This document shows, in pieces, positions 1 to 64,000 of a stretch of DNA of 64,000 nt; positions within the stretch are counted from its first letter, which is position 1, and the number at the start of each line of letters is the position of its first letter. Location: NCBI RefSeq assembly GCF_900187325.1, contig NZ_FZMZ01000004.1, positions 124,001-188,000 on the forward strand, read 5' to 3'. The stretch comes from Virgibacillus ndiopensis (GTDB lineage: Bacteria > Bacillota > Bacilli > Bacillales > Amphibacillaceae). The translations under genes were made by a program, and so were the position numbers. Below the pieces are notes generated by a model. The model searched no databases and was not told where the DNA came from. It saw only the letters and a program-made list of their open reading frames with translations.

Positions 1-810
1 AATAACGTCTACTGACGGATTCTTAATATTCTCCGCAAGCTGTTCAAAATTAACTACAACAGTGTTTGTTGCTAACGATTGTGCTATTTTTTCACGAACC
101 CGACGCATTCCATTTAATCCCCAAGTTGGATCTTCCAAATAATCGTTATTCATCCACTCAGTCTTTTTAGCGAACTTTACACTTTGCTCAACACTTAGAA
201 TACAATTTGGATCATAGCGGAATTGGTCACTAGAATACTTCTCACCTATTGCTTGAAAAAGTTCACATTCGTAATCTGGATGAAACACCCCACCTTTTAA
301 CTTATGAGACCGAAATCCGTAATCATCTTTTAACTCCTGAACATGATTCAATAACTGTTCCTTCGTTCGTACTTCATTCTCACCATTTTTGTTCGGATAA
401 CGGAAAAATAAATAACTAGCAAATTCAACTTCATCGCGCATTTTTCCACCTAAAAGTTGATAAACTGGTACACCCAACTTCTTACCCATAATATCCAAAC
501 ACGCAAACTCAATTGCAGCTAAAAGTTGTGTACGATTATTGTAAAGTGATGCAGTAGGATTACTTATTTTCCATTTTAATTCTTCAGTATTAAATGGGTC
601 ATGGCCAATTAAATAACTCTCAAGCTGCTTAAAAGCCAGTTCAGCACTTTCTCCTCCACCGCCCATTTCACCTACTCCGGTAATACCTTCGTTGGTTTCC
701 ACTTCAATTATCGTGCGGACAAATCTTCCCCAATGCACTCCATTGCTATGCCTAAGCGGGGATTCTAAAGGCACCGTAACAGTTGTTGGCTTAATTCTAG
801 TTATTCTCAT
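1..810 (-). CDS. Glucarate dehydratase-like enolase-superfamily enzyme (partial, C-terminus outside window)
   Basis: The first 270 residues of an acid-sugar dehydratase; the rest lies beyond position 1. Start ATG at 810 is preceded by AGGTG five bases upstream. After the capping domain the barrel begins with KLK at residues 170-172 (the general-base KxK), then DPN at 200-202, EDP at 226-228 and ATN at 247-249. These are the residues that mark the glucarate dehydratase subgroup (KLKGG, DPN, EDP, ATN) rather than the mandelate racemase subgroup. Family members dehydrate glucarate/idarate-type acid sugars in a Mg-dependent reaction in the cytoplasm. It is the last visible gene of the LacI-controlled operon, 11 bases after the dehydrogenase. 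Substrate is inferred only; the catalytic His-Asp pair is outside the window. Confidence 0.85.
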
Positions 811-821
811 AATTTCACCTC

Positions 822-1838
822 TTAGAGCTTTATGATCACTTTACGTACCTCTGATGGCATTTCTTCCATTAATTCAAACGCTTCTTCGGTATCATTTAAA
901 GAAAACTCATGACTAACCAAGTCTTTTACATCAAAGTTTTTAGAATTGAATAATTCAACAACCTTAGGAAAACGATGTGTCTGCAATCTTGAACCGCATA
1001 TCGTCAATTCTTTTTTTGTAATATTAACTTGTGCAATCCGAGATATTTCTACATGAAACCCTAGCAAAACTACTCTTGCAGCAACAGATGTAACATCAAT
1101 TGCTTGTTCAACTGTTGTTGGTGTTCCAACAGCATCAATTACAACGTTTGCACCCATTCTATTAGTCCAATGAGATAATTCTTTACTGACATCTTTTTCT
1201 TTTGGATTTATTGTTAAATCTGCTCCCCACCTTTGAGCAAATTCTAATCTTTCTTGGTTAAAGTCTGAAATCGCCACTTTTGCACCAGCATTCAAGGCCA
1301 TTTTCAAACAGCATAATCCAATTGGGCCAGCACCAATAATATAAACCATATCATCTTTTTGAATTTGCCCACGATATGTCGCTTGTGCCCCAATTGTAAA
1401 AGGTTCGATCAAGGCTATTTCAGACCAGTCAAGTGATGAATCAACACGATGCACAAGATTTTCCGGCATCACTTTTACTTCACATCCGCCACCATCTCTA
1501 TGGACACCGTAAACTTCTACTTTTTCACATATATTTGGTCTTCCATGTCTACAAGCATAACATTCACCACAAGCCGTCATTGGCTCAATTACCACTTTAT
1601 CTCCAACCTTCAATCCTGATACCGACTCGCCCATCTCAATGATTTCTCCAGCTACCTCGTGTCCAATAATACGTGGATAGCTAACGAAAGGATTTTGTCC
1701 ATGAAGAATATGCATATCTGAACCACAGATTCCCATTGCTTTCATACGAATTTTAACTTCATTAGCATTACTTAACGTTGGATTTTTCACTTCAACCACA
1801 TGTAAATCATGAGGCTGTGTTACTTGTATTGCTTTCAC
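822..1838 (-). CDS. Zinc-dependent MDR alcohol dehydrogenase, L-galactonate/gulonate 5-dehydrogenase (LgoD)-like
   Basis: Medium-chain dehydrogenase of 338 residues. The catalytic zinc site is seen in GICGSD and GHE near the N-terminus. The structural zinc lobe is [15 protein letters not shown]. The NAD-binding motif GAGPIGL sits mid-protein. Overall pattern, including IEPFTI just before the Rossmann fold and AARVVLLGF after it, matches E. coli LgoD, which oxidises L-galactonate to D-tagaturonate. The start chosen is GTG at 1838, five bases after GGGGGAG; an ATG 15 bases further upstream overlaps that ribosome binding site and is unlikely. It lies between the TRAP transporter and a glucarate-dehydratase-like gene, so oxidation of an imported aldonate is likely. 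Exact substrate is unknown. Confidence 0.85.
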
Positions 1839-1858
1839 AATTACTCCCCCCAATTAAA

Positions 1859-3133
1859 TTAATCAAATAAACTTGGTAAAAATAATGTTATCTCTGGGAT
1901 AAACGCAACCAGCATCAAAACTATTAAACTAACAGCAAGAAACGGTAACAAAGCTACTGAGGCTCGGCCGATTGGAATTTTACCGATACTTGATGCTACA
2001 AATAAACATACCCCAACTGGAGGTGTAGAAAGCCCAATCATTAAGTTAAGTACCATCATGACGCCAAAATGAACTGGATCCATTCCTATTTGAGTTGCAA
2101 TAGGTAAAAGAACTGGAAACAAAATAACAATAGCTGCAATAGTTTCCATGAACATACCGACAAAAAGTAGTAATAGGTTAATCAAAAGAATAATGATAAT
2201 TGGATTCTCTGATATAGACATAATTACATCCGCAATAAGCTGAGGTATTTGTTCACTAACTAAAATCCAACCAAATAAATTTGCAAATCCAACGAGAATC
2301 ATTATTCCTGCTGCATCTACCACTGAATCCAAAATTATTTTGGGTATTTCCCTTACTTTTAAGTCTCTGTATATAAATAATCCGACAACTAATGCATAAA
2401 CAACCGCTATTACCGCTGCTTCAGTAGGTGTAAAGAATCCACTTAATATCCCAAACAAAATTACTACAGTCATCAATAAGGCCCAAAAAGCACCCCAAAA
2501 CGATTTAAATATGACTGATATACTCTGACTCGCCTCACGAGGATATTTGCGTTTTACAGAAATTATATACGTGACAATCATCAACCCAACACCAAGTAAT
2601 ATCCCAGGAATAACACCTGCGATAAATAAATCACCTATGGAAACAGTTGCTAAAGTGCCTAAAATAATCATAGGTAACGATGGTGGAATAATAGGACCGA
2701 TAGTTGATGATGAAGATGTTACAGCTACCGAAAAAGATGCATCATACCCCTTTTTCTTCATAGCAGGAATTAATACCGAACCAATACTAGCCGTATCTGC
2801 AAGTGCTGTGCCTGAAATCCCTGCAAAACCCATTGATGCTCCAACGTTAGCTAATCCTAGACCGCCACGAATATGCCCTACTATATTATTCGTGAAATCT
2901 ATTATTCTCTTTGTAATCCCCCCTGCATTCATTAGATTTCCTGCCAAGATAAAACCAGGAATACAAAGAAGTGTAAATGAGTTAATTCCTTCAAACATCT
3001 TTTGTGGAATAATTGTTAATGAGATATCACCTAAGAGAAGATAAATACATGATGATAATCCTAAGCTAAATGCTATAGGCACACCAATAAATATCATAAT
3101 TAAAAACGATAGAAATAAAACTAGTGCCATCAT
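1859..3133 (-). CDS. dctM: TRAP transporter large permease (DctM family)
   Basis: A 424-residue, strongly hydrophobic protein with about 12 membrane segments. It begins MALVLFLSFLIMIFIGVPIAFSLG in the fashion of DctM/SiaM/YiaN subunits, and carries the family's small-residue loop SSSSTIGPIIPPSLPMI and the later STPPVGVCLF segment. It forms the sodium-coupled transport channel for an organic acid delivered by the DctP-type binding protein. Its start overlaps the stop of the small permease gene by four bases, indicating translational coupling. TRAP substrates cannot be read from the permease; the neighbours (Ldh2 reductase, HPS-like lyase, aldonate dehydrogenase) point to a keto- or aldonic sugar acid. 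Confidence 0.95.
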   Translation of the reverse strand: MMALVLFLSFLIMIFIGVPIAFSLGLSSCIYLLLGDISLTIIPQKMFEGINSFTLLCIPGFILAGNLMNAGGITKRIIDFTNNIVGHIRGGLGLANVGASMGFAGISGTALADTASIGSVLIPAMKKKGYDASFSVAVTSSSSTIGPIIPPSLPMIILGTLATVSIGDLFIAGVIPGILLGVGLMIVTYIISVKRKYPREASQSISVIFKSFWGAFWALLMTVVILFGILSGFFTPTEAAVIAVVYALVVGLFIYRDLKVREIPKIILDSVVDAAGIMILVGFANLFGWILVSEQIPQLIADVIMSISENPIIIILLINLLLLFVGMFMETIAAIVILFPVLLPIATQIGMDPVHFGVMMVLNLMIGLSTPPVGVCLFVASSIGKIPIGRASVALLPFLAVSLIVLMLVAFIPEITLFLPSLFD

Positions 3134-3621
3134 ACCTCAACACCTGCTTCCTTCTCTTCTGTTGCACTTCCCACTAGAATGTGATAAATATTTACAAAGC
3201 TGTATACTGCTAAAAGCACAAGAGTAATAACCATACTAAGATAAATATAAAACATTTCTACTTCAATTGTTGCAGAGGTTTGTCCCTCTCCAAGTAATGA
3301 AAAATCATATGCATAAGTTACTAGCATTCCCGAAAACACACCTAATACTAGATAAATAAATGCTTCATAATATTTTTTAAACTTTTTAGGTAAGAAATCA
3401 ACTAATAGATCCACTCTAATGTATCCTCTTCTCTCCATTGCAACTGGTGCTCCAAAAGCAATAGAGTAAACAAACAAATACCTTGTTAATTCCTCTGTCC
3501 ATACAAAAGATAACGGTGTATATCTCCCAGTGATCTGAATTAGTACCACTATAATAAGCGCCGAAAATGTTAGAATTGTTAAAAACTCTAGTATCCTAGT
3601 TAAAATTTTTATCGCTTTCAA
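3130..3621 (-). CDS. dctQ: TRAP transporter small permease (DctQ family)
   Basis: A 163-residue protein with four predicted membrane helices. It contains the hallmark VWTEELTRYLFVYSIAFGAP segment (W-x-E-E-x-x-R) after helix 1, then RRGYIRVD, typical of DctQ. It pairs with the large permease, whose start codon overlaps this stop. It follows the binding-protein gene after a 63-base gap that contains a hairpin and a run of A (T on the coding strand), which may lower permease expression relative to the binding protein. Function as part of the TRAP complex is well supported by gene order P-Q-M. Confidence 0.93.
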   Translation of the reverse strand: MKAIKILTRILEFLTILTFSALIIVVLIQITGRYTPLSFVWTEELTRYLFVYSIAFGAPVAMERRGYIRVDLLVDFLPKKFKKYYEAFIYLVLGVFSGMLVTYAYDFSLLGEGQTSATIEVEMFYIYLSMVITLVLLAVYSFVNIYHILVGSATEEKEAGVEV

Positions 3622-3648
3622 GATGTTTCACCTCTTAAAAAAAGATAA

Positions 3649-3676
3649 GGGGATAACATCTACTAAAAGATGCCCC
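3649..3676 (-). terminator. Attenuator-like hairpin between dctP and dctQ
   Basis: On the transcribed strand GGGG-CATCT pairs with AGATG-CCCC around a six-base loop, with a four-base bulge (TTAT on that strand) between the paired blocks. Five bases later comes a run of seven T (positions 3643 to 3637). It lies inside the operon, after the binding protein gene, so it probably acts as a partial terminator that raises the ratio of binding protein to permease. The bulge and the gap before the T run make it weaker than a standard terminator. Confidence 0.45.
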
Positions 3677-3684
3677 CATTATTG

Positions 3685-4683
3685 TTATTCAGCTGCACTT
3701 AGAATTTTTTTGTATAATTCTAACTGCTCTTCTGAAAGACTATTTTCAACAGCAGGTTTCATCGCCTTTGCAAAGGCTTCCTGATCAACCTCAACAAATT
3801 CCATGCCTTCATCTTTTAACTTTTGTTCATAACCTTCTGTTTCTTTTTCATAAAGATCCATACCAAATTTTTGAGCCTCTTTTGCAGCTTCTTTAACTGC
3901 AGCTTGCATGTCTTCATTTAAGGAATTTAATTGTTCATTTCCTACTACAACATATATCCAGCTACGTACATGCTCCGTTTTATTCACATAATCTTGTACT
4001 TCAAATAGGCTACCACTATGGATCAAATCAACCGGGTTCTCTTGACCATCAATGACACTTTGTTGTAAGCCGGTAAACACTTCACTAAAAGCCATTACCT
4101 GTGGACTAGCTCCCGCCTTTTCCCATGCATCCATAAATAATGGAACATTAGGGACACGCATTTTAAATCCTTCTAAATCAGCAGGTGATTTAATTGGTTT
4201 ATTTGATGTCAAATTACGTGGTGCACGTAAATGATAATAAAGGGGCGTTACACCTACCTTATCCTTGATTGCGCTTTCAATTTCTTTACCAATTTCACCT
4301 TCTATTACTTTCTTGACATGTTCTTCGTTCTTAAATGCATATGGTACCGCCATAAGAGCCGCTTCGGGTGCCCAGTTTTGCATTGTTTCACCAGAGATAG
4401 TCATGTCTACAGTTCCTGCCTCAATACTATTCAATACTTCCGTTTCACTACCCAATTGTTCGTTAGGATAAATTTCGATTTCCAATTTACCATTTGTTTT
4501 TTCACTAACTAATTCAGCAAATTTCTCAGCAGTTTTGTGCCATTGGTGGTCTTCATTTGATAAATGACCCATTTTCCAAGTAATCGTTTCTCCATCACTT
4601 CCACTTGCTGATTCATCTTTACCACACGCTGCTAGTACAAAAATAAGTGATACTCCTATAAGTAAACCAACTATCTTTTTCAT
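3685..4683 (-). CDS. dctP: TRAP transporter substrate-binding lipoprotein (DctP family)
   Basis: A 332-residue binding protein. The signal peptide ends in the lipobox LAAC, so Cys20 is likely lipidated and the protein anchored on the outer face of the membrane. The mature part shows DctP features: WKMGHL at the N-terminus, a long helix with ELVSEKTNG, EIYPNEQLGSE, and the substrate-contacting region LRAPRNLTSNKPIKSPADLEG (arginine for the carboxylate). It captures an organic acid for the DctQM permease. It is placed directly after the Ldh2-type reductase gene. The promoter is probably far upstream at the LacI gene, although a 105-base gap before this gene could hold an extra one; none was recognised. 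Confidence 0.93.
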   Translation of the reverse strand: MKKIVGLLIGVSLIFVLAACGKDESASGSDGETITWKMGHLSNEDHQWHKTAEKFAELVSEKTNGKLEIEIYPNEQLGSETEVLNSIEAGTVDMTISGETMQNWAPEAALMAVPYAFKNEEHVKKVIEGEIGKEIESAIKDKVGVTPLYYHLRAPRNLTSNKPIKSPADLEGFKMRVPNVPLFMDAWEKAGASPQVMAFSEVFTGLQQSVIDGQENPVDLIHSGSLFEVQDYVNKTEHVRSWIYVVVGNEQLNSLNEDMQAAVKEAAKEAQKFGMDLYEKETEGYEQKLKDEGMEFVEVDQEAFAKAMKPAVENSLSEEQLELYKKILSAAE

Positions 4684-4788
4684 AAAATTTTCCTCCTAAT
4701 TGTAAAGTTTTAAACTCGATATTCACTTGAAGACTATAAGTAAAATTACTGAGATTCCCCCTTTACTTAGTAAAAATGGACATGTTGC

Positions 4789-5799
4789 CTATGAAATTAA
4801 ATACTCGTGTATGCTTTTTGGTACAGGTATACCACTCTTCAAACGATCTTCTTCCTTCACCTGCTCTGGTTCACCTGGTACCATTACTGAATTAAATCCT
4901 GTTGCAGGTTCTAACTCATGTAGTTCGTCAATCATTTGATCAACATTATTTAGGAATTGTTCTTTATCAATAAACAGCCCTGGATCTACAGTTAAGATCA
5001 TATGTCCTAGCCGTCGATAATTTCTATAGTCACCATACATTGTAGCGATATTTGTCCCAAATGCGGATCCAGTCAATATTCCAGACAGAACATCAACTGT
5101 CAAGGCTAATCCATACCCTTTTGGGCCGCCAATAGGCAAAAGGTTTTTAACTAAATTAGGATCTGTAACTGGATTCCCATTAGCATCGACACCCCAATTA
5201 TCTGGTATTGATTTTCCTGTTTCCCTTGCATGCAGAACTTTTCCAAGTGCTACATTACTTGTTGCCATATCCAATACGATTGGCTTGTGATTTTTTGCAG
5301 GAAAACCATAAGCTATCGGATTTGTACCAAAGTATGGCTTTGATCCACCGAATGGGACTACCGCACTGTCCGTATGTGTCATGACCATGCTCACAACTTC
5401 TTCTTTAGCAGCTTGTTCAGCAAAATAGGACAATGCACCGCAATGACTGCTATTGACGATTCCTACCATACCAATTCCATTTTCTTTTGCTAATCCAATT
5501 GCTTTATCCATTGCTTTTTTCATAATCACATGGCCCATACCATTATCACCGTCAAATAATGCTGCAGTTTTACCTCTATTCTCTACTTTAAATTGTGGAT
5601 TTGGATTCATTCCACCTTCATTCATACGCTTAACATAATGCTCTGTTCTTAAAACACCGTGAGAATGTACACCTCTTAAATCTGCATGTACCAGTACATC
5701 CGCTACTATAGCTGCATGTTCCTCACTTACATTCACTTCTGTTAACTTGTTTTTAACTAGTGATTTTAGTTCGTTTTTTTGTACAATTACATCTGACAT
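4789..5799 (-). CDS. Ldh2/YiaK-family NAD(P)-dependent 2-oxoacid reductase
   Basis: A 336-residue member of the malate/L-lactate dehydrogenase family that lacks a classical Rossmann fold (YiaK, AllD, YlbC relatives). Seen motifs are HADLRGVHSHGVLR (catalytic His of the family), NSSHCGALSYFAEQA, FGTNPIAYGFP, the VLDMATS stretch and LPIGGPKGYGLALTVDVLSG. YiaK reduces 2,3-diketo-L-gulonate; other members act on ureidoglycolate, malate or sulfolactate. Its position beside a TRAP system and an HPS-family lyase parallels yiaK beside yiaMNO and sgbH in enterobacteria. A paralogue is encoded at 38248-39303. The actual substrate is not determined by the sequence. Confidence 0.9.
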   Translation of the reverse strand: MSDVIVQKNELKSLVKNKLTEVNVSEEHAAIVADVLVHADLRGVHSHGVLRTEHYVKRMNEGGMNPNPQFKVENRGKTAALFDGDNGMGHVIMKKAMDKAIGLAKENGIGMVGIVNSSHCGALSYFAEQAAKEEVVSMVMTHTDSAVVPFGGSKPYFGTNPIAYGFPAKNHKPIVLDMATSNVALGKVLHARETGKSIPDNWGVDANGNPVTDPNLVKNLLPIGGPKGYGLALTVDVLSGILTGSAFGTNIATMYGDYRNYRRLGHMILTVDPGLFIDKEQFLNNVDQMIDELHELEPATGFNSVMVPGEPEQVKEEDRLKSGIPVPKSIHEYLIS

Positions 5800-5813
5800 T
5801 TATATCTTCCTTT

Positions 5814-6365
5814 CTAGTCAAGGTTTGCATGCTGTTCCTTCATATAATCATTAATGTTATCTCGACCTTGTATTAATGAAATAACAATTGCATCTAGTAA
5901 GATATGGACACTTTGATCAAATTGATTACCCATCGGTTGCATAGTTGCTGTTTCTACGGGTTGTCTACTTTTTGTTGCAGCAGGTACTCTAATAACTTCA
6001 TGAGCTGTTTCACCAATGACCGAGTTCTCATTAGTTGTAACTAGTAATATCTTTGCTCCAACTTTTGCCGCTTGTTCCGCCGTTAGTAAAATCGATGTTG
6101 TACTTCCAGAGCCACTTATCGCTACAAGAACGTCACCCTCTTGAATACTGGGGGTAACTGTCTCACCTTTGACAAAAACATGATACCCAGCATGCATTAA
6201 TCGCATTGCAAACGCTTTCCCCATTAGGCCAGAGCGACCTTCTCCAGCAACAAATATCCTGTTTGCCTTACTAAGGGTAACCATTGAAGATTTTATTTGC
6301 GAATCATCTAGTTGTTCAGCTACTTCTTTTAATTCTTCAAGTATTTCCAAATGAACTCTCTTCAT
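5814..6365 (-). CDS. hxlB: 6-phospho-3-hexuloisomerase-like SIS-domain protein
   Basis: A 183-residue sugar isomerase (SIS) domain protein. It has the hexuloisomerase layout: an N-terminal helix pair, IFVAGEGRSGLMGKAFAMRL (phosphosugar-binding loop), VAISGSGSTTS and a conserved segment SRQPVETATMQPMGNQFDQ near the C-terminus. The length and QPMG.QFDQ signature match HxlB (PHI), which interconverts 3-hexulose 6-phosphate and fructose 6-phosphate. It lies four bases after the synthase-like gene, the usual hxlA-hxlB pairing. In this operon it may act on another 3-keto sugar phosphate made from an imported sugar acid rather than in formaldehyde fixation; that is inference. Confidence 0.88.
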   Translation of the reverse strand: MKRVHLEILEELKEVAEQLDDSQIKSSMVTLSKANRIFVAGEGRSGLMGKAFAMRLMHAGYHVFVKGETVTPSIQEGDVLVAISGSGSTTSILLTAEQAAKVGAKILLVTTNENSVIGETAHEVIRVPAATKSRQPVETATMQPMGNQFDQSVHILLDAIVISLIQGRDNINDYMKEQHANLD

Positions 6366-6369
6366 AGAT

Positions 6370-6984
6370 TCAAATCACCTCCTGAATTTTCTTAGCAGCT
6401 TCTGCAGGATTTGATGAACCTGTAATATAGCTTCCAACAATATAGATGTCTGGATGAAGCATTGAAAAAAGTTTGACACGGTCTGGATTAATTCCCCCAG
6501 CAACAAATATATTAAATTCCTTTAATATATCCCGAAAATCATCTAGATAATCCAATGATGATGTATTCGCCTGCATATCTTTACCAATATGCATAGATAC
6601 CGATGTAACGCCTAATTTCTCAAGCTGTACTATCCGATCCCTCGATGTAACACCCAATAAATCTACTACAACTTGTTTTTTAAGCTCTTCGGCGATTTGT
6701 AAGGCATCCTCAATGGTTTTATTCGCTGAAAAAGCCATTACTGTTGTGGCATCAGCGCCTGCTTCAAATGCCTGGAGTGTCTCGTGTTTCCCAGCATCAC
6801 ATGTCTTCATATCTGCTAGAATCCTTTTTTCAGGATATCGTTCTTTCATCTCTTGAACGATAGGCATGCCGTATTGTTTGATCACACCTGTCCCAATTTC
6901 TATATAATCAATATAATGATAGATTTCAGATACAATATTGAAACATTCCTGTCTACTCATTCGGTCGAGAGCTACCTGAATCAT
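6370..6984 (-). CDS. hxlA: 3-hexulose-6-phosphate synthase / 3-keto-L-gulonate-6-phosphate decarboxylase family protein
   Basis: A 204-residue beta/alpha barrel of the OMP-decarboxylase suprafamily. The metal and substrate residues are seen in IQVALD (Asp6), YIEIGTG (Glu30), ADMKTCDAG (Asp-x-Lys-x-x-Asp), the His in SMHIGKDMQ and the phosphate-binding VAGGI and VGSYITG. HPS condenses formaldehyde with ribulose 5-phosphate, while the sister family KGPDC (UlaD/SgbH) decarboxylates 3-keto-L-gulonate 6-phosphate. The VAGG strand is HPS-like. At the position where UlaD has the Arg of HRSR this protein has Lys (HIGK), so the sequence does not settle the reaction. Neighbouring sugar-acid genes favour a decarboxylase or lyase role in catabolism; the adjacent isomerase favours HPS. 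Confidence 0.82.
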   Translation of the reverse strand: MIQVALDRMSRQECFNIVSEIYHYIDYIEIGTGVIKQYGMPIVQEMKERYPEKRILADMKTCDAGKHETLQAFEAGADATTVMAFSANKTIEDALQIAEELKKQVVVDLLGVTSRDRIVQLEKLGVTSVSMHIGKDMQANTSSLDYLDDFRDILKEFNIFVAGGINPDRVKLFSMLHPDIYIVGSYITGSSNPAEAAKKIQEVI

Positions 6985-6993
6985 ATTAGAACC

Positions 6994-7944
6994 CTACCTT
7001 TCAATAACCTTCTTATCCTCTAATCTATTTAACGCATCTTTTAAGTAAGGTAATCCCTCATTATCCCCAAACACTCCAACGACCATCGAACCTATAATAT
7101 TTGCAAATTTTAATATCCTCTCAGGAGCCCAATTATTTAATATTCCATATAGAGCACCCGCATCGAATCCATCACCGGCACCAACAGTGTCCAAAGCATT
7201 AATGTCCCTTTCTGGAGGCTGTCGATACAAATTATCATCTGTCCACAGCATTGCACCGTTTTCGCCTTGTTTAATAAATAGGTGGGAAACAGAATATTCC
7301 TTTGCCTTTTCAACTAATTTGTTTATATCAGTTGTTCCAAATAATAATTTTGCTTCTTCTATCCCTGCCAATAAATAATCAACATCTGCCATCCATCTCA
7401 ACAATGTCGTTCGAGCTTTATCCTCATTCCAAAGTTTCAAACGTATATTAGGATCCATTGCAATTTTTAAATTATTTCTTTTTGCCAACTGAATAGCTTT
7501 ATCAATAGTTTCAATATTCTTGCTATTAACCGCTGGATATACTCCAGTAATATGTAATAGTTTTGCTTGTCTAAAAAACGCTTCACTTAATGTATCCGCA
7601 TTCAAAGTTAACGTAGGTGATTTGTGTCGATAATAAAATGTATTGGATGAACCATCACCATTTATTTCCTTAAAATTTATAGATGTTGGATAACCCGGCA
7701 TCAGTTTAACTTCGCTTACATCAATACCTTCTCCACGTGCAAAATTATAAATATATCTACCAAATTCATCGTCACCCAATCTACTAATCCATCCTGTCTT
7801 TAATCCTAAGCGTGCACAGCCAATTGCTACATTGAATTCTGCTCCCCCAACTTTGCGTCTAAAAGAATTAACAAAACGTAAAGGTCCATTTGTGTCGGGA
7901 TCAAAGGTTATCATGGCATCACCAATTGTTATAACATCATTCAT
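6994..7944 (-). CDS. PfkB-family sugar kinase (2-keto-3-deoxygluconate kinase-like)
   Basis: A 316-residue ribokinase-fold enzyme. The N-terminal PfkB signature is GGAEFNVAIGCARLGLKTGW, and the C-terminal signature DTVGAGDGFDAGALYG contains the catalytic Asp and the GAGD anion hole. Segments SINFKEINGDGSSNTFYYR and YRHKSP resemble KdgK-type kinases that phosphorylate 2-keto-3-deoxy or other keto sugar acids with ATP. It starts three bases after the LacI-family regulator stop codon, so it is the first enzyme gene of the operon. It would commit the imported acid to the pathway through the HPS-like lyase. PfkB members vary widely, so substrate is inference. Confidence 0.88.
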   Translation of the reverse strand: MNDVITIGDAMITFDPDTNGPLRFVNSFRRKVGGAEFNVAIGCARLGLKTGWISRLGDDEFGRYIYNFARGEGIDVSEVKLMPGYPTSINFKEINGDGSSNTFYYRHKSPTLTLNADTLSEAFFRQAKLLHITGVYPAVNSKNIETIDKAIQLAKRNNLKIAMDPNIRLKLWNEDKARTTLLRWMADVDYLLAGIEEAKLLFGTTDINKLVEKAKEYSVSHLFIKQGENGAMLWTDDNLYRQPPERDINALDTVGAGDGFDAGALYGILNNWAPERILKFANIIGSMVVGVFGDNEGLPYLKDALNRLEDKKVIER

Positions 7945-7947
7945 GAC

Positions 7948-8967
7948 CTACACCCCTTTCTTTGTTGAATTACGAATGATTAACCTTGGTTCGTATCGAT
8001 GTACAGCTGGTTCTTGTTTCGATTTTTTGTCTTTAATTTTATTTAATAGAATAGTAGCCACTTCTTTCCCCATTTCAAATGTAGGCTGTGCAATGGTAGT
8101 TAGCGGAGGTGAATGGATTGGACCAAATGAAACTTCATCAATCGTAATTAATCCCATATCTTTGCCAATTCTAATTTGGTGTTCAAATGAATATTTCAGT
8201 ATTTCCATTAACGCTAAGTCATTCCCAGAAACTATAGCATCAGGTTTTTCATCTAATGAAAAGAGTTCATTTAGTCCCTGACGTATCTTAGAAAGTTCCA
8301 TCCCTTTAATGTAATCAGAACGAACAGAAATTTTATTTGCCTCTAAAGCGTTTATATATCCATTTATTCGTTCAACCCTAGGAGTAACATTATCGATTAA
8401 GGATGTAGTAACTATAGCAATTTTTTCATAGCCATTTTCTAGTAAATGATTAACCGCTAATTCAGAAGCCTTTTCATTATTCAAAAGAACCGTATCCGTA
8501 TTCAGTCCTTCAACTAAACGGTCTAAAAAAACAATTGGGAAATCCTGTTTTAACAATTTTTCATAAGTATCGGAATTACCACTAATCGGTACAACTATTA
8601 ACCCGTCTACTTGCTTTGCTAAAAGTGTTTCTATATATTTTTTCTCTTTTTCCGGGTTATCATCGGCATTACAAATAATTGTTGAAATACCATTTTCATT
8701 ACATACATTTTCAATAGATCTAATAACTTGGGTAGAAAATGCGTGTAATATATTCGCCACGATAACCCCAATTGTTGATGTGCTTTTTTTCTTCAAACTT
8801 CTTGCAACCACATTAGGTTGGTATTCTAAATCTGATATAGCTTTTTTAATTCTTGAACGAGTTTCTTCACCCATATACTCAAAACGGTTATTCAAGTATT
8901 GAGATACAGTACTTTTAGATACTCCAGCTTGTTTTGCAACATCCGCAATCGTAATCTTATTTGACAT
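7948..8967 (-). CDS. LacI-family transcriptional repressor
   Basis: A 339-residue regulator. The N-terminal helix-turn-helix (ITIADVAKQAGVSKSTVSQYLNNR) is standard LacI/KdgR type and is followed by the hinge YQPNVVARSLKKKST and a periplasmic-binding-protein-like sensor domain. It heads the operon that continues to the window start; three CG-centred operator-like sites lie immediately upstream, one of them a perfect 16-bp palindrome just after the -10 box, so autoregulation is likely. Start ATG at 8967 follows AAGGTG. The inducer is probably a sugar acid or phosphorylated derivative handled by the operon. Confidence 0.93.
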   Translation of the reverse strand: MSNKITIADVAKQAGVSKSTVSQYLNNRFEYMGEETRSRIKKAISDLEYQPNVVARSLKKKSTSTIGVIVANILHAFSTQVIRSIENVCNENGISTIICNADDNPEKEKKYIETLLAKQVDGLIVVPISGNSDTYEKLLKQDFPIVFLDRLVEGLNTDTVLLNNEKASELAVNHLLENGYEKIAIVTTSLIDNVTPRVERINGYINALEANKISVRSDYIKGMELSKIRQGLNELFSLDEKPDAIVSGNDLALMEILKYSFEHQIRIGKDMGLITIDEVSFGPIHSPPLTTIAQPTFEMGKEVATILLNKIKDKKSKQEPAVHRYEPRLIIRNSTKKGV

Positions 8968-8991
8968 ATAATCACCTTACTAAAACGGTTT

Positions 8992-9007
8992 ACTAAATCG
9001 ATTTAGT
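8992..9007. promoter_or_regulatory. LacI-type operator (perfect palindrome)
   Basis: ACTAAATCGATTTAGT is a perfect 16-bp palindrome centred on CG, as LacI-family operators are. It starts right after the -10 box of the presumed promoter, 25-40 bases before the lacI-family start codon, where bound repressor would block initiation. A second imperfect CG-centred site (AAACGGTTT core, 8980-8993) overlaps its edge and a third lies at 9024-9038. Confidence 0.7.
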
Positions 9008-9010
9008 GAA

Positions 9011-9039
9011 AGTATACATTAATTGAAAGCGATTTACAA
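9011..9039 (-). promoter_or_regulatory. Promoter of the LacI/TRAP operon with overlapping cre-like site
   Basis: On the minus strand, -35 TTGTAA (9039-9034) and -10 TATACT (9016-9011) are separated by 17 bases. TGAAAGCGATTTACA (9024-9038) overlaps the -35 and spacer; it equals the cre consensus apart from one inserted base, or could be a third LacI-family site. No further promoter was recognised within the downstream operon. Confidence 0.55.
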
Positions 9040-9225
9040 TAGTTGTTTTATTTTTTTAGGGGATTTTAAATATTTTATCTTTTTCAAATAAAGCTAAGTA
9101 AATATTCTATAACCGAACTTCTCCATTAAAATACCCTTCTAACCTAATTTAAAGATTAGAAAGGTAAATGTAAGAGATGATTCATTTTATCTGATTTAAA
9201 AATAAATAAAGTAAACAATGAATAA

Positions 9226-10734
9226 CTAGTTCAAATTTAATTGAGCTTTTACATATCTTCCTGCTGATGTTCCAGCTGTCCTTCCAAATACCGCTCCAGA
9301 CATTAATCCAGATCCACCTGGATAGTTGCCATAGAAGATACCACCGATCATTTCTCCAGCAGCATACAACCCATTAATTGGTTCATCATTATTATTTAGT
9401 ACTTCTCCTTTTTTATTTGCTTTGAGACCACCGAAACAGAATGTAATTCCACAAGTAACAGGGAAAGCATAGAAAGGACCTTTTTCAATTTTTAATGCCC
9501 AATTAGATTTAGGTGGTGTAATTCCTTCAGTTCCTTTGTTATCCTTTTCTGCTGGTTTATAATCACCTTTTTGAACAGCGTTATTATACGCTTCGATTGT
9601 TTGTAAAAATTGTTCCCTATTAACATCTAACTGTGCAACTAATTCTTCAATTGATTCTGCCTTATAACAAGTAGCTTCTTCTTTATCATACTCATCACGA
9701 AGCATTGGTCTTACTTGGGAGTCATAAATTTGATAAGCGATGTGCCCCGGTTGCTTTAATACTTCACGCCCATATTTTGCATAAGTAAAGTTTCTAAAGT
9801 CGGCCCCTTCGTCAACAAAACGATTTCCTTCCTTATTAATCATAATTCCTAGTGGGTAAGAATGTTTCTTGAATATATCACCTGGTTTTGTAAAATCACC
9901 AACTATTGGAGCGTTAGCATCTGTTCCAATAGAATGACAGCCATTCCATTCTCCAAATGGTTGTGCACCTATTTCAAATGCCATCGATAAACCGTCGCCA
10001 GTATTAAATTCCGTACCTCTTACAATTGCATTATTCCAAATTTCCCCTAGTTTTTCTGCTCGAAGTTTCTTATTCGCTTCAAAACTTCCACAGGCTAACA
10101 CAACACTTTTTGTTTGTACAATTACTTCTTTTTCCTTCTTTTTAACTACTATGGAAGAAATCTCATTTCCATCTTTGTTAATTTTAACAGCTGGAGACTC
10201 GTACCATACATCAATACCTAATTCTTCTGCACGATTATTTAACTGCTCAATTAAACCTACTCCTCTATTCCATGTTTTTACGGGTAACCCACCCCAGAAG
10301 TGATTAATTCCATCTTTCACAAAGGATTGATTATCATAGATGAGATCAAAATCCACTTTATTTTCATGCATCCATTTTATCGTTTCATAGGATTTCGTTA
10401 CAAGGTGTTCTGCTAACTCTGACTCTGATTTATTTCCAGTAGCTTTCATAAGATCTGTATGATATTGCTCTACTGTGTACGGAGGCATATGAATCTTCGC
10501 TGCCTCTTCATCTGTAATCTTTGGAATTACTTCCCTTAAATCTTCTAATCCGTTAAAGGCAAAGCGAATAGCTCCATCCGTAAAAAAAGAATTTCCCCCA
10601 CGTTTGTTCTTTGGTCCTTTTTCCAACACTAAAACTTTTGCACCACTTTCACATGATGCAATAGCAGCACATAACGCAGCATTTCCTGCCCCAACTATCA
10701 CAACATCGTAATACAAATCATTTTTACTTGTCAT
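9226..10734 (-). CDS. tcuA: FAD-dependent tricarballylate dehydrogenase-like protein (TcuA family)
   Basis: A 502-residue flavoprotein of the fumarate reductase/succinate dehydrogenase group. FAD-binding GAGNAALCAAIASCESG at the N-terminus is followed by LEKGPKNKRGGNSFFTDGAIR; the GNAALCAA and RGGNS pattern is that of Salmonella TcuA, which oxidises tricarballylate to cis-aconitate. The C-terminus has NGLYAAGEMIGGIFYGNYPGGSGLMSGAVFGRTAG, the flavin-capping end of the family. Start ATG at 10734 follows AGAGGTG by six bases; a longer in-frame extension to 10776 lacks a ribosome site. The gene is divergent from a LysR regulator. The usual electron-transfer partner TcuB is not in the window. It could act on another unsaturated or saturated tricarboxylate. 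Confidence 0.8.
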   Translation of the reverse strand: MTSKNDLYYDVVIVGAGNAALCAAIASCESGAKVLVLEKGPKNKRGGNSFFTDGAIRFAFNGLEDLREVIPKITDEEAAKIHMPPYTVEQYHTDLMKATGNKSESELAEHLVTKSYETIKWMHENKVDFDLIYDNQSFVKDGINHFWGGLPVKTWNRGVGLIEQLNNRAEELGIDVWYESPAVKINKDGNEISSIVVKKKEKEVIVQTKSVVLACGSFEANKKLRAEKLGEIWNNAIVRGTEFNTGDGLSMAFEIGAQPFGEWNGCHSIGTDANAPIVGDFTKPGDIFKKHSYPLGIMINKEGNRFVDEGADFRNFTYAKYGREVLKQPGHIAYQIYDSQVRPMLRDEYDKEEATCYKAESIEELVAQLDVNREQFLQTIEAYNNAVQKGDYKPAEKDNKGTEGITPPKSNWALKIEKGPFYAFPVTCGITFCFGGLKANKKGEVLNNNDEPINGLYAAGEMIGGIFYGNYPGGSGLMSGAVFGRTAGTSAGRYVKAQLNLN

Positions 10735-10824
10735 TTTAAACACCTCTTGAATATTTTTATACTTCATTTTTTTCACATTGTTCCAAATAACTTATAAATA
10801 GGTTAAAATAGAATTTAGTATAAG

Positions 10825-10856
10825 TAAAATAGTTAATTTTTATGATTTAACATAAA
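10825..10856. promoter_or_regulatory. LysR operator candidate, copy A (tcuA/lysR intergenic)
   Basis: A 32-bp motif shared with 17663-17694 (25 of 32 identical) and 19267-19298 (26 of 32). It ends in the perfect inverted repeat TTATG-N6-CATAA and begins TAAAATAG. It lies between divergent tcuA and lysR genes, 91-122 bases upstream of the tcuA start, a typical place for a LysR-type binding site. Confidence 0.7.
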
Positions 10857-10910
10857 AAAAATTTATAAACAATAACTATTACCCCATTACACATTTAAGG
10901 AGTTTTTTCA

Positions 10911-11777
10911 ATGAATGAAAAAGATTGGGAGCTACTTTTAACTTTATATAAAGAAGGTACTATTACTAGTACTGCACAAAAATTGTATATTTCCCAGCCG
11001 GCATTAACATATCGGATCAAACAAATAGAAAAGGGATTCCAAGCTAAAATTATTTATCGTGGTAACAAAGGTGTTGTTTTCACTACCCAAGGTTTGTATT
11101 TAGTAGAATACGCACAAAAGATGGTAAATGAATTACGTAAAACAAAGGATAAAATCAGAAACATGGAGGATGAAGTTCAAGGAATTCTTCGTCTCGGTGT
11201 ATCAAGTAATTTTGCATTATATCAACTCCCTGTTCTCTTAGAGGGATTTCTTTCAAAATATCCAAATGTAGAAATAAACCTCACTACTGGTTGGAGTTCC
11301 AAAATATTAACAAAGTTACAAAGCGAAGAAGTACATATTGCTATCCTTAGGGGTGAGCACAACTGGACAGGAGAGCAACTTATTTTAAACCAAGAAACAT
11401 TATGTGTTGCTTCTAAGGATATAGTAGATTTAGAAGAACTACCTAACCTAAACTTAATCAAGTACCAAACAGATTTTCATTTAAAAAACACTTTTGACCA
11501 ATGGTGGCAGAATAATTATACTACCCCTCCAAATGTGACAATGGAAGTAGATCGAATTGAAACTTGTAAAGAATTAGTGAAAAAAGGAATTGGGTATGCA
11601 ATTTTCCCTAGTATCTCATTAAAGGATGAAGATAATTTGTTTACAATTGATTTAGAAGAAAATGATCAAAAAATATTAAGAAAGACATGGCTCCTACACC
11701 GGAAGGAACTATTAGAATTAAATATCATTCATGCCTTTGTAACCTTTATGAAAGACTTTTACGGAATAAAACAATAA
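10911..11777 (+). CDS. LysR-family transcriptional regulator of the tricarboxylate locus
   Basis: A 288-residue LysR-type regulator. The N-terminal winged helix is seen in LLTLYKEGTITSTAQKLYISQPALTYRIKQIE, followed by the substrate-binding half with LRLGVSSNFALYQLPVLLEGF. AAGGAG lies eight bases before ATG. It is divergent from the TcuA-like gene and is the only regulator in the 9-19 kb region; the shared 32-bp motif before three transport/enzyme genes is most simply its binding site. In Salmonella a LysR protein (TcuR) also adjoins tcuA. Its coinducer may be tricarballylate, aconitate or citrate (inference). It ends in a bidirectional terminator shared with the prpF-like gene. Confidence 0.92.
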   Translation: MNEKDWELLLTLYKEGTITSTAQKLYISQPALTYRIKQIEKGFQAKIIYRGNKGVVFTTQGLYLVEYAQKMVNELRKTKDKIRNMEDEVQGILRLGVSSNFALYQLPVLLEGFLSKYPNVEINLTTGWSSKILTKLQSEEVHIAILRGEHNWTGEQLILNQETLCVASKDIVDLEELPNLNLIKYQTDFHLKNTFDQWWQNNYTTPPNVTMEVDRIETCKELVKKGIGYAIFPSISLKDEDNLFTIDLEENDQKILRKTWLLHRKELLELNIIHAFVTFMKDFYGIKQ

Positions 11778-11806
11778 AGCTGGTCATCGACCAGCTTTAT
11801 TGTTTT
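11773..11806. terminator. Bidirectional Rho-independent terminator between lysR and prpF-like gene
   Basis: A perfect 13-bp stem (AATAAAGCTGGTC with GACCAGCTTTATT) closes a three-base loop, 11773-11801, followed by GTTTTT on the plus strand; the minus-strand side reads TTGTTTTATT. It overlaps the lysR stop codon and ends seven bases from the prpF-like stop, so it serves both convergent genes. Confidence 0.9.
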
Positions 11807-11808
11807 TC

Positions 11809-12975
11809 TTATGATGTAAGTTCCTGTTTTTCTATAAAAAGACTAGAAGAGAAAACACTGCTACCTTCCATAAGTCTTCTTGCTGTTCTACCGATAGCAG
11901 CACGACTAACGACGTATTCACCCTCTATATGTTCAACACTTGCTTCTACTTCAATAATACCTGCTGGGTGCCCTATTTTTATGGGCCCCTTTTTATCGTT
12001 TGAAAGGATATCTTCTACAACTGTCCCTGGTATTTGACACGCTGTTGCAATAGCAATCGCCCCACTTACCGCAAAAGCCTGGTGAAGAGAACCCATAGCA
12101 ATGTATCTTCCTGTAATATCAATATCCTCTTCATCAATAATCTCACCTGTACTACTCACGTAACTATTTGGTTTGGAAACAACTGCAATTTTAGGTAGGG
12201 CATGAGAAGTAGGTCCTGCTATAGACGCATCTTCAATTAAACCGATTTGAACCCCGATACTAACCCTTATTTCCTCTAAGATATCAAGAAATGGATTTTG
12301 ATTAAATTCTTCACCAATTTCAGTTCCTTTAATGTTCAGTTGATCGGCAGTTACAAAGATAAGTGTATTTGCAGAATCAACCACGGAAACATCATATTTC
12401 TCTCCTGACCGAAGATTTACAGTGTCTTTTACATTTCCTGTAGGTAGTATTTTTCCAGTAATGGATCCACCCGAGTCTAAAAAATTCACATTTATTCTAG
12501 GGGCTGTTCCAGGTACTCCATCAATAGAATAATTCCCTTCATATACGGCTCCATCACTAGTTGTTGGAACCTCCACTTCTATCATTTTGTTTGTATTTGT
12601 ATTAAATATTCTTACGACTGTATAAGGTTCTTTTATTTTGCAAAATCCTTCTTCCACAGCATATAGGCCCACTGCTGCCGACATATTTCCGCATGTTGGT
12701 TTAAAATCTATTTCCTCTTCTGAAAGGCTAACTTGTCCAAATGTGTAAACAATGTCGACATTCTCACTCTCTGATTCCTCAATTAATGCAACTTTGCTTG
12801 TTAATGGATCTCCCCCACCTATTCCATCAATTTGCCTAATATCTGGGCTTCCGTAAATTCTAAGTACTGACTTATTACGATCCTCTTCTCTTTCTGGTAG
12901 GTGTTTTTTATTTATAACTAATCCCTTACTTGTACCGCCTCTCATTAAAACACATGGAACCTTTGTAATTGCCAT
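11809..12975 (-). CDS. prpF: PrpF-family 2-methylaconitate/aconitate cis-trans isomerase-like protein
   Basis: A 388-residue protein of the PrpF/DUF453 family (diaminopimelate-epimerase fold). The opening KVPCVLMRGGTSKGLVI, the DGIGGGDPLTSKVAL loop, PTCGNMSAAVGLYAVEEGF and the later AIAIATACQIPGT region are family landmarks; the Cys of CGNM corresponds to the conserved active-site region. PrpF isomerises trans-2-methylaconitate to the cis form; relatives isomerise aconitate. Here AcnD, its usual partner, is absent and the neighbours are a PrpD-family protein, a TTT transporter and a TcuA-like dehydrogenase, so isomerisation of trans-aconitate or a similar acid is more likely than propionate metabolism. 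It is the last gene of the tct operon. Confidence 0.88.
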   Translation of the reverse strand: MAITKVPCVLMRGGTSKGLVINKKHLPEREEDRNKSVLRIYGSPDIRQIDGIGGGDPLTSKVALIEESESENVDIVYTFGQVSLSEEEIDFKPTCGNMSAAVGLYAVEEGFCKIKEPYTVVRIFNTNTNKMIEVEVPTTSDGAVYEGNYSIDGVPGTAPRINVNFLDSGGSITGKILPTGNVKDTVNLRSGEKYDVSVVDSANTLIFVTADQLNIKGTEIGEEFNQNPFLDILEEIRVSIGVQIGLIEDASIAGPTSHALPKIAVVSKPNSYVSSTGEIIDEEDIDITGRYIAMGSLHQAFAVSGAIAIATACQIPGTVVEDILSNDKKGPIKIGHPAGIIEVEASVEHIEGEYVVSRAAIGRTARRLMEGSSVFSSSLFIEKQELTS

Positions 12976-12990
12976 ATTATTTCCCCCTAT

Positions 12991-14370
12991 TTAGCAACTT
13001 TTAATAGAAACATTTGGCTGGCAAATGGCTACCAAATCCGAGATATCATTTAAACTTTCTAGATTTTGAACCATTTTGATTATTTCCCGTACACTAGATT
13101 CCCCAATTAAGTCTTTTGAAAGGAATAAGAACTTTTCTTCCAATTCCTTTTGTGTCAGTGGGTTTGTCGGATCCCCTTTAGCATCCGGAATGAGTTCGGA
13201 ATAAATTCCATTTGTTGTTTCAATTTCTAATGAGCATCCCCAATTCTTTGGATAAGCATTCTCAAACTTTTCATCAACTATAATTTCCACCTTTTGAGCT
13301 AAACGGATTGTTTCCTCATCTTTAATCCTGTCAGGGCTAAATTGATTCATAAGTGCTTGCCCGTCAATTAAGGTAACTGCAACACCATATGGAATACTAA
13401 ATTTTGCATCCATTGAATTTTGTGGGGTATGAGTATATCCACATTGAACCTTAGCCACTTCATAGGTCCTAACCTTAATTGACTTAATTTCCTCAAGGTT
13501 TATGCCTGATTCTCTTATTTTTAACGCTGCTTGAATCGATGGATGCATACTTCTACAGCAAGAGAAAGGCTTTCTCGTAATATTTCCTATTAAGAAATCA
13601 TCTTCTAGATTTTCTATAATTGCATCGAAAGAATATTCCTCAGAACTACTTTTATAAAAACCACCATCTTCTGCCTCAATGATTTGATTTGAACCTGTTA
13701 ATCCACCATTCACTAGAATTGTGGCTAATACACCACTTGCAGAGGCAGAACCAGCGTGAAACATTTTAGTATTAGCTCCGTTTGCTGTAAATGCCCATAA
13801 ACCTGATGACTGTGTTCCAGCTATGCCTAGAGCATTTACCATTTGATTTTCATCAAATTTAGAAAGCTTTGCAACACTTGATGCAGCACCAAAAGTTCCA
13901 CACGTACTAGTCGCATGCCATCCTTGCATCCTGTGCTTTGTAGCATTTATTCCTTTTCCAATTCTTAGCATTGTTTCATATCCAACTACAATCGAGGTAA
14001 GGATGTCTTTACCAGAACTTTTCAATATATCACCATAAGTAAGGACGGTTGGAACTACAACTGCACCTGCATGTGATTTTGCTTCTTTATGAACATCATC
14101 CATTTCAATAGCATGTGCCATTGATCCATTTAAAATAGAAGCGTATAATAGTGAACTTTTATTGTTTATACCTATTATGGATGCTTGTTGATCCTCCGTT
14201 GATAGACTTAATTCTTTAGATAATTTTTTTATTTCCTGTGTTTGTGCACCGGATAAAATACAACCTAATGAATCCAATAAACACATTTTCGCTTCATGAA
14301 CTACGTTATCAGGCAAGGAATCATAATCTAACTGGACAAAATAATTAGCTAATTTTTCAGTTATTGTCAT
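12991..14370 (-). CDS. MmgE/PrpD-family protein (2-methylcitrate dehydratase / cis-aconitate-metabolising family)
   Basis: A 459-residue MmgE/PrpD family member. Motifs seen are CLLDSLGCILSGA, the helical AHAIEMDDVHKEAKSHAGAVVVPTVL with the conserved D-D-x-H, the GYETMLRIGKGIN segment and KPFSCCRSMHPSIQAAL. Family members include 2-methylcitrate dehydratase (PrpD), cis-aconitate decarboxylase and iminodisuccinate epimerase. AGGAG lies eight bases before ATG. In this operon it follows tctB by 14 bases and precedes prpF by 15, which suggests that a tricarboxylate brought in by the TTT system is isomerised and hydrated or decarboxylated here. The exact reaction cannot be read from sequence alone. 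Confidence 0.88.
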   Translation of the reverse strand: MTITEKLANYFVQLDYDSLPDNVVHEAKMCLLDSLGCILSGAQTQEIKKLSKELSLSTEDQQASIIGINNKSSLLYASILNGSMAHAIEMDDVHKEAKSHAGAVVVPTVLTYGDILKSSGKDILTSIVVGYETMLRIGKGINATKHRMQGWHATSTCGTFGAASSVAKLSKFDENQMVNALGIAGTQSSGLWAFTANGANTKMFHAGSASASGVLATILVNGGLTGSNQIIEAEDGGFYKSSSEEYSFDAIIENLEDDFLIGNITRKPFSCCRSMHPSIQAALKIRESGINLEEIKSIKVRTYEVAKVQCGYTHTPQNSMDAKFSIPYGVAVTLIDGQALMNQFSPDRIKDEETIRLAQKVEIIVDEKFENAYPKNWGCSLEIETTNGIYSELIPDAKGDPTNPLTQKELEEKFLFLSKDLIGESSVREIIKMVQNLESLNDISDLVAICQPNVSIKSC

Positions 14371-14384
14371 ATGCTTTCTCCTCT

Positions 14385-14840
14385 TTAACTAAAGATAGAA
14401 ATTCCTAAAAGACCTGTTGGCCAATATAGATTTAGTACATTTCCAAATAACATAAGTCCTACTACTACTAAAGCAGTAGACAAAACTGTTGTTATAATAC
14501 GGAATTTAGATTCAATCAATAAAAATACTAATAAAAATACAATAGTAGCCAACATAAAACCTATAAAATAAATCAACGCAATATATCCAACAGCCCAAAG
14601 AACATATTTTAAAACTTTTTTAATTTCCCCCACATCATCAATTGAGTTTTCCTTATTACTTCTTACAATCTCAATTGTTTGCAAAACAATTGATACGAAT
14701 GCTAGAAATGCTGCACCTATTGCAACAAAGAAAGGAAAAAACTTAGCTTTATCTGCAAACGTATTAGCCTCAAAAGCCATTAGACAGAATACAATGAATA
14801 GAAAAGTTGTAAACAAAATTGATTTTATCTCTTTTGACAT
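14385..14840 (-). CDS. tctB: TTT transporter small membrane subunit (TctB family)
   Basis: A 151-residue protein with four hydrophobic helices, the size and pattern of TctB (DUF1468): an N-terminal helix (LFTTFLFIVFCLMAFEA), a charged cytoplasmic loop, then three helices with VGYIALIYFIGFMLATIVF. Start ATG at 14840 follows AGGAGTG; a longer reading frame to 15011 overlaps tctA and has no ribosome site. It supports the large TctA subunit. Here tctB comes after tctA (order C-A-B), unlike the three other TTT loci in this window, which are C-B-A. Confidence 0.85.
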   Translation of the reverse strand: MSKEIKSILFTTFLFIVFCLMAFEANTFADKAKFFPFFVAIGAAFLAFVSIVLQTIEIVRSNKENSIDDVGEIKKVLKYVLWAVGYIALIYFIGFMLATIVFLLVFLLIESKFRIITTVLSTALVVVGLMLFGNVLNLYWPTGLLGISIFS

Positions 14841-14875
14841 TAAACTCACTCCTATTAGGCATTTTAGGACATTAT

Positions 14876-16354
14876 CTATGCAGGATTCGCCTTCTCTGTA
14901 GAACGTTTCATAATATAACCACCTGCTAATAGAGCTACAATTATTACCGCAAGTACTATTACTCCAGGATGTAATAACCATGAAAATCCAAACCTTTCCA
15001 TAGAAATCCACAAATACCTTTCAGTGGCTTGTGATAATACAAAACCAATGAGTAAAGGTGCCCTTGGCCAATCTAATCGCTTCATTACCAATCCAAGTAA
15101 ACCTATACCAATAAACAATAACAAGTCTCCAAAATGTCTAGAACTTTGATAAGAAGCAACTGTTAAAATCACTAGTAAAAATGGAACTAATGATGTCGCA
15201 GGAATTAAGCTTAATCGAGCAATGTATTTACTTAACAAAATACATGCTGCAGCACCAAATATATTTGCAAATACTAATGTCCAAACGATAGACAATGTAA
15301 TGGATACGTCTTCATTAACCATTCTTGGTCCAGCCTGTAATCCAAGCAAGGAAAGTCCCCCAAGTAATATTGCGGTTGTACCACTGCCCGGTATACTAAA
15401 CAACAAGGTAGGAATAAGAGCTCCACCTTCTTTTGCATTATTAGCCCCCTCAGGTCCAATAACACCTCTAATATCACCCTTACCAAAATTTTCATTATCC
15501 TTCGATGTTTGTTTGGTAATTCCATATGCTATCCAATCAACTACACTTCCTCCAAGTCCAGGGATAAAACCAATTAAGGCTCCAATACTTGCCCCTTTTA
15601 AAACTAACCATTTATGTGTAATAGTATCTTTTATTCCATGTACCCAACCACCTTTTAATTCAGCAGTCTTTGAGATACTTTGTTTTTTAGCTAACAACTC
15701 AATCATTTCTGGAAATGCAAATAGTCCTAAAGCAACAACAGCTAATGGAAGTCCATTAAAAAGGTATAGCCATTCAAACGTATAACGATATTCCGCAACT
15801 GCTGGTGCCCCGCCAATGGATCCCAGCATTAGGCCAATCATTCCTACTAGTACACCTCTAATAGGCGTATTTCCAGATAAAATACCAACCATGCTTAATC
15901 CCAATATAGACAGCATAAATAGCTCAGGGGATCCAAACGCTAACACTATTGGCCTGGCTAAAGGTATAGAAATAAAAAGTACAATCCCCCCAAAAACTCC
16001 CCCGATCATGGAAGAAAAGAAAGCTGCTCCTAATGCTCGACCAGCCTGACCTTGTCTTGCAAGTGGATAACCATCCATTATAGTGGCTTGCGATCCCGAA
16101 GAACCTGGCATACCGATTAAAACAGATGGGAATGTATCACCTGTGTGGAGAACAGCTGCCATACCAATTAACATTGCCATTCCAGTATATGGATCCATAC
16201 CATATACGAATGGAAGTAAAATTGCCATTCCTACTGTTCCACTTAACCCGGGTAGAAGACCAATTAAAAGACCTACAAAAATACCGAGGAACATAAATGG
16301 AATTCTACCTGGATCTAGTACAATCGATAATGCTTCAAAAGCTGCTTCAAACAT
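14876..16354 (-). CDS. tctA: TTT transporter large membrane subunit (TctA family)
   Basis: A 492-residue polytopic protein of about 12 helices. TctA landmarks are GLLPGLSGTVGMAILLPFVYGMDP near the N-terminus, the glycine-rich GMPGSSGSQATIMDGYPLARQGQAGRALG, the mirrored second half with GFIPGLGGSVVDWIAYG, and GPEGANNAKEGGALIPTLLFSIPGSGTTAILLGGL. It forms the sodium- or proton-coupled pathway for a tri- or dicarboxylate presented by the TctC protein. Genetic context (tcuA, prpF, prpD) points to citrate-like or aconitate-like substrates. A long plus-strand reading frame inside it is an antisense shadow. Confidence 0.95.
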   Translation of the reverse strand: MFEAAFEALSIVLDPGRIPFMFLGIFVGLLIGLLPGLSGTVGMAILLPFVYGMDPYTGMAMLIGMAAVLHTGDTFPSVLIGMPGSSGSQATIMDGYPLARQGQAGRALGAAFFSSMIGGVFGGIVLFISIPLARPIVLAFGSPELFMLSILGLSMVGILSGNTPIRGVLVGMIGLMLGSIGGAPAVAEYRYTFEWLYLFNGLPLAVVALGLFAFPEMIELLAKKQSISKTAELKGGWVHGIKDTITHKWLVLKGASIGALIGFIPGLGGSVVDWIAYGITKQTSKDNENFGKGDIRGVIGPEGANNAKEGGALIPTLLFSIPGSGTTAILLGGLSLLGLQAGPRMVNEDVSITLSIVWTLVFANIFGAAACILLSKYIARLSLIPATSLVPFLLVILTVASYQSSRHFGDLLLFIGIGLLGLVMKRLDWPRAPLLIGFVLSQATERYLWISMERFGFSWLLHPGVIVLAVIIVALLAGGYIMKRSTEKANPA

Positions 16355-16426
16355 TGTAGATATGCCCCCTTAAATTGAATAAAAAAGGAATTTAATCCTT
16401 CACTTTTATTGGAATATAATTAACAT

Positions 16427-17548
16427 TTATTGATATCTTGTTATCTCATATTCTTTCTCCAGATAATCTTTTACCCAGTTTAATACCTCTTCATCCGTAT
16501 CTAACATATTACTAACCACTTTATTTAGTTGGTCACCAACATAAGGTGTATAACCGCCTAGCACTTCTTCACCTTTTTCCATAAACTCAGAACTATCAAT
16601 TATTTTTTCTGCACCATCAGTTAGTGCTGTCACTGCCTCTTTCGGCGCATCACTGTGTAACCATATTACTTTTTGAACAGTAAATGAGGATCCTAGAAAT
16701 GCCTTGTATGCTTCCCACGCCTCACCTGAAGGTTCTTCACCATATGCCTCTACATAAAATTCTTTTAGAGATGGTAAGTCAGGGAAAGCCGGATCACGAA
16801 TAACTTCTCCATTTTCATCTAGTTGACCAAAAGCAAATAATGGATTCGCTTTTCCTTCTTCAACTAAAGGTTGAACATTTGTTAAAAAAGCCGTGGACGT
16901 TTGATAGTCAATATTAGATTCGCCTGATTCAAATGCTACTCGAGAAGGACCACGCCCGTCATATCCTAAAACAGCTTCAACATCCATTTCTAATACTTCA
17001 AACGCTAACAATGTTACTAAGTCTAATCCCGTTGCACTAATACCTGCATAAACCAGATCTTGTTTAGGATTTTGAATATCTTTTGGACTCTCAATCCCAG
17101 TTTCCGGATTCACATAGACGACTCCACCTGTTGGAAGACCTAACACTGGCTTCATTTCTTTTAAGTCATATTTAACAGCAGGATCCCCAAGGAAGTACGG
17201 TACATGAGTTGAGGCACTTGTTACTAAAGCAAACTGTCCATTATGTTCTCTAGAAAAAACAAACTCATTGGCACCGTTAATACTACCACCACCGGGAACA
17301 TTTACTGTTTGAATGGAAGGATTCCCCTCAACACTCTCATTTAAGAATGGCGCCACAAATCTAGCAAAAGTGTCCGTTCCACCACCAGTACCAAATGGAA
17401 CTACCAATTCTATTGATTTCTCTTCGTAGAACGGACCGTCAGATGAACCAGATGCACTTTCCGATGAGCATCCAGCAAGAATAATCGAAACAAGTAACAT
17501 TAAGGCTAAACCTACTGTTAGATTAGATTTCCTGAAAATCAACTTCAT
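16427..17548 (-). CDS. tctC: TTT transporter substrate-binding lipoprotein (TctC family)
   Basis: A 373-residue Bug/TctC protein, somewhat longer than the usual 330. The signal peptide ends with LAGC (lipidation site). The mature domain has IELVVPFGTGGGTDTFARFVAPFL, the family's carboxylate-binding loop, and later AYGEEPSGEAWEAYKAF, an insertion relative to the other TctC proteins here. AGGAGG stands before the ATG. It is the first gene of the operon tctC-tctA-tctB-prpD-prpF. A promoter with TATAAT, the LysR motif copy B and a cre-like site lie upstream. Confidence 0.92.
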   Translation of the reverse strand: MKLIFRKSNLTVGLALMLLVSIILAGCSSESASGSSDGPFYEEKSIELVVPFGTGGGTDTFARFVAPFLNESVEGNPSIQTVNVPGGGSINGANEFVFSREHNGQFALVTSASTHVPYFLGDPAVKYDLKEMKPVLGLPTGGVVYVNPETGIESPKDIQNPKQDLVYAGISATGLDLVTLLAFEVLEMDVEAVLGYDGRGPSRVAFESGESNIDYQTSTAFLTNVQPLVEEGKANPLFAFGQLDENGEVIRDPAFPDLPSLKEFYVEAYGEEPSGEAWEAYKAFLGSSFTVQKVIWLHSDAPKEAVTALTDGAEKIIDSSEFMEKGEEVLGGYTPYVGDQLNKVVSNMLDTDEEVLNWVKDYLEKEYEITRYQ

Positions 17549-17566
17549 AAAAATACCTCCTATTTT

Positions 17567-17580
17567 TGTATACGCTTACA
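17567..17580. promoter_or_regulatory. cre-like site upstream of tctC
   Basis: TGTATACGCTTACA matches the CcpA-binding consensus TGWAANCGNTNWCA at 13 of 14 positions. It lies 19-32 bases before the tctC start and about 60 bases downstream of the -10 box, a roadblock position for carbon catabolite repression of the tricarboxylate operon. Confidence 0.6.
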
Positions 17581-17637
17581 GAATAAAATAAAAAAATTTA
17601 AACAATTTAATATGTTCAAATTTTAAGATTAATTCTG

Positions 17638-17666
17638 ATTATAGAATAAACTAAGCCATAATTAAA
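17638..17666 (-). promoter_or_regulatory. Promoter of the tctCAB-prpDF operon
   Basis: On the minus strand a consensus -10 TATAAT (17643-17638) is preceded after 17 bases by a poor -35 TTTAAT (17666-17661). The weak -35 overlaps the edge of the 32-bp LysR motif, the usual architecture of a LysR-activated promoter. Confidence 0.6.
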
Positions 17667-17694
17667 ATAGATTATTTCTATGATTATCCATAAG
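17663..17694. promoter_or_regulatory. LysR operator candidate, copy B (tctC upstream)
   Basis: Second copy of the 32-bp motif: TAAAATAG, then ATTATTTC, then TATG-N6-CATA. It also contains a T-N11-A box (TAGA-N5-TCTA). It matches copy C at 27 of 32 positions and abuts the -35 of the tctC promoter, consistent with activator binding. Confidence 0.72.
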
Positions 17695-17769
17695 TTTTTT
17701 TTATGTTTCCTCCCTAAAAATAACTCTCACATCCTATGAATCAAGGATTAAGAAAGATCAGACTATGTT

Positions 17770-19194
17770 TTACCAAAAATATAAAGTTGCTAAAATAGAT
17801 ACAACCATCATCACAAAACTAGAAACAATTCCAATTATATACTGTTCCCTTCTCTTAAAAATACCAGTTTCATATGCAAAGTAACTGACAGGGGAATGAA
17901 TTGGTAAAATCATTACCCCACCTATAATCATAACTACTAAAAATGCTAATCCAATCGGCGTTATTCCAATTAATTCCGCGTAAGAAATTACAATCGGAAA
18001 AATCACTATTAATGCGGAGGATGGGACAATAAATAAAAGCCTTAGCACAAAAATAAAAAAAGCTATTCCAATTACTTTTACTACAGTCGATGTATCCTGA
18101 GGGAAAATCGCTATTAATTCCTTCGCTAAGGCGTTTGCTGTGCCGTTTGATTCTAATAAAATTCCAATGGAAAAGGAGGAACCCAATAGTAAAAAATTTT
18201 CCCAATCAAAATTTCGAATTGCCTGGTTATCTATTAATCCCAATTTCGGTAGTGAATAAAATACAACAAGGAGCATTGGTGGTAATAAAAGAGGAATTTG
18301 ATCGTGATCAAACAATACCCATGTAAGAATCATAAGCAAGAAACTACCCGTTACAATCCAAAACTTAATCGATAAAGTTTCAGGTTTTTGATCATAGTTA
18401 GAAACAGTATTTTCAATGGCCGTGCTCTCATTAGGAGTTATCCATTTTAAAAATCTCCATACAAATAAATTGACGATGAACATACTGACCCAAAGTGGTG
18501 GAGCCACTTTTATAAACCATTCCATCCACCCTAGATTAGCTATTTGATAATCATCAAACAATTGGGATGCTAAGATCGGAAATCCACCACCAGTGAAGAT
18601 AATCATTGTAGCCTTTTGATTCATCATTCCTATTACATACAAACAATATTTTTTGAATAAACTTTTCTCCGAATAGCCGTAATACTCGTTTAATCTATTG
18701 ATTATAGGTAATAGCATTTTAAAGCGGGCAAATGCAGAGGGCATAAAAATGGGGAGAAGACATATAAAAACAGGTAGTCCAAATATAATAAAATGAGGAC
18801 CACCTTTACTTAGTTTAACTAATACTATAGCAACGGCACGATCAACACCAATTTTCACAAGTGATTGACTGATAATCGTTAGCATGAAAATAAAATAAAG
18901 TGCAGGAGAAAGAAAGCCTACGACCGCTTCTTCAACACTATCAACAAGGTTAAGAATTAGCATACTAGCCAAGATTAGAATACTAATTGCTCCTGTCGGA
19001 ATCGGAGATGTAACCCATAAATAAACCGAAAATACTAACAAACCAATTGTAAGTTGTTGTTCCGTCGAGAAATTTTCCAGAATTGTTGTACTAGCAATTG
19101 GAACAATAGAAATAAAAATGAGCCAAAATATTAGATGATAAATAAATACTTGACCAATCCCTCTTTTCACTATATCTATTAACTGCTTACTCAT
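17770..19194 (-). CDS. SLC13/DASS-family anion carrier (divalent anion:Na+ symporter family)
   Basis: A 474-residue membrane protein with about 11-12 helices. Features are the VYLWVTSPIPTGAISILILASMLIL region (the family's SNG-like hairpin area is less clear), GFLSPALYFIFMLTI, LLPPMLLVVFYSLPKLGLI and IVPSSALIVIFPIV, which fit the SLC13/CitT/DASS fold of dicarboxylate and citrate carriers. Start ATG at 19194 follows GAGGT; the in-frame ATG at 19212 lacks a good site. It carries its own promoter with copy C of the LysR motif, so it is probably co-regulated with tctC and tcuA. It may be a second importer or an antiporter for the same acids. Family assignment is by overall pattern. Confidence 0.75.
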   Translation of the reverse strand: MSKQLIDIVKRGIGQVFIYHLIFWLIFISIVPIASTTILENFSTEQQLTIGLLVFSVYLWVTSPIPTGAISILILASMLILNLVDSVEEAVVGFLSPALYFIFMLTIISQSLVKIGVDRAVAIVLVKLSKGGPHFIIFGLPVFICLLPIFMPSAFARFKMLLPIINRLNEYYGYSEKSLFKKYCLYVIGMMNQKATMIIFTGGGFPILASQLFDDYQIANLGWMEWFIKVAPPLWVSMFIVNLFVWRFLKWITPNESTAIENTVSNYDQKPETLSIKFWIVTGSFLLMILTWVLFDHDQIPLLLPPMLLVVFYSLPKLGLIDNQAIRNFDWENFLLLGSSFSIGILLESNGTANALAKELIAIFPQDTSTVVKVIGIAFFIFVLRLLFIVPSSALIVIFPIVISYAELIGITPIGLAFLVVMIIGGVMILPIHSPVSYFAYETGIFKRREQYIIGIVSSFVMMVVSILATLYFW

Positions 19195-19245
19195 TAATAC
19201 CTCAACATCCAATCCGCTTGTTACTTACCTTCTCTAAATAATTGT

Positions 19246-19251
19246 ATTATA
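19246..19251 (-). promoter_or_regulatory. -10 box of the SLC13-type carrier gene
   Basis: A consensus TATAAT on the minus strand, 52-57 bases before the start codon and 16 bases below the LysR motif copy C. No good -35 is visible, as expected if an activator is needed. Confidence 0.45.
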
Positions 19252-19266
19252 GTAGGATTCATAAAA

Positions 19267-19298
19267 TAAAATATATTATTTTTATGAATAACCATAAA
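19267..19298. promoter_or_regulatory. LysR operator candidate, copy C (SLC13-type carrier upstream)
   Basis: Third copy of the 32-bp motif, ending in the perfect inverted repeat TTATG-N6-CATAA. It lies 73-104 bases before the carrier start codon. Orientation relative to the downstream gene is the same as in copies A and B. Confidence 0.72.
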
Positions 19299-19386
19299 AG
19301 ATATTTATACTAAAACATTAGCTGATTAACAAATGCAGGAATTTTAACAATCAGTCAGTAAAATTATCGTTTTTAATTCTTATCTA

Positions 19387-20064
19387 CTATTTTTTAAACG
19401 TCGTATATTTCAAAACAAACTTCATAAAATCATCAAAGGATGAGAATAATTTTTGCCTCTGATTATACCATTTTCGAACCGTTTCCATTAGCCAAAACGG
19501 TACCGGTTTTCCATCAATTATGTGATAGTAATCTTCATATGCCTTTTTTAAATGCTCCCAGCGAAAATCATTTCCAGGTTGAACATATTCGGAGACATCA
19601 AGAATTTTTGCTCGTCCGTTTTGTAGTAAAATATTTTTTAAATGGATATCACGCGGATTTAATCCCTTTGCACGTATATATTCTCTTGCATCCTCCACGT
19701 CCTTTAACACCTGTTTAGGAATATGCACACCTTGTAAGATGCAGTCAAAAAGCGTTGTTCCTTCCTCGTAACTTAATACGAGGTATTGCTCAGTAGATGC
19801 AAAACAGGTTGAAAAGAAAGATGCATCGCCTAGTTCACGATAAACTTCTGCTTCCGTTTTTATTTTGGAAACCTTATCCTCAGCATAAAGTTTAAATGCA
19901 TAATCTGGAGCGTAAATAGATTGAAATACGGCCGCGTCTGTCCCCACACCAATACACTTCAGACCATCGGCATCACCATGAATGGTTACAGGTTCATTGT
20001 TTGGATTTGAAGAAACGGTGATTTGGGAAAGGGAATGAATAGCTACTTCCCAATTATTATCCAT
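19387..20064 (-). CDS. YrzF/YbdM-like protein kinase domain protein
   Basis: A 225-residue compact kinase-like protein. A glycine-loop-like GVGTDAAVFQS is followed by FKLYAED (candidate ATP-binding Lys), a hinge YLVLSYEEGTTLF, the catalytic loop NPRDIHLKNILL (RDxHxxN form of HRDxxxxN) and KILDVSEY in place of DFG (Asp retained). This layout is seen in the short Bacillus proteins YrzF and YbdM, annotated as serine/threonine kinases. Nothing ties it to the surrounding transport loci; it is flanked by gene-free stretches of about 190 and 275 bases and may be an independent unit. A TATAAT at 20105-20100 (minus) could be its -10 box, without a good -35. Role unknown. Confidence 0.75.
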   Translation of the reverse strand: MDNNWEVAIHSLSQITVSSNPNNEPVTIHGDADGLKCIGVGTDAAVFQSIYAPDYAFKLYAEDKVSKIKTEAEVYRELGDASFFSTCFASTEQYLVLSYEEGTTLFDCILQGVHIPKQVLKDVEDAREYIRAKGLNPRDIHLKNILLQNGRAKILDVSEYVQPGNDFRWEHLKKAYEDYYHIIDGKPVPFWLMETVRKWYNQRQKLFSSFDDFMKFVLKYTTFKK

Positions 20065-20309
20065 ATTAATTCTCCCTTCACTATCTAACCTTTAGAAATA
20101 TTATAGCTAATTTGACCTTCTACTTTCACCTTATAATGGCAAAGTTCTGAATAACTACTTATTCAACATCCCTTAACAAATTAAATTTCTATTTATTCCA
20201 TCAAATTGTCTGACTACCGATAATTTGATTTAAGGTTCTCTTAAAATACTACCCTTTATAATATTTGAAAACTATATTATCCTTTAGATTTTTGTAAAAC
20301 AAATAACAA

Positions 20310-20341
20310 AAACGGTTAAATCATTGCGATTTTAACCGTTT
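20310..20341 (-). terminator. Rho-independent terminator of the MFS gene
   Basis: AAACGGTTAAA pairs with TTTAACCGTTT (11 bp, ten-base loop) and on the minus strand is followed by a T-rich tract (TTTGTTATTTGTTTT). The stem overlaps the MFS stop codon. It ends the MFS transcript. Confidence 0.8.
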
Positions 20342-21602
20342 ATTGTTTGGCGTATCTCCGTTCTGTTGTATGCACAACTTTCAATGTATAAAGCAATAAA
20401 GCGATCACAAGTACCATCACAATAGCAAGAAATAACCATCCAAAAACAAATGTTCCTGTTTTGTCAACGATAGAACCAAAAAGAGGCGGAGCAACAATCA
20501 CCCCTAAAGAGCCTAGCGTAATACTGATTCCACTAGCAATTCCTGATTGTTCTCTTGGTACAAGTTCTGTTGCTGTATTCATCCATATACCATTAAATCC
20601 TGACATACAATACCCAAGGAAAACAGTAACTATCGACATCGTCCAGAAAGAAGTACCAGGTGGTAAAAAAGCAACAATCAGTGACAGTAAGAACGAGATG
20701 AACGAAATAATAATTAGAACAATTATTCGTTTTCCATCAAATAAATGATCACTAATAATTCCCCAAATAATCCGACCAAGGGATCCGCTAACTTCTGAAA
20801 TAACCAACAAAACACCAGATAAAACTAAGCTTATTCCCAGTCGTTCATAAGCGTACAACACAAGGTAAGTGTTTAAAGCCATTTGACCACCATTCAGACC
20901 CATTGCACAGATACTGACAAGAATCAGTGCTTTATTTTTAAACATAGCTGAAATAGATGGCAGTAAGTGCGTCGGTTTATTACTTTTTAAACTTTTCGTA
21001 TTTTTTACAGACGGGGGATCCTTATAAAATAAAAAGGCTATAAACCCAACAACAATTAACAATAAACACGCACTAAGCAATACTGGTCTCCATCCCCATT
21101 CATTAGCGAGAGGCAGTAGCATTAGTGCAGAAAGGGCCGATCCAAACGTGACACCCATTTGTTTAATTCCCATTGCTGTTCCGCGCTTTTTAGAGGTGAA
21201 CCAATAAATAATTCCCCTGTTAGAGGCGGGATGCATGGATCCATAACCAACTCCACCTAAAGTTATTAAGAAAAGTAATACTAAAAACGCAGAGGTAAAC
21301 GTCATCAATAAAAAACTTAGTCCTAAACAAATTGAAAGCATTAACAATACCCGTCTTGACCCTATTAAGTCCGTAAAATACCCCACTGGAATGGAAGCAA
21401 ACGATTGTCCCAAAAATAATGCAGCCGGAAGCATCCCAATTTGCGCCATTGAAAGAGATAAATCCGCACCTATAAGTACTCCAAGCGGTGCTAGGCTCCT
21501 CCCTATAAATGCCACACATACTTGTGCGATAAACAACCACGCTAACATTTTCCAAGGACTAACGTTTTCAAACGAAATCCGCTGTAAATCATTCATATTC
21601 AT
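20340..21602 (-). CDS. Major facilitator superfamily transporter
   Basis: A 420-residue protein with 12 predicted helices. It has the MFS loop signature between helices 2 and 3 (GYFTDLIGSRRVLLML), the proline-glycine segment GGVGYGSMHPASNRGIIYWF and the repeated loop GRIIWGIISDHLFDGKR in the second half. This resembles MFS carriers of organic anions. It is divergent from the GntR regulator and CoA-transferase operon; the 144-base intergenic region contains a strong promoter reading toward gntR, a cre-like site and two inverted repeats, so both sides may be co-regulated. Substrate is unknown; a dicarboxylate used by the CoA-transferase pathway is a guess. The ribosome site before ATG 21602 is weak. 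Confidence 0.88.
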   Translation of the reverse strand: MNMNDLQRISFENVSPWKMLAWLFIAQVCVAFIGRSLAPLGVLIGADLSLSMAQIGMLPAALFLGQSFASIPVGYFTDLIGSRRVLLMLSICLGLSFLLMTFTSAFLVLLFLITLGGVGYGSMHPASNRGIIYWFTSKKRGTAMGIKQMGVTFGSALSALMLLPLANEWGWRPVLLSACLLLIVVGFIAFLFYKDPPSVKNTKSLKSNKPTHLLPSISAMFKNKALILVSICAMGLNGGQMALNTYLVLYAYERLGISLVLSGVLLVISEVSGSLGRIIWGIISDHLFDGKRIIVLIIISFISFLLSLIVAFLPPGTSFWTMSIVTVFLGYCMSGFNGIWMNTATELVPREQSGIASGISITLGSLGVIVAPPLFGSIVDKTGTFVFGWLFLAIVMVLVIALLLYTLKVVHTTERRYAKQ

Positions 21603-21673
21603 TCTCTGATCAACTCTCTTAAATTAGTCGCGAAACAATTCTTTGTCCCGTGGGTTACTATAAATCAGAAACT

Positions 21674-21688
21674 ATGTAATTTTTACAT
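21674..21688. promoter_or_regulatory. Inverted repeat in the MFS/gntR intergenic region
   Basis: ATGTAA-TTT-TTACAT, a perfect 6-bp inverted repeat just upstream of the -35 box of the gntR promoter. It is a candidate operator for the GntR regulator or part of a site controlling the divergent MFS gene. Confidence 0.4.
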
Positions 21689-21690
21689 TG

Positions 21691-21719
21691 TTGACAAAAT
21701 ACTGATAACAATATACTAT
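21691..21719 (+). promoter_or_regulatory. Sigma-A promoter of the gntR-CoA transferase operon
   Basis: -35 TTGACA (21691-21696, consensus) and -10 TACTAT (21714-21719) with a 17-base spacer. An inverted repeat CTGATA-N11-TATCAG (21702-21724) straddles the -10 and is a candidate site for repression by the GntR product. Confidence 0.75.
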
Positions 21720-21722
21720 ATC

Positions 21723-21736
21723 AGAAAACGTTTTCA
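21723..21736. promoter_or_regulatory. cre-like site downstream of the gntR promoter
   Basis: AGAAAACGTTTTCA agrees with the cre consensus at 13 of 14 positions and has a perfectly palindromic core GAAAACGTTTTC. It lies right after the -10 box at the transcription start, the classic position for CcpA repression. Confidence 0.65.
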
Positions 21737-21746
21737 TGTAAAGGAG

Positions 21747-22427
21747 GTGACTTCCATTAGCCCCATTATTAAACCAGAACCACTGCATGTGCAGGCATAT
21801 AAATATATTCAAAATTACCTGTTAGAAAGTGAATTTTCACCTGGGGAACGTCTAACCGAATTAGGCTTAGCTGACATGTTAGGAGTAAGCCGCGGACCAG
21901 TCCGTGAAGCCGTAAGATTATTGATACATGATGGCTTACTGGTTCAAAAAGGTGTACATATATACGTTTTTGATCCAACATTTGACGATGTAATTGACAT
22001 TTACCTTTGTAAAGAAGGATTAGAACCACTTGCAGCAAAATTAGCCGCACAAAACATGACGCAATCTGATCAGGGTACCCTTCTCGACATAATAAACCGT
22101 ACCAATAAGGCTTTAGCGCATGATGAAAAAAGAGACATAGTTAAATTTAATACGGAGTTTCATGATTTAATCATTCAATCTTCAGGTAATACGCAATTAA
22201 TTCAATTTATGAATTTAATACACGCGAAAAATTTGTATATGCGTAACAACATTTTAAGCAACTACGCCCGAAGAGATAATTTTTTTGAGGAACATGTGCG
22301 AATTGCTGATGCTATTGTTAATGGAGATGGAGTTCAAGCAGAGTCTGAAATGAAACAGCATATTCAGAATGATATAAACATGATTGGTACTATTTTTAAA
22401 TCAAAACAAAAGGATGATTCTATATGA
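21747..22427 (+). CDS. GntR-family regulator, FadR/FCD subgroup
   Basis: A regulator of about 223-226 residues. The winged helix is PLHVQAYKYIQNYLLESEFSPGERLTELGLADMLGVSRGPVREAVRLL, followed by an FCD sensor domain with KFNTEFHDLIIQSSGN and the metal/ligand histidines. The start is unusual: the nominal GTG at 21747 is itself the end of a perfect Shine-Dalgarno sequence (AAGGAGGTGA, 21741-21750), and the codon at the proper eight-base distance is ATT at 21756, giving a protein beginning I/M-SPIIKPEP. Its stop overlaps the CoA transferase start (ATGA). It likely represses the operon with a branched acid or CoA ester as effector. Confidence 0.88.
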   Translation: MTSISPIIKPEPLHVQAYKYIQNYLLESEFSPGERLTELGLADMLGVSRGPVREAVRLLIHDGLLVQKGVHIYVFDPTFDDVIDIYLCKEGLEPLAAKLAAQNMTQSDQGTLLDIINRTNKALAHDEKRDIVKFNTEFHDLIIQSSGNTQLIQFMNLIHAKNLYMRNNILSNYARRDNFFEEHVRIADAIVNGDGVQAESEMKQHIQNDINMIGTIFKSKQKDDSI

Positions 22428-23620
22428 GTCAAACATTAGAAGGGTTGAAGGTTTTGGAATTAGGCAGTCTTATTGCAGGACCATTTGCCGGAAGATTAAT
22501 GGCTGAGTTTGGTGCAGATGTTATTAAGGTTGAACCACCTGGTAAAGGTGACCCGCTCCGAGATTGGAGATACATTTACAAAGGTCAATCACTTTGGTGG
22601 AGACTCCAGGCGAGGAATAAAAAATCAATCACCATTGATTTAAAGAAAAAAGAAGGTCAAGAAATAATTAAATCGCTTGCAAAAGAATGCGATATTATTA
22701 TTGAAAACTTTCGCCCAGGAACACTTGAAAAATGGAACATAGGTTATGAACAATTATCTGAAATAAACCCAGGTATTATTATGGTCAGAGTATCTGGGTA
22801 CGGTCAAACAGGACCATATCGCGATAAAGCAGGCTTTGGTAGTGTTGGAGAGTCAATGGGTGGAATCAGACATCTGACTGGATATCCGGACCGGGCGCCC
22901 ACTCGAGCAGGAATTAGTCTTGGGGATTCCTTAGCAGCGATGTATTCTGTCATCGGTGCACTTATGGCCGTTTATCATCGAGATGTAAAAGGAACTGGAG
23001 AAGGTCAAATAGTGGATGTTGCACTATACGAAGCTGTCTTTAGTTTAATGGAAAGTCTGCTCCCCGAGTATGATAAATTCGGTGTAGTTCGCCAAAGGAC
23101 AGGATCTTCTTTACCAGGTATTGCCCCTTCTAATACGTATCAATGTAAAGATGAGAAGTACATTGTTATTGGAGGAAATGGAGATGCCATTTTTAAAAGG
23201 TTAATGTACGCAATTGGGTATCAGGAATTAGCAGAGGATGACAGGTTTTCAAGCAACAAAGGTCGGGCTGAGTACGCAGACTTTCTAGATTCAAAAATAG
23301 AAGCTTGGACTAAAACAGTAAATCTTGAAACTGCTGTACAAGTACTTGACGATGCAAAAGTACCTGCGGGAGCTATCTACAGTATAGAAGATATAGCAAA
23401 AGATCCACAGTATATAGCACGGGAGATGATTCAGAGTGTCAGCCTTGGTAATGACGATTCTTTAAAAATTCCTGGTGTTGTACCTAAGATGAGCAAGACA
23501 CCTGGGGGAACGAGCTGGTTAGGTCCTAATCTCGGTGAACATACTAATCAAATTCTCAAAAAGTTATTAGCATTCGATGAGGAGAAGATTATTAAACTGA
23601 AAAAGGAAGGAGTTATTTAG
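22424..23620 (+). CDS. CaiB/BaiF-family CoA transferase
   Basis: A 398-residue class III CoA transferase. Seen motifs are LKVLELGSLIAGPFAGRLMAEFGADVIKVEPPGKGDPLRDW (N-terminal Rossmann half), KGQEIIKSLAKECDIIIENFRPG, and AGISLGDSLAAMYSVIGAL with the catalytic Asp that forms the aspartyl-CoA intermediate. It would move CoA from a donor such as succinyl-CoA to the substrate acid. ATGA overlap with the regulator and the downstream HMG-CoA-lyase-like gene suggest that it activates the acid that the lyase then cleaves, as in citramalate or 3-hydroxy-3-methylglutarate catabolism. Confidence 0.93.
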   Translation: MSQTLEGLKVLELGSLIAGPFAGRLMAEFGADVIKVEPPGKGDPLRDWRYIYKGQSLWWRLQARNKKSITIDLKKKEGQEIIKSLAKECDIIIENFRPGTLEKWNIGYEQLSEINPGIIMVRVSGYGQTGPYRDKAGFGSVGESMGGIRHLTGYPDRAPTRAGISLGDSLAAMYSVIGALMAVYHRDVKGTGEGQIVDVALYEAVFSLMESLLPEYDKFGVVRQRTGSSLPGIAPSNTYQCKDEKYIVIGGNGDAIFKRLMYAIGYQELAEDDRFSSNKGRAEYADFLDSKIEAWTKTVNLETAVQVLDDAKVPAGAIYSIEDIAKDPQYIAREMIQSVSLGNDDSLKIPGVVPKMSKTPGGTSWLGPNLGEHTNQILKKLLAFDEEKIIKLKKEGVI

Positions 23621-23680
23621 ATTAGTAGATTAGCAAGAAGGGTGCGTCTTGTTCTTAATTTTTAAAGGTAGGTGCTGGAT

Positions 23681-24595
23681 GTGAAACGAATTTTTATTCA
23701 TGATGTTATTACAAGGGATGGACTTCAAAATGAGGAGCAATTTATTCCTACCGATAAAAAAATTGAGTTAATTAACCAATTAAGTAATACAGGATTAGAC
23801 AAAATTGAGGTAACTTCCTTCGTCTCACCGAAGGCAATCCCAAATTTGAGAGATGCAGAAGACGTAATGAAAAAAATCAAGCGAAAGCCTGGAGTTACGT
23901 ACTCTGCCCTAGTACCAAATCTTAAAGGAGCAGAGCGTGCTATTCTCTGTGCAGTAGATGAAATAAATCTTCTAGTTTCTGTTAGTGATACGCATAACCT
24001 TAAAAATATACATCAAACAACCAACCAAACACTTGAAAGCTACAAGGAAGTTATGCGTTTTTTATCCAAGGAAGATATTCTTGTTAATGGTTCACTTGGT
24101 ACATCATTTGGATGTCCCTTTGAAGGGGAAATTCCAGAAGAAAAGGTGCTACGTCTTATTGATCAATATCTTGAGCTGGGTGTCAATGGAATTACCCTGG
24201 CTGATACCACTGGAATGGCAACACCATCACAAGTATACCAATTGTCAACGAACATTTTGAACCACTGGCCAGACCTCCCATTAACTCTTCACTTTCACAA
24301 TACAAGAGGGATGGGTTTAGCAAATGTTATGGAAGGTATACGTGCTGGTGTAATCCGCTTCGATGCTTCATTAGGAGGTTTAGGCGGCTGCCCTTTCGCT
24401 CCAGGAGCAAGTGGAAATATTTGTACAGAGGATTTGGTTCATATGTTGAAATTCATGGGATATGAAATCAGAACAGACCTTGATCAGTTAATTAACGCTG
24501 CAAAATATTTGCAATCAATCTTAACACATGACATTCCAGGACAGATAGTAAAAGCGGGAAAAATAACAGATCTTCATTCTACATCTGAAATTTAG
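23681..24595 (+). CDS. HMG-CoA lyase-family enzyme
   Basis: A 304-residue TIM-barrel lyase. The N-terminus IHDVITRDGLQNEEQF carries the conserved R-D-x-L-Q of HMG-CoA lyases; the metal ligands are in LHFHNTRGMGLANV (H-x-H) and the catalytic Cys loop is GLGGCPFAPGASGNICTEDL. Start GTG at 23681 is eight bases from AAAGGTAGG; another GTG at 23672 overlaps it. The enzyme splits a 3-hydroxy-3-methyl acyl-CoA or related ester (HMG-CoA or citramalyl-CoA) into acetyl-CoA plus a keto product. Its partners are the CoA transferase upstream and the LeuCD-like hydro-lyase downstream. Confidence 0.92.
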   Translation: MKRIFIHDVITRDGLQNEEQFIPTDKKIELINQLSNTGLDKIEVTSFVSPKAIPNLRDAEDVMKKIKRKPGVTYSALVPNLKGAERAILCAVDEINLLVSVSDTHNLKNIHQTTNQTLESYKEVMRFLSKEDILVNGSLGTSFGCPFEGEIPEEKVLRLIDQYLELGVNGITLADTTGMATPSQVYQLSTNILNHWPDLPLTLHFHNTRGMGLANVMEGIRAGVIRFDASLGGLGGCPFAPGASGNICTEDLVHMLKFMGYEIRTDLDQLINAAKYLQSILTHDIPGQIVKAGKITDLHSTSEI

Positions 24596-24609
24596 AAAGG
24601 AGACAGGCA

Positions 24610-26046
24610 ATGGCTCCAAAAACACTTTTTGAAAAAGTTTGGGTAAAACATGTAATTGATACGTCCCTTGATCTACCATTACTTTTCATTGATTTACACT
24701 TAATTCATGATGTCACGTCGCCACAAGCATTTACTTTGCTGAAGGACCAGGGTCGGAAGGTTAGACGGCCAGATTTAACATTTGCATCGGCTGATCACAA
24801 TGTTCCAACCACTGACCGAAACCTAGAATTTAAAGATCTACTTGCAAAAATACAAGTAGAGACGTTAATCAACAATTGTAATGAATTCGATATCACCGTT
24901 TATGACTTAGACCACCCAGATAACGGCATTGTACACATAATTGGACCCGAACTTGGTTTAACTACACCTGGAAAAACCATTGTTTGTGGAGATAGTCACA
25001 CTTCCACACACGGTGCATTTGGTGCTTTTGCATTTGGAATTGGTTCGAGTGAAATCACGCATGTATTGGCTACTCAAACCCTTCCACAAGCTAAACCAAA
25101 AACAATGAACATTCAAATCGAAGGTCAAATGCCTGAAGGAGTTAGTAGCAAGGATATTATTTTGAGCATCATTGGTAAAATTGGTACTCTTGGTGGAGTT
25201 GGTTATGTAGTTGAATTTACGGGAAGTACCGTTAAAAACATGTCTATGGATGAACGGATGACCATTTGTAATATGGTGCTGGAAGCGGGTGCTCGGTCAG
25301 GTATGGTTGCTCCAGACGAAACTACCTTTGCCTATTTGAAGAATCGCAAGTATGTACCTAAAGGTGAAAAGTGGGATGAAGCGGTTGCAAATTGGCGTAA
25401 ACTTTATAGTGACCCTGGAGCTGTTTACGATAAAACAGTAACGATTAACATAGCCGATTTAGCTCCACAAGTAACGTGGGGAACCAATCCTGGTCAAGTT
25501 ACATCAATCGATAAATCTATACCTTCCCCAAACAGTATTACCGATTCCACCAAAAGAACTGCCGCGGAATCAGCTTTAACTTATATGGATTTAATTCCAT
25601 TACTAAATATGAACGAAATAGAAATTGACCGGGTATTTATAGGGTCCTGTACAAATGCTAGAATGGAAGATTTGCGGCTAGCTGCCAAAGTTGCCTATGG
25701 TCACAAAGTTCAAAACAATGTTACAGCATTAGTAGTTCCTGGATCCTATCATATTAAAAGACGTGCTGAACAAGAAGGATTGGACAAAATTTTTATAGAA
25801 TCGGGATTTGAATGGCGAAATCCAGGCTGTAGTATGTGTCCTGGAATGAACCCGGACATCGCTAAACCAGGAGACAGAGTAGCCTCTACCTCTAATCGTA
25901 ACTTTGAAGGTCGCCAGGGAAAGGATGTAAGAACACATCTAGTAAGCCCAGCAATGGCAGCTGCAGCAGCAATAACTGGACATCTAACTGATGTTAGAGA
26001 ATGGAATTATAAAGGAGGGGTGAAAAGAAATGAAGCCTTTTCGTAA
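24610..26046 (+). CDS. leuC: 3-isopropylmalate dehydratase large subunit-like hydro-lyase (LeuC family)
   Basis: A 478-residue aconitase-superfamily large subunit. It shows VCGDSHTSTHGAFGAFAFGIGSSE, the cluster ligands in FIGSCTNARMEDLR and CSMCPGMNPD (CxxC), and RNFEGRQGKDVRTHLVSPAMAAAAAITG. The [4Fe-4S] cluster activates substrate for hydration or dehydration. The small-subunit gene overlaps its end by 17 bases. No leuA or leuB is present and the operon holds acid-catabolic genes, so it is more likely to hydrate an unsaturated diacid such as citraconate or dimethylmaleate (as DmdAB does) than to make leucine. Named by family; substrate is inference. Confidence 0.88.
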   Translation: MAPKTLFEKVWVKHVIDTSLDLPLLFIDLHLIHDVTSPQAFTLLKDQGRKVRRPDLTFASADHNVPTTDRNLEFKDLLAKIQVETLINNCNEFDITVYDLDHPDNGIVHIIGPELGLTTPGKTIVCGDSHTSTHGAFGAFAFGIGSSEITHVLATQTLPQAKPKTMNIQIEGQMPEGVSSKDIILSIIGKIGTLGGVGYVVEFTGSTVKNMSMDERMTICNMVLEAGARSGMVAPDETTFAYLKNRKYVPKGEKWDEAVANWRKLYSDPGAVYDKTVTINIADLAPQVTWGTNPGQVTSIDKSIPSPNSITDSTKRTAAESALTYMDLIPLLNMNEIEIDRVFIGSCTNARMEDLRLAAKVAYGHKVQNNVTALVVPGSYHIKRRAEQEGLDKIFIESGFEWRNPGCSMCPGMNPDIAKPGDRVASTSNRNFEGRQGKDVRTHLVSPAMAAAAAITGHLTDVREWNYKGGVKRNEAFS

Positions 26047-26641
26047 GTACACAGGTTCTGTTGTACCACTTAATAAATCCAATATTGATACCGATATCAT
26101 TATTCCTACCGAGTTTTTGAAGCGGACGGAAAGAACAGGCTACGGACAGCATCTAATGTATTATTGGCGGTTTAATGAAGATGGTAAACCTAATGAAGAC
26201 TTTGTATTGAACAACGAAACATATAAACAAGCTACTATCCTGCTGAGTGGAGAAAATTTCGGATGCGGCTCGTCGAGAGAAAATGCGGTTTGGGCTCTAC
26301 ATGATTATGGATTTCAAGTGATTATTTCCCCCTCTTTCGCGGATATATTTAAAGGGAACTGCTCAAAGAATGGATTGTTATTAATTGAACTCGATCATAC
26401 CCAAATGGAAGAATTATATGCTAGAGAACGGGATAATCCCGCCTTTTCATTACATGTAGATTTAGAGAATCAAATTATCCAAGATAAATTTGGATGGACA
26501 GTATCATTTTCAATCGCTCCCAGTATACGGCATAAATTTTTAAATGGCCATAATGATATCGACCTGACGATGGCAGCAGAAGGAAATATTTTACAATATG
26601 AGAAACAAAGAGCGTTTTATATGGATCCGTTTGTCAATTAA
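26030..26641 (+). CDS. leuD: 3-isopropylmalate dehydratase small subunit-like hydro-lyase (LeuD family)
   Basis: A 203-residue swivelling-domain subunit. It has GSVVPLNKSNIDTDIIIPTEFLKR and FGCGSSRENAVWALHDYGFQVIISPSFADIFKGNCSKNGLLLIEL, the characteristic LeuD core with the substrate-binding SSR. It overlaps the large-subunit gene, so the two are translated together and form one enzyme. Ribosome site AAAGGAGGGG precedes the ATG inside the upstream gene. Role follows the large subunit: a hydro-lyase for a C5-C7 dicarboxylate in this catabolic operon. Confidence 0.9.
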   Translation: MKPFRKYTGSVVPLNKSNIDTDIIIPTEFLKRTERTGYGQHLMYYWRFNEDGKPNEDFVLNNETYKQATILLSGENFGCGSSRENAVWALHDYGFQVIISPSFADIFKGNCSKNGLLLIELDHTQMEELYARERDNPAFSLHVDLENQIIQDKFGWTVSFSIAPSIRHKFLNGHNDIDLTMAAEGNILQYEKQRAFYMDPFVN

Positions 26642-26675
26642 ATTCCGAATATTATAAAGGATGGGAGTAATTTGA

Positions 26676-26924
26676 ATGTTAAAATTCAAAAAGGAACCAA
26701 TTAAGAACGGAAAGTTATGGATTGTTTTTGGTGTTTTATTTCTGTTAAGTGTCCCCTGGTATTTACCTGAAGGCAGTTATAAGCCGTTATTTCTAGGAAT
26801 ACCATATTGGGGTTGGATCATAATTCTTGTATCAGTAGCTTTTTCAGCAACCATTACGTATGCGATTAAATACTTATGGATAACGGAGGAAGAAGATTCG
26901 AATTATAAGGAGGATGAGCAATGA
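26676..26924 (+). CDS. Small DUF3311-like membrane protein, partner of the symporter
   Basis: An 82-residue protein with two membrane helices (LWIVFGVLFLLSVPWYL and GWIIILVSVAFSATITYAI) and an acidic tail. The layout with LFLGIPYWGW between helices is that of DUF3311 proteins (such as B. subtilis YhjC), which are regularly encoded just before an SSS-family symporter. Its stop overlaps the symporter start codon by four bases. Probably an accessory subunit; its function is not known. Confidence 0.75.
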   Translation: MLKFKKEPIKNGKLWIVFGVLFLLSVPWYLPEGSYKPLFLGIPYWGWIIILVSVAFSATITYAIKYLWITEEEDSNYKEDEQ

Positions 26925-28414
26925 CAGGAGATTTAGCTTTTGGTGGTTGGTCTGGCGTTCTAATAATAGTGGTGTATGGGCTCATCATGTTATCAATCGG
27001 ATTGATTACGTTTTTTAAAAATAAAAATATCCGAGAAAGTAACCAAGAATACTACTTAGGCGGAAGAGGCTTAGGTGTGATGGTCCTTTTTTTCACATTC
27101 TATGCTACCCAATACAGCGGTAATACTATTATAGGATACGCTCCTCAAGGGTATAGAATTGGCTTCGAATGGTTACAATCTATCACATTCATGATTCTAG
27201 TCATGGTTGGATATTTATTGTTCGCTCCAAGGTTATATGTACTTAGCAGAAAATATAATTTCGTTACACCATCAGACTGGCTTGCTAAGCGTTTCCGGTC
27301 AAAAGGTATTACCATTTTAGGTTCCTTTCTTATGCTATATGGCTTAGGTAACTACCTTTTGGAACAACTTGTAGCTGTCGGACAAGGTGTTTCAGGACTA
27401 ACTGGTGGTACTGTACCATATCAAATTTGTGTAATCTTTTTCATCGTGATTATGCTTATCTACAGCTGGCTAGGTGGTATGCGTTCGGTAGCTTATACAG
27501 ATACAATGCAGGGAATTGCTCTTCTCTTTGGTGTATTCATACTAGTTATAGGATCAATCCTCTATTTTGGCGGGCTGCCATCAACTGCGGATTACATGGC
27601 AACTTTTACACCTGAGAAACTAGGTGTTCCGGCAACAAATGGATTAGTCGGTTGGTTCAGTATGCTAGCCCTTGTACTGATTGGAGCATCCATTTACCCT
27701 CATGCCATTCAACGGATTTTTTCCGCGAAAAATGAAAAGACATTAAAAAATTCATTGATTGGTATGGCATGGATGCCTTTCCTTACCACTGGAGTAATCT
27801 TGTTGGTTGGAATTATCGGAGTCAGTGCATTTCCAAACTTGAATGAAATGGAATCTGAACAACTGGTTGGGATGATGGCGAATGCTATTGCGTCGGAGAA
27901 TGTATTTTTCTATTGGGCAATGATACTGTTATTCGGTGGAATTATTGCTGCTATTATTTCAACTGCTGACTCCGTATTATTAACTTTTTCCTCAGTCATT
28001 TCAAAAGATTTATACGGAAGATATATTAATCCAAAAGCAACAGAACATAAACAGATTTTCGTTGGAAAAGTTGCCGGTATTGTTGCAACTGGAATACTAT
28101 TAATAATAGCTTGGTATCCTCCTGCAACATTATACCAGATATTTGTTCTCAAATTTGAATTACTCGTCCAAATTGCACCAGCCTTTATTCTTGGACTGTA
28201 CTGGAAACAGCTACATACCAAATCCGTTTTTGTCGGAATGGTTGCTGGTACAATTCTTGCTACTACAATGACATTTGCAAATTTTACACCATTTGGCATA
28301 TTCAGCGGACTTTGGGGGTTATTCGTTAACCTGATTATATGTGTAGTTGGTAGCCTTTTATTTACTATTTCAAGGTCTGAAGAAGAAGCAATTGATAAGG
28401 TTATTGGGTTGTAA
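26921..28414 (+). CDS. Sodium:solute symporter (SSS/SLC5 family)
   Basis: A 497-residue protein with about 13 helices. Typical SSS features are the N-terminal NQEYYLGGRGLGVMVLFFTFYATQYSGNTIIG, SDWLAKRFRSKGITILGSF, YSWLGGMRSVAYTDTMQG and IAAIISTADSVLLTFSSVISKDLYGRY (sodium-site Ser/Asp). The last gene of the GntR operon, followed by a strong terminator. It imports the acid consumed by the LeuCD/CoA-transferase/lyase enzymes in sodium symport. Nearest relatives by pattern are pantothenate (PanF)-like and YhjB-like carriers, but substrate cannot be read directly. Confidence 0.92.
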   Translation: MTGDLAFGGWSGVLIIVVYGLIMLSIGLITFFKNKNIRESNQEYYLGGRGLGVMVLFFTFYATQYSGNTIIGYAPQGYRIGFEWLQSITFMILVMVGYLLFAPRLYVLSRKYNFVTPSDWLAKRFRSKGITILGSFLMLYGLGNYLLEQLVAVGQGVSGLTGGTVPYQICVIFFIVIMLIYSWLGGMRSVAYTDTMQGIALLFGVFILVIGSILYFGGLPSTADYMATFTPEKLGVPATNGLVGWFSMLALVLIGASIYPHAIQRIFSAKNEKTLKNSLIGMAWMPFLTTGVILLVGIIGVSAFPNLNEMESEQLVGMMANAIASENVFFYWAMILLFGGIIAAIISTADSVLLTFSSVISKDLYGRYINPKATEHKQIFVGKVAGIVATGILLIIAWYPPATLYQIFVLKFELLVQIAPAFILGLYWKQLHTKSVFVGMVAGTILATTMTFANFTPFGIFSGLWGLFVNLIICVVGSLLFTISRSEEEAIDKVIGL

Positions 28415-28440
28415 AGAGATTAGTTGTTAGAGATATTGAT

Positions 28441-28484
28441 AAACTGCCTTTCTTACGTATTATGCGCAAGAAAGGCAGTTTTTT
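28441..28484 (+). terminator. Rho-independent terminator after the symporter gene
   Basis: A 14-bp perfect stem, AAACTGCCTTTCTT (28441-28454) with AAGAAAGGCAGTTT (28468-28481), 13-base loop, followed by a run of T. It ends the gntR-to-symporter operon; the minus-strand side has no clear T run for the convergent SDR operon. Confidence 0.9.
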
Positions 28485-28617
28485 AATGTGTATAGATTGG
28501 AGCTGGACGTCGCTGATACTGTTGTTCAGTTACCCACAGTATTCAAATTTTATACTATCCTAGACAAGAGGAAAAATATTATCAACAATTAACCAGTAAC
28601 TATTCAGCATTTTTCAA

Positions 28618-29409
28618 TTATAACGCCTTTACAAGTCCACCATCCACGACAAACGATTGTCCGGTTATATACGTGTTCGCACCTGATGATAGGAAAACTA
28701 CCATTTTAGCAAATTCATCAGGACGGCCATATCTGCCTATTGGAATTGATTGTTCCGTTTGTTCACGTAATTGCTCATAAGAAACACCTGTTTTATCAGC
28801 TCTTATTTGATCTAATTCAGCAACTCTATCTGTTGCAATACGGCCAGGACCAACTGTATTTACCATAATATTATCCTTTGCTAGTTCTTGGGATAAGCTT
28901 TTTGATAAACCTACAATTCCAGCGCGAAATGTATTGGATAAAATTAAATTATCTAGTGTTTGTTTAATAGACGACGATGCAAAATTAACAATCTTTCCTT
29001 CACCGGTTTTTCGCATATGCGGTAGTACCTCACGAATTAAACGGATAAAACTTAATAAATTCAATTCATATGCTTTTTGCCAATCTTCATCAGAAAATTT
29101 GTCAAATCCCCCTGCTGGTGGACCACCAGCGTTATTAATTAAGATATCAACCTTCCCATTCCACTCAACAGCCGTTGCGACTAATTGTTTGATTGATTCA
29201 GGATTCGTGATATCACAAACCGTGTAACGAACATGTTCGTTTCCACTCTCCATTTTAATTTCTTCCACCGCTTCTTTTAAGGTTTCTTTATTACGGCTGG
29301 AAATAAGAACATGCGCACCTTCTTTTGCAAATTGTAGTGCTGTACCTTTCCCTAAGCCTTTACTTCCTGCTGTTACGACAACTGATTTCCCTTGTAATTG
29401 TAAATCCAA
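28618..29409 (-). CDS. Short-chain dehydrogenase/reductase (atypical active site)
   Basis: A 263-residue SDR. NAD(P)-binding TAGSKGLGKGTALQFAKEG at the N-terminus, NNAGGPPAG mid-protein and ITGQSFVVDGGLVKAL at the C-terminus are clear. The usual catalytic Y-x-x-x-K is replaced: after SSSIKQ the sequence reads LSNTFRAGIVGLSK, with Asn/Arg at the Tyr/Lys positions, as in a known subgroup of SDRs annotated as 3-oxoacyl reductases. Start is TTG at 29409 after AAAGGAGG. It follows the FAH gene by 15 bases, and in sugar-acid pathways such an SDR oxidises 2-keto-3-deoxy acids to 2,4-diketo acids. This role is inference. Confidence 0.85.
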   Translation of the reverse strand: MDLQLQGKSVVVTAGSKGLGKGTALQFAKEGAHVLISSRNKETLKEAVEEIKMESGNEHVRYTVCDITNPESIKQLVATAVEWNGKVDILINNAGGPPAGGFDKFSDEDWQKAYELNLLSFIRLIREVLPHMRKTGEGKIVNFASSSIKQTLDNLILSNTFRAGIVGLSKSLSQELAKDNIMVNTVGPGRIATDRVAELDQIRADKTGVSYEQLREQTEQSIPIGRYGRPDEFAKMVVFLSSGANTYITGQSFVVDGGLVKAL

Positions 29410-29424
29410 AACGAATAACCTCCT

Positions 29425-30300
29425 TTATTTTTCAACCTTTAAATCTTTTACCGAATTCACAAGTGGTGTAAAACCTTCAATTTCACACGAAACAACATCT
29501 CCGTTCCTAATAACTACAGCACCAGGGGTACCAGTAGAAATAATATCACCAGGAAGTAACGTCATTACTTTTGAATGAAAGGATACGAGATTCCATGGCA
29601 GAAATGTCATATTAGAAACAACATTTTTTCGATGAAGCTTGCTATTTATAATTGTAGATACTTCTAAAGCATTGACATCCTCAATTTCATTAGTCGTTAC
29701 GAGATGTGGTCCAAAGCTAAAGAATGTATCAAAACTTTTTGAACGTGTTAAATACCGTGGGTTTTTTTGTAAAATATCTTCTGCTGTCATATCGATAACC
29801 GTTGTATAACCAGCTACATAATTTATTGCATCTTCTTCTGAAACGTCTTTACACTCTTTTCCAATAACAATTCCAAGCTCTGCTTCAGCTGTCGTACGCT
29901 CTGATTGATTTGGAATTTTAATTACATCATTCTGGCCAATTATTGATGTATCTGGTTTCATAAAACTAGCAGGCTCTGTATTTGGAGCTTTTTCACTAAG
30001 ATCGGATGCATGTTCGACATAATTAAGCCCAATTCCCCAAATCTTACGAGGATGACGATATAAAGGAGCATATGTAACCAGTTCACTGTCCATATAATCT
30101 ACTTTTTCAAGCTCCTGCATTCCTTGATTTTCATACCAAGCACTAAGTTCAGCTAACTGACCAGATCGAATAAGCTCTAACAAGTTCGTTTTCCATTTTC
30201 CACCTAATGATTCATTCACCCTATCTAGTAAATAAACCTTTTCATTCAAGACAATTGCTGCTATTTCAGAACCGTTATGTTTTATCGTTGCCAAACGCAT
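29425..30300 (-). CDS. Fumarylacetoacetate hydrolase-family protein
   Basis: A 291-residue FAH-family enzyme. Family residues are seen in IWGIGLNYVEHASD (catalytic His-like region), ERTTAEAELGIVIGKECKDVSEEDA (metal-binding Glu's), GYTTVIDMTAEDILQ, and LLPGDIISTGTPGA (metal Asp and product-binding Thr). Members hydrolyse C-C bonds in 2,4-diketo acids or decarboxylate oxaloacetate-like acids. Beside an SDR and acid-sugar dehydratases it fits a 2,4-diketo-3-deoxy-L-fuconate/rhamnonate hydrolase giving pyruvate plus lactate. Oxaloacetate decarboxylase-type activity is the main alternative. Confidence 0.9.
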   Translation of the reverse strand: MRLATIKHNGSEIAAIVLNEKVYLLDRVNESLGGKWKTNLLELIRSGQLAELSAWYENQGMQELEKVDYMDSELVTYAPLYRHPRKIWGIGLNYVEHASDLSEKAPNTEPASFMKPDTSIIGQNDVIKIPNQSERTTAEAELGIVIGKECKDVSEEDAINYVAGYTTVIDMTAEDILQKNPRYLTRSKSFDTFFSFGPHLVTTNEIEDVNALEVSTIINSKLHRKNVVSNMTFLPWNLVSFHSKVMTLLPGDIISTGTPGAVVIRNGDVVSCEIEGFTPLVNSVKDLKVEK

Positions 30301-30342
30301 ATTTGTCCTACTCTCCTTTGTGCATTTAATTTATATTATAAC

Positions 30343-31593
30343 TTAATTTTCAGATATTTTGTATTGTAATTGTTCCTTTTCAAAATCCATTTTTATCTTT
30401 CTAATAACCTTATAATCTATATTATTCTCAAGTTTATCTAATACAGATTTCGAAATATATAGTCGACTAAGGTGAAGCGTATTAGCTATTTGGATAAGAG
30501 TTATTTCTTCTCTATCTACTTCCGGGCCTAAACTTAAGAGAGCAGATTCTATTGCTTTCTGTTCCGATTCGTAGAATAGCGGAAACATGGCCCTCTGTAG
30601 GTATGTTGCTGTAATTGCATTCATATAGGTGGATTTTCTATCTATTTTTTCTATCAATTTTTCCGTTGTAAAATCAGCCAACCCAACACCTTGTGCATTC
30701 CCATAAGATTTATCAGCTAAGTCTAACACAACAATACGTTTAATATTCGGCTCTACCGGTTCAGGTACACCTTCGATTCGCCAACGTCCAATAATATTCG
30801 GATCCATTCCAGTTCCACTGAAACATTTCCCCATTTCTTCGACTATCAGTACATCAACATCCTTTATTGGTATGGAAGGCATCAGTTGTTTTGAATGCTT
30901 TAATAAATTCGCCTCTTGCTCATGCCAACTTTCAACATTAATACCTTTAATGACGGACGTTTGGTCATACCCATTTTCAACAATAGCAAGCCCCATGCAG
31001 ATAGGAGCATGTTCAAGTGCATACTTTGAAACCTCAATAATATTGTGTTCCATCTTATTTGCACCTTGCCCATGAACGAAGCTTGCTCCTTTTTGTTTAC
31101 CGAGTCCAATGGTAACCATTTTACTTAAACCACTCTCTACTTTTCCACGAAAGGCAGTATGAACTTTAATTCGATTGATAACGATAATAGCATCAGCCTG
31201 GTAGGCAAACTTATCCATGTACACAGGCAAATTATCTGGGGTAGTTCCAATCTTTAAGACTTCCATTGAAGAGCGAATGGGAGCTTTAACAGATTCCTCC
31301 GTTATCCCAAGATGACGAAGGATTTCAACCTGTCCTTCTGAGGTAGCACCGCCATGACTTCCCATCGCAGGAACAATAAATGGCTTGAGTCCCTTTTCTT
31401 TCAAGTAACTAACAACTTCCTTAAGAATTGTTACGATATTTTCAATGCCTCTACTACCTGCTGTTATAGCAACTTCAGCATCTTTAGGAAGCGAATTTAG
31501 CTTTTCATTCCTTTGCAACTCTATCCTGATTGTATTTTTTAAATCATTCAGTTTTTCCCCATTGAATATTTGTTCAATTTCATATAAGTACAC
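30343..31593 (-). CDS. LarA-like (DUF2088) lactate racemase-domain protein
   Basis: A 416-residue protein whose N-terminal half matches the lactate racemase (LarA/DUF2088) domain: VAITAGSRGIENIVTILKEVVSYLKEKGLKPFIVPAMGSHGG, then ADAIIVINRIKVHTAFRGKVESGLSKMVTIGLGKQKGA. True LarA carries a covalent nickel pincer on a Lys and needs LarB, LarC and LarE, none of which is in the window. The lysine-rich VHTAF segment differs from LarA's nickel site, so another acid may be the substrate. Start GTG at 31593 follows GGGAGGTGG. Its place after dehydratase/FAH/SDR genes suggests epimerisation of a 2-hydroxy acid. Confidence 0.8.
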   Translation of the reverse strand: MYLYEIEQIFNGEKLNDLKNTIRIELQRNEKLNSLPKDAEVAITAGSRGIENIVTILKEVVSYLKEKGLKPFIVPAMGSHGGATSEGQVEILRHLGITEESVKAPIRSSMEVLKIGTTPDNLPVYMDKFAYQADAIIVINRIKVHTAFRGKVESGLSKMVTIGLGKQKGASFVHGQGANKMEHNIIEVSKYALEHAPICMGLAIVENGYDQTSVIKGINVESWHEQEANLLKHSKQLMPSIPIKDVDVLIVEEMGKCFSGTGMDPNIIGRWRIEGVPEPVEPNIKRIVVLDLADKSYGNAQGVGLADFTTEKLIEKIDRKSTYMNAITATYLQRAMFPLFYESEQKAIESALLSLGPEVDREEITLIQIANTLHLSRLYISKSVLDKLENNIDYKVIRKIKMDFEKEQLQYKISEN

Positions 31594-31658
31594 TTTTTTC
31601 CCACCTCCCTTTCAATTGCCAACCAAGTTCATTTTCACTAAAAGTTTCCCTATCTGGC

Positions 31659-32186
31659 TTATTTGGCTATAAGTCTAGACTTTTCCAATGCTTGTATACT
31701 AGCAGGAACTAGAATAAGTTGGATGATAATACCTGGTAATGCCGTAACAAATGCAGAGGTAAAAAACACTGCTAAACCATATGGATTGTTGGCTAGGTTA
31801 AAAAGAAAAATGTTTACAATACCCAACACAATTCTGCCACCAAGCATTGCCCCCAATATACTGATTAAAATTTTACCATTAGTATAGTGATACAAAATAC
31901 CGGTTAAAGCACCATAGGTACCCAATTCAAATATCATTGCTATACCTATAGGAAAGATTGGAGGCATTCCAGTTAGAATGGATGCTAATAGAGGCAACGT
32001 CATACCGCATAAACCACCTAAACGCCAGCCACAAAGGAATCCACAAATTAGTACTGGAATGTGCATGGGTAATAAAACTGAACCTGGGTAAGCCATCGGT
32101 ATCATTTTTACAATCTGTGGCAATAACAGTCCAATGGCAATACACAGGGAAGTAAAAACAATACTTCTAGTATGAATATACCTCAT
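31659..32186 (-). CDS. ECF transporter S component-like membrane protein
   Basis: A 175-residue protein with about six helices. MRYIHTRSIVFTSLCIAIGLLLPQIV and the MHIPVLICGFLCGWRLGGLCGM region (H-x-P-V/L followed by a glycine-rich G-x-x-x-G helix) are typical of ECF S components that bind vitamins or small molecules and dock on shared EcfT-EcfA-EcfA'. The start ATG at 32186 has AGGAG seven bases before it; an upstream in-frame ATG at 32201 is part of that site. No energising module is encoded here. Co-location with a nucleoside-kinase-like gene suggests uptake followed by phosphorylation, or an unusual small acid as substrate. Confidence 0.75.
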   Translation of the reverse strand: MRYIHTRSIVFTSLCIAIGLLLPQIVKMIPMAYPGSVLLPMHIPVLICGFLCGWRLGGLCGMTLPLLASILTGMPPIFPIGIAMIFELGTYGALTGILYHYTNGKILISILGAMLGGRIVLGIVNIFLFNLANNPYGLAVFFTSAFVTALPGIIIQLILVPASIQALEKSRLIAK

Positions 32187-32237
32187 ATAGGATCTCCTCA
32201 TGTTATTTTAGAATCTTATAGTCACAACAAAATGTAT

Positions 32238-32849
32238 CTATTCCCACAGTAAGGTTGTATCAAACACAAGGTCACATTTGGATTTGATATTTAGTTCTGA
32301 GAAATAATCCTCCTCCAGGGGAATCCATTGATTAACGAACCTTTGATACATTGCTTCTCCGTTACGTTTAAGGATTCGCTCCTCTTGAACTTGTGAATCC
32401 ACTGTTAAAAATATACTGTAGTCATAATCCTGCTGAAGAATAGGATGCATAGCATATACACCCTCAACGATAGCAAGCTTCTTTAGCTCTACAAAAATGG
32501 GCTCAGTCAAAGATTGTATGGTACAATCATACGGACGATAACTTACAGTTTCACGAGATTGCAAGGGAATAAGCACTTCTTCCCGGAATCTCTCGTAATG
32601 TATATTTCCGCCTGGCTGTGCCATTCGTTCCCTTGTTTTCATTTCGAACGGAAGAAAGAAGTCATCCATATGAAATACATTACAGTCAAACACTTTCGCC
32701 AAGAAGGCTGCCAAAGTGCTTTTTCCACTGCCACAACGGCCATCTACTGCAATTAATGCAGGCTCACCCTTCATCAAGAGCCTTTCTACTGCTTCTACGA
32801 TAGGAAGATAACGAACCAGCCCTATTTTCTGTTTAAGACCTATTTCCAT
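32238..32849 (-). CDS. Uridine kinase-like P-loop kinase
   Basis: A 203-residue P-loop kinase. Walker A is DGRCGSGKST, followed by FHMDDFFLP (catalytic Asp of uridine kinase/phosphoribulokinase-type enzymes) and LAIVEGVYAMHP (Walker B-like). AGGAGG lies before the ATG. The family phosphorylates uridine, pantothenate-like or other small alcohols with ATP or GTP. In this position, between a dehydratase and an ECF S component, it most likely traps the molecule that the S component imports. Its substrate is not identified. Confidence 0.8.
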   Translation of the reverse strand: MEIGLKQKIGLVRYLPIVEAVERLLMKGEPALIAVDGRCGSGKSTLAAFLAKVFDCNVFHMDDFFLPFEMKTRERMAQPGGNIHYERFREEVLIPLQSRETVSYRPYDCTIQSLTEPIFVELKKLAIVEGVYAMHPILQQDYDYSIFLTVDSQVQEERILKRNGEAMYQRFVNQWIPLEEDYFSELNIKSKCDLVFDTTLLWE

Positions 32850-32900
32850 ACGGATTCCACCTCCCTATTTGTGCAATCCCATTTTTGTTAATGATACCCA

Positions 32901-34040
32901 CTATACTTTCACAGCTATATCGTGAACTTTTTCATCAACTAAGTATTTCTTAATAGCATTCTCATTCCATTCTATCCCAAGCCCATCTCCTTCATGAGGT
33001 TTCAGTGTTCCACGACTAGTCACTTCCATAGGATTATGCATAATGAGATCAAAGTTTTTGACATTTGTACCGTTAAACTTTTCTAAGATTGATACTTCCC
33101 TGGAAACGCACCCCAATTGTACATGAATATCCCAATGATAATGTGGAGCGATAGATACTCCTTGGGTGCTTGCCAAACTTGCAATTTTCATCCATTCCGA
33201 AACACCTCCACATTGTGTTGCATCTGGTTGGACATAATTTAGGGAACGATCCTTAATAAACTGTTGGAATTCCCAACGGGTCGCTCCAATTTCTCCAGTA
33301 GCTAGTGGAATAGAAGTTTGGTTTTTTAATCGTATATAACCTTCAAAAAAATCCATTGGCAGTGGTTCTTCAAAGAAAGTAATGTCATATTCTTCCACAC
33401 GTTTACAAAGGTCTAAGCATGCATTAACATCTAAGAAAGATTGATTAGCATCAATCATTAATTTAACATCTGGACCAATGACATCTCGTACTAGTTTTAC
33501 ACGCTTAGCTTCTTGAGCATTGGCGAGTCTGCCAACCTTCATCTTAACAGCGTTGAACCCTTTGTCCATATACCCCTCTACTTCTTCCTGAAGCTTTGTA
33601 AAAACTTCTAATCCTTCATAATAGTAGCCACCAGACGCATAACAAGGTACTTCTTCTCTACTAGCCCCAAGCAGTTTATAAAGTGGCATTTTACTTAATT
33701 TCGCTTGGTGATCCCAAAGCGCAATATCAATAGCAGAAAGCGCATGTAAGAGATTTCCTCTTCTACCTGCCCGGACTGTTTGGAAATATAACTTATCCCA
33801 AATCTTTGCAATATCCCTTGGATCCTCCCCAACTAACATTGGTACTAGTAATTCATCCATTGCAGCTTTAGCCGCACCCCCACTCACATCTTGAAGACAA
33901 AATCCAACACCTTCAATTCCTTCATCAGATTGAATTCTTACTAAGAGGTGTTCACGATGTGTTAGGGTCTTAATCGACCACCCTACAGGACGTTCTAACG
34001 GGATTCTTACCCATTGTGTCGTTACCCTTGTAATCTTCAT
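32901..34040 (-). CDS. Enolase-superfamily acid-sugar dehydratase (mandelate racemase/MLE family)
   Basis: A 379-residue member with mandelate racemase-type active site. Catalytic residues seen are KMK (in FNAVKMKVGR), metal ligands in LMIDANQSF, FFEEPLP and PLATGEIG, the QPDATQCGG Asp, and the His in SIAPHYHWDIH. Start ATG at 34040 follows AGGGG-type site; a longer frame to 34061 is unlikely. It follows the 2-hydroxyacid dehydrogenase gene and precedes the kinase-like gene. Likely to dehydrate an aldonate, for example L-fuconate or L-rhamnonate, to a 2-keto-3-deoxy acid, which the SDR and FAH enzymes downstream could process. Substrate is inference. Confidence 0.9.
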   Translation of the reverse strand: MKITRVTTQWVRIPLERPVGWSIKTLTHREHLLVRIQSDEGIEGVGFCLQDVSGGAAKAAMDELLVPMLVGEDPRDIAKIWDKLYFQTVRAGRRGNLLHALSAIDIALWDHQAKLSKMPLYKLLGASREEVPCYASGGYYYEGLEVFTKLQEEVEGYMDKGFNAVKMKVGRLANAQEAKRVKLVRDVIGPDVKLMIDANQSFLDVNACLDLCKRVEEYDITFFEEPLPMDFFEGYIRLKNQTSIPLATGEIGATRWEFQQFIKDRSLNYVQPDATQCGGVSEWMKIASLASTQGVSIAPHYHWDIHVQLGCVSREVSILEKFNGTNVKNFDLIMHNPMEVTSRGTLKPHEGDGLGIEWNENAIKKYLVDEKVHDIAVKV

Positions 34041-34136
34041 AACAATACCCCTTTTCAACATATTGTATTTAACATTTTGAAATGTAATTGATACAAGTAA
34101 TTTCTTAGCAAATCATCGTATGATTCTAAATTTCCA

Positions 34137-35123
34137 CTATAGTAATCTAGCGTATTGTACCCCATTCACAACATGTTGTGGAACATCACCATTTTCAACT
34201 CTTTCTATGTTTTCAAACGCCATTTTGAAGACACGATTGAGAGTATCTCTTGTCCCTGCCCCGACGTGAGGAGTGGCAATAACATTATCTAACGTAAGCA
34301 AGGGATTATTTATTTCAGTCGGTTCAGATTCCCAAACGTCAATTCCCGCACCAGCAATAACATTATTTGTTAATGCTTTAAATAAAGCGGATTCTTCAAC
34401 AATGCCTCCTCTTGAAACATTGATCAATACCGCATTGGATTTCATCATTTGTAGCTCTTTCTCTCCAATTAACCCCTTTGTTTCAGACAAAAGAGGAATA
34501 TGAAGACTTACAATATCTGATGACTTCAAAATCTGCTCTATTGATAAAAAAGTTGCATCCAATTCCTTTTCAATCTCTAAAGGCGCCCGAAATTTATCAT
34601 AATAAACTACTTTTGTTTCGAATGCCTTAGAACGTCGAGCTGCTTCTTGGCCAATATTTCCAAACCCAATAAATCCATGGGTTTTTCCACTCATTTCGTA
34701 GGAGGAAGGTCGAAATTCCCACATTGGCCAATCCCCTAACTTTGTTTTTTCATTTATAAGTGGAAGTTTTCGATATAAAGCTAGAATTAGTAAAATTGTA
34801 AGCTCAGAAACTCCTCTAGCATTTGCTCCTGGAGTATTCGCTACTGGCAGATTGTATTTTTTAGCATCTTCTAAATTAAAGTTATCCACACCAATCCCAG
34901 TTTTTTGAACAAGTTTTGCATTTTTTGCTTTAGAAAAAATGGCTTCATCAAGATATTTTGTTGCAACTAGTAAATAATCAGCTGTTAATAGATTCTCTTG
35001 TTGTTCAGTCTCACTCATCTCTTCCCAAAACAATAAATCAAATCCATCAGGTTTATTTTCAACCAAAAGTTGTTTTAAACTATCAAACACTTGGTCGAAA
35101 TAAAGTATTTTCTTACTTGTCAT
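34137..35123 (-). CDS. D-isomer-specific 2-hydroxyacid dehydrogenase (SerA-like)
   Basis: A 328-residue dehydrogenase. NAD-binding GFIGFGNIGQEAARRSKAF, the catalytic Arg in INVSRGGIVEE, the Asp/Glu in VIAGAGIDVWESEPTE and the catalytic His in VIATPHVGAGT are present. It lacks the serine-sensing ACT domain, so it is a catabolic hydroxyacid or glyoxylate reductase rather than biosynthetic SerA. Start ATG at 35123 follows GGAGGGG. It sits between TctA and the enolase-superfamily dehydratase. Two other proteins of the family are encoded at 58102-59055 and 63572-64000, each near a TTT system. Confidence 0.9.
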   Translation of the reverse strand: MTSKKILYFDQVFDSLKQLLVENKPDGFDLLFWEEMSETEQQENLLTADYLLVATKYLDEAIFSKAKNAKLVQKTGIGVDNFNLEDAKKYNLPVANTPGANARGVSELTILLILALYRKLPLINEKTKLGDWPMWEFRPSSYEMSGKTHGFIGFGNIGQEAARRSKAFETKVVYYDKFRAPLEIEKELDATFLSIEQILKSSDIVSLHIPLLSETKGLIGEKELQMMKSNAVLINVSRGGIVEESALFKALTNNVIAGAGIDVWESEPTEINNPLLTLDNVIATPHVGAGTRDTLNRVFKMAFENIERVENGDVPQHVVNGVQYARLL

Positions 35124-35143
35124 TTTTATATTCCCCTCCATAT

Positions 35144-36673
35144 CTAAGCTAAATTTTCCTCATCACCTAGATTCATTTTTTGTTCCTTTCTTTTTTTCAT
35201 TAGTTTTGTAACCATAGGAGTAAGCACAGATAGAAGGATCAGGATGATTAAAATTAAACATATTGGACGGGTAAAATAGTAAGAAAGTAAATCCCCCTTA
35301 GCAAGAACTAATGATTGTCGAAATCCTTTCTCTGCAATTGGACCCAAGATCATCCCCAAGATAACAGGTGCAGGATGAAATCCAATTTTGCGCATTAGAT
35401 ACCCGATAAAACCGAAGAACACCATTACCCATACATCAAAGAAATTATTGTTTATTGCATAAGCTCCAACAATACATAATGCAACAATAATTGGACCTAA
35501 AATTTTATCCGAAATACTAGATGCCTTCACAAAAAACTTTGCACCTAACAAGCCAATGATCCCCATTAATATATTTGCTAATAAAAAGCCAAAAATAACA
35601 GAGTACGTAACGCCTGCATGTGTCGTAAATAATTGATGCCCTGGTTGAAGACCTTGAATTAACAATCCTCCAAGTAGGACAGCTGTTGTTGAGCTTCCGG
35701 GGATACCTAATGTGAGTAATGGAATCAATGCTCCACCAGTTACGGCATTATTAGCAGATTCCGGTGCGGCAACTCCCTCAATGATTCCAGTCCCAAACTT
35801 ATCCTTATTTTTCGAGAATCTTTTCGCTTCATTATAGCCAACCCATGAACCAATGTCCCCGCCTGCACCGGGGAGCATCCCTACAAACGTTCCAATTCCA
35901 GATGAACGTATTATTGTTTTGAAAATACGTTTAAACTCCTTCATTGTCGGGAGTACTCTACCTGAAATCGATGCCTTTTTTAATTTTTTTTGTTTCGTTT
36001 TGGGCTCCCTTTGCATCATTACTTGTGATAAAGAGAATAATCCAATCATCGCCGGTACCATAGCCACACCACCCTGTAACGTTGTACTTCCAAACGTAAA
36101 CCGAGGGTATCCTGTTAATATATCAATCCCAACTGTACCAATAAGCAACCCAATAACGCCCGATGCCAAACCTTTTGCCATCGACTTCCCAGCAAGACTA
36201 CCAATAATCGTTAATCCGAATATGGCAATTAAAAAGTACTCAGGAGAACTAAACCATAAAGAAATTTTCGCTAGCGGTGGTGCCAAAAATAAGAGAAACA
36301 ATGCACTGATAAAACCGCCAATCATTGACGATACCGTTGAGACACCAATAGCTTTTGCACCAAGCCCTTTCTTGGTCATTTGATAACCATCAAGAGCTGT
36401 TGCCGCCGAAGCAGGAGTTCCAGGAGTATGAATGAGAATGGAAGAAATAGACCCCCCGTACAGAGCTGCCGTATATATAGCTGCCAACATGGTTAAGCCT
36501 GCCACTGGTTCAAGCCCGAAAGTCACAGGAACTAGTAGGGCCACTGCCATTGTTGCACTCAGTCCTGGAAGGGAGCCAACAATGATTCCACCTACTACCC
36601 CGGCAAACAATGCTAAAATCGTTTGTAATGTAAATAAATTACCAAGCACTTGCGAAAATAGTTCTGCATTCAC
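35144..36673 (-). CDS. tctA: TTT transporter large membrane subunit (TctA family)
   Basis: A 509-residue protein with about 12 helices; signatures are VGGIIVGSLPGLSATMAVALLVPVTFGLEP, HTPGTPASAATALDGYQMTKKGLGAKA, the second-half counterpart SSGIGTFVGMLPGAGGDIGSWVGYNEAK and the ESANNAVTGGALIPLLTLGIPGSSTTA loop. It transports an acid captured by the TctC protein at 37224. Order C-B-A with spacings of 58 and 12 bases. The neighbouring sugar-acid enzymes suggest an aldonate or keto-acid substrate. Long plus-strand frames within it are shadows. Confidence 0.95.
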   Translation of the reverse strand: MNAELFSQVLGNLFTLQTILALFAGVVGGIIVGSLPGLSATMAVALLVPVTFGLEPVAGLTMLAAIYTAALYGGSISSILIHTPGTPASAATALDGYQMTKKGLGAKAIGVSTVSSMIGGFISALFLLFLAPPLAKISLWFSSPEYFLIAIFGLTIIGSLAGKSMAKGLASGVIGLLIGTVGIDILTGYPRFTFGSTTLQGGVAMVPAMIGLFSLSQVMMQREPKTKQKKLKKASISGRVLPTMKEFKRIFKTIIRSSGIGTFVGMLPGAGGDIGSWVGYNEAKRFSKNKDKFGTGIIEGVAAPESANNAVTGGALIPLLTLGIPGSSTTAVLLGGLLIQGLQPGHQLFTTHAGVTYSVIFGFLLANILMGIIGLLGAKFFVKASSISDKILGPIIVALCIVGAYAINNNFFDVWVMVFFGFIGYLMRKIGFHPAPVILGMILGPIAEKGFRQSLVLAKGDLLSYYFTRPICLILIILILLSVLTPMVTKLMKKRKEQKMNLGDEENLA

Positions 36674-36685
36674 TTCATTACCCTC

Positions 36686-37165
36686 CTACTCAAACAAAAT
36701 TCCCTTTGGCAGTTGAACGTTCAATTGTAAAATAAATACCAGATAAATAAACAGATTGAGTCCTACGATTGTGAAAGCGTAAGACTTCCAATCTTTAACC
36801 TTTAAAGCCCATAAAAAACCAGCTATAAATAGTACCGTTGCAGGGAAAAACCCCAAAAATTTAATGACGACCGCATACGCAATAACCGCCAATAGCGTAA
36901 TCATTGGAGATTTCAGAAGTTTTCCTGTTAATGGTTCTTCCTCACCATCATACATTTCATTATGATCACCTACTTCTGCTCTCATCTTCTTGGTTTTCCT
37001 TATCCCACCTATTACTATCAAAACAGCAAAGAAAACAAGTAAATAAAGAAGATACCTAGGGGCCATTACAGCATCCTCATTCATATCTAACGTTTGGATA
37101 TACAAAAAGATAGATACAAGAAACATGATGATGGATACATAGATATCCTGATGAATCCTTTGCAT
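36686..37165 (-). CDS. tctB: TTT transporter small membrane subunit (TctB family)
   Basis: A 159-residue protein with four helices (IIMFLVSIFLYIQTLDM, YLLYLLVFFAVLIVIGG, ITLLAVIAYAVVIKFLGFFPATVLF, YAFTIVGLNLFIYLVFILQL), typical of DUF1468/TctB. The ATG follows GGGAGG. It lies between tctC and tctA. It assembles with TctA in the membrane; the mechanism of the small subunit is not known. Confidence 0.88.
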   Translation of the reverse strand: MQRIHQDIYVSIIMFLVSIFLYIQTLDMNEDAVMAPRYLLYLLVFFAVLIVIGGIRKTKKMRAEVGDHNEMYDGEEEPLTGKLLKSPMITLLAVIAYAVVIKFLGFFPATVLFIAGFLWALKVKDWKSYAFTIVGLNLFIYLVFILQLNVQLPKGILFE

Positions 37166-37223
37166 AAGTTAACCTCCCTTTTTATAAGGGTGACCGTACC
37201 AATGGTCCGGTCACCAATACTTT

Positions 37224-38234
37224 TTACCACTCTACTAAATCGATTAATTCCTTAACATCTTCCTCGTCGCTTTTTAGTAGATCCATATACGCTTGACCTG
37301 CTTGGAAATTCACTGCTAAGCCCATATCTTTCATTTTTTTAATGTGATCCGGATTTGTAATCGCTTTCTTTAGGGCTTCACGTAAAATTTCTACTTTTTC
37401 TTCAGAGATCCCTGACGGTGCAGCTAAGCCCCTTGCTGACCAGGAATAAACATCTGGGTAACCTGCTTCTGCCAATGTCGGAATATCAGGAAGGAACTCT
37501 GAACGTTCTTCTGACATTGTTGCTAAAATTTTTATTTCGCCATTCTGGTGTGCAGTAAATGTTTCCCCTACATTTGCAAACAATACATCCGTGTGCCCAC
37601 CTAACACTTGTGCTTTACTGTCTGCTGCTCCACTATTATGAACTGGAACAAACTTCGTACCATACTTTGCATTAAGTTTTAATGATGCATAATGATCATC
37701 ACTTCCAACACCTGTGGATGTTGCTGTTAATTCATGTGTTTTTGCATATTCAATCAATTCCTTTATGTTCGAGAAGCGATCATCATCTGGATTAATTGCA
37801 ATTGCACCAAAGTCTGATACTTGATTTGCTAATGGTACAAAACTGCTCAAATTTTCTTTACGTTCAATGTTAGGGTTCAAATAACCTGTCATAAGGTTCG
37901 GAGTATTAATAAATCCTAAAGTATAACCATCTGGTTCAGCATTTGCTAGCTCGCCCCAACCAACCCAGCCTCCGCCCCCTGCCTTGTTAATAATATTTAC
38001 AGATACACCAAGTTCTTCTTCCAAAAATGGCTGCAATATTCTTGCACCCGTATCAGTACCTCCACCAGCCGCATACGCAACAATGATATTAATAGGCTTG
38101 TTAGGATAATCTCCGGAGGATTCCTGATCATTCCCATTTTTTGCAGATGATTCTTCATTTCCATTACAACCGACAAGTAATACAAGACTAAAGACCACCA
38201 TGATTAGAGCCTGAAAAATTGATTTAGTTTTCAC
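37224..38234 (-). CDS. tctC: TTT transporter substrate-binding lipoprotein (TctC family)
   Basis: A 336-residue Bug-family protein. The signal peptide ends LVGC (lipobox). The binding loop is INIIVAYAAGGGTDTGARIL, and the NKAGGGGWVGWGELANAEPDGYTLG segment is typical of TctC; the pocket loop includes ATSTGVGSDDHYASL. It begins the TTT genes and follows the Ldh2-type reductase by 13 bases, so it is transcribed from further upstream (IlvD/GntR region). Confidence 0.94.
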   Translation of the reverse strand: MKTKSIFQALIMVVFSLVLLVGCNGNEESSAKNGNDQESSGDYPNKPINIIVAYAAGGGTDTGARILQPFLEEELGVSVNIINKAGGGGWVGWGELANAEPDGYTLGFINTPNLMTGYLNPNIERKENLSSFVPLANQVSDFGAIAINPDDDRFSNIKELIEYAKTHELTATSTGVGSDDHYASLKLNAKYGTKFVPVHNSGAADSKAQVLGGHTDVLFANVGETFTAHQNGEIKILATMSEERSEFLPDIPTLAEAGYPDVYSWSARGLAAPSGISEEKVEILREALKKAITNPDHIKKMKDMGLAVNFQAGQAYMDLLKSDEEDVKELIDLVEW

Positions 38235-38247
38235 AATTCTTTCCTCC

Positions 38248-39303
38248 TTAAAAAATAGTTTTTACTCCGTACCGTCGTGCAACTAGTGACAATTCATCTA
38301 CAACTTCCTTAGATAAAGGAATGCCGTTCACCTCTCTTTCAAACTGTTTCTCAGTCTCGATTTCTCCTGGTAAATAAATCTTTTCAACACCCTCAATTAA
38401 GGGGACCTCACGAATTTTATCAATCATTTCATCTATTCTATTTTTAAACTGATCTAGTGTTTGCAATAGATCTGCCCGAAAAACAAGGAAAAACTGTCCA
38501 ACATTTTGTGTTTTCGATAAATCCCTATATAGATCTCCAATATGTGGTCCAAATGCAGCACCAGTAAAAATAGCAGATAACGATTCTACTAAAAATGTAA
38601 GCCCGTAACCCTTTGGTCCTCCTACTGGTAATACCAAACCATCAATTGCCTCACTTGGATTCTGAGTCGGTTTTCCTTCTTTCGTAATAGCCCAACCAAT
38701 TGGAATGTTTTGGTTATCTTTTTGTGCTAATAAAATCTTGCCTCTCGCTACCTTACTCGTTGCCATATCAAAAACAATATTTTGATGCCTTCCTGCAGGT
38801 ATACCGTATGAAAATGGATTTGTTCCAAAAAAACGTTCCTTACCACCCCAAGGTGCCATATTGGCAGGTGCATTGGTTACCGCTATACATACACAATCAT
38901 TTTTTGCTGCATACGAAGTATAATCAGCAAGCATCCCACAATGATTTGAATTTTTGATTCCAACTATCCCAATCCCCGATTGTTTTGCTTTATCAACAGC
39001 TAACTTTATACCTTTTGTAGCTAAAACTATTCCTAAACTATTTTCTCCGTCAATAAGTGCACTGGCGCTTGTTTCCTTTTCTATAAAAGAGCCATCCACT
39101 TTATTAACAATTCCTCGGTCTAATCGCCTTGTATAAATATCTGTTCGACTCACTCCATGGGAATCTACCCCTCGTAGGTTTGCTAAGACAAGATGCTTTG
39201 CAACAATTAACGCGTCACTTTCATCAACCCCAGCAGCAATAAATATATCTGTAATAAATGTCTCAAGAACTTTATGAGGAACTCGAATTGCTTTCTTAAT
39301 CAA
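38248..39303 (-). CDS. Ldh2/YiaK-family NAD(P)-dependent 2-oxoacid reductase
   Basis: A 351-residue malate/L-lactate dehydrogenase family protein. It has LANLRGVDSHGVSRTDIY (catalytic His), GIKNSNHCGMLADYTSYAA, FFGTNPFSYGIPAG, IVFDMATSKVARGKI and LPVGGPKGYGLTFLVESLS. Start TTG at 39303 is nine bases after AAAGGG; GTG at 39312 is too close to that site. It overlaps the stop of the RraA-like gene. Candidate substrates include 2-keto sugar acids or lactate/pyruvate-type acids; similar to the paralogue at 4789-5799 but adapted to another pathway. Confidence 0.9.
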   Translation of the reverse strand: MIKKAIRVPHKVLETFITDIFIAAGVDESDALIVAKHLVLANLRGVDSHGVSRTDIYTRRLDRGIVNKVDGSFIEKETSASALIDGENSLGIVLATKGIKLAVDKAKQSGIGIVGIKNSNHCGMLADYTSYAAKNDCVCIAVTNAPANMAPWGGKERFFGTNPFSYGIPAGRHQNIVFDMATSKVARGKILLAQKDNQNIPIGWAITKEGKPTQNPSEAIDGLVLPVGGPKGYGLTFLVESLSAIFTGAAFGPHIGDLYRDLSKTQNVGQFFLVFRADLLQTLDQFKNRIDEMIDKIREVPLIEGVEKIYLPGEIETEKQFEREVNGIPLSKEVVDELSLVARRYGVKTIF

Positions 39304-39979
39304 AGATGACACACCCTTTTTGGTTTAACGTTTCATCTATCCAACTTCGATCCCATTTCCCTTTATATATGGATGTTATAATTTCTTCTTCTTTTTCAGC
39401 ATGGGCATTCGCTTCCTTTAGAATCTGCTTTGCATCTTCTTTTGGAACTACAACGACTCCATCGTCATCCCCAACAATAATATCTCCAGGTTTAACAGCG
39501 ACCCCGCCACAACTAATAATCGTATTTATTTCACCGGGTCCTTCTTTGTATGGGCCCCTAGGAGTTCCACCTTTAGCAAAAACAGGATAATCCATGTCAG
39601 CAATACGTTTCAGATCACGGACTGGTCCATCAACTATATAGCCAGAAATTCCTCGAAATTTTGCATAATGACACATGATCTCTCCCAAGATTGCATTTCC
39701 CATGTCCCCACAAGCATCAATAACGATAATATCACCAGGCTGTGCCAAATCCATCGCTTTATGTACCATTAAATTGTCAGATGGATGTGTTTGTACGGTG
39801 AAAGCACTTCCGACAACATGGATACCGGGCTTATTGACAGATTTAATGGCGTAATCCATCGCTCCAAACCTTCCCATAACATCACCTATATTCGCAGTAG
39901 GCAAAGCTTTAAATCCTTCGATAATTGACTGATCTATTCTTTTTATTGAGCAATTAATTCGAAATCCATTTTCAGCCAT
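39296..39979 (-). CDS. RraA-family HMG/CHA-aldolase-like protein
   Basis: A 227-residue RraA/HMG-CHA aldolase family protein. The sequence TANIGDVMGRFGAMDYAIK near the N-terminus and VIDACGDMGNAILGEIMCHYAKFRGISGYIVDGPVRD, with the conserved G-x-x-x-x-x-x-x-R-x-x-G and R-D, fit class II pyruvate aldolases that cleave 4-hydroxy-4-methyl-2-oxoglutarate or related keto acids, and metal-dependent oxaloacetate decarboxylases. Start ATG at 39979 follows AGGAGGGAAAGGG. A large hairpin lies just upstream in the leader (40005-40051). Next to the IlvD-type dehydratase it could cleave the 2-keto acid formed. Confidence 0.85.
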   Translation of the reverse strand: MAENGFRINCSIKRIDQSIIEGFKALPTANIGDVMGRFGAMDYAIKSVNKPGIHVVGSAFTVQTHPSDNLMVHKAMDLAQPGDIIVIDACGDMGNAILGEIMCHYAKFRGISGYIVDGPVRDLKRIADMDYPVFAKGGTPRGPYKEGPGEINTIISCGGVAVKPGDIIVGDDDGVVVVPKEDAKQILKEANAHAEKEEEIITSIYKGKWDRSWIDETLNQKGCVIFD

Positions 39980-40004
39980 GAATCCCTTTCCCTCCTCATC
40001 CATT

Positions 40005-40051
40005 TCCAATAGATTACTTCATAAATAACGAAGCAGAAGTAATCTAATGGA
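40005..40051 (-). other. Long intercistronic stem-loop upstream of the rraA-like gene
   Basis: Arms of 16 bases at 40005-40020 and 40036-40051 pair with a single mismatch around a 15-base loop. No T run follows, so it is not an ordinary terminator. In the transcript it ends a few bases before the rraA-like ribosome site and could affect mRNA processing, stability or translation. Confidence 0.55.
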
Positions 40052-40166
40052 AAAAGCATATTTAGTCTCTATTTTTTAATAGCAATAAACATAAATAAAA
40101 CCAATCTTCTGAATATGGTTCCAAAAATAATACAGGTTGTGATTCTACCAAACTATTGATATGGAT

Positions 40167-41858
40167 TTAATTGTTTTTAACTGGCAATAGGAAATCAAAA
40201 TCACATCCTTCATTTGCCTGTAATACATGATCCCGATACATTTTCGTATATCCCCTTAAATTTGTTTCATCTGCAAAAGGCGTCAAATTATTTTTACGTA
40301 TAGTTAATTCATCATCCGTTACATGTAATGTTAATCTCCCGTTTTTTACATCTAAGGAAATCTCATCCCCATCTTGTATTAAACTGATAGGCCCACCTAT
40401 TGCGGCCTCGGGAGCAACATGAAGAATAACAGTGCCAAAAGCTGTACCACTCATACGACAATCAGAAAGACGAACCATATCACGAACTCCTTCTTTCAGT
40501 AATTTCTGAGGTATTGGAATCATACCTGCTTCAGGCATACCAGGAGCACCAACTGGACCTGCGTTTTGTAAAACTAAAACACTATCTTTATTTACGTCCA
40601 GATCATCAGAATGTATCCGATTCTCCATATCTTCTATAGATGAAAATACAACAGCCTTCCCCCGGTGATTTAATAGTGACTTATCTATTACGGCTTTTGG
40701 TTTAATAAGTGAACCATCTGGAGACAAATTCCCTTTCAATACCCTGATTCCCCCTTTATGATAAAGAGGATTATCTAGTGTATAGATAACATCTCTGTAA
40801 CTATCTTTTACGTTAATATTTTTTACATTTTCTTGGATTGAAAGCCCATTTACAGTTCTTTCATTTGAATGAAGCAACGGTAACAATTCATGAAGTACTG
40901 CAGGAACACCACCGGCATGATAAAATTCTTGCATTTGATACTTTCCTGCTGGCCTAAGGTTAGCAATGAAAGGAGTAGATTGACTAAGTTTGTCAAAGTC
41001 ATCTAAACCAATAGTAATGTTTAACCTTTTAGCAATAGCAATCAAATGAATCACCGCATTGGTTGAACCACCTATAGCCATTAGTAGTTTGATAGCGTTT
41101 TCAAAAGACTCTTTAGTCATAATATCAGATGGTTTTATGTCGTCTTTCACCAATTGGACTGCCTGTTCCCCGGTTTTTTTGGCCAAACGGAGACGCTCGT
41201 TTACAGTAGCAGGAGCAGCAGCACTACCAGGTAGCATCATACCAAGCGCCTCAGCACAAGATGCGATTGTACTAGCTGATCCCATTACCATACAATGACC
41301 TGCGGTAGGAGCTAATTGGGCGTTTATTTCATTTAATTCAGCTTCATCTATCGTTTCCGCCTTATATTCCTGCCAAAAGTAGCGGCAATCAGAACAAGCT
41401 CCAAGGGTTTTGCCATCATATTCTCCATTCGCCATTGGTCCTCCAGTAAATAGAATTGCTGGTTTATTTGCGCTTGCAGCACCCATTAATTGAGCAGGGG
41501 CCATCTTGTCACAGCCACCAATCAACACTACTCCGTCAATTGGTTGGGCCCTGATCATTTCTTCCGTATCCATTGCTACAAGGTTACGGTAGAGCATTGT
41601 CGTTGGACTCGTAAACATTTCCCCAATTGAAATTGTTGGGAATTCAAGCGGTGTTCCTTCAGCAGCGATTACACCATTTTTAATTGCATTAACCATCGGC
41701 TGAATATGACTATGACACCGGTTTACTTCACTAAATGTATTGCATATTCCGACAATTGGTTTTTGTAAATCACGTTCATCAAACCCAAGGTGACGTTGAA
41801 ATGCAGTTTTTAGAAAGCTACTAAAACCAGTATCACCATACGAAGTAGTAAATTTCAT
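40167..41858 (-). CDS. IlvD/Edd-family dehydratase (sugar-acid dehydratase type)
   Basis: A 563-residue member of the dihydroxy-acid/phosphogluconate dehydratase family. Motifs seen are VGICNTFSEVNRCHSHIQPMV, GGCDKMAPAQLMGAASANKPA (cluster Cys), GHCMVMGSASTIASCAEALGMMLPGSA (second Cys) and GGSTNAVIHLIAIAKRL. AAAGGAGC precedes the ATG. With the GntR regulator upstream and an RraA aldolase, Ldh2 enzyme and TTT transporter downstream, it is more likely an aldonate dehydratase (L-arabinonate/D-xylonate type) than the valine-pathway enzyme; no other ilv gene is near. Confidence 0.9.
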   Translation of the reverse strand: MKFTTSYGDTGFSSFLKTAFQRHLGFDERDLQKPIVGICNTFSEVNRCHSHIQPMVNAIKNGVIAAEGTPLEFPTISIGEMFTSPTTMLYRNLVAMDTEEMIRAQPIDGVVLIGGCDKMAPAQLMGAASANKPAILFTGGPMANGEYDGKTLGACSDCRYFWQEYKAETIDEAELNEINAQLAPTAGHCMVMGSASTIASCAEALGMMLPGSAAAPATVNERLRLAKKTGEQAVQLVKDDIKPSDIMTKESFENAIKLLMAIGGSTNAVIHLIAIAKRLNITIGLDDFDKLSQSTPFIANLRPAGKYQMQEFYHAGGVPAVLHELLPLLHSNERTVNGLSIQENVKNINVKDSYRDVIYTLDNPLYHKGGIRVLKGNLSPDGSLIKPKAVIDKSLLNHRGKAVVFSSIEDMENRIHSDDLDVNKDSVLVLQNAGPVGAPGMPEAGMIPIPQKLLKEGVRDMVRLSDCRMSGTAFGTVILHVAPEAAIGGPISLIQDGDEISLDVKNGRLTLHVTDDELTIRKNNLTPFADETNLRGYTKMYRDHVLQANEGCDFDFLLPVKNN

Positions 41859-41956
41859 GCATACGCTCCTTTCAATCCAACATAGTTGTAGTAAAAGATT
41901 TTGCGAGATTATTCAATTTCTTCAACAAAAACCCGTTTAGCAGCTATTTCTTTAAA

Positions 41957-42673
41957 TCAAGTTTTAAAAATGCTTTGAAAATGACGTTGTTTAATACCTT
42001 GATGATGCTCCCACATTGTTCTTTTTGCTTCTTCTGGATTATTGTTCATAATGGCTAAAAATATATTTTCATGTTCTTTCATTACTTCATTAGTTAATAC
42101 ATCACTTTTAATTGAACTTTCCTTACTCTCTTTCAAACCTTGTAAGATCCTATCAGCCATTAAATTCATAACTTCCAACATTACATGATTATCAGCTATT
42201 TCAACTATCGTATAATGAAATTGATAATCCTCTTCAGTAGCAAATTCAACTTGCTTCTTATTGCCCTTAAGATTTTTATACACATTTGTTAATTTTTCTT
42301 TTTGTTCTTCAGTTATCCTAGATGCTGCATAATAGGCAGCATCTACCTCGATTGCCTGTCTAAGCTCAAATAAATCTTTAAAACCAGACCGTTTATCTGC
42401 AATTATTTGGGATAGCTTATTTAATAACCCTTTTTGAGATTCCATATTTAAAAACATTCCAACTCCAGGACGCACTGTAATCACATCTGTAGACTCTAGA
42501 ACTGTTATAGCTTCTTTTACAGAAGTTCTGGAAACACCTAAAGTTTCTGCTAAATACCTTTCTGAGGGTAACTTTTCACCAGGTTTAATCTCTTCTTCTT
42601 CAATTGCAGTTTTAATTTGTTCAATAATATCTTGATAGACTCGTTTTCTTTTTTTAATCGGTTTCAAATGCAT
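41957..42673 (-). CDS. GntR-family regulator, FadR/FCD subgroup
   Basis: A 238-residue regulator. The winged helix is YQDIIEQIKTAIEEEEIKPGEKLPSERYLAETLGVSRTSVKEAITVLESTDVI, followed by an FCD sensor domain (LFELRQAIEVDAAYYAASR, EDYQFHYTIVEIADNHVML). Start ATG at 42673 is six bases after GAGGGGG; in-frame starts at 42679 and 42688 overlap that site. An 11-bp perfect palindrome (42705-42715) between its promoter and start suggests autorepression. It heads the operon reading through the IlvD-type dehydratase to the SDR gene. Confidence 0.9.
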   Translation of the reverse strand: MHLKPIKKRKRVYQDIIEQIKTAIEEEEIKPGEKLPSERYLAETLGVSRTSVKEAITVLESTDVITVRPGVGMFLNMESQKGLLNKLSQIIADKRSGFKDLFELRQAIEVDAAYYAASRITEEQKEKLTNVYKNLKGNKKQVEFATEEDYQFHYTIVEIADNHVMLEVMNLMADRILQGLKESKESSIKSDVLTNEVMKEHENIFLAIMNNNPEEAKRTMWEHHQGIKQRHFQSIFKT

Positions 42674-42704
42674 GTTCATCCCCCTCACTGACTCTGTGAC
42701 CTAG

Positions 42705-42715
42705 TGGACAGTCCA
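42705..42715. promoter_or_regulatory. Candidate GntR operator
   Basis: TGGACAGTCCA is an 11-bp perfect palindrome. The upstream half, TAGTGGACA (42702-42710), recurs 35-43 bases before the dgoD start (54814-54822). It lies between the -10 box and the gntR start codon. Confidence 0.55.
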
Positions 42716-42723
42716 GTTTAAAA

Positions 42724-42762
42724 TTTATAGTACATGTATATAATATTGTAATGTTATATACA
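42724..42762 (-). promoter_or_regulatory. Promoter of the gntR-ilvD-like operon with a 9-bp inverted repeat
   Basis: On the minus strand -10 TATAAA (42729-42724) and -35 TTACAA (42751-42746) have a 16-base spacer. A perfect inverted repeat TGTATATAA-N10-TTATATACA (42735-42762) covers the -35 and upstream bases and may bind a regulator. Confidence 0.5.
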
Positions 42763-43272
42763 GATAGATTATTCTAAAAATTTATAAAAAATTTTAACCA
42801 ACAGCATTTATTCTTCTATAACAAAATACCTGCCGCTTGAAATCAGGAAAGTAATTTCACGTGACAGGTACTATATATTTGGGTCTTCTCTGGTTTTATT
42901 TTTAGTGTGGCACGTACAGTTGGTGGGATTTTAAACTCACCGGAAACCAACCAATTCACGTTTTGAGTTTCTGGCCAATGCAAAGGACAAAAACGGTATC
43001 ATTTCTTATTTGCTGACCATTTGCTTCAGACAATAATACTGCCTCTTTTTGCAACCTTAACCAACATATGAACTTTCGCAGTTTCGGATGAATTTAACCG
43101 TTTTGTCCCACCATGTTCATTATCAGGACATGGCGGGATTCATTTTTTTTCGAAGGAAAAATAAAGATATGATCTTTAGGGGCTTTTATATAATCAATCA
43201 CAGCAGAAATAAAATATATACATAGAAAGAAACAATTTCCTTCTTCTTATCGAATAAAAACAATGGAATCAT
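42763..43272. other. Gene-free 510-bp stretch with hairpin-bracketed block
   Basis: No gene was recognised. The block 42827-43150 begins with an imperfect long hairpin (TACCTG...CAGGTA, 42827-42870, with an inner TGAAAT/ATTTCA stem) and ends with CCCACCATGT/ACATGGCGGG (43107-43137, one mismatch) followed by eight T on the plus strand, a terminator-like structure reading rightward. Between them both strands carry stop codons in every frame I read. It could be a degraded insertion sequence, a MITE or a small RNA gene; sequence alone does not decide. A weak AT-rich hairpin for the minus strand lies at 43162-43178. Confidence 0.45.
43162..43178 (-). terminator. Weak terminator candidate after the enolase-family gene
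   Basis: TAAAGAT-CAT-ATCTTTA on the minus strand (7-bp stem, three-base loop) followed by ATTTTT. It lies 94 bases past the stop of the dehydratase at 43273 and may end the ABC importer operon. AT-only stem, so weak. Confidence 0.4.
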
Positions 43273-44358
43273 TTAATAGACTTCATGCTTTGCAATGAAG
43301 TTTTCATCCCAGCTCAATCCAAACCCAGGGGCGTCATTTACTTTTACAATCCCGTGCTCACACCTTATTTGCTTTTCAAACAATGGACTAGCCCAACTCA
43401 TCCACTCTAGTTTCTTCGAATAATTAATAGAAGCAAAAATTTGTGATGAAAATTCTGGGAACAAATGTAGTGAAAAAGGCATATTATTGCATTCAAATAA
43501 TGGAAATAATTTTGTCCAACCTGTTAAACCACCAATTCGTTGTAAGTCTGGTGTATAAATAGGTTTTGGGCATTTTTCGAAAAATCGATGAAATGGCTTT
43601 ACCCCATACAAATTTTCACCCATCGCAATCGGAATACCCAAAACTTTGATCAAATAATTATAATCTTCCATATTATCTGTAGCAACGGGTTCTTCAAGCC
43701 AACTAATGTGATATTGAGAAATTTTTGTAGCGACGTTTATGACTTGTTCTCTATTCCATCCCTGGTTTACATCTGCTATAATTTCAACTTGCTCACCAAC
43801 TGCATTCCTAACCTCTTTAACAGCTTCTATATCTTCATTTTGGCTGCTGCGACCTAGTCTCATTTTTATTGCGGTAAACCCTTGATCAATAAGTTGACTT
43901 GCCTGCTTAGCTGCTTCAATTGGGGAAACTAACCATAAAGCATCACTTGCATAGGCAACCAGATTATCCCTCTGTTTTCCACCTAAAAGTTGATAAACTG
44001 GCACTTCCAATGCCTTCGCTTTAATATCCCATAAGGCAATATCAATCATCGAAAGAGCAAAGGTGGCTAATCCTTGATGTCCAAACAATCTTATGTCATC
44101 CCACATTTTGTACCATACTTTATTTGTATTACATGGATCCTCACCAATAACAGACTCTTTTAGCATTTTCAAGCACGATATAATAGCACTAGAACCATGA
44201 AAATTAAATCCTTGAATATAGGAAAGTCCATTAATATTATCATCCGTGTACACATCCAATAAAACAAAATAAATCTTATTTGATTTTCTAACACTTGATA
44301 TTACTGAAAAATTAATAGGAACTGACACGATTCTATACTTTAAATTAATGATTTTCAT
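43273..44358 (-). CDS. Enolase-superfamily dehydratase/racemase-like protein
   Basis: A 361-residue mandelate racemase/MLE family member. The KxK is changed to KMR (in FTAIKMRLGRS). Metal ligands are in IIADVNQGW, SWLEEPVA and IAMGENLYG, followed by TPDLQRIGGLTGW and a His in SLHLFPEF in place of the common APH. The substitution suggests a chemistry or substrate range different from the other four family members in the window. It is the last gene of the CUT1 importer operon. Substrate is not identified; a sugar acid or sugar-acid phosphate product is likely. Confidence 0.87.
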   Translation of the reverse strand: MKIINLKYRIVSVPINFSVISSVRKSNKIYFVLLDVYTDDNINGLSYIQGFNFHGSSAIISCLKMLKESVIGEDPCNTNKVWYKMWDDIRLFGHQGLATFALSMIDIALWDIKAKALEVPVYQLLGGKQRDNLVAYASDALWLVSPIEAAKQASQLIDQGFTAIKMRLGRSSQNEDIEAVKEVRNAVGEQVEIIADVNQGWNREQVINVATKISQYHISWLEEPVATDNMEDYNYLIKVLGIPIAMGENLYGVKPFHRFFEKCPKPIYTPDLQRIGGLTGWTKLFPLFECNNMPFSLHLFPEFSSQIFASINYSKKLEWMSWASPLFEKQIRCEHGIVKVNDAPGFGLSWDENFIAKHEVY

Positions 44359-44434
44359 GACACGCCCACCTTTTTCAACCTAACATAACCCGATCATGAC
44401 CAAAATTCCAATCCATCATAAGATATATACTCCC

Positions 44435-45064
44435 TTACAATGTTTCTTCATACCTATACTGTAAAGACAAAATAGCTTTATAAGCAATCCACGTACAAAC
44501 AAAACTTAAAACACTTCCACTAAAGAAGAGTATTAAACCAGGTAATTTTAACATTACAAAATATAGACCAATCGCTGATAGAATCATACCTAATGAACGT
44601 ATTGGTACAAGAAAAATAATGGCAAATGTTCTTTTAAAATATTGGGAAAACTTCAAATCAAAGTGCGTATAAATTGGAAAAATAAACATACAAAATACCA
44701 TAAAAATTAAAAAGATAGCGATTAAACCAACACGGTGCACTAAATAAATAAAATGTTCACGATTAGAAAATATTGCTAAATCAACATATAGAATAATACC
44801 AATGAGTAAAAGAATGAACCCTAGGCAGTTAATTTTCCAAAATTCCGTCCGATAAGATTGCCAGAACGTTTTAGAAATAGGAATATTCGTTTCTCCTATA
44901 ACTAACTTTTTTACAACAGTAAACATTGCAACGGTAGCAGGAAAAAAACCTAAAAACACTATTCCAATTAGGGTGAAAGTTATCCATAAAATATTTATGT
45001 AAGCTAAGGTAGTAATCCATCTACAAAATTGATAAATCCATCCCATCAATCTATTCATTTCCAT
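44435..45064 (-). CDS. DUF624 (YesL-like) membrane protein
   Basis: A 209-residue protein with about five or six membrane helices, N-terminal MNRLMGWIYQFCRWITTLAYINILWITFTLIGIVFLGFFPATVAMF and the segment around FWQSYRTEFWKIN, which fit DUF624/YesL proteins. These are regularly encoded with CUT1-type carbohydrate ABC importers in Bacillota, though their function is unknown. Start ATG at 45064 follows GAGGAGG. It sits between the metallo-hydrolase and the dehydratase genes. Confidence 0.85.
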   Translation of the reverse strand: MEMNRLMGWIYQFCRWITTLAYINILWITFTLIGIVFLGFFPATVAMFTVVKKLVIGETNIPISKTFWQSYRTEFWKINCLGFILLLIGIILYVDLAIFSNREHFIYLVHRVGLIAIFLIFMVFCMFIFPIYTHFDLKFSQYFKRTFAIIFLVPIRSLGMILSAIGLYFVMLKLPGLILFFSGSVLSFVCTWIAYKAILSLQYRYEETL

Positions 45065-45076
45065 GAAGTAACCTCC

Positions 45077-45871
45077 TCATAAATTATCATTTCTAGCTAT
45101 AAATCCATCATTCTTATCAAACAAATACCAATGTCCATGTTTCATAATATACCCCTTGACAATCCCACTATATGCCTCTACTTGCCTTATGAATTCCTTT
45201 GGATTTGCGGTGTTTTCTTTAAACATTCCAAAATGCATAGGTATGGCATATTTGGGCTGAATATGGGCAGTTAGCCTTGCTGCATCAGGTATATTCATAC
45301 ATCCAAGTCTCCCATTTATACATACCATCATCATATCAAGCTCCCAATCTGTAACCCCAATAAGATCATCCGAGTATGTTGTATCGCCAGTGATATAAAA
45401 CTTTATCCCGTTTAAATCAATTACGTAACCAATACTATCATTGGTGTGGATTGCCATTACAGCTTGTAACTGTAAATTACCTAATTGTATACCTTCTCCT
45501 CTATCAAGTTTTATAAGTCTAGTAGAAGAAATATTCATATCACGTAATATTTTTATACATGAAGATGGCCCTACTAGCTTTGACGATGGATTAAATTGTG
45601 AGATAAGAGGTACTGAATCAGGATCTAAATGATCTTTATGCTCATGCGTAAATAGGATAAAATCAGCTTTTGTATTTTTCGCTTCCGAAGGAGCTGGAAT
45701 AATTCGGTGGTAACCTATAGTTTTTGAACAAGCATTTGATAAGTATGGGTCAATATGATAAATTATGTTATCAGAATCCATTAAAGCGAAACCCGCCTGC
45801 CCTGTCCACGCTATCCCTAGTTGACCTTCTTGTACCTGTAGCTGATTTTGTTCTTGTGTAAAATTCAACAT
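45077..45871 (-). CDS. Metallo-beta-lactamase-fold hydrolase (UlaG-like lactonase)
   Basis: A 264-residue MBL-fold protein. The metal-binding HxHxDH is FTHEHKDHLDPDSVP; further ligands are in AVMAIHTND, FYITGDTTYSD (Asp) and YAIPMHFGMF (His). This is the pattern of UlaG, the L-ascorbate-6-phosphate lactonase, and of related YtkL-type proteins. It probably hydrolyses a lactone of the sugar acid handled by the operon. A cre-like site and a 221-base gap precede it, so it may have its own promoter separate from the dehydrogenase upstream. Confidence 0.87.
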   Translation of the reverse strand: MLNFTQEQNQLQVQEGQLGIAWTGQAGFALMDSDNIIYHIDPYLSNACSKTIGYHRIIPAPSEAKNTKADFILFTHEHKDHLDPDSVPLISQFNPSSKLVGPSSCIKILRDMNISSTRLIKLDRGEGIQLGNLQLQAVMAIHTNDSIGYVIDLNGIKFYITGDTTYSDDLIGVTDWELDMMMVCINGRLGCMNIPDAARLTAHIQPKYAIPMHFGMFKENTANPKEFIRQVEAYSGIVKGYIMKHGHWYLFDKNDGFIARNDNL

Positions 45872-45909
45872 AGCAATTCACCCTTTGCTAAAATTTAAAA
45901 TCGTTGATT

Positions 45910-45923
45910 TGAAAACGCTATTA
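45910..45923. promoter_or_regulatory. cre-like site upstream of the metallo-hydrolase gene
   Basis: TGAAAACGCTATTA agrees with TGWAANCGNTNWCA at 13 of 14 positions (T in place of C at position 13). It lies 39-52 bases upstream of the start codon in a 221-base intergenic region that holds no other recognised feature. Confidence 0.45.
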
Positions 45924-46092
45924 AATTGCTTTTAAACTATTGTTTTTAACAGCTTTCGTACCTATTAAACACCTATTTATGATTATCTTTTAAAAAAGTC
46001 TCATTGCAGTACTCATTCTGCATTGGTTCCTAGATCAAATGTTAGTATATTTCTTTATTACAAGTTCAGAACAATTCACTATTTCACTAGTC

Positions 46093-47124
46093 TCATAATG
46101 AAAGGTATCTTTTCAATTGATCAAGTAATTCTGGAGTCCAATCAATAAATTCAAAGACGGTATGAAAATTTCTGACTTTCCGATTATATGTCTCAACAGT
46201 AAGCAGTGTTTCTTCTATCTCTTCCCACGAGATCCCCAGAATATCCGGCCGATAAAGTACACTAGCATCATCAAACGCTTTTAAAAGCATATGATAACGG
46301 CTATCTTTCATATAGAATTGCTGCAAAAATGAAGCTATAACTATTCCCAGTGCTACAATTTCTCCGTGAACATACGTTTTTCCAGTTACTAATTCTAAAT
46401 TCCAAGCAAAAAGGTGTTCAGAACCAGCACTAATTGGTTTATCAGGATGTAAGATATATAATTCAGCTGAATTCTTGATATTTTCCATTAATAAATGGAC
46501 GCCCTGTTCAGTCATCTCTCCGATCTCATCAGCACGTTTTGTCATAGAATCAACTAATTGGACAATCTGTTCTTTAATTTCTTGATCCACATCTTTCGTC
46601 AATCCTTTTTGAGAAGCTATCATCCAATCATTTAACGTTGTTTGCAAATATAGAAAATCTCCATAACCTGCACGATTGTATCGTGGTTCGGATAATCGAA
46701 TCAGTTCGTAATCCACTAAAATTCTTTTTGGATAGCCATCCACCTTAAACCCGAAAGCGCTGCCATTTCTTTTAATTGAAATAAAATCGCTAAAAGGAGC
46801 ATTAGTCGATGTAATCGATGGGACTAATAAAGGAATTTTCCCATGCTGATAGGCAAAGTACTTAGCTGCATCAATTGCTGTTCCACCTCCTAGCCCTACT
46901 ATTTCTACATTATCAATTAAAGTTTTACTGATTTCGTCAAGCTTTTCTTTATCCAGTGTATCCACCAGGATAACTTGTTCAGGTGGATTGTCTTCAAAAA
47001 ACTGTTTTCCTAAATTCCAGGGAATTTCCATCGTAATTATAATATAACGCTGCAAATTAATTGTTTCTTTTGTAATTAAAAGCTTCCCATATTTTGTATG
47101 AATGTGTTGAACCAAATTAAACAT
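46093..47124 (-). CDS. Glycerol-1-phosphate dehydrogenase-like protein (iron-containing ADH / DHQS superfamily)
   Basis: A 343-residue dehydrogenase of the dehydroquinate synthase-like superfamily. NAD(P)-binding VGLGGGTAIDAAKYFAY, then VPSITSTNAPFSDF, and metal ligands in GYGDFLYL (Asp), SAGSEHLFAW (His) and YVHGEIVALG (His) match glycerol-1-phosphate dehydrogenase (AraM/EgsA) relatives. Start ATG at 47124 follows AGGAGG. It follows the ABC permease genes by 45 bases. It probably oxidises or reduces a sugar-alcohol phosphate or sugar-acid related to the imported substrate; not a lipid-ether role given the context. Confidence 0.82.
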   Translation of the reverse strand: MFNLVQHIHTKYGKLLITKETINLQRYIIITMEIPWNLGKQFFEDNPPEQVILVDTLDKEKLDEISKTLIDNVEIVGLGGGTAIDAAKYFAYQHGKIPLLVPSITSTNAPFSDFISIKRNGSAFGFKVDGYPKRILVDYELIRLSEPRYNRAGYGDFLYLQTTLNDWMIASQKGLTKDVDQEIKEQIVQLVDSMTKRADEIGEMTEQGVHLLMENIKNSAELYILHPDKPISAGSEHLFAWNLELVTGKTYVHGEIVALGIVIASFLQQFYMKDSRYHMLLKAFDDASVLYRPDILGISWEEIEETLLTVETYNRKVRNFHTVFEFIDWTPELLDQLKRYLSL

Positions 47125-47169
47125 ATTAAACCTCCTCGTTTTGTATAGAAATTTTTTAACGAAAAACAA

Positions 47170-48015
47170 TTATCCTTTTACAGATCCTCCTGTCAACCCT
47201 TCAACTAGATAACGCTGTAAGAAAATAAATACCATCACTACTGGTATGCAAACAATGGTAGACGCGGCCATCATTCCACTCCAATCATGTTTAAACTGAC
47301 CAGCAAAGGAAAGTATCATCCCCGGAGGTAGCGTTTTCATCCCAACATCGTTAATTAACGTCAAAGGAAATAACAAGTTATTCCAAGCGTCCATAAAAGC
47401 AAAAATGCCTGTAGTAACTATCCCTGGTACTATTAGAGGTATTACAATTTTTTTCATAATCTGAAATCTACTGCATCCATCTATCATTGCGGCTTCTTCT
47501 ATTTCAATTGGTATCGAATCCACAAATCCCTTTATCATCCAAATACCAAAAGGGATAGTAAAAGAAGTAAATCCTAAAATCAAACCTAAGTAAGTATTTA
47601 ATAAGTTAGTCTGAACAAAAAGTAAATAAATTGGAATCAGCAATACTACAAGCGGAAACATTTGCGTTACCAATACACTCATTAAGATAGATTTTCGAAA
47701 TCTAAATCGTAAGCGAGACAATGCATACCCCGCAAGTGTTGCTACTATTATAGCAATTACTACAGTTCCCAATGAGGTTATGACACTATTAATAAAATAA
47801 CCGTAAATTGGATTTTCTCCATTAATAAGTTCTATATAGCTTTGTATATTAAGACCTTCTGGCCATAAAGTAGGTATTGCATCGAATACGTCCATATCCC
47901 TTTTTAAGCTTGTCACCAGCATCCAATAAATTGGAAATAATGTCCATAATAAAGTTAAAATTACAATTATCGCCATAGCACTATACCATAATGAAGAATG
48001 TTTTCGTTTTATCAA
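47170..48015 (-). CDS. CUT1 ABC importer permease (MalG family)
   Basis: A 281-residue permease with six helices. N-terminal LLWTLFPIYWMLVTSLK, the conserved SLGTVVIAIIVATLAGYALSRLRFR, and the ATPase-contacting EAA loop EIEEAAMIDGCSRFQIMKKIVIPLIVPG are standard for MalG-type proteins. The start is TTG at 48015 with GGGAGTG before it. It pairs with the MalF-type permease upstream. No ATPase gene is present; Bacillaceae often share MsmX between CUT1 importers. Confidence 0.93.
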   Translation of the reverse strand: MIKRKHSSLWYSAMAIIVILTLLWTLFPIYWMLVTSLKRDMDVFDAIPTLWPEGLNIQSYIELINGENPIYGYFINSVITSLGTVVIAIIVATLAGYALSRLRFRFRKSILMSVLVTQMFPLVVLLIPIYLLFVQTNLLNTYLGLILGFTSFTIPFGIWMIKGFVDSIPIEIEEAAMIDGCSRFQIMKKIVIPLIVPGIVTTGIFAFMDAWNNLLFPLTLINDVGMKTLPPGMILSFAGQFKHDWSGMMAASTIVCIPVVMVFIFLQRYLVEGLTGGSVKG

Positions 48016-48030
48016 TTATTTCACTCCCTA

Positions 48031-48963
48031 TTAATATTCTTTTTGCAACAGCCGGATATAAACAATTGACATGACAAGGAGAACAACTACCCATATCATT
48101 CCTACGGCAGACGCATAACTGAGTTGGAATTTTTCAAAAGCCAATTTATAAATATGAAGAACCGAAGTTAATGTAGATTCTCCAGGCCCACCGCCAGTCA
48201 TTGTAAAAATTATTGGGAAATTATTAAAATTCCTTATTAACATTAACAGGCTACTGATTACTAGAATACCTTTTATATTTGGAAGGGTTACATGCCAAAA
48301 TTCTTGCCACCTATTGGCTCCTTCTGCAAAGGCAGCCTCCTGTAAATCTCTGGGTACTGTTTTTAATCCAGCAGCAATCATTAAGGTGTGGAATGGAATT
48401 TGGTTCCACACATGCGCTACAATTATTGCAATCATAGCTAAATTTCCATCCATTAACCAAGGTACGTATTCTTCAATAACTCCTAACCTCTGCAGGAAAA
48501 AGTTAATTATCCCCACATCATAATCAAACATATACAAAAATAAAAATCCTACAACAATTCCTGGAATTACCCAAGGTATTAGAATTAACCCCCGCAACCC
48601 CGAGAATTTTTTGGGTAACTGGTCTAATGCAATAGCTATAACAAGTGCGATAATTACACTTATGAATACAGTAGTAAGAGTAAAGGTAAATGTATTTTTT
48701 ACGGTGGTCCAAAATGTATCATCATGTAATAATCGCTGAAAATTTTCAAATAGGACAAAAGAGTTTTGATTAGGCTTGGTTAGTTCTCGATTATAAAACG
48801 ATAAAATAAAGGCTCTTAACAAAGGATAAAGAATAACAAAGCTCATTATAATCAGCCCAGGCGCCAACAATATGACCGCGGTTTTTGAAGAATCGTGGAG
48901 ATTTCCCCCACGATTCTTCAATTGAACATTATTTTTCTTTTTCCTAAACTTATTATTCGGCAT
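48031..48963 (-). CDS. CUT1 ABC importer permease (MalF/UgpA family)
   Basis: A 310-residue permease with six helices, beginning with a basic N-terminus, then VILLAPGLIIMSFVILYPLLRAFILSFYN. The EAA loop is DLQEAAFAEGANRWQEFWHVTLPNIKG. FFTGGGPGEST-type substrate loop is seen in TMTGGGPGESTLT. The ATG follows GGAGG. It combines with the MalG-type permease, the binding protein at 48991 and a distant ATPase. Confidence 0.93.
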   Translation of the reverse strand: MPNNKFRKKKNNVQLKNRGGNLHDSSKTAVILLAPGLIIMSFVILYPLLRAFILSFYNRELTKPNQNSFVLFENFQRLLHDDTFWTTVKNTFTFTLTTVFISVIIALVIAIALDQLPKKFSGLRGLILIPWVIPGIVVGFLFLYMFDYDVGIINFFLQRLGVIEEYVPWLMDGNLAMIAIIVAHVWNQIPFHTLMIAAGLKTVPRDLQEAAFAEGANRWQEFWHVTLPNIKGILVISSLLMLIRNFNNFPIIFTMTGGGPGESTLTSVLHIYKLAFEKFQLSYASAVGMIWVVVLLVMSIVYIRLLQKEY

Positions 48964-48990
48964 ATAATAACCTCCAATTAAATGTAGGAT

Positions 48991-50286
48991 TTATTCATTA
49001 TCTGCTGTAACTGTATCAAGGTCTTTTTGAATTTGATCTAGTATTTCTTGTATTGAAGTTTTAGTAGTTATAAGTTCTTGCATTTGCGTTGCGAATGTTG
49101 TCGCCATATCTGCGTAATCGGCACCAAACGGTGGTACAATAGCAGTGGGGAGTATGTCATTAAGAAACACCTTCATGTGAGGGCTTTCTTTTAATTCTGG
49201 AAAGCGTTCTGCTGCACTTGATGTAACCGGTAAATTCCCCATAGGCATAACATATTCTTCTAATGCGACATCACTGTTCGCAAGAAACTCAAGAAATTTC
49301 ACTGCTTCTTTCTTATGCTCTGAATCTTCAAAAACCGCAGTAAAGTGGTCACTACCTCCTATTGCAGAATAAGATTTACCGTCCTCACCGGCTGGCAAAG
49401 TAGTTACGCCCCATGTTTCATTAAAGACCTCGTCTGTAATTGCGTCATCAAAACTTTGAACTGTCCCTTTAAAAAGAGGAGCGTCAAAAGCAAAAGCAAG
49501 TCGGTTTTGAGCGGCAAGCGGTCTAAATTCTCCTAACTTTTTGCCGGGCAATGTATATTCTTTTTCAACTAGTTTCCTCAGCCATTCACCATACTTGGTC
49601 AACTCGTCTACTTGGACGTTTTCATTATCGAAAGGTATTTTATCAATTGTAGCCATAAAAGACCATTGAAATGTAGCTGCAAATGCCCTTGGGCTAGTGT
49701 CAAATTGAAGCGGAATGACATCTGGCAACTTTTTAACTGCTTCCATAGCTGAATCAAGTTCTACCATTGTTTTTGGTGGTTTATTTGGATCAAGTCCTGC
49801 TTCTTTCATAATTTTTTTATTGTACCAAAATCCATTAATTCCACCAGTCCAAGGTACAAGGTAATGTTTATCTTCATAGAGACCGGTATCATAATAAGAA
49901 GATATTAAATCTGATTCATAATCTTGTGATAAAAGATCATCTACAGGCTGCAGTACTCCCATTGCCGCTAAGCTTACCCCTGTGCTGGCATCCACTTGTG
50001 CAATATCCGGTGCATTCCCACCATTGGACATAACGGTTAATTGATTTTGAATCTCTGAAAATGGTACCGTTACAGGTTTAATTTTAATGTTGGGATTTTC
50101 CGACTCAAACGCATCAATTACTTTATTAATTTTTTCCTCCGTTGCTTTTTCAGCTGTCGCCCAGTTAACAAATTCTAGTTCTATTTGATTACTTTCAGAC
50201 GAAGTCTCCCCTGCAGAACATGCAACAAGCATTAACACTAAACCAACTAATAATGTTAATAAACAAACAGATTTTACTTTTGACAT
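48991..50286 (-). CDS. CUT1 ABC importer substrate-binding lipoprotein
   Basis: A 431-residue extracellular solute-binding protein of family 1. Lipobox LVAC at the end of the signal peptide. The mature protein has ELEFVNWATAEKATEEKINKVIDAFESENPNIKIKPVTVPF and DIAQVDASTGVSLAAMGVLQPVDDL, typical of sugar and sugar-acid/phosphate binding proteins (UgpB-like). It is the first gene of the operon to 43273. The upstream 144 bases hold no promoter I could identify with confidence. Substrate unknown. Confidence 0.93.
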   Translation of the reverse strand: MSKVKSVCLLTLLVGLVLMLVACSAGETSSESNQIELEFVNWATAEKATEEKINKVIDAFESENPNIKIKPVTVPFSEIQNQLTVMSNGGNAPDIAQVDASTGVSLAAMGVLQPVDDLLSQDYESDLISSYYDTGLYEDKHYLVPWTGGINGFWYNKKIMKEAGLDPNKPPKTMVELDSAMEAVKKLPDVIPLQFDTSPRAFAATFQWSFMATIDKIPFDNENVQVDELTKYGEWLRKLVEKEYTLPGKKLGEFRPLAAQNRLAFAFDAPLFKGTVQSFDDAITDEVFNETWGVTTLPAGEDGKSYSAIGGSDHFTAVFEDSEHKKEAVKFLEFLANSDVALEEYVMPMGNLPVTSSAAERFPELKESPHMKVFLNDILPTAIVPPFGADYADMATTFATQMQELITTKTSIQEILDQIQKDLDTVTADNE

Positions 50287-50430
50287 TTTTTACCCTCCTA
50301 AAAATTTCCTTGTGATTTTTTGGATTCTTAGAGATAATGCCTTATATCATTGTAATACTGTACGTTATACTTCAAAATCACACCCTCTAACTATTTAGCA
50401 ATCCTTATCTACCATGGGTATCAATTACAC

Positions 50431-51921
50431 CTAAGTCTTGTTTTCTACTTTTTTAGAAAAATATGGCTTTACTATTGGTAACAAAAAAGATAGGAAAGCA
50501 ATCAGAATAAATATTGCAGAAATTGGTTTAGTCAAAAAAATCATCCAGCTACCATCTGACAGAAGTAATGCCTGTCTAAAGGAAGTCTCAGCAATAGGAC
50601 CTAATACGATACCAAGCAGCATAGGTATAATTGGGAACCCAAATTTTGGCATGATATAGCCTATTACACCAAATATCATCATAAGTTTGACATCGAATAA
50701 TGTATTGTTTACACCATATGCACCAATAAAACTTAGAGCCAGCAATATAGGAAGTAATAAACTTACCGGTATAGCAGTAATTTTAACGAACAATTTTATT
50801 GCTAACCTACCCTGTATAAACATGACAATATTGACAATTAGGAGTCCAATCATAATCGTATAAACAACATCTGCATGATTGGTAAATAACTGTGGTCCTG
50901 GAGTTAATCCCTGCATCGTCAAAGCACCTAGCATAATTGCAGTCACCATATCGCCAGGTATCCCTAAAGTCAATAGAGGGATTAATGTGGCGCCTGTTAC
51001 ACCGTTATTACCTGCCTCTGAAGCAGCGATTCCACCTAGAGATCCCTTTCCAAACTGCTTTTTGTTTTTTGAAACTCTATAGGCTTCGTTATAGCTAAGA
51101 AACGAAGCAATAGCAGCTCCGGTTCCAGGAATTGCCCCAACAAATGTACCGATCCCACTCGATTTAAGGATTGTTTTCATATGAGGTCTTACTTTTGAAA
51201 ATGGTAGTTTTGTATCGACATTTCTGTCATCATGAGTATTTGGTAAATGGGCTGTTTGAGCACGATTTATAATTTCAGAAATCGCGAATAATCCAACCAA
51301 AGCCGGAATTAACGAAATACCACTCATCAAATATTCATTATTAAACGATACCCTAGGAATTCCATCAATAGGGTCAATACCAATAGTGGATATAAATAAG
51401 CCTAAAAACCCCATAATCATACCTTTTATAATAGATTTACCGCTTACACTTGCAATCATGGTCAAGCCAAACAAAGCTAAAGCAAAGAATTCAGTAGGTC
51501 CAAAATTAAGAGCAAATTTAGCAATTTGAGGTCCAATAAATAATAATATTAAGGCACTGAATAGCCCGGCAATTACTGAAGCAAAGAGCGCTATACGTAA
51601 TGCCATACCAGCTTTTCCCTGTTTAGCCATTTCATAACCGTCTATAACAGTCGCTGCTGAGGCTGGTGTTCCTGGTGTTCGAATGAGTATGGCTGTAATC
51701 GATCCTCCGTAAATTCCCCCACAATAAACACCAAGTAGTAACAGCATCCCTGTGGTTGGTGTAAGTCCGAATGTAACCGGGAGCATAAGTGCTACTCCGA
51801 CTGTCGCGGTTAAACCCGGTAATGAACCAAACACGATACCAGTCGCCACTCCTAGAAAAATAAATAGTATATTCTCTATTTGAAAAACATCTACGAAACT
51901 GTTAATTAGTAGTTCGCCCAC
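50431..51921 (-). CDS. tctA: TTT transporter large membrane subunit (TctA family)
   Basis: A 496-residue protein with about 12 helices. Landmarks are GIVFGSLPGLTATVGVALMLPVTFGLTP, IRTPGTPASAATVIDGYEMAKQGKAGMALR, SSGIGTFVGAIPGTGAAIASFLSYNEA and NNGVTGATLIPLLTLGIPGDMVTAIMLG. Start GTG at 51921 is eight bases after AAAGGG; GTG at 51930 overlaps that site. It is last in a C-B-A TTT cluster beside dgoD and may carry D-galactonate or a related aldonate. Confidence 0.94.
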   Translation of the reverse strand: MGELLINSFVDVFQIENILFIFLGVATGIVFGSLPGLTATVGVALMLPVTFGLTPTTGMLLLLGVYCGGIYGGSITAILIRTPGTPASAATVIDGYEMAKQGKAGMALRIALFASVIAGLFSALILLFIGPQIAKFALNFGPTEFFALALFGLTMIASVSGKSIIKGMIMGFLGLFISTIGIDPIDGIPRVSFNNEYLMSGISLIPALVGLFAISEIINRAQTAHLPNTHDDRNVDTKLPFSKVRPHMKTILKSSGIGTFVGAIPGTGAAIASFLSYNEAYRVSKNKKQFGKGSLGGIAASEAGNNGVTGATLIPLLTLGIPGDMVTAIMLGALTMQGLTPGPQLFTNHADVVYTIMIGLLIVNIVMFIQGRLAIKLFVKITAIPVSLLLPILLALSFIGAYGVNNTLFDVKLMMIFGVIGYIMPKFGFPIIPMLLGIVLGPIAETSFRQALLLSDGSWMIFLTKPISAIFILIAFLSFLLPIVKPYFSKKVENKT

Positions 51922-51938
51922 AATAATCACCCTTTAAA

Positions 51939-52415
51939 TTAAGGAAGTCTGATGTACATTATGTTTTCAAAAACGTATTGCAATGCAAATATGGTAGCAA
52001 TCAGAATTAAATACAAATACCATTTACGCGCCTTCAATAACCACATAACCACAGACATGGAAATAACTGTTGAACACAAGTATCCAATTATATCTGCTAA
52101 ATAAATATAACCAATCATAACAATAAACACCCAAACACCTACCGAAACTTTACCTCGTGGTTCTGAAGTTTCTTCTGTTCCCTCGTCTTTTTCCAAATTA
52201 TTTTCTGAATCACCAATTTTAAAAAACGATTTAATTACAAGAAAAGCACTAAGTATAATTAATGCTATGGTAATGAACTTTGGAAAAAAACTAGGTCCCA
52301 CTGTTGTCATTCCCTCACTTGATTCAATGCCATAAGGAATAATAACAAACCAAGATAATAAGCTGATGAAAAGTAAGACAAACCCGGAATACCTGTCTCT
52401 CATTCTTTCATCCAT
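51939..52415 (-). CDS. tctB: TTT transporter small membrane subunit (TctB family)
   Basis: A 158-residue TctB protein with four helices. The first is SGFVLLFISLLSWFVIIPYGI, then a charged loop with EKDEGTEETSEPRGK, and three later helices (VGVWVFIVMIGYIYLADIIGYL). Start ATG at 52415 follows AGGAGG; the longer frame to 52454 would overlap that site. It works with TctA next to it. Confidence 0.87.
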   Translation of the reverse strand: MDERMRDRYSGFVLLFISLLSWFVIIPYGIESSEGMTTVGPSFFPKFITIALIILSAFLVIKSFFKIGDSENNLEKDEGTEETSEPRGKVSVGVWVFIVMIGYIYLADIIGYLCSTVISMSVVMWLLKARKWYLYLILIATIFALQYVFENIMYIRLP

Positions 52416-52492
52416 ATACTTCCTCCTATTTTTTAGGTGAGAACCAAGGGACAAAAAGGGTACAAAAAGATTTTTTGCATCCTTTTTGTAGT

Positions 52493-53494
52493 TTAATACT
52501 CTTTCAAACCTATATTTTCAAGTACTTTCCCGGTACTTTCATATTCTTCATTAAGTCTAGGAACAATCTCATCTGGCTCTATATCAATTGGAGCTAGACT
52601 ATTCTTTTTCAGAAACTCTTTATATTCAGTACTATTTACAGCTGTCGTAAATATGTCGCGTAACTTCTCTACTACATCGTCGGGAGTATCCTTAGGGACC
52701 ACAAGAGCTTTCCAAACACTCATATTAAGATCAAATCCTTTTTCTTTAAACGTTGGAACATCTTCAAGGAGCTCAAAACGTTCAGGTGAGAAAACTCCCA
52801 ACAGTCTTATATCTCCTGACTCTACATGAGGAATCAATTCAGCAGGGTGAGCAGCCACTGTATCAACATGACCACCAAGAAGAGCAGTCACAGCCGGACC
52901 ACCACCTTCAAATGGCACACTTTCAGCATTAATTCCTGCCTCAGAGAAAAAAGCTTCCTGTGTGACGTGTGGAAATCCTCCTGCCCCTGAATGCGCAAAT
53001 TTAATAATTCTATTAGAATTTTTCTCCGCAATTAAATCATCTAATGTATCCCAATCGGAATCTGCATTAACCGCTAATACAACTGGCTCATAAGTAAGTC
53101 CAACAATACCTTTAAAATCATCGTTTTCATACTGAACCTCGCGCATATGAGGTTGTGCTACCATTGCACCTGATGCAATAAATGTAATTTCATAACCAGT
53201 TGAAGCAGCATTTGCTCCTTCCATTATGCCAATTGTACCGCCTGCTCCCTCTCTATTCGTAATATTGACAGATTCGCCTATTTCAGGACCTACTATTTCA
53301 GCCAAGGCTCTGAGGGTTAAATCACTACTTCCGCCAGGAGCCCATGGTAATGTAATTTGAAGAGGCTGAGTAGGAAAGTCAGCTTGACCTTCTGTTTTTT
53401 TGGATGAGCAACCTGTTAGCAGTAAACTGAATGCTAGACATAGTACTAATACATACATCAATTTTTTCATGGAAAAACGTTTACTTCTATTCAT
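52493..53494 (-). CDS. tctC: TTT transporter substrate-binding lipoprotein (TctC family)
   Basis: A 333-residue TctC protein. The signal peptide ends LTGC (lipobox). The binding loop reads LQITLPWAPGGSSDLTLRALAEIV; NREGAGGTIGIMEGANA and HSGAGGFPHVTQEAFF are typical pocket loops. It follows dgoD by 136 bases and may have its own promoter, though no clear site was found in the gap. Confidence 0.93.
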   Translation of the reverse strand: MNRSKRFSMKKLMYVLVLCLAFSLLLTGCSSKKTEGQADFPTQPLQITLPWAPGGSSDLTLRALAEIVGPEIGESVNITNREGAGGTIGIMEGANAASTGYEITFIASGAMVAQPHMREVQYENDDFKGIVGLTYEPVVLAVNADSDWDTLDDLIAEKNSNRIIKFAHSGAGGFPHVTQEAFFSEAGINAESVPFEGGGPAVTALLGGHVDTVAAHPAELIPHVESGDIRLLGVFSPERFELLEDVPTFKEKGFDLNMSVWKALVVPKDTPDDVVEKLRDIFTTAVNSTEYKEFLKKNSLAPIDIEPDEIVPRLNEEYESTGKVLENIGLKEY

Positions 53495-53630
53495 TCCAAA
53501 ACACCCCTTACTAAAAAAATTTATCGTCAGTTAAGCACTTTCAACATTGCAATTTATGATTCGTAAACTATAAACCTACCCAATCACAATTACTACCTAT
53601 TAAAATGATACTTGCATAATTATCCGAAGT

Positions 53631-54779
53631 TTATCTTTCTGCAAAGCTGCCATCTTCAAGACGATGTATTGGCGGTTTCCAATTATGTCCTTCTTCTGCT
53701 GCAGAGCGCACTTTATCCTCATCAATTTCAATTCCAAGACCTGGACCTTTTGGAATATCTACGTAACCATCTGTGTATTTGAAAACAGACGGATCTTTAA
53801 GATAATCCATTAAATCACTACCTTGATTGTAATGAATTCCTAGACTCTGCTCCTGAATAAACACATTTGGTGTGCAAGCATCAAGTTGTAAAGAAGCTGC
53901 CAAACAAATTGGTCCCAACGGGCAGTGTGGAGCAACTGCAACGTCATATGCTTCAGCCATAGCAGCAATTTTTCGCGCTTCTAAGATACCACCCGTGTGT
54001 GATAAATCAGGTTGAATAATATCTATAAATCCATCTGATAAAGGCTTTTTAAAATCCCAACGTGTGTATAATCGTTCCCCTGTTGCAATAGGAACAGTCG
54101 TGTGGTTTACAATATCTCTTAATGCTTCATTATTCTCAGGTAAAACAGGTTCCTCGATAAACATAGGTTTAAATGGTTCCAATTCCTTCACTAAAGTCTT
54201 GGCCATACCTTTATGAACACGCCCGTGAAAGTCCAAACCAATTTCAAGATCATAACCAACCGCTTCTCTAATATCTGAAATCCGTCCAACAGCTTGATCA
54301 ACCTTTACATGTGAATCAATATAATGCATCACATCTGTTGCATTCATTTTAATTGCTTTAAATCCCTCTTCAATTTTTTGTTTAGCTGCTTCGACTACAT
54401 CTTTAGGTCGTTCACCTCCTATCCAACTATACACCTGTACTTTTTCCCTACATGCACCTCCTAGCAGTTCATACACTGGGGCATTAAAAAATTTGCCTTT
54501 AATATCCCACAACGCTTGTTCAATCCCAGAAATAGCACTCGTTAATACAGGACCACCACGATAAAAACCACCTCGATACAACAATTGAAAGTGATCTTCT
54601 ATTCTCATTGGATCTTTACCAATTAAGTACGTACTCAACTCCTCAACTGCTGCTTTAACTGTATCCTGACGAGCTTCAACAATTGGTTCCCCCCATCCCG
54701 ATATCCCTTCATCAGTTTCTATTTTTAAAAATAGCCAACGTGGTTTTACTTTAAATAACTCAAGTTTTCGAATTTTCAC
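53631..54779 (-). CDS. dgoD: D-galactonate dehydratase
   Basis: A 382-residue enolase-superfamily enzyme that agrees closely with E. coli DgoD along its whole length: FLKIETDEGISGWGEPIVE, YRGGFYRGGPVLTSAISGIEQALWDIKGK, the catalytic His in GLDFHGRVH, metal ligands in FIEEPVLPE and IATGERLYTRWDF, and the catalytic His in VAPHCPLGPICLAASL, and EQSLGIHYNQGSDLMDY. It converts D-galactonate to 2-keto-3-deoxygalactonate. Start GTG at 54779 follows AGGAGGGG. dgoK and dgoA are not adjacent, so downstream steps must be encoded elsewhere or by another route in the window. Confidence 0.9.
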   Translation of the reverse strand: MKIRKLELFKVKPRWLFLKIETDEGISGWGEPIVEARQDTVKAAVEELSTYLIGKDPMRIEDHFQLLYRGGFYRGGPVLTSAISGIEQALWDIKGKFFNAPVYELLGGACREKVQVYSWIGGERPKDVVEAAKQKIEEGFKAIKMNATDVMHYIDSHVKVDQAVGRISDIREAVGYDLEIGLDFHGRVHKGMAKTLVKELEPFKPMFIEEPVLPENNEALRDIVNHTTVPIATGERLYTRWDFKKPLSDGFIDIIQPDLSHTGGILEARKIAAMAEAYDVAVAPHCPLGPICLAASLQLDACTPNVFIQEQSLGIHYNQGSDLMDYLKDPSVFKYTDGYVDIPKGPGLGIEIDEDKVRSAAEEGHNWKPPIHRLEDGSFAER

Positions 54780-54936
54780 TATATCCCCTCCTAATAATTA
54801 TTTAATAACTTTATAGTGGACAATAATCTTTTTACTCCTATACTTATATCAAGTGTGACTAGGAAATGGTCATAGATGACGATAGTAATATTCAAACTAA
54901 TGCAAATACTACTCACATTTTGGAAAATTATTGCGC

Positions 54937-56427
54937 CTAGTAATTTGATTCTTTTATATGTTTCCTTATGGAAAATAGTACAGTACCTACGATTAATAAA
55001 AGGATTACGACTGAAATAGGTCTAGTAAAAAAAGGAATTAAACTTCCCTCACTAACCAATAAAGAATGTCTTAGGTTCTTTTCCAACATTGTACCTAATA
55101 GGAGAGTTATAACTAATGGAAGAATAGGATAAGAATTTTTTTTAAAAATGTATCCTAATATTCCAAAAATTATAGTTATCCATACATTTGAAATATCGTT
55201 ACTGATACTGAAACTCCCTATAAGACTCATTACTATTACTATTGGAAGAATGTAATCTTTTGAAACTGAAAGTATACGAGAAAAGAAGGGAATCCCCACT
55301 GTAATCATTAGAAAAAACATAGCTATCACGGCGATAAAAAAACTTACAAACAATCCTAATATTAGTAATGGCTGTTCAGAAAAAAGTAACGGCCCTGGTT
55401 GAAGCCCCTGTATTTGCAGACCACCAATTAACATTGCCGTAATAGCATCTCCTGGTATCCCTAAAGTGAGTAGAGGAATGAGTGCGCCACCTACAACTGC
55501 ATTATTTGCTGTCTCAGAGGCGATAATTCCCTGTATATTTCCTTTTCCAAATGTATCAGGTTGTTTACTTCTTTTTTTCGTTTGATCATATGCAACAAAA
55601 TTGGCTAGAGAACTACCGATCCCCGGTAAAATTCCTATACCTGTTCCTATAAGACCAGATCTAATAAAGTTTGCAATTGAATGTTTAAATTCATTGAACG
55701 ATAAGATGCCTCCTCCTCCCTTTACAGGAGGTGGTATTACTGTTTTTTCATGAATTTCCTCTAGCTCCTCAAATAGTTTGGAAACAACTAACAATCCAAT
55801 CATGGCTGCTATAGGTGAAACTCCTGAAACTAAGAATTCTAACCCAAAAGTATTACGATCACTACCAGTAGTTGGGTCGATACCTATTGTTAGAATACTC
55901 AATCCCAAGACACTCATTAATACACCTTTTATTACACTCTCACCAGACAAACTTACCACTGTAATAATTGTAAATAATATTATTAGGGTGTATTCAAAGG
56001 ATGTAAAAGACAATGAAATCTTGGCTAATTGGGGCGCAATCGTTATCAATACAAGAAAACCAAACAATGATCCAACCATATTCCCAATAATCGCTATCCC
56101 GAGAGCTTTCCTTCCTTGCCCGTTCTTTGCCAAAGGAAATCCATCCCACACTGTTGTAAAAGAGGAAGGTGTACCAGGCATTCCTAGTAGCACAGCGGAG
56201 ACACATCCTCCAGATATACCGCCAACATAAGCTCCTAAAAGCATTGATATTCCAGTTAAAGTGTCCATTCCATAAGTTAACGGAATCAATATAACTACCG
56301 CTAGAACAGCTGTTAAACCCGGAATAGCTCCAAAAAAGATACCCAAAACAACTCCTAAGATTATAAATAAAACAGTTTCACTAAAAAAGACGGATTGGAC
56401 TACTTGAATAATTAATGAAAAATCCAT
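54937..56427 (-). CDS. tctA: TTT transporter large membrane subunit (TctA family)
   Basis: A 496-residue TctA protein with about 12 helices. Seen are GIFFGAIPGLTAVLAVVILIPLTYGMD, GMPGTPSSFTTVWDGFPLAKNGQGRKALG, GTGIGILPGIGSSLANFVAYDQTK and ANNAVVGGALIPLLTLGIPGDAITAMLIGGL. GGGGGT lies before the ATG. It ends a C-B-A cluster linked to genes for a MR-type dehydratase, DapA-type lyase and ALDH. Confidence 0.94.
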   Translation of the reverse strand: MDFSLIIQVVQSVFFSETVLFIILGVVLGIFFGAIPGLTAVLAVVILIPLTYGMDTLTGISMLLGAYVGGISGGCVSAVLLGMPGTPSSFTTVWDGFPLAKNGQGRKALGIAIIGNMVGSLFGFLVLITIAPQLAKISLSFTSFEYTLIILFTIITVVSLSGESVIKGVLMSVLGLSILTIGIDPTTGSDRNTFGLEFLVSGVSPIAAMIGLLVVSKLFEELEEIHEKTVIPPPVKGGGGILSFNEFKHSIANFIRSGLIGTGIGILPGIGSSLANFVAYDQTKKRSKQPDTFGKGNIQGIIASETANNAVVGGALIPLLTLGIPGDAITAMLIGGLQIQGLQPGPLLFSEQPLLILGLFVSFFIAVIAMFFLMITVGIPFFSRILSVSKDYILPIVIVMSLIGSFSISNDISNVWITIIFGILGYIFKKNSYPILPLVITLLLGTMLEKNLRHSLLVSEGSLIPFFTRPISVVILLLIVGTVLFSIRKHIKESNY

Positions 56428-56478
56428 AAAGTTACCCCCAATTCAAATTATTTAATATTTATATTAGGTCCTACAATA

Positions 56479-56967
56479 TTAAATAAGCCATGTATTAGGT
56501 AGGTAAATATTTATAAGGTCAAACAAAAAGTACAAAACGATTGCCAATGCTATACTAAAGGTGATTGAAGAAGTAATTTTTTTCTTATTCCAATTATTCA
56601 TGATCATTCCCATAATAAACACGATAATTATTGAAGTTGTATAAAATCCAACGTATGAGAAACCAATTACAAAAAAGAATATAGCTATAGTTGTTTGAGT
56701 TATTTTCTTCTTAGCTTCAGCTCCCATTTTTTCTTTCACAATAATTGTTGATTTTTTAATATTTATCATTTGACTTATAGAAACAAGGATTAAAATAATA
56801 GATAAGCCAATTGAATATTCTTTACTTCCAATAACCTGACCATTAGAACCAAATATATTTGGTGAATAAACTGAACCAATAATCAGCAGTATCGAAAATA
56901 AAATTAATAACAATGGAAACAAAAATGGTAGAAAATCATTTTTCTTTATAATAGATACCAACTCCAC
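56479..56967 (-). CDS. tctB: TTT transporter small membrane subunit (TctB family)
   Basis: A 162-residue TctB protein with four helices (FLPFLFPLLLILFSILLIIG; SIGLSIILILVSISQMINI; TTIAIFFFVIGFSYVGFYTTSIIIVFIMG; SITFSIALAIVLYFLFDLINIYLP). The start is uncertain: GTG at 56967 has no ribosome site, and GTGGAG starting there would better serve a downstream codon (a TTG at codon 3 or a rare ATT). It lies between tctC and tctA. Confidence 0.82.
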   Translation of the reverse strand: MELVSIIKKNDFLPFLFPLLLILFSILLIIGSVYSPNIFGSNGQVIGSKEYSIGLSIILILVSISQMINIKKSTIIVKEKMGAEAKKKITQTTIAIFFFVIGFSYVGFYTTSIIIVFIMGMIMNNWNKKKITSSITFSIALAIVLYFLFDLINIYLPNTWLI

Positions 56968-57070
56968 ATTTCAATAATTCTTAATCTAATTTTATGGTCA
57001 CTCAACTTTCGATCTATTATTAGATACACCATTAATTGAGCGATGATTAATTTATTACACCTAAAGTGAA

Positions 57071-58072
57071 TTATTTTTTCATCTGTTCTTCAACAATTTC
57101 TCCAATTTTATTGAACATTTCTTGATCCTGGTCTAGGATTTCTTCCCATTCATCACCTGGAATAAATTTATGTGTTAAAATCCTTGATTCTGTAAACTCT
57201 TTATACTCTTCCGTTTCAAAGGCACGTTTAATAACATCCTCCCAAATTTCAACAATTTCATCCGGAGTATCAGGGGGCGCAAAAAATCCTGTTCTCAGAA
57301 TACCTTCACCTTCCACACCGAAATCTTTAAATGTAGGTGTATTAGGAAATTCCGGTAATGGTTCTTGAGTCGAAACTACCAAGGGGATGACATCTCCTGA
57401 TTTCGAATACTTTAATGCAGCAGAAGCCCCCTGAGCAGCTATATCAACTTGCCCACCTAAAATTGCTGTTGCTAATTCCCCACCTCCTCCTTGAAACGGA
57501 ACTGTTTTATAATATTGTGAAGTATTTGTTTCATTCAGTAGATACTCCAAAACCATATGCCCAGTACCACCAACTCCAGGTATTCCCAACGTCACTGATC
57601 CTGGATTTTCCTTTGCTACCTGTTGGTATTCTGCAAAGGAACCCATTCCATTCTTCTTTCCTGTATACACATATGCCATTTCTGAAACTTGACCTATTGC
57701 CTCATAGTCTCTATACGACATTGGTAATTGACCTACAGCCTCCATCGTATTAAATGCAGTGTGATGAAGTAATAACGTATGTCCATCCGGTTTTGCCTTT
57801 AATACCTCGTTAAGACCTGTGCGCGTATTCCCTCCAACCATGTTTACTACTGAAATATTCGCTCCTGGAAGTAGATTTTCTTCCTGTATAATTTTGGCAA
57901 AAATTCTTGCTGTAACATCGCTATTACCACCCGTTGCATAAGGCACTACAATTTGAATATCCTTCTGAGGAAAGTCAATATTTTGACCTGCAGTTTTTTC
58001 CTGCTTATTACAACCAACTGCTAGCATGAATATAGAAAAAGTTAAAAAAACAAGATACATTCTTTTTTTCAT
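57071..58072 (-). CDS. tctC: TTT transporter substrate-binding lipoprotein (TctC family)
   Basis: A 333-residue TctC protein with lipobox AVGC after the signal peptide. The binding loop is IQIVVPYATGGNSDVTARIFAKII and pocket loops include GIPGVGGTGHMVLEYLL and VPFQGGGGELATAILGGQVD. It follows the 2-hydroxyacid dehydrogenase gene by 29 bases and belongs to the operon that starts beyond the window's right end. Confidence 0.93.
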   Translation of the reverse strand: MKKRMYLVFLTFSIFMLAVGCNKQEKTAGQNIDFPQKDIQIVVPYATGGNSDVTARIFAKIIQEENLLPGANISVVNMVGGNTRTGLNEVLKAKPDGHTLLLHHTAFNTMEAVGQLPMSYRDYEAIGQVSEMAYVYTGKKNGMGSFAEYQQVAKENPGSVTLGIPGVGGTGHMVLEYLLNETNTSQYYKTVPFQGGGGELATAILGGQVDIAAQGASAALKYSKSGDVIPLVVSTQEPLPEFPNTPTFKDFGVEGEGILRTGFFAPPDTPDEIVEIWEDVIKRAFETEEYKEFTESRILTHKFIPGDEWEEILDQDQEMFNKIGEIVEEQMKK

Positions 58073-58101
58073 TTTTTATCCTCCCTAACTTATTAAACCA
58101 A

Positions 58102-59055
58102 TCAATTTACAGAATATAATGGTTTTTCACCATTAAGGACCTTTATTATATTTTGTGAAGAAGCCATACCCATATTGTAATTCGATTCATAAGAATGACC
58201 ACCTATATGCGGTGTGACAATTACGTTATCTAATGTTAATATTGGATTGTTACTAGGTGGTTCTTTTTGCAATGTATCCAATGCAGCACCTGCTATTTTT
58301 CTTTCTTTTAATGCGTTATATAAAGCCAACTCATCAATAATATCTCCCCTTGCGGTATTAATTAAGAATGCATCCTTTTTCATGGAATGAATCTTATCTT
58401 TATCCAACATCCCTTTTGTTGAAAGAAGGGAAGGCAGGTGAAGTGTTACGAAATCTGATGTACTTAATAATGTTTGCAAGTCCACCATTTTAATTTTATA
58501 ACTTTGGATGAATTCTTTGTCAGGGTGAGGGTCAAAAGCTAAAATTTCCATGTTAAATCCTTGCGCTCTAACAGCTACTTCTTTTCCAATTCGTCCTAAT
58601 CCAATAATTCCGAGTGTTTTTCTAGACAGTTCATGTCCAATAACAACTTTCCATTCACCTCGTTGAACGACATTAACAGCCTGAAAGATTTGGCGTGAAA
58701 TGCTAAGCATTAAAGTAAATACCATATCAGCAACAGCATCTTTATTACTACCAGGTGTATTTGTTACAACGATCCCTTTTTTTGTCGCTGCTTCTACATC
58801 AATTCGGTCTGTACCAACTCCATACTTAGAGATAACTTTAAGTTTATTTGCTTTCTCGATAACCTTTTTAGAAAAATAATCATCACCAACAATTGCTGCA
58901 TCAACACCTTCAATTAATTCAATTAGTTGATCTTGATTTAATGTTGATCCTTGATAAGGATTATCAACTACTTCACAACCATTCTTTTTTATTAGATTTA
59001 GCGGTTCGTCATTTTGCTTTCCAAACATACGTGATGAAATTAAGACCTTATACAT
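58102..59055 (-). CDS. D-isomer-specific 2-hydroxyacid dehydrogenase (SerA-like)
   Basis: A 317-residue dehydrogenase. NAD-binding LGIIGLGRIGKEVAVRAQGFN, catalytic Arg in LINTARGDIIDE, Asp/Glu in IAGAALDTLQKEPP and His in VIVTPHIGGHS are all present. No ACT domain. A GAAGAGG site precedes the ATG. It is followed by tctC, and preceded by an enolase-superfamily dehydratase. Its partial paralogue at 63572 is in the same operon, so the two may act on different hydroxy acids or different stereoisomers. Confidence 0.9.
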   Translation of the reverse strand: MYKVLISSRMFGKQNDEPLNLIKKNGCEVVDNPYQGSTLNQDQLIELIEGVDAAIVGDDYFSKKVIEKANKLKVISKYGVGTDRIDVEAATKKGIVVTNTPGSNKDAVADMVFTLMLSISRQIFQAVNVVQRGEWKVVIGHELSRKTLGIIGLGRIGKEVAVRAQGFNMEILAFDPHPDKEFIQSYKIKMVDLQTLLSTSDFVTLHLPSLLSTKGMLDKDKIHSMKKDAFLINTARGDIIDELALYNALKERKIAGAALDTLQKEPPSNNPILTLDNVIVTPHIGGHSYESNYNMGMASSQNIIKVLNGEKPLYSVN

Positions 59056-59119
59056 TTTTTACCTCTTCCCATAAAATAGACTCTTAGAATTAATGCGGAT
59101 ACATACATACTTTAATCCG

Positions 59120-60295
59120 CTACTCGAACAATCTCTCTCCTGATTTCAAATGTGCTCTAGCGACATCTTCGTCAAGTTCCAAACCGAGTCCTGGTTCATC
59201 AGAAAGGGTAATGTAACCACGATCAATAACAGGTGCATTACTTTTTACTAAAGAACCGAACCAAGTTATATCGTCTGCGTGAAATTCCAGTACTAAGAAG
59301 TTAGGAACCACTGAACAAAGATGAGCTGCAGCTACTGTCGCAATCGGACCACCAACATTATGAGGAGCGAACGGCACATAATACGACTCAGCTAGTTCCG
59401 CAATTCGTTTCATTTCACTGATACCACCACTTCGTGGAAAATCGGGCTCAATAATGTCTACCGCTTGCTTCTCTAGTAAATCTCTGAACCCGTATCTCAT
59501 ATATAAATTTTCACCTGTACAAATTGGAGTACTGGTCGAATCTGTTACCTTTTTTATGACATCAATGTTTTCAGGACGCACCGGATCTTCTAGCCATAAC
59601 AAATCAAAGGGCTCCAATGCCTTTGCTACACGAATAGCATCAGACGTATTATAGTGCCAATGACAATCAATAGCGATATCAATGGTTCTCCCCACTTGTT
59701 TCCGAACAGCTGAAACAATATCCACAATTTTATCTACTTGAGCAGGATATAGAACGTGATTGATTGGGTCTCTTTCTTTTAAGATTGGAACATCGATATC
59801 AAACTTAATCGCATCATAACCTCGTTCAACTGCATCTTTAGCATGATTCGCGTAAGCCTCTGGACTGTACATTTCCTCTGGATTATTTTCATTAACTTTT
59901 GTACCATCTCCAGGTTTATAACTCGCACCGGCATGAAGGTCAGCTAAAACACGGATACTATCCCTTTGCTTACCACCTAAAAGCTGCCAAATAGGTAGCC
60001 CACTATATTTTCCAAGAATATCCCATAGAGCAATTTCGACTCCACTTATTGCACATATGAACGATCCTTGCCAAGCAGCCCCTGCGACGATACGATACAT
60101 TTTTTCCCATAGATAATTAATATTTTTTGGATCCTCCCCAATTAAATGAAGTTCGAGACGTTCAATCGCTTCTTTTACACCAAAACCCCAATGAGCCTCT
60201 CCTAACCCAATTACTCCTTCGTCAGTTACAACTTTAATAAGAAGCCATTCAAAATTTGCTTGAAGAAGAGCTGTATTAACTCCTGTAATCTTCAT
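59120..60295 (-). CDS. Enolase-superfamily acid-sugar dehydratase (galactonate dehydratase-like group)
   Basis: A 391-residue enzyme similar in plan to DgoD. The active site reads DAIKFDIDVP, IAIDCHWHYN (His), WLEDPVRPEN (metal Asp), CTGENLYMRYGF, IEPDFPRSGGISEMKRIAELA and the catalytic His in FAPHNVGGPIATVAA. There is an insertion with a PGDGTKVNENNPEEM loop not in DgoD. It probably dehydrates an aldonate or aldarate to a keto-deoxy acid for the DapA-family enzyme encoded just upstream (60323). Substrate is inference. Confidence 0.88.
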   Translation of the reverse strand: MKITGVNTALLQANFEWLLIKVVTDEGVIGLGEAHWGFGVKEAIERLELHLIGEDPKNINYLWEKMYRIVAGAAWQGSFICAISGVEIALWDILGKYSGLPIWQLLGGKQRDSIRVLADLHAGASYKPGDGTKVNENNPEEMYSPEAYANHAKDAVERGYDAIKFDIDVPILKERDPINHVLYPAQVDKIVDIVSAVRKQVGRTIDIAIDCHWHYNTSDAIRVAKALEPFDLLWLEDPVRPENIDVIKKVTDSTSTPICTGENLYMRYGFRDLLEKQAVDIIEPDFPRSGGISEMKRIAELAESYYVPFAPHNVGGPIATVAAAHLCSVVPNFLVLEFHADDITWFGSLVKSNAPVIDRGYITLSDEPGLGLELDEDVARAHLKSGERLFE

Positions 60296-60322
60296 TTGAG
60301 TTCATACCTTTCTAAAAATCTC

Positions 60323-61237
60323 TTATTTAGTCGCTTCAACTGGATTTAAGTAACCTAGTTCTACCATTCTAGATTTTAATTCTACTGTTTCCTGATCAGT
60401 CATCTGTCGTAAAGGAGGGCTAACTGTACCATTAATAATCCCCCGTAGCTCAAGTGCTTTTTTATGAGAACCAACTGGATAAGATTTTAGTAGCATTTTT
60501 TTAACTTCTGCACAAACAGCTTGCCATTTCCGTGCCTCATCCAAATCACCTTTCTTATATGCTTGATACAGGGCAACGTATGGTTCTGGTACAGCAACAG
60601 CCCCAGCAGAAACAGATCCGCTTCCGCCAACAGTTAAAGCTGGGAGAATTTGGGCATCATTTCCCATGAGAATAACCTGGTTTGATTCCGCCACTTGAGT
60701 CAAATCATAAAAATTATTAAAATCCATGCAACTATCTTTTATTCCAACAATGTGTGGGTATTTATCAGTTAGTTTATTAAATAAAGAAGTGCTAATTTTA
60801 TTTTTAGTATTGGAGGGTATGTTGTAAAGATAAATTGGACAATCTACTGCCTCAGCTACTTTCGAAAAAAATTGATCTAATGCATTATCATCCAAGCTAT
60901 AATAAAAAGGAGGAATAACGGCAATCCCGTCAGCACGAAGGTTAACAGCAAATCTTGCTAATTCCAAGACATCTTGTTGTCGATGTGCCCCTGCGTGAAA
61001 TACTATAGGAATGCGTCCATTCACTTCTTCTGTAATAAAACTCATAATCTGTTTACGAGTATCTAAGTCAAATAGAATTCCTTCCCCAGTTGATCCTAAC
61101 GGAAATAATCCATCAACACCTTTTTCTATTAAGAATTCGACAAGATTCTTTATTCCCTTTCGATCAACCTTCATTCCAGAAGGATCCAAAGGGGTAACAA
61201 AAGCTGGAATTATACCTTCTAAATATCGATGTTCCAT
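60323..61237 (-). CDS. DapA-family lyase/dehydratase (KDG aldolase or KdgD-type)
   Basis: A 304-residue class I aldolase-family protein. The G-S-T-G-E motif is LGSTGEGILFDL, the pyruvate-binding Tyr is in YLYNIPSNTKNKI and the Schiff-base Lys is in IVGIKDSCMDF. Beside a semialdehyde dehydrogenase and an acid-sugar dehydratase it matches the step that converts a 2-keto-3-deoxy (or 5-keto-4-deoxy) acid to 2-oxoglutarate semialdehyde, as 5-dehydro-4-deoxyglucarate dehydratase (KdgD) or L-2-keto-3-deoxyarabonate dehydratase do. An aldolase giving pyruvate is the alternative. Confidence 0.88.
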   Translation of the reverse strand: MEHRYLEGIIPAFVTPLDPSGMKVDRKGIKNLVEFLIEKGVDGLFPLGSTGEGILFDLDTRKQIMSFITEEVNGRIPIVFHAGAHRQQDVLELARFAVNLRADGIAVIPPFYYSLDDNALDQFFSKVAEAVDCPIYLYNIPSNTKNKISTSLFNKLTDKYPHIVGIKDSCMDFNNFYDLTQVAESNQVILMGNDAQILPALTVGGSGSVSAGAVAVPEPYVALYQAYKKGDLDEARKWQAVCAEVKKMLLKSYPVGSHKKALELRGIINGTVSPPLRQMTDQETVELKSRMVELGYLNPVEATK

Positions 61238-61302
61238 TTTCCCACACTCCTACGTAATGTTGTAAAAATCATATATGAAGTGATAAATCAATGACAGGCA
61301 TT

Positions 61303-62742
61303 CTAAGAATTAAGCCCCATAGAAATATATTTCATCTCTAAATATTGATCCATCCCATAATGTCCACCTTCGCGACCAAGTCCACTCTCTTTCCATCCAC
61401 CAAAAGGTGCCTGTGGAATAGATGGGAGCGGGTCATTCATTCCAACAATCCCGTACTCCAGCGCCTCTGCTACTCGATACGTTCTACTCAGATCATTAGT
61501 GAAGGCATATGCTGCAAGGCCGTAGTTTACATTATTTGCTTTTTGCAAAACCTCATCTTCAGTGTTGAAAACTATTAATGGTGCGACCGGTCCGAATGTT
61601 TCTTCAAAAGAGATTTCCATTGTTTCATTAACATGATTAATTACTGTTGGCTCATAATATGAACCACTTAAGGAACTCTCTTTCCATTCCTTTCCACCTG
61701 TAATAATCTCAGCTCCTTTAGAAATAGCATCACTTATTTGATGTTGAACTTTTGCCAAAGCATCTTGATCAATTAAGGGCCCAATTTCAATCCCATCCTC
61801 CATACCATTTCCAATTTTTAAAGTTCTAACTCGATCAGCAAGTTTTTTGGCAAAAGTATCTATTATTGTATCTTGAACATAGACACGATTTGCACTAATA
61901 CACGTTTGCCCAGTATTACGAAATTTACTTAATATACATGCATCCACTGCCAAATCAATATCTGCATCATCGAAGACTAAAAATGGAGCATGGCCACCCA
62001 ACTCCATGGATACCCTTTTTACTTGGTCTGCTGCTCCTTTTAATAAATGCTTTCCTACTTCCGTTGAACCAGTAAATGTTATTTTTTTCACCTTTGAATT
62101 TTCCAAAAACTCAGTTCCGATTTCACTTCCTTTTCCTGTTACCAGATTTACTACCCCCGGCGGAAATCCTGCTTGTTCAAAAACTTCAAACAATGCAACA
62201 GCTGTTAACGGTGTGTAATTTGCTGGTTTTATAACAACTGTACATCCAGCAGCCAATGCTGGGGCTACTTTACGTGTGATCATAGATGCTGGGAAGTTCC
62301 AAGGTGTAATAGCTGCAACAACACCAACTGGCTGTCTAATAACCATTGCTCGCTTATTAGAAACCGCAGCTGGGATTGTTTCCCCATAAGTTCGTTTAGC
62401 TTCTTCACTATACCAACGTAAAAATTCAGCAGCGCCGAGTACCTCTCCCCTAGATTCAGTTAGAGGCTTTCCTTGTTCCAAAGTCATTATCCTAGCAATC
62501 TCATCGGATCGTTCTGATAACATTTCATATGCCTTATACAAAGGAATAGATCGTTCCATTGCTGTCAATTTTGACCAAGATTTAAATGCAGAATCTGCGG
62601 CATCTATGGATAATTTCACATCTTGCCGACTACCAGCAGGAATTGAACCAACTATAGCCCCTGTTGCTGGGTTTATAACATCCGTTCTATCACCATTAGT
62701 CGCTTCGACCCAATTACCATTGCTATACATCTTCCCTTCCAT
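61303..62742 (-). CDS. Aldehyde dehydrogenase (succinate/2-oxoglutarate semialdehyde dehydrogenase type)
   Basis: A 479-residue ALDH. NAD-binding ITPWNFPASMITRKVAPALAAGCTVVIKPANYTP, the catalytic Glu in SMELGGHAPFLVFDDADIDLA and catalytic Cys in NTGQTCISANRVYV, then EETFGPVAPL and the C-terminal KESGLGREGGHYGMDQYLEMKY, match the GabD/SSADH-AKGSDH group. With the DapA-family enzyme it would oxidise 2-oxoglutarate semialdehyde to 2-oxoglutarate, feeding the TCA cycle. Succinate semialdehyde is the other likely substrate. Confidence 0.92.
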   Translation of the reverse strand: MEGKMYSNGNWVEATNGDRTDVINPATGAIVGSIPAGSRQDVKLSIDAADSAFKSWSKLTAMERSIPLYKAYEMLSERSDEIARIMTLEQGKPLTESRGEVLGAAEFLRWYSEEAKRTYGETIPAAVSNKRAMVIRQPVGVVAAITPWNFPASMITRKVAPALAAGCTVVIKPANYTPLTAVALFEVFEQAGFPPGVVNLVTGKGSEIGTEFLENSKVKKITFTGSTEVGKHLLKGAADQVKRVSMELGGHAPFLVFDDADIDLAVDACILSKFRNTGQTCISANRVYVQDTIIDTFAKKLADRVRTLKIGNGMEDGIEIGPLIDQDALAKVQHQISDAISKGAEIITGGKEWKESSLSGSYYEPTVINHVNETMEISFEETFGPVAPLIVFNTEDEVLQKANNVNYGLAAYAFTNDLSRTYRVAEALEYGIVGMNDPLPSIPQAPFGGWKESGLGREGGHYGMDQYLEMKYISMGLNS

Positions 62743-62803
62743 TTTAATTCACTCCTTTTATGAAAAATGATTCAATACGTATCCTATAAAACTACCAATT
62801 TGA

Positions 62804-63553
62804 TCATATGCTAGTTTGAGAGTTTCCTGTTTCATCTAGTTCTTTTATAAGATCCTGTTCTACACTTCTCAAATGTTCTAACATACTCTTGCGTGCTAGT
62901 TTAGCATCCCGTCCCACAATTGCATCTGCAATTTTAATATGTTCCTTTAATGATTGAGTAACCCGTCCTGGAATTCGCATAGATTGTAAACGACTCTTGC
63001 GTAGTAGGTCGATTAAATTATTCATAATACGAATAATCACCTCATTACCAGCTGCCTCAGCGATCATTAAATGAAACTTTTGATCGGATTGTGATAAAAA
63101 TGTTTCTAGCTCTTCTTTTACTGAATACTTGTTGTTTATCACAATAGTGTCATACGTTTCATTAGCCATTTCAGAAATTTGTTCAAGAAAGTCTTGTTTT
63201 CCTCTTTTTGCAGCCCATTCTGAAGTTTGGGTTTCAATTGTCTTTCTTACTTCAAACAATTCACGAATTGTATCCGTTTCCAAAAAGAGATATGAAGCAA
63301 GGTTATCAATACGTGCCGTCTCATCAGCAACGACTACACCATGACCTTGCTTTATTGTAAGAAAGCCCATCGCTGATAATATTTTAAAGGCTTCACGAAC
63401 AGTTGGACGACTTACATTCATCATCTCTGCCAATTGACGTTCTGCTGGAAGTTTATCCCCAGGTTTGAGTTGTTCTGTAATTATTAAATTTTTAACATGC
63501 TCAACAATTTTTTTGGAAAACGTTTTTCTTTCTTCATTAATAGACTTAAACAC
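62804..63553 (-). CDS. GntR-family regulator, FadR/FCD subgroup
   Basis: A 249-residue regulator (start GTG at 63553; eight bases from AAGGATGG). In-frame ATG at 63565 would have no spacing from the ribosome site. The winged helix is VEHVKNLIITEQLKPGDKLPAERQLAEMMNVSRPTVREAFKILSAMGFLTIKQGHGV, followed by an FCD domain (LFEVRKTIETQTSEWAAKR, FHLMIAEAAGNEVIIRIMNNL). It lies between the partial 2-hydroxyacid dehydrogenase gene (six to eighteen bases upstream) and the ALDH gene, and likely controls this operon. Confidence 0.9.
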   Translation of the reverse strand: MFKSINEERKTFSKKIVEHVKNLIITEQLKPGDKLPAERQLAEMMNVSRPTVREAFKILSAMGFLTIKQGHGVVVADETARIDNLASYLFLETDTIRELFEVRKTIETQTSEWAAKRGKQDFLEQISEMANETYDTIVINNKYSVKEELETFLSQSDQKFHLMIAEAAGNEVIIRIMNNLIDLLRKSRLQSMRIPGRVTQSLKEHIKIADAIVGRDAKLARKSMLEHLRSVEQDLIKELDETGNSQTSI

Positions 63554-63571
63554 ATTACATACCATCCTTCT

Positions 63572-64000
63572 TTATTTAACCCTACAAAGTGAGACTTTTC
63601 CCTCTAATTCACCAATTAGTTCATTCGCCACCAACCTTGAAGTTCGGTTTTGAGATTCCTCTGTCAATCCAGCAATATGAGGTGTAATCATACAATTATC
63701 CAAGCCAAGTAACGGATGATCCTTTTCTGGGGGTTCAATTTCTAATACATCTAAAAACGCTCCGGAAATAGTCTTATTTTGCAGAGCCTTATATAAATCT
63801 TTTTCGTTTACAATTCCACCACGCGATGTGTTAATGATCCATGTGGTTGATTTCATTTTACTCATCAAATCTGCATCGATTAAATTACGAGTTTTGTCCG
63901 TAAGTGGTACATGCAAAGAGATAAAATTTGAATGGATTAAAATATCTTGTAACTTTACTAATTCAATACCTGATTCCATAACAGAAAATTCGTATGGTGT
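63572..64000 (-). CDS. D-isomer-specific 2-hydroxyacid dehydrogenase (partial, N-terminus outside window)
   Basis: The last 142 codons of a SerA-like dehydrogenase; the frame is open to position 64000 and beyond. It keeps the catalytic Arg in IINTSRGGIVNE, the Asp/Glu in ISGAFLDVLEIEPPE and the His in MITPHIAGLTEES. The NAD-binding Rossmann loop lies outside. No ACT domain follows. It is the first visible gene of the operon ending with tctA at 54937; whether more genes precede it cannot be seen. Confidence 0.85.
   Translation of the reverse strand, partial: TPYEFSVMESGIELVKLQDILIHSNFISLHVPLTDKTRNLIDADLMSKMKSTTWIINTSRGGIVNEKDLYKALQNKTISGAFLDVLEIEPPEKDHPLLGLDNCMITPHIAGLTEESQNRTSRLVANELIGELEGKVSLCRVK

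Follow-up and report, generated by a model that had tools for sequence, protein, structure and literature searches.

The stretch of Virgibacillus ndiopensis DNA analysed here (64,000 nucleotides, hereafter the window) encodes, amid genes of sugar-acid metabolism, an ECF S component and a uridine-kinase-like protein side by side on the minus strand (31659-32849), raising the question of which compound such a pair would bring into the cell and modify in this setting. The first-pass annotation had recognised both proteins from the letters and their translations, and both identities held, with Pfam matches (PF12822 for the S component, PF00485 for the kinase) and folds in agreement. What remained to be asked was whether the two genes belong together, and what they serve.

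The S component, the kinase and their gene run

The S protein (31659..32186, minus strand) scores 63.4 bits against PF12822 (cut-off 30.7), and its AlphaFold model (pLDDT 86.4) has the fold of an S component as predicted: the top 11 Foldseek matches in the PDB are all S components or ECF complexes, with TmRibU and ThiT leading (probability 1.00, query TM 0.51-0.62, E 0.0056 or worse). The gene probably starts at the ATG at 32186 (175 aa) rather than at 32201, because Met-6 is invariant in five aligned close relatives and an AGGAG lies just upstream, and the DNA before the first ATG (32201) shows no AGGAG-like site. Judged by sequence, the protein appears to stand outside any clear vitamin group tested: it has no NCBIfam match to the known vitamin S groups (RibU, ThiT, FolT, PanT, BioY), phmmer against PDB sequences returned nothing relevant, and the best hit of a profile search against the PDB is a RibU at E 0.0015. 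The genome carries three further PF12822 genes (L043-L045). The window's S component sits in a well-supported clade of ten (100/97), with the kinase upstream in all ten.

The kinase (32238..32849, minus strand) scores 25 bits against PF00485 (PRK/uridine kinase; cut-off 22) and falls far below the cut-off of the Udk equivalog TIGR00235 (20.9 vs. 220.3 bits). Its model (pLDDT 92.9) places it in the PRK/uridine-kinase group with a predicted ribonucleoside-kinase fold, the nearest structures being uridine-cytidine kinases (TM about 0.7, ~20% identity), and a profile match to NRK1 extends over the P-loop and a DDFF-type motif (E 1.7e-6); we regard it as a putative nucleoside 5'-kinase. Across 14 aligned kinase sequences, G42, K43, D62, E129 and G130 are invariant, and the family has conserved motifs of its own, GGNx[HD]Y and WIPxE. 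Position 84, which we take, from matching by eye, to be the uridine-kinase Asp that binds the ribose diol, is His in nine of the 14 sequences, that of the window among them, and Asp in the remaining five. Several kinases from Clostridia (L233 at 2025-3110, protein P0001, as well as L228, L237 and L240) have an extra N-terminal region of ~190 aa, for which P0001 gave no Pfam match. In several Clostridia loci a DUF3842 gene is convergent to the kinase: L244 (507-920, Pfam-checked), L228, L230, L233 and L268 (6021-6485).

The run to which both genes belong lies entirely on the minus strand. Its first part (34137..42688) holds, in order of transcription, genes for a GntR-type regulator, an IlvD/Edd-type dehydratase, an RraA-like protein, Ldh_2, TctC, TctB, TctA and a 2-hydroxyacid dehydrogenase, most of them with Pfam or NCBIfam matches and TctA and TctB assigned by eye. 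There follow an enolase-superfamily sugar-acid dehydratase (32901..34061; PF13378/PF02746), whose top NCBIfam match is TalGalacDh (257 bits, under the cut-off of 500), then the kinase, the S component, a LarA-superfamily enzyme (30343..31593), a FAH-family enzyme (29425..30300; PF01557) and, as the final gene, an SDR dehydrogenase (28618..29409; PF13561/PF00106). Spacing is tight around the pair, with 51 bp between dehydratase and kinase, 36 bp between kinase and S, and 65 bp between S and LarA. Rfam found no riboswitch on the window, and a promoter scan found sites more rarely than in shuffles. Adjoining the cluster on the plus strand (22424-28414) are CoA-transferase, HMG-CoA-lyase-like, LeuC-like, LeuD-like and sodium-solute-symporter-like genes, all assigned by eye.

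The LarA-superfamily enzyme directly downstream of S falls into NPN isomerase group 22 (NF052515; 530.8 bits, cut-off 400), a putative user of the nickel-pincer cofactor NPN. It keeps the equivalents of R75, H108, H174, K184 and H200, which are the NPN-binding and catalytic residues of LarA according to excerpts of PMC11770544; the same excerpts describe NPN as a pyridinium mononucleotide, with its phosphate bound by R75. The five residues are complete also in nine further LarA proteins listed, and are kept, in the same order, in 77/81/77/81/81 of 81 aligned sequences. The FAH-family gene is a recurrent partner of LarA group 22, a gene 62-65% identical to it adjoining the group 22 gene in 4 of 5 genomes of genus g27 (L257-L261).

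Recurrence of the pair and of its neighbours

A scan of named genome contigs yielded at least 568 relatives of the S component among at least 595 matching stretches, the best 80 of which were kept. In 39 of these best 80 loci, a same-family kinase is encoded less than 700 bp from S and in the same orientation; in another 15 a SAM-dependent methyltransferase (~195 aa) is found within 500 bp of S instead of the kinase. Methyltransferase-linked loci include L078, L085-L088, L090, L101 and L119. In a class-wide sample, the 30 best-scoring S loci (best matches rather than a random draw) had a kinase nearby in 18 cases, a methyltransferase in one and LarA in one. The pairing of kinase and S is beyond chance, and the gene-neighbourhood survey that the first-pass annotation had called for thus shows the transporter-kinase pair to be genuine and conserved, each member having a known fold.

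Closer to the window, a survey of 159 genomes from its own GTDB family shows a kinase orthologue (E below 1e-50) in 7 besides the window's. It adjoins S in G003, G111 and G114, and the pair is present too in G400, a genome of another family; the stretches retrieved around the orthologues of G080, G089, G072 and G070 (48-57%) showed no S. Where kinase matches in the family were weaker than E 1e-50, 22 loci (L013-L034) were checked for a neighbouring S. The contexts of the pair vary, with uxaA/uxaB-like genes in G003 and CoA-transferase-like genes in L075 (both by eye) and rho in L081. Rfam was run on 20 S loci as well, again with no riboswitch; over these loci and the window it returned only tmRNA and tRNAs.

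This variety bears on the most local explanation, namely that the two proteins take up and phosphorylate a metabolite that the neighbouring pathway derives from sugar acids. Its place inside the window's sugar-acid cluster and beside the uxaA/uxaB-like genes of G003 would fit such a role, but elsewhere the flanking genes often have nothing to do with it, the cluster already holds a TctABC-type transporter, and the S components characterised to date serve, to our knowledge, vitamins, metals and cofactors, so that we consider this explanation very improbable. Import of a pathway sugar was likewise ruled down, the contexts being too varied. Of the two substrates that the first-pass annotation had suggested, the sugar-derived compound is therefore left without support, given the other contexts and the often LarA-less genomes in which the pair is found, while a cofactor for the LarA-like enzyme gained support from comparative evidence.

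That evidence begins with physical linkage. S, the kinase or both are neighbours of LarA in the window, G111, G114, L127, G639 and G762; in G639 the genes for S and LarA share 4 bp, and LarA, S and a divergent kinase stand together in G762. LarA loci with S or the kinase within about 1.5 kb numbered 5 of 22 from genomes lacking LarC (PF01969, nickel insertion in NPN synthesis), vs. 0 of 53 from genomes that have it. A second family enters here as well, since DUF362 and LarA are placed in one Pfam clan in excerpts of PMC11770544, and the two have in common a segment surrounding a conserved His and Lys (hhalign probability 93.5, E 2e-7). Six of the 80 loci have a DUF362 gene no more than 2.5 kb from S (L102 at 4814-5755, L103 at 9019-9972, L110 at 1553-2496, L122 at 3801-4715, L123 and L132), and such genes are near S also in G625, G660 and G735; further coordinates of DUF362 genes near S are 8822-10243 in L265, 816-2922 in L266 and 8211-10181 in L267. 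Some of the DUF362 proteins near S are lipoprotein-like, and in L265 and L267 a permease-like gene (by eye) is among those in between.

Taking LarA-superfamily genes together, 9 of the 80 loci have one within 2.5 kb of S, vs. 2 matches in the 849 kb beyond (p = 6e-4, uncorrected), an adjacency weaker than this count suggests: L102, L103, L110 and L122 are almost indistinguishable in the S tree, and in L148 LarA runs on the other strand. Once those four loci are merged into one, 6 lineages near S compare with 2 matches far from it (p = 0.012), and S adjoins LarA or DUF362 in about six lineages. Mere chance co-location, the pair being unconnected with either LarA or sugar-acid metabolism, could point to G003 and G400, where the pair and LarA are on separate contigs; against a recurring adjacency and the genome-level co-occurrence described below, we find it hardly credible.

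LarA, LarC and S across genomes

The window genome (100% complete) contains one LarA match and no match to LarC. In G111 and G114, LarA lies directly before the kinase, and the question therefore arose of whether such genomes make NPN: a LarC search of G000, G003, G111 and G114 gave no match, though each has LarA, and in G400 the pair, LarA and LarC are all present. Among the 159 same-family genomes, LarA occurs in 60 and LarC in 50, all 50 LarC genomes also having LarA; the ten with LarA and no LarC are G000, G003, G111, G114, G115 and five of genus g27. An adjacent kinase-S pair (S being looked for around kinase matches) was seen in 4 of these 10, vs. 0 of 50 genomes with both LarA and LarC and 0 of 99 without LarA. 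Within the LarA-bearing family genomes, the relation between pair and LarC has p = 4e-4 with kinship ignored, and the same comparison by genus gives 3/4 vs. 0/11 (p = 0.009). The five g27 genomes have a LarA of group 22 with intact residues, no LarC, and kinase matches that are weak and uridine-kinase-like or none; G115 has a LarA that reaches the contig end, no LarC and no kinase match.

We additionally searched 196 genomes of the class Clostridia (the class of G578) for LarA, LarC and S. At an S cut-off of E <= 1e-33, which like the stricter cut-off of 1e-45 was chosen after the list had been inspected, S was found in 36 of 41 genomes with LarA and no LarC and in 8 of 32 with both (Fisher p = 4.6e-8, not phylogeny-corrected). 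The genomes with LarC and no LarA comprised 6 with S and 35 without, and S occurred in 32 of 82 genomes with neither gene. This main table treats six weak or partial LarC matches as absent, along with LarA matches above 1e-8; scoring the six as LarC leaves S in 33/38 vs. 11/35 (p = 1.3e-6), and the cut-off of 1e-45 gives 30/41 vs. 7/32 (p = 1.7e-5), neither value being phylogeny-corrected. The search's own cut-off of 1e-15 adds G687 and G743 (38/41), with the genomes that have both LarA and LarC unchanged at 8/32.

Among LarA-bearing genomes, S and LarC are thus complementary, and one or the other is present in 68 of 73 LarA-bearing Clostridia, vs. 73 of 123 without LarA. Incomplete genomes are unlikely to be the cause, because a LarC that had simply been missed would leave S as frequent as in the genomes with LarC. 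The main weakness of the Clostridia figures is shared ancestry, which is uncorrected. Many of the genomes surveyed are MAGs. Makers and users of NPN often differ in this sample, 41 of 73 genomes with LarA having no full LarC and 41 of 73 with LarC having no strict LarA.

The Clostridia also bear on whether the pair might salvage some other nucleoside-type cofactor, such as alpha-ribazole or a pyridine nucleoside, its overlap with LarA in LarC-less genomes then reflecting taxonomy, with S common and LarC rare in the same lineages. Within LarC-less Clostridia, S depends on LarA (36/41 vs. 32/82, p = 1.4e-7, not phylogeny-corrected), which argues against such an account, yet the same comparison leaves S in 32 of 82 genomes without LarA or LarC, and the co-occurrence statistics lack phylogenetic control. 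CblT/CblS, moreover, is a transporter-plus-kinase salvage pair described in Firmicutes (excerpts of PMC6461909 and PMC6167548). Weighed against these points are the lineages in which S adjoins LarA or DUF362, and the 20 S loci and window, in which neither a cobalamin riboswitch nor any other Rfam riboswitch was found. A pyridine nucleoside feeding NaAD would further be expected to favour LarBCE genomes, the opposite of what is seen. Overall we judge salvage of another cofactor rather unlikely. Two narrower candidates were rejected or marked down: nickel import, which would not accompany a missing LarC, and nicotinate riboside for NaAD, which predicts the reverse relation to LarC.

In the named-record genomes, LarA and LarC were searched for in 48 genomes, from 49 hand-chosen of the 80 loci, mostly with a recognised partner (L113 was left out). 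Of the 32 with a kinase-linked S, both LarA (strict) and LarC are missing from 19, 8 have LarA alone, 4 LarC alone and 1 the two together; the 19 include Thomasclavelia cocleata (G560) and the bearers of close relatives of the window's S (G540, G541, G543 and G545). Possible reasons for S in LarA-less genomes are NPN users other than LarA, or a different substrate. Excerpts of PMC11796402 report that many genomes carry LarBCE without LarA and that the field suspects non-LarA users of NPN.

The partner of S matters in these hand-chosen genomes, LarC being present in 9 of 9 with a methyltransferase-linked S, vs. 5 of 32 with a kinase-linked one (p = 5.7e-6). Methyltransferase-linked S accompanies LarC and kinase-linked S does not; the S family is therefore not uniform, and it may carry several NPN-related compounds. 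This would suit a scheme in which the pair feeds an alternative NPN synthesis, a nickel-free precursor nucleoside being imported and phosphorylated before another enzyme inserts the nickel, and such a scheme predicts the same pattern of LarA without LarC. It needs, however, an extra nickel-insertion enzyme, LarC being the sole one described in excerpts of PMC11796402, and we hold it to be improbable.

Proposed salvage of a nickel-pincer cofactor and its relation to known systems

The best-supported reading, to which we give an even chance of being correct, is that kinase and S component form a salvage module for the nickel-pincer cofactor, serving LarA-type enzymes. The S protein, a candidate NPN- or nickel-pincer-nucleoside-binding subunit, would bind NPN with high affinity, most likely as the dephosphorylated, nickel-carrying nucleoside. 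Free nucleotides, such as NMN and FMN, usually lose their phosphate before uptake, and the natural import form would therefore be the nickel-pincer nucleoside; as LarC is absent, the imported molecule should already hold its nickel. A shared ECF energizing module (presumed) would drive entry of the NPN nucleoside, upon which the uridine-kinase-like enzyme would re-add the 5'-phosphate, trapping the molecule and restoring NPN. The restored NPN would then load enzymes of the LarA type, which in the window means the adjoining group 22 LarA within the sugar-acid cluster; in genomes without LarC, salvage would replace the de novo NPN route. Counting against this reading are the Clostridia that carry S with neither LarA nor LarC, the 19 genomes with a kinase-linked S that lack both, the g27 genomes and G115 with LarA but neither LarC nor a close kinase match, G400 with the pair and LarC together, the four kinase orthologues around which the retrieved stretches showed no S, and the His at position 84 in the window's clade.

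More speculatively, and with doubt prevailing, NPN may be a shared bacterial vitamin, with the module letting many LarC-less, LarA-bearing Clostridia use the NPN of others, and with S-adjacent DUF362 proteins binding NPN, some of them extracellularly. If the salvage module and this extension of it are true, an organometallic cofactor would be a traded nutrient, with the LarA enzymes of many anaerobes relying on neighbours, and a widespread orphan S component (at least 568 relatives) and its kinase would gain a function. It would also explain how LarA works without LarC and mark DUF362 as a further NPN-binding family, and the question of which non-LarA proteins use NPN would become directly testable. 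Our searches of the open-licence literature turned up no account of NPN uptake: PMC7583248, PMC11796402 and PMC11770544 use neither "salvage" nor "transporter", and the nickel-pincer passages among excerpts of PMC8305020 concern biosynthesis.

Several described systems resemble parts of the proposed module. With the group II ECF transporters (RibU, ThiT, PanT, FolT, CbrT and the heme ECF system), the window's S component shares its S-component family and fold, but its sequence matches none of the solved S components clearly; for B12 and heme, uptake by ECF systems is already published, according to excerpts of that work. The kinase, for its part, has the fold and P-loop of uridine-cytidine kinase and nicotinamide riboside kinase 1, with motifs that are its own.

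There is also a likeness in design to CblT/CblS, in which a transporter gene is likewise coupled with a kinase that adds a phosphate to the nucleoside taken up, part of a cofactor being salvaged rather than made. CblS probably belongs to another kinase superfamily, and cobalamin riboswitches are common upstream of B12 genes. The window's pair differs in its proposed ligand and in having no riboswitch in the 20 S loci and the window, and none of the NCBIfam matches listed is named CblT or CblS. CblT/CblS itself accounts for alpha-ribazole salvage in Firmicutes (Gray and Escalante-Semerena 2010, as cited in excerpts of PMC6461909 and PMC6167548). Finally, NPN biosynthesis by LarB, LarE and LarC, as described in excerpts of PMC11796402, arrives at the same end, a loaded LarA, which the module of the window would reach by salvage instead of synthesis.
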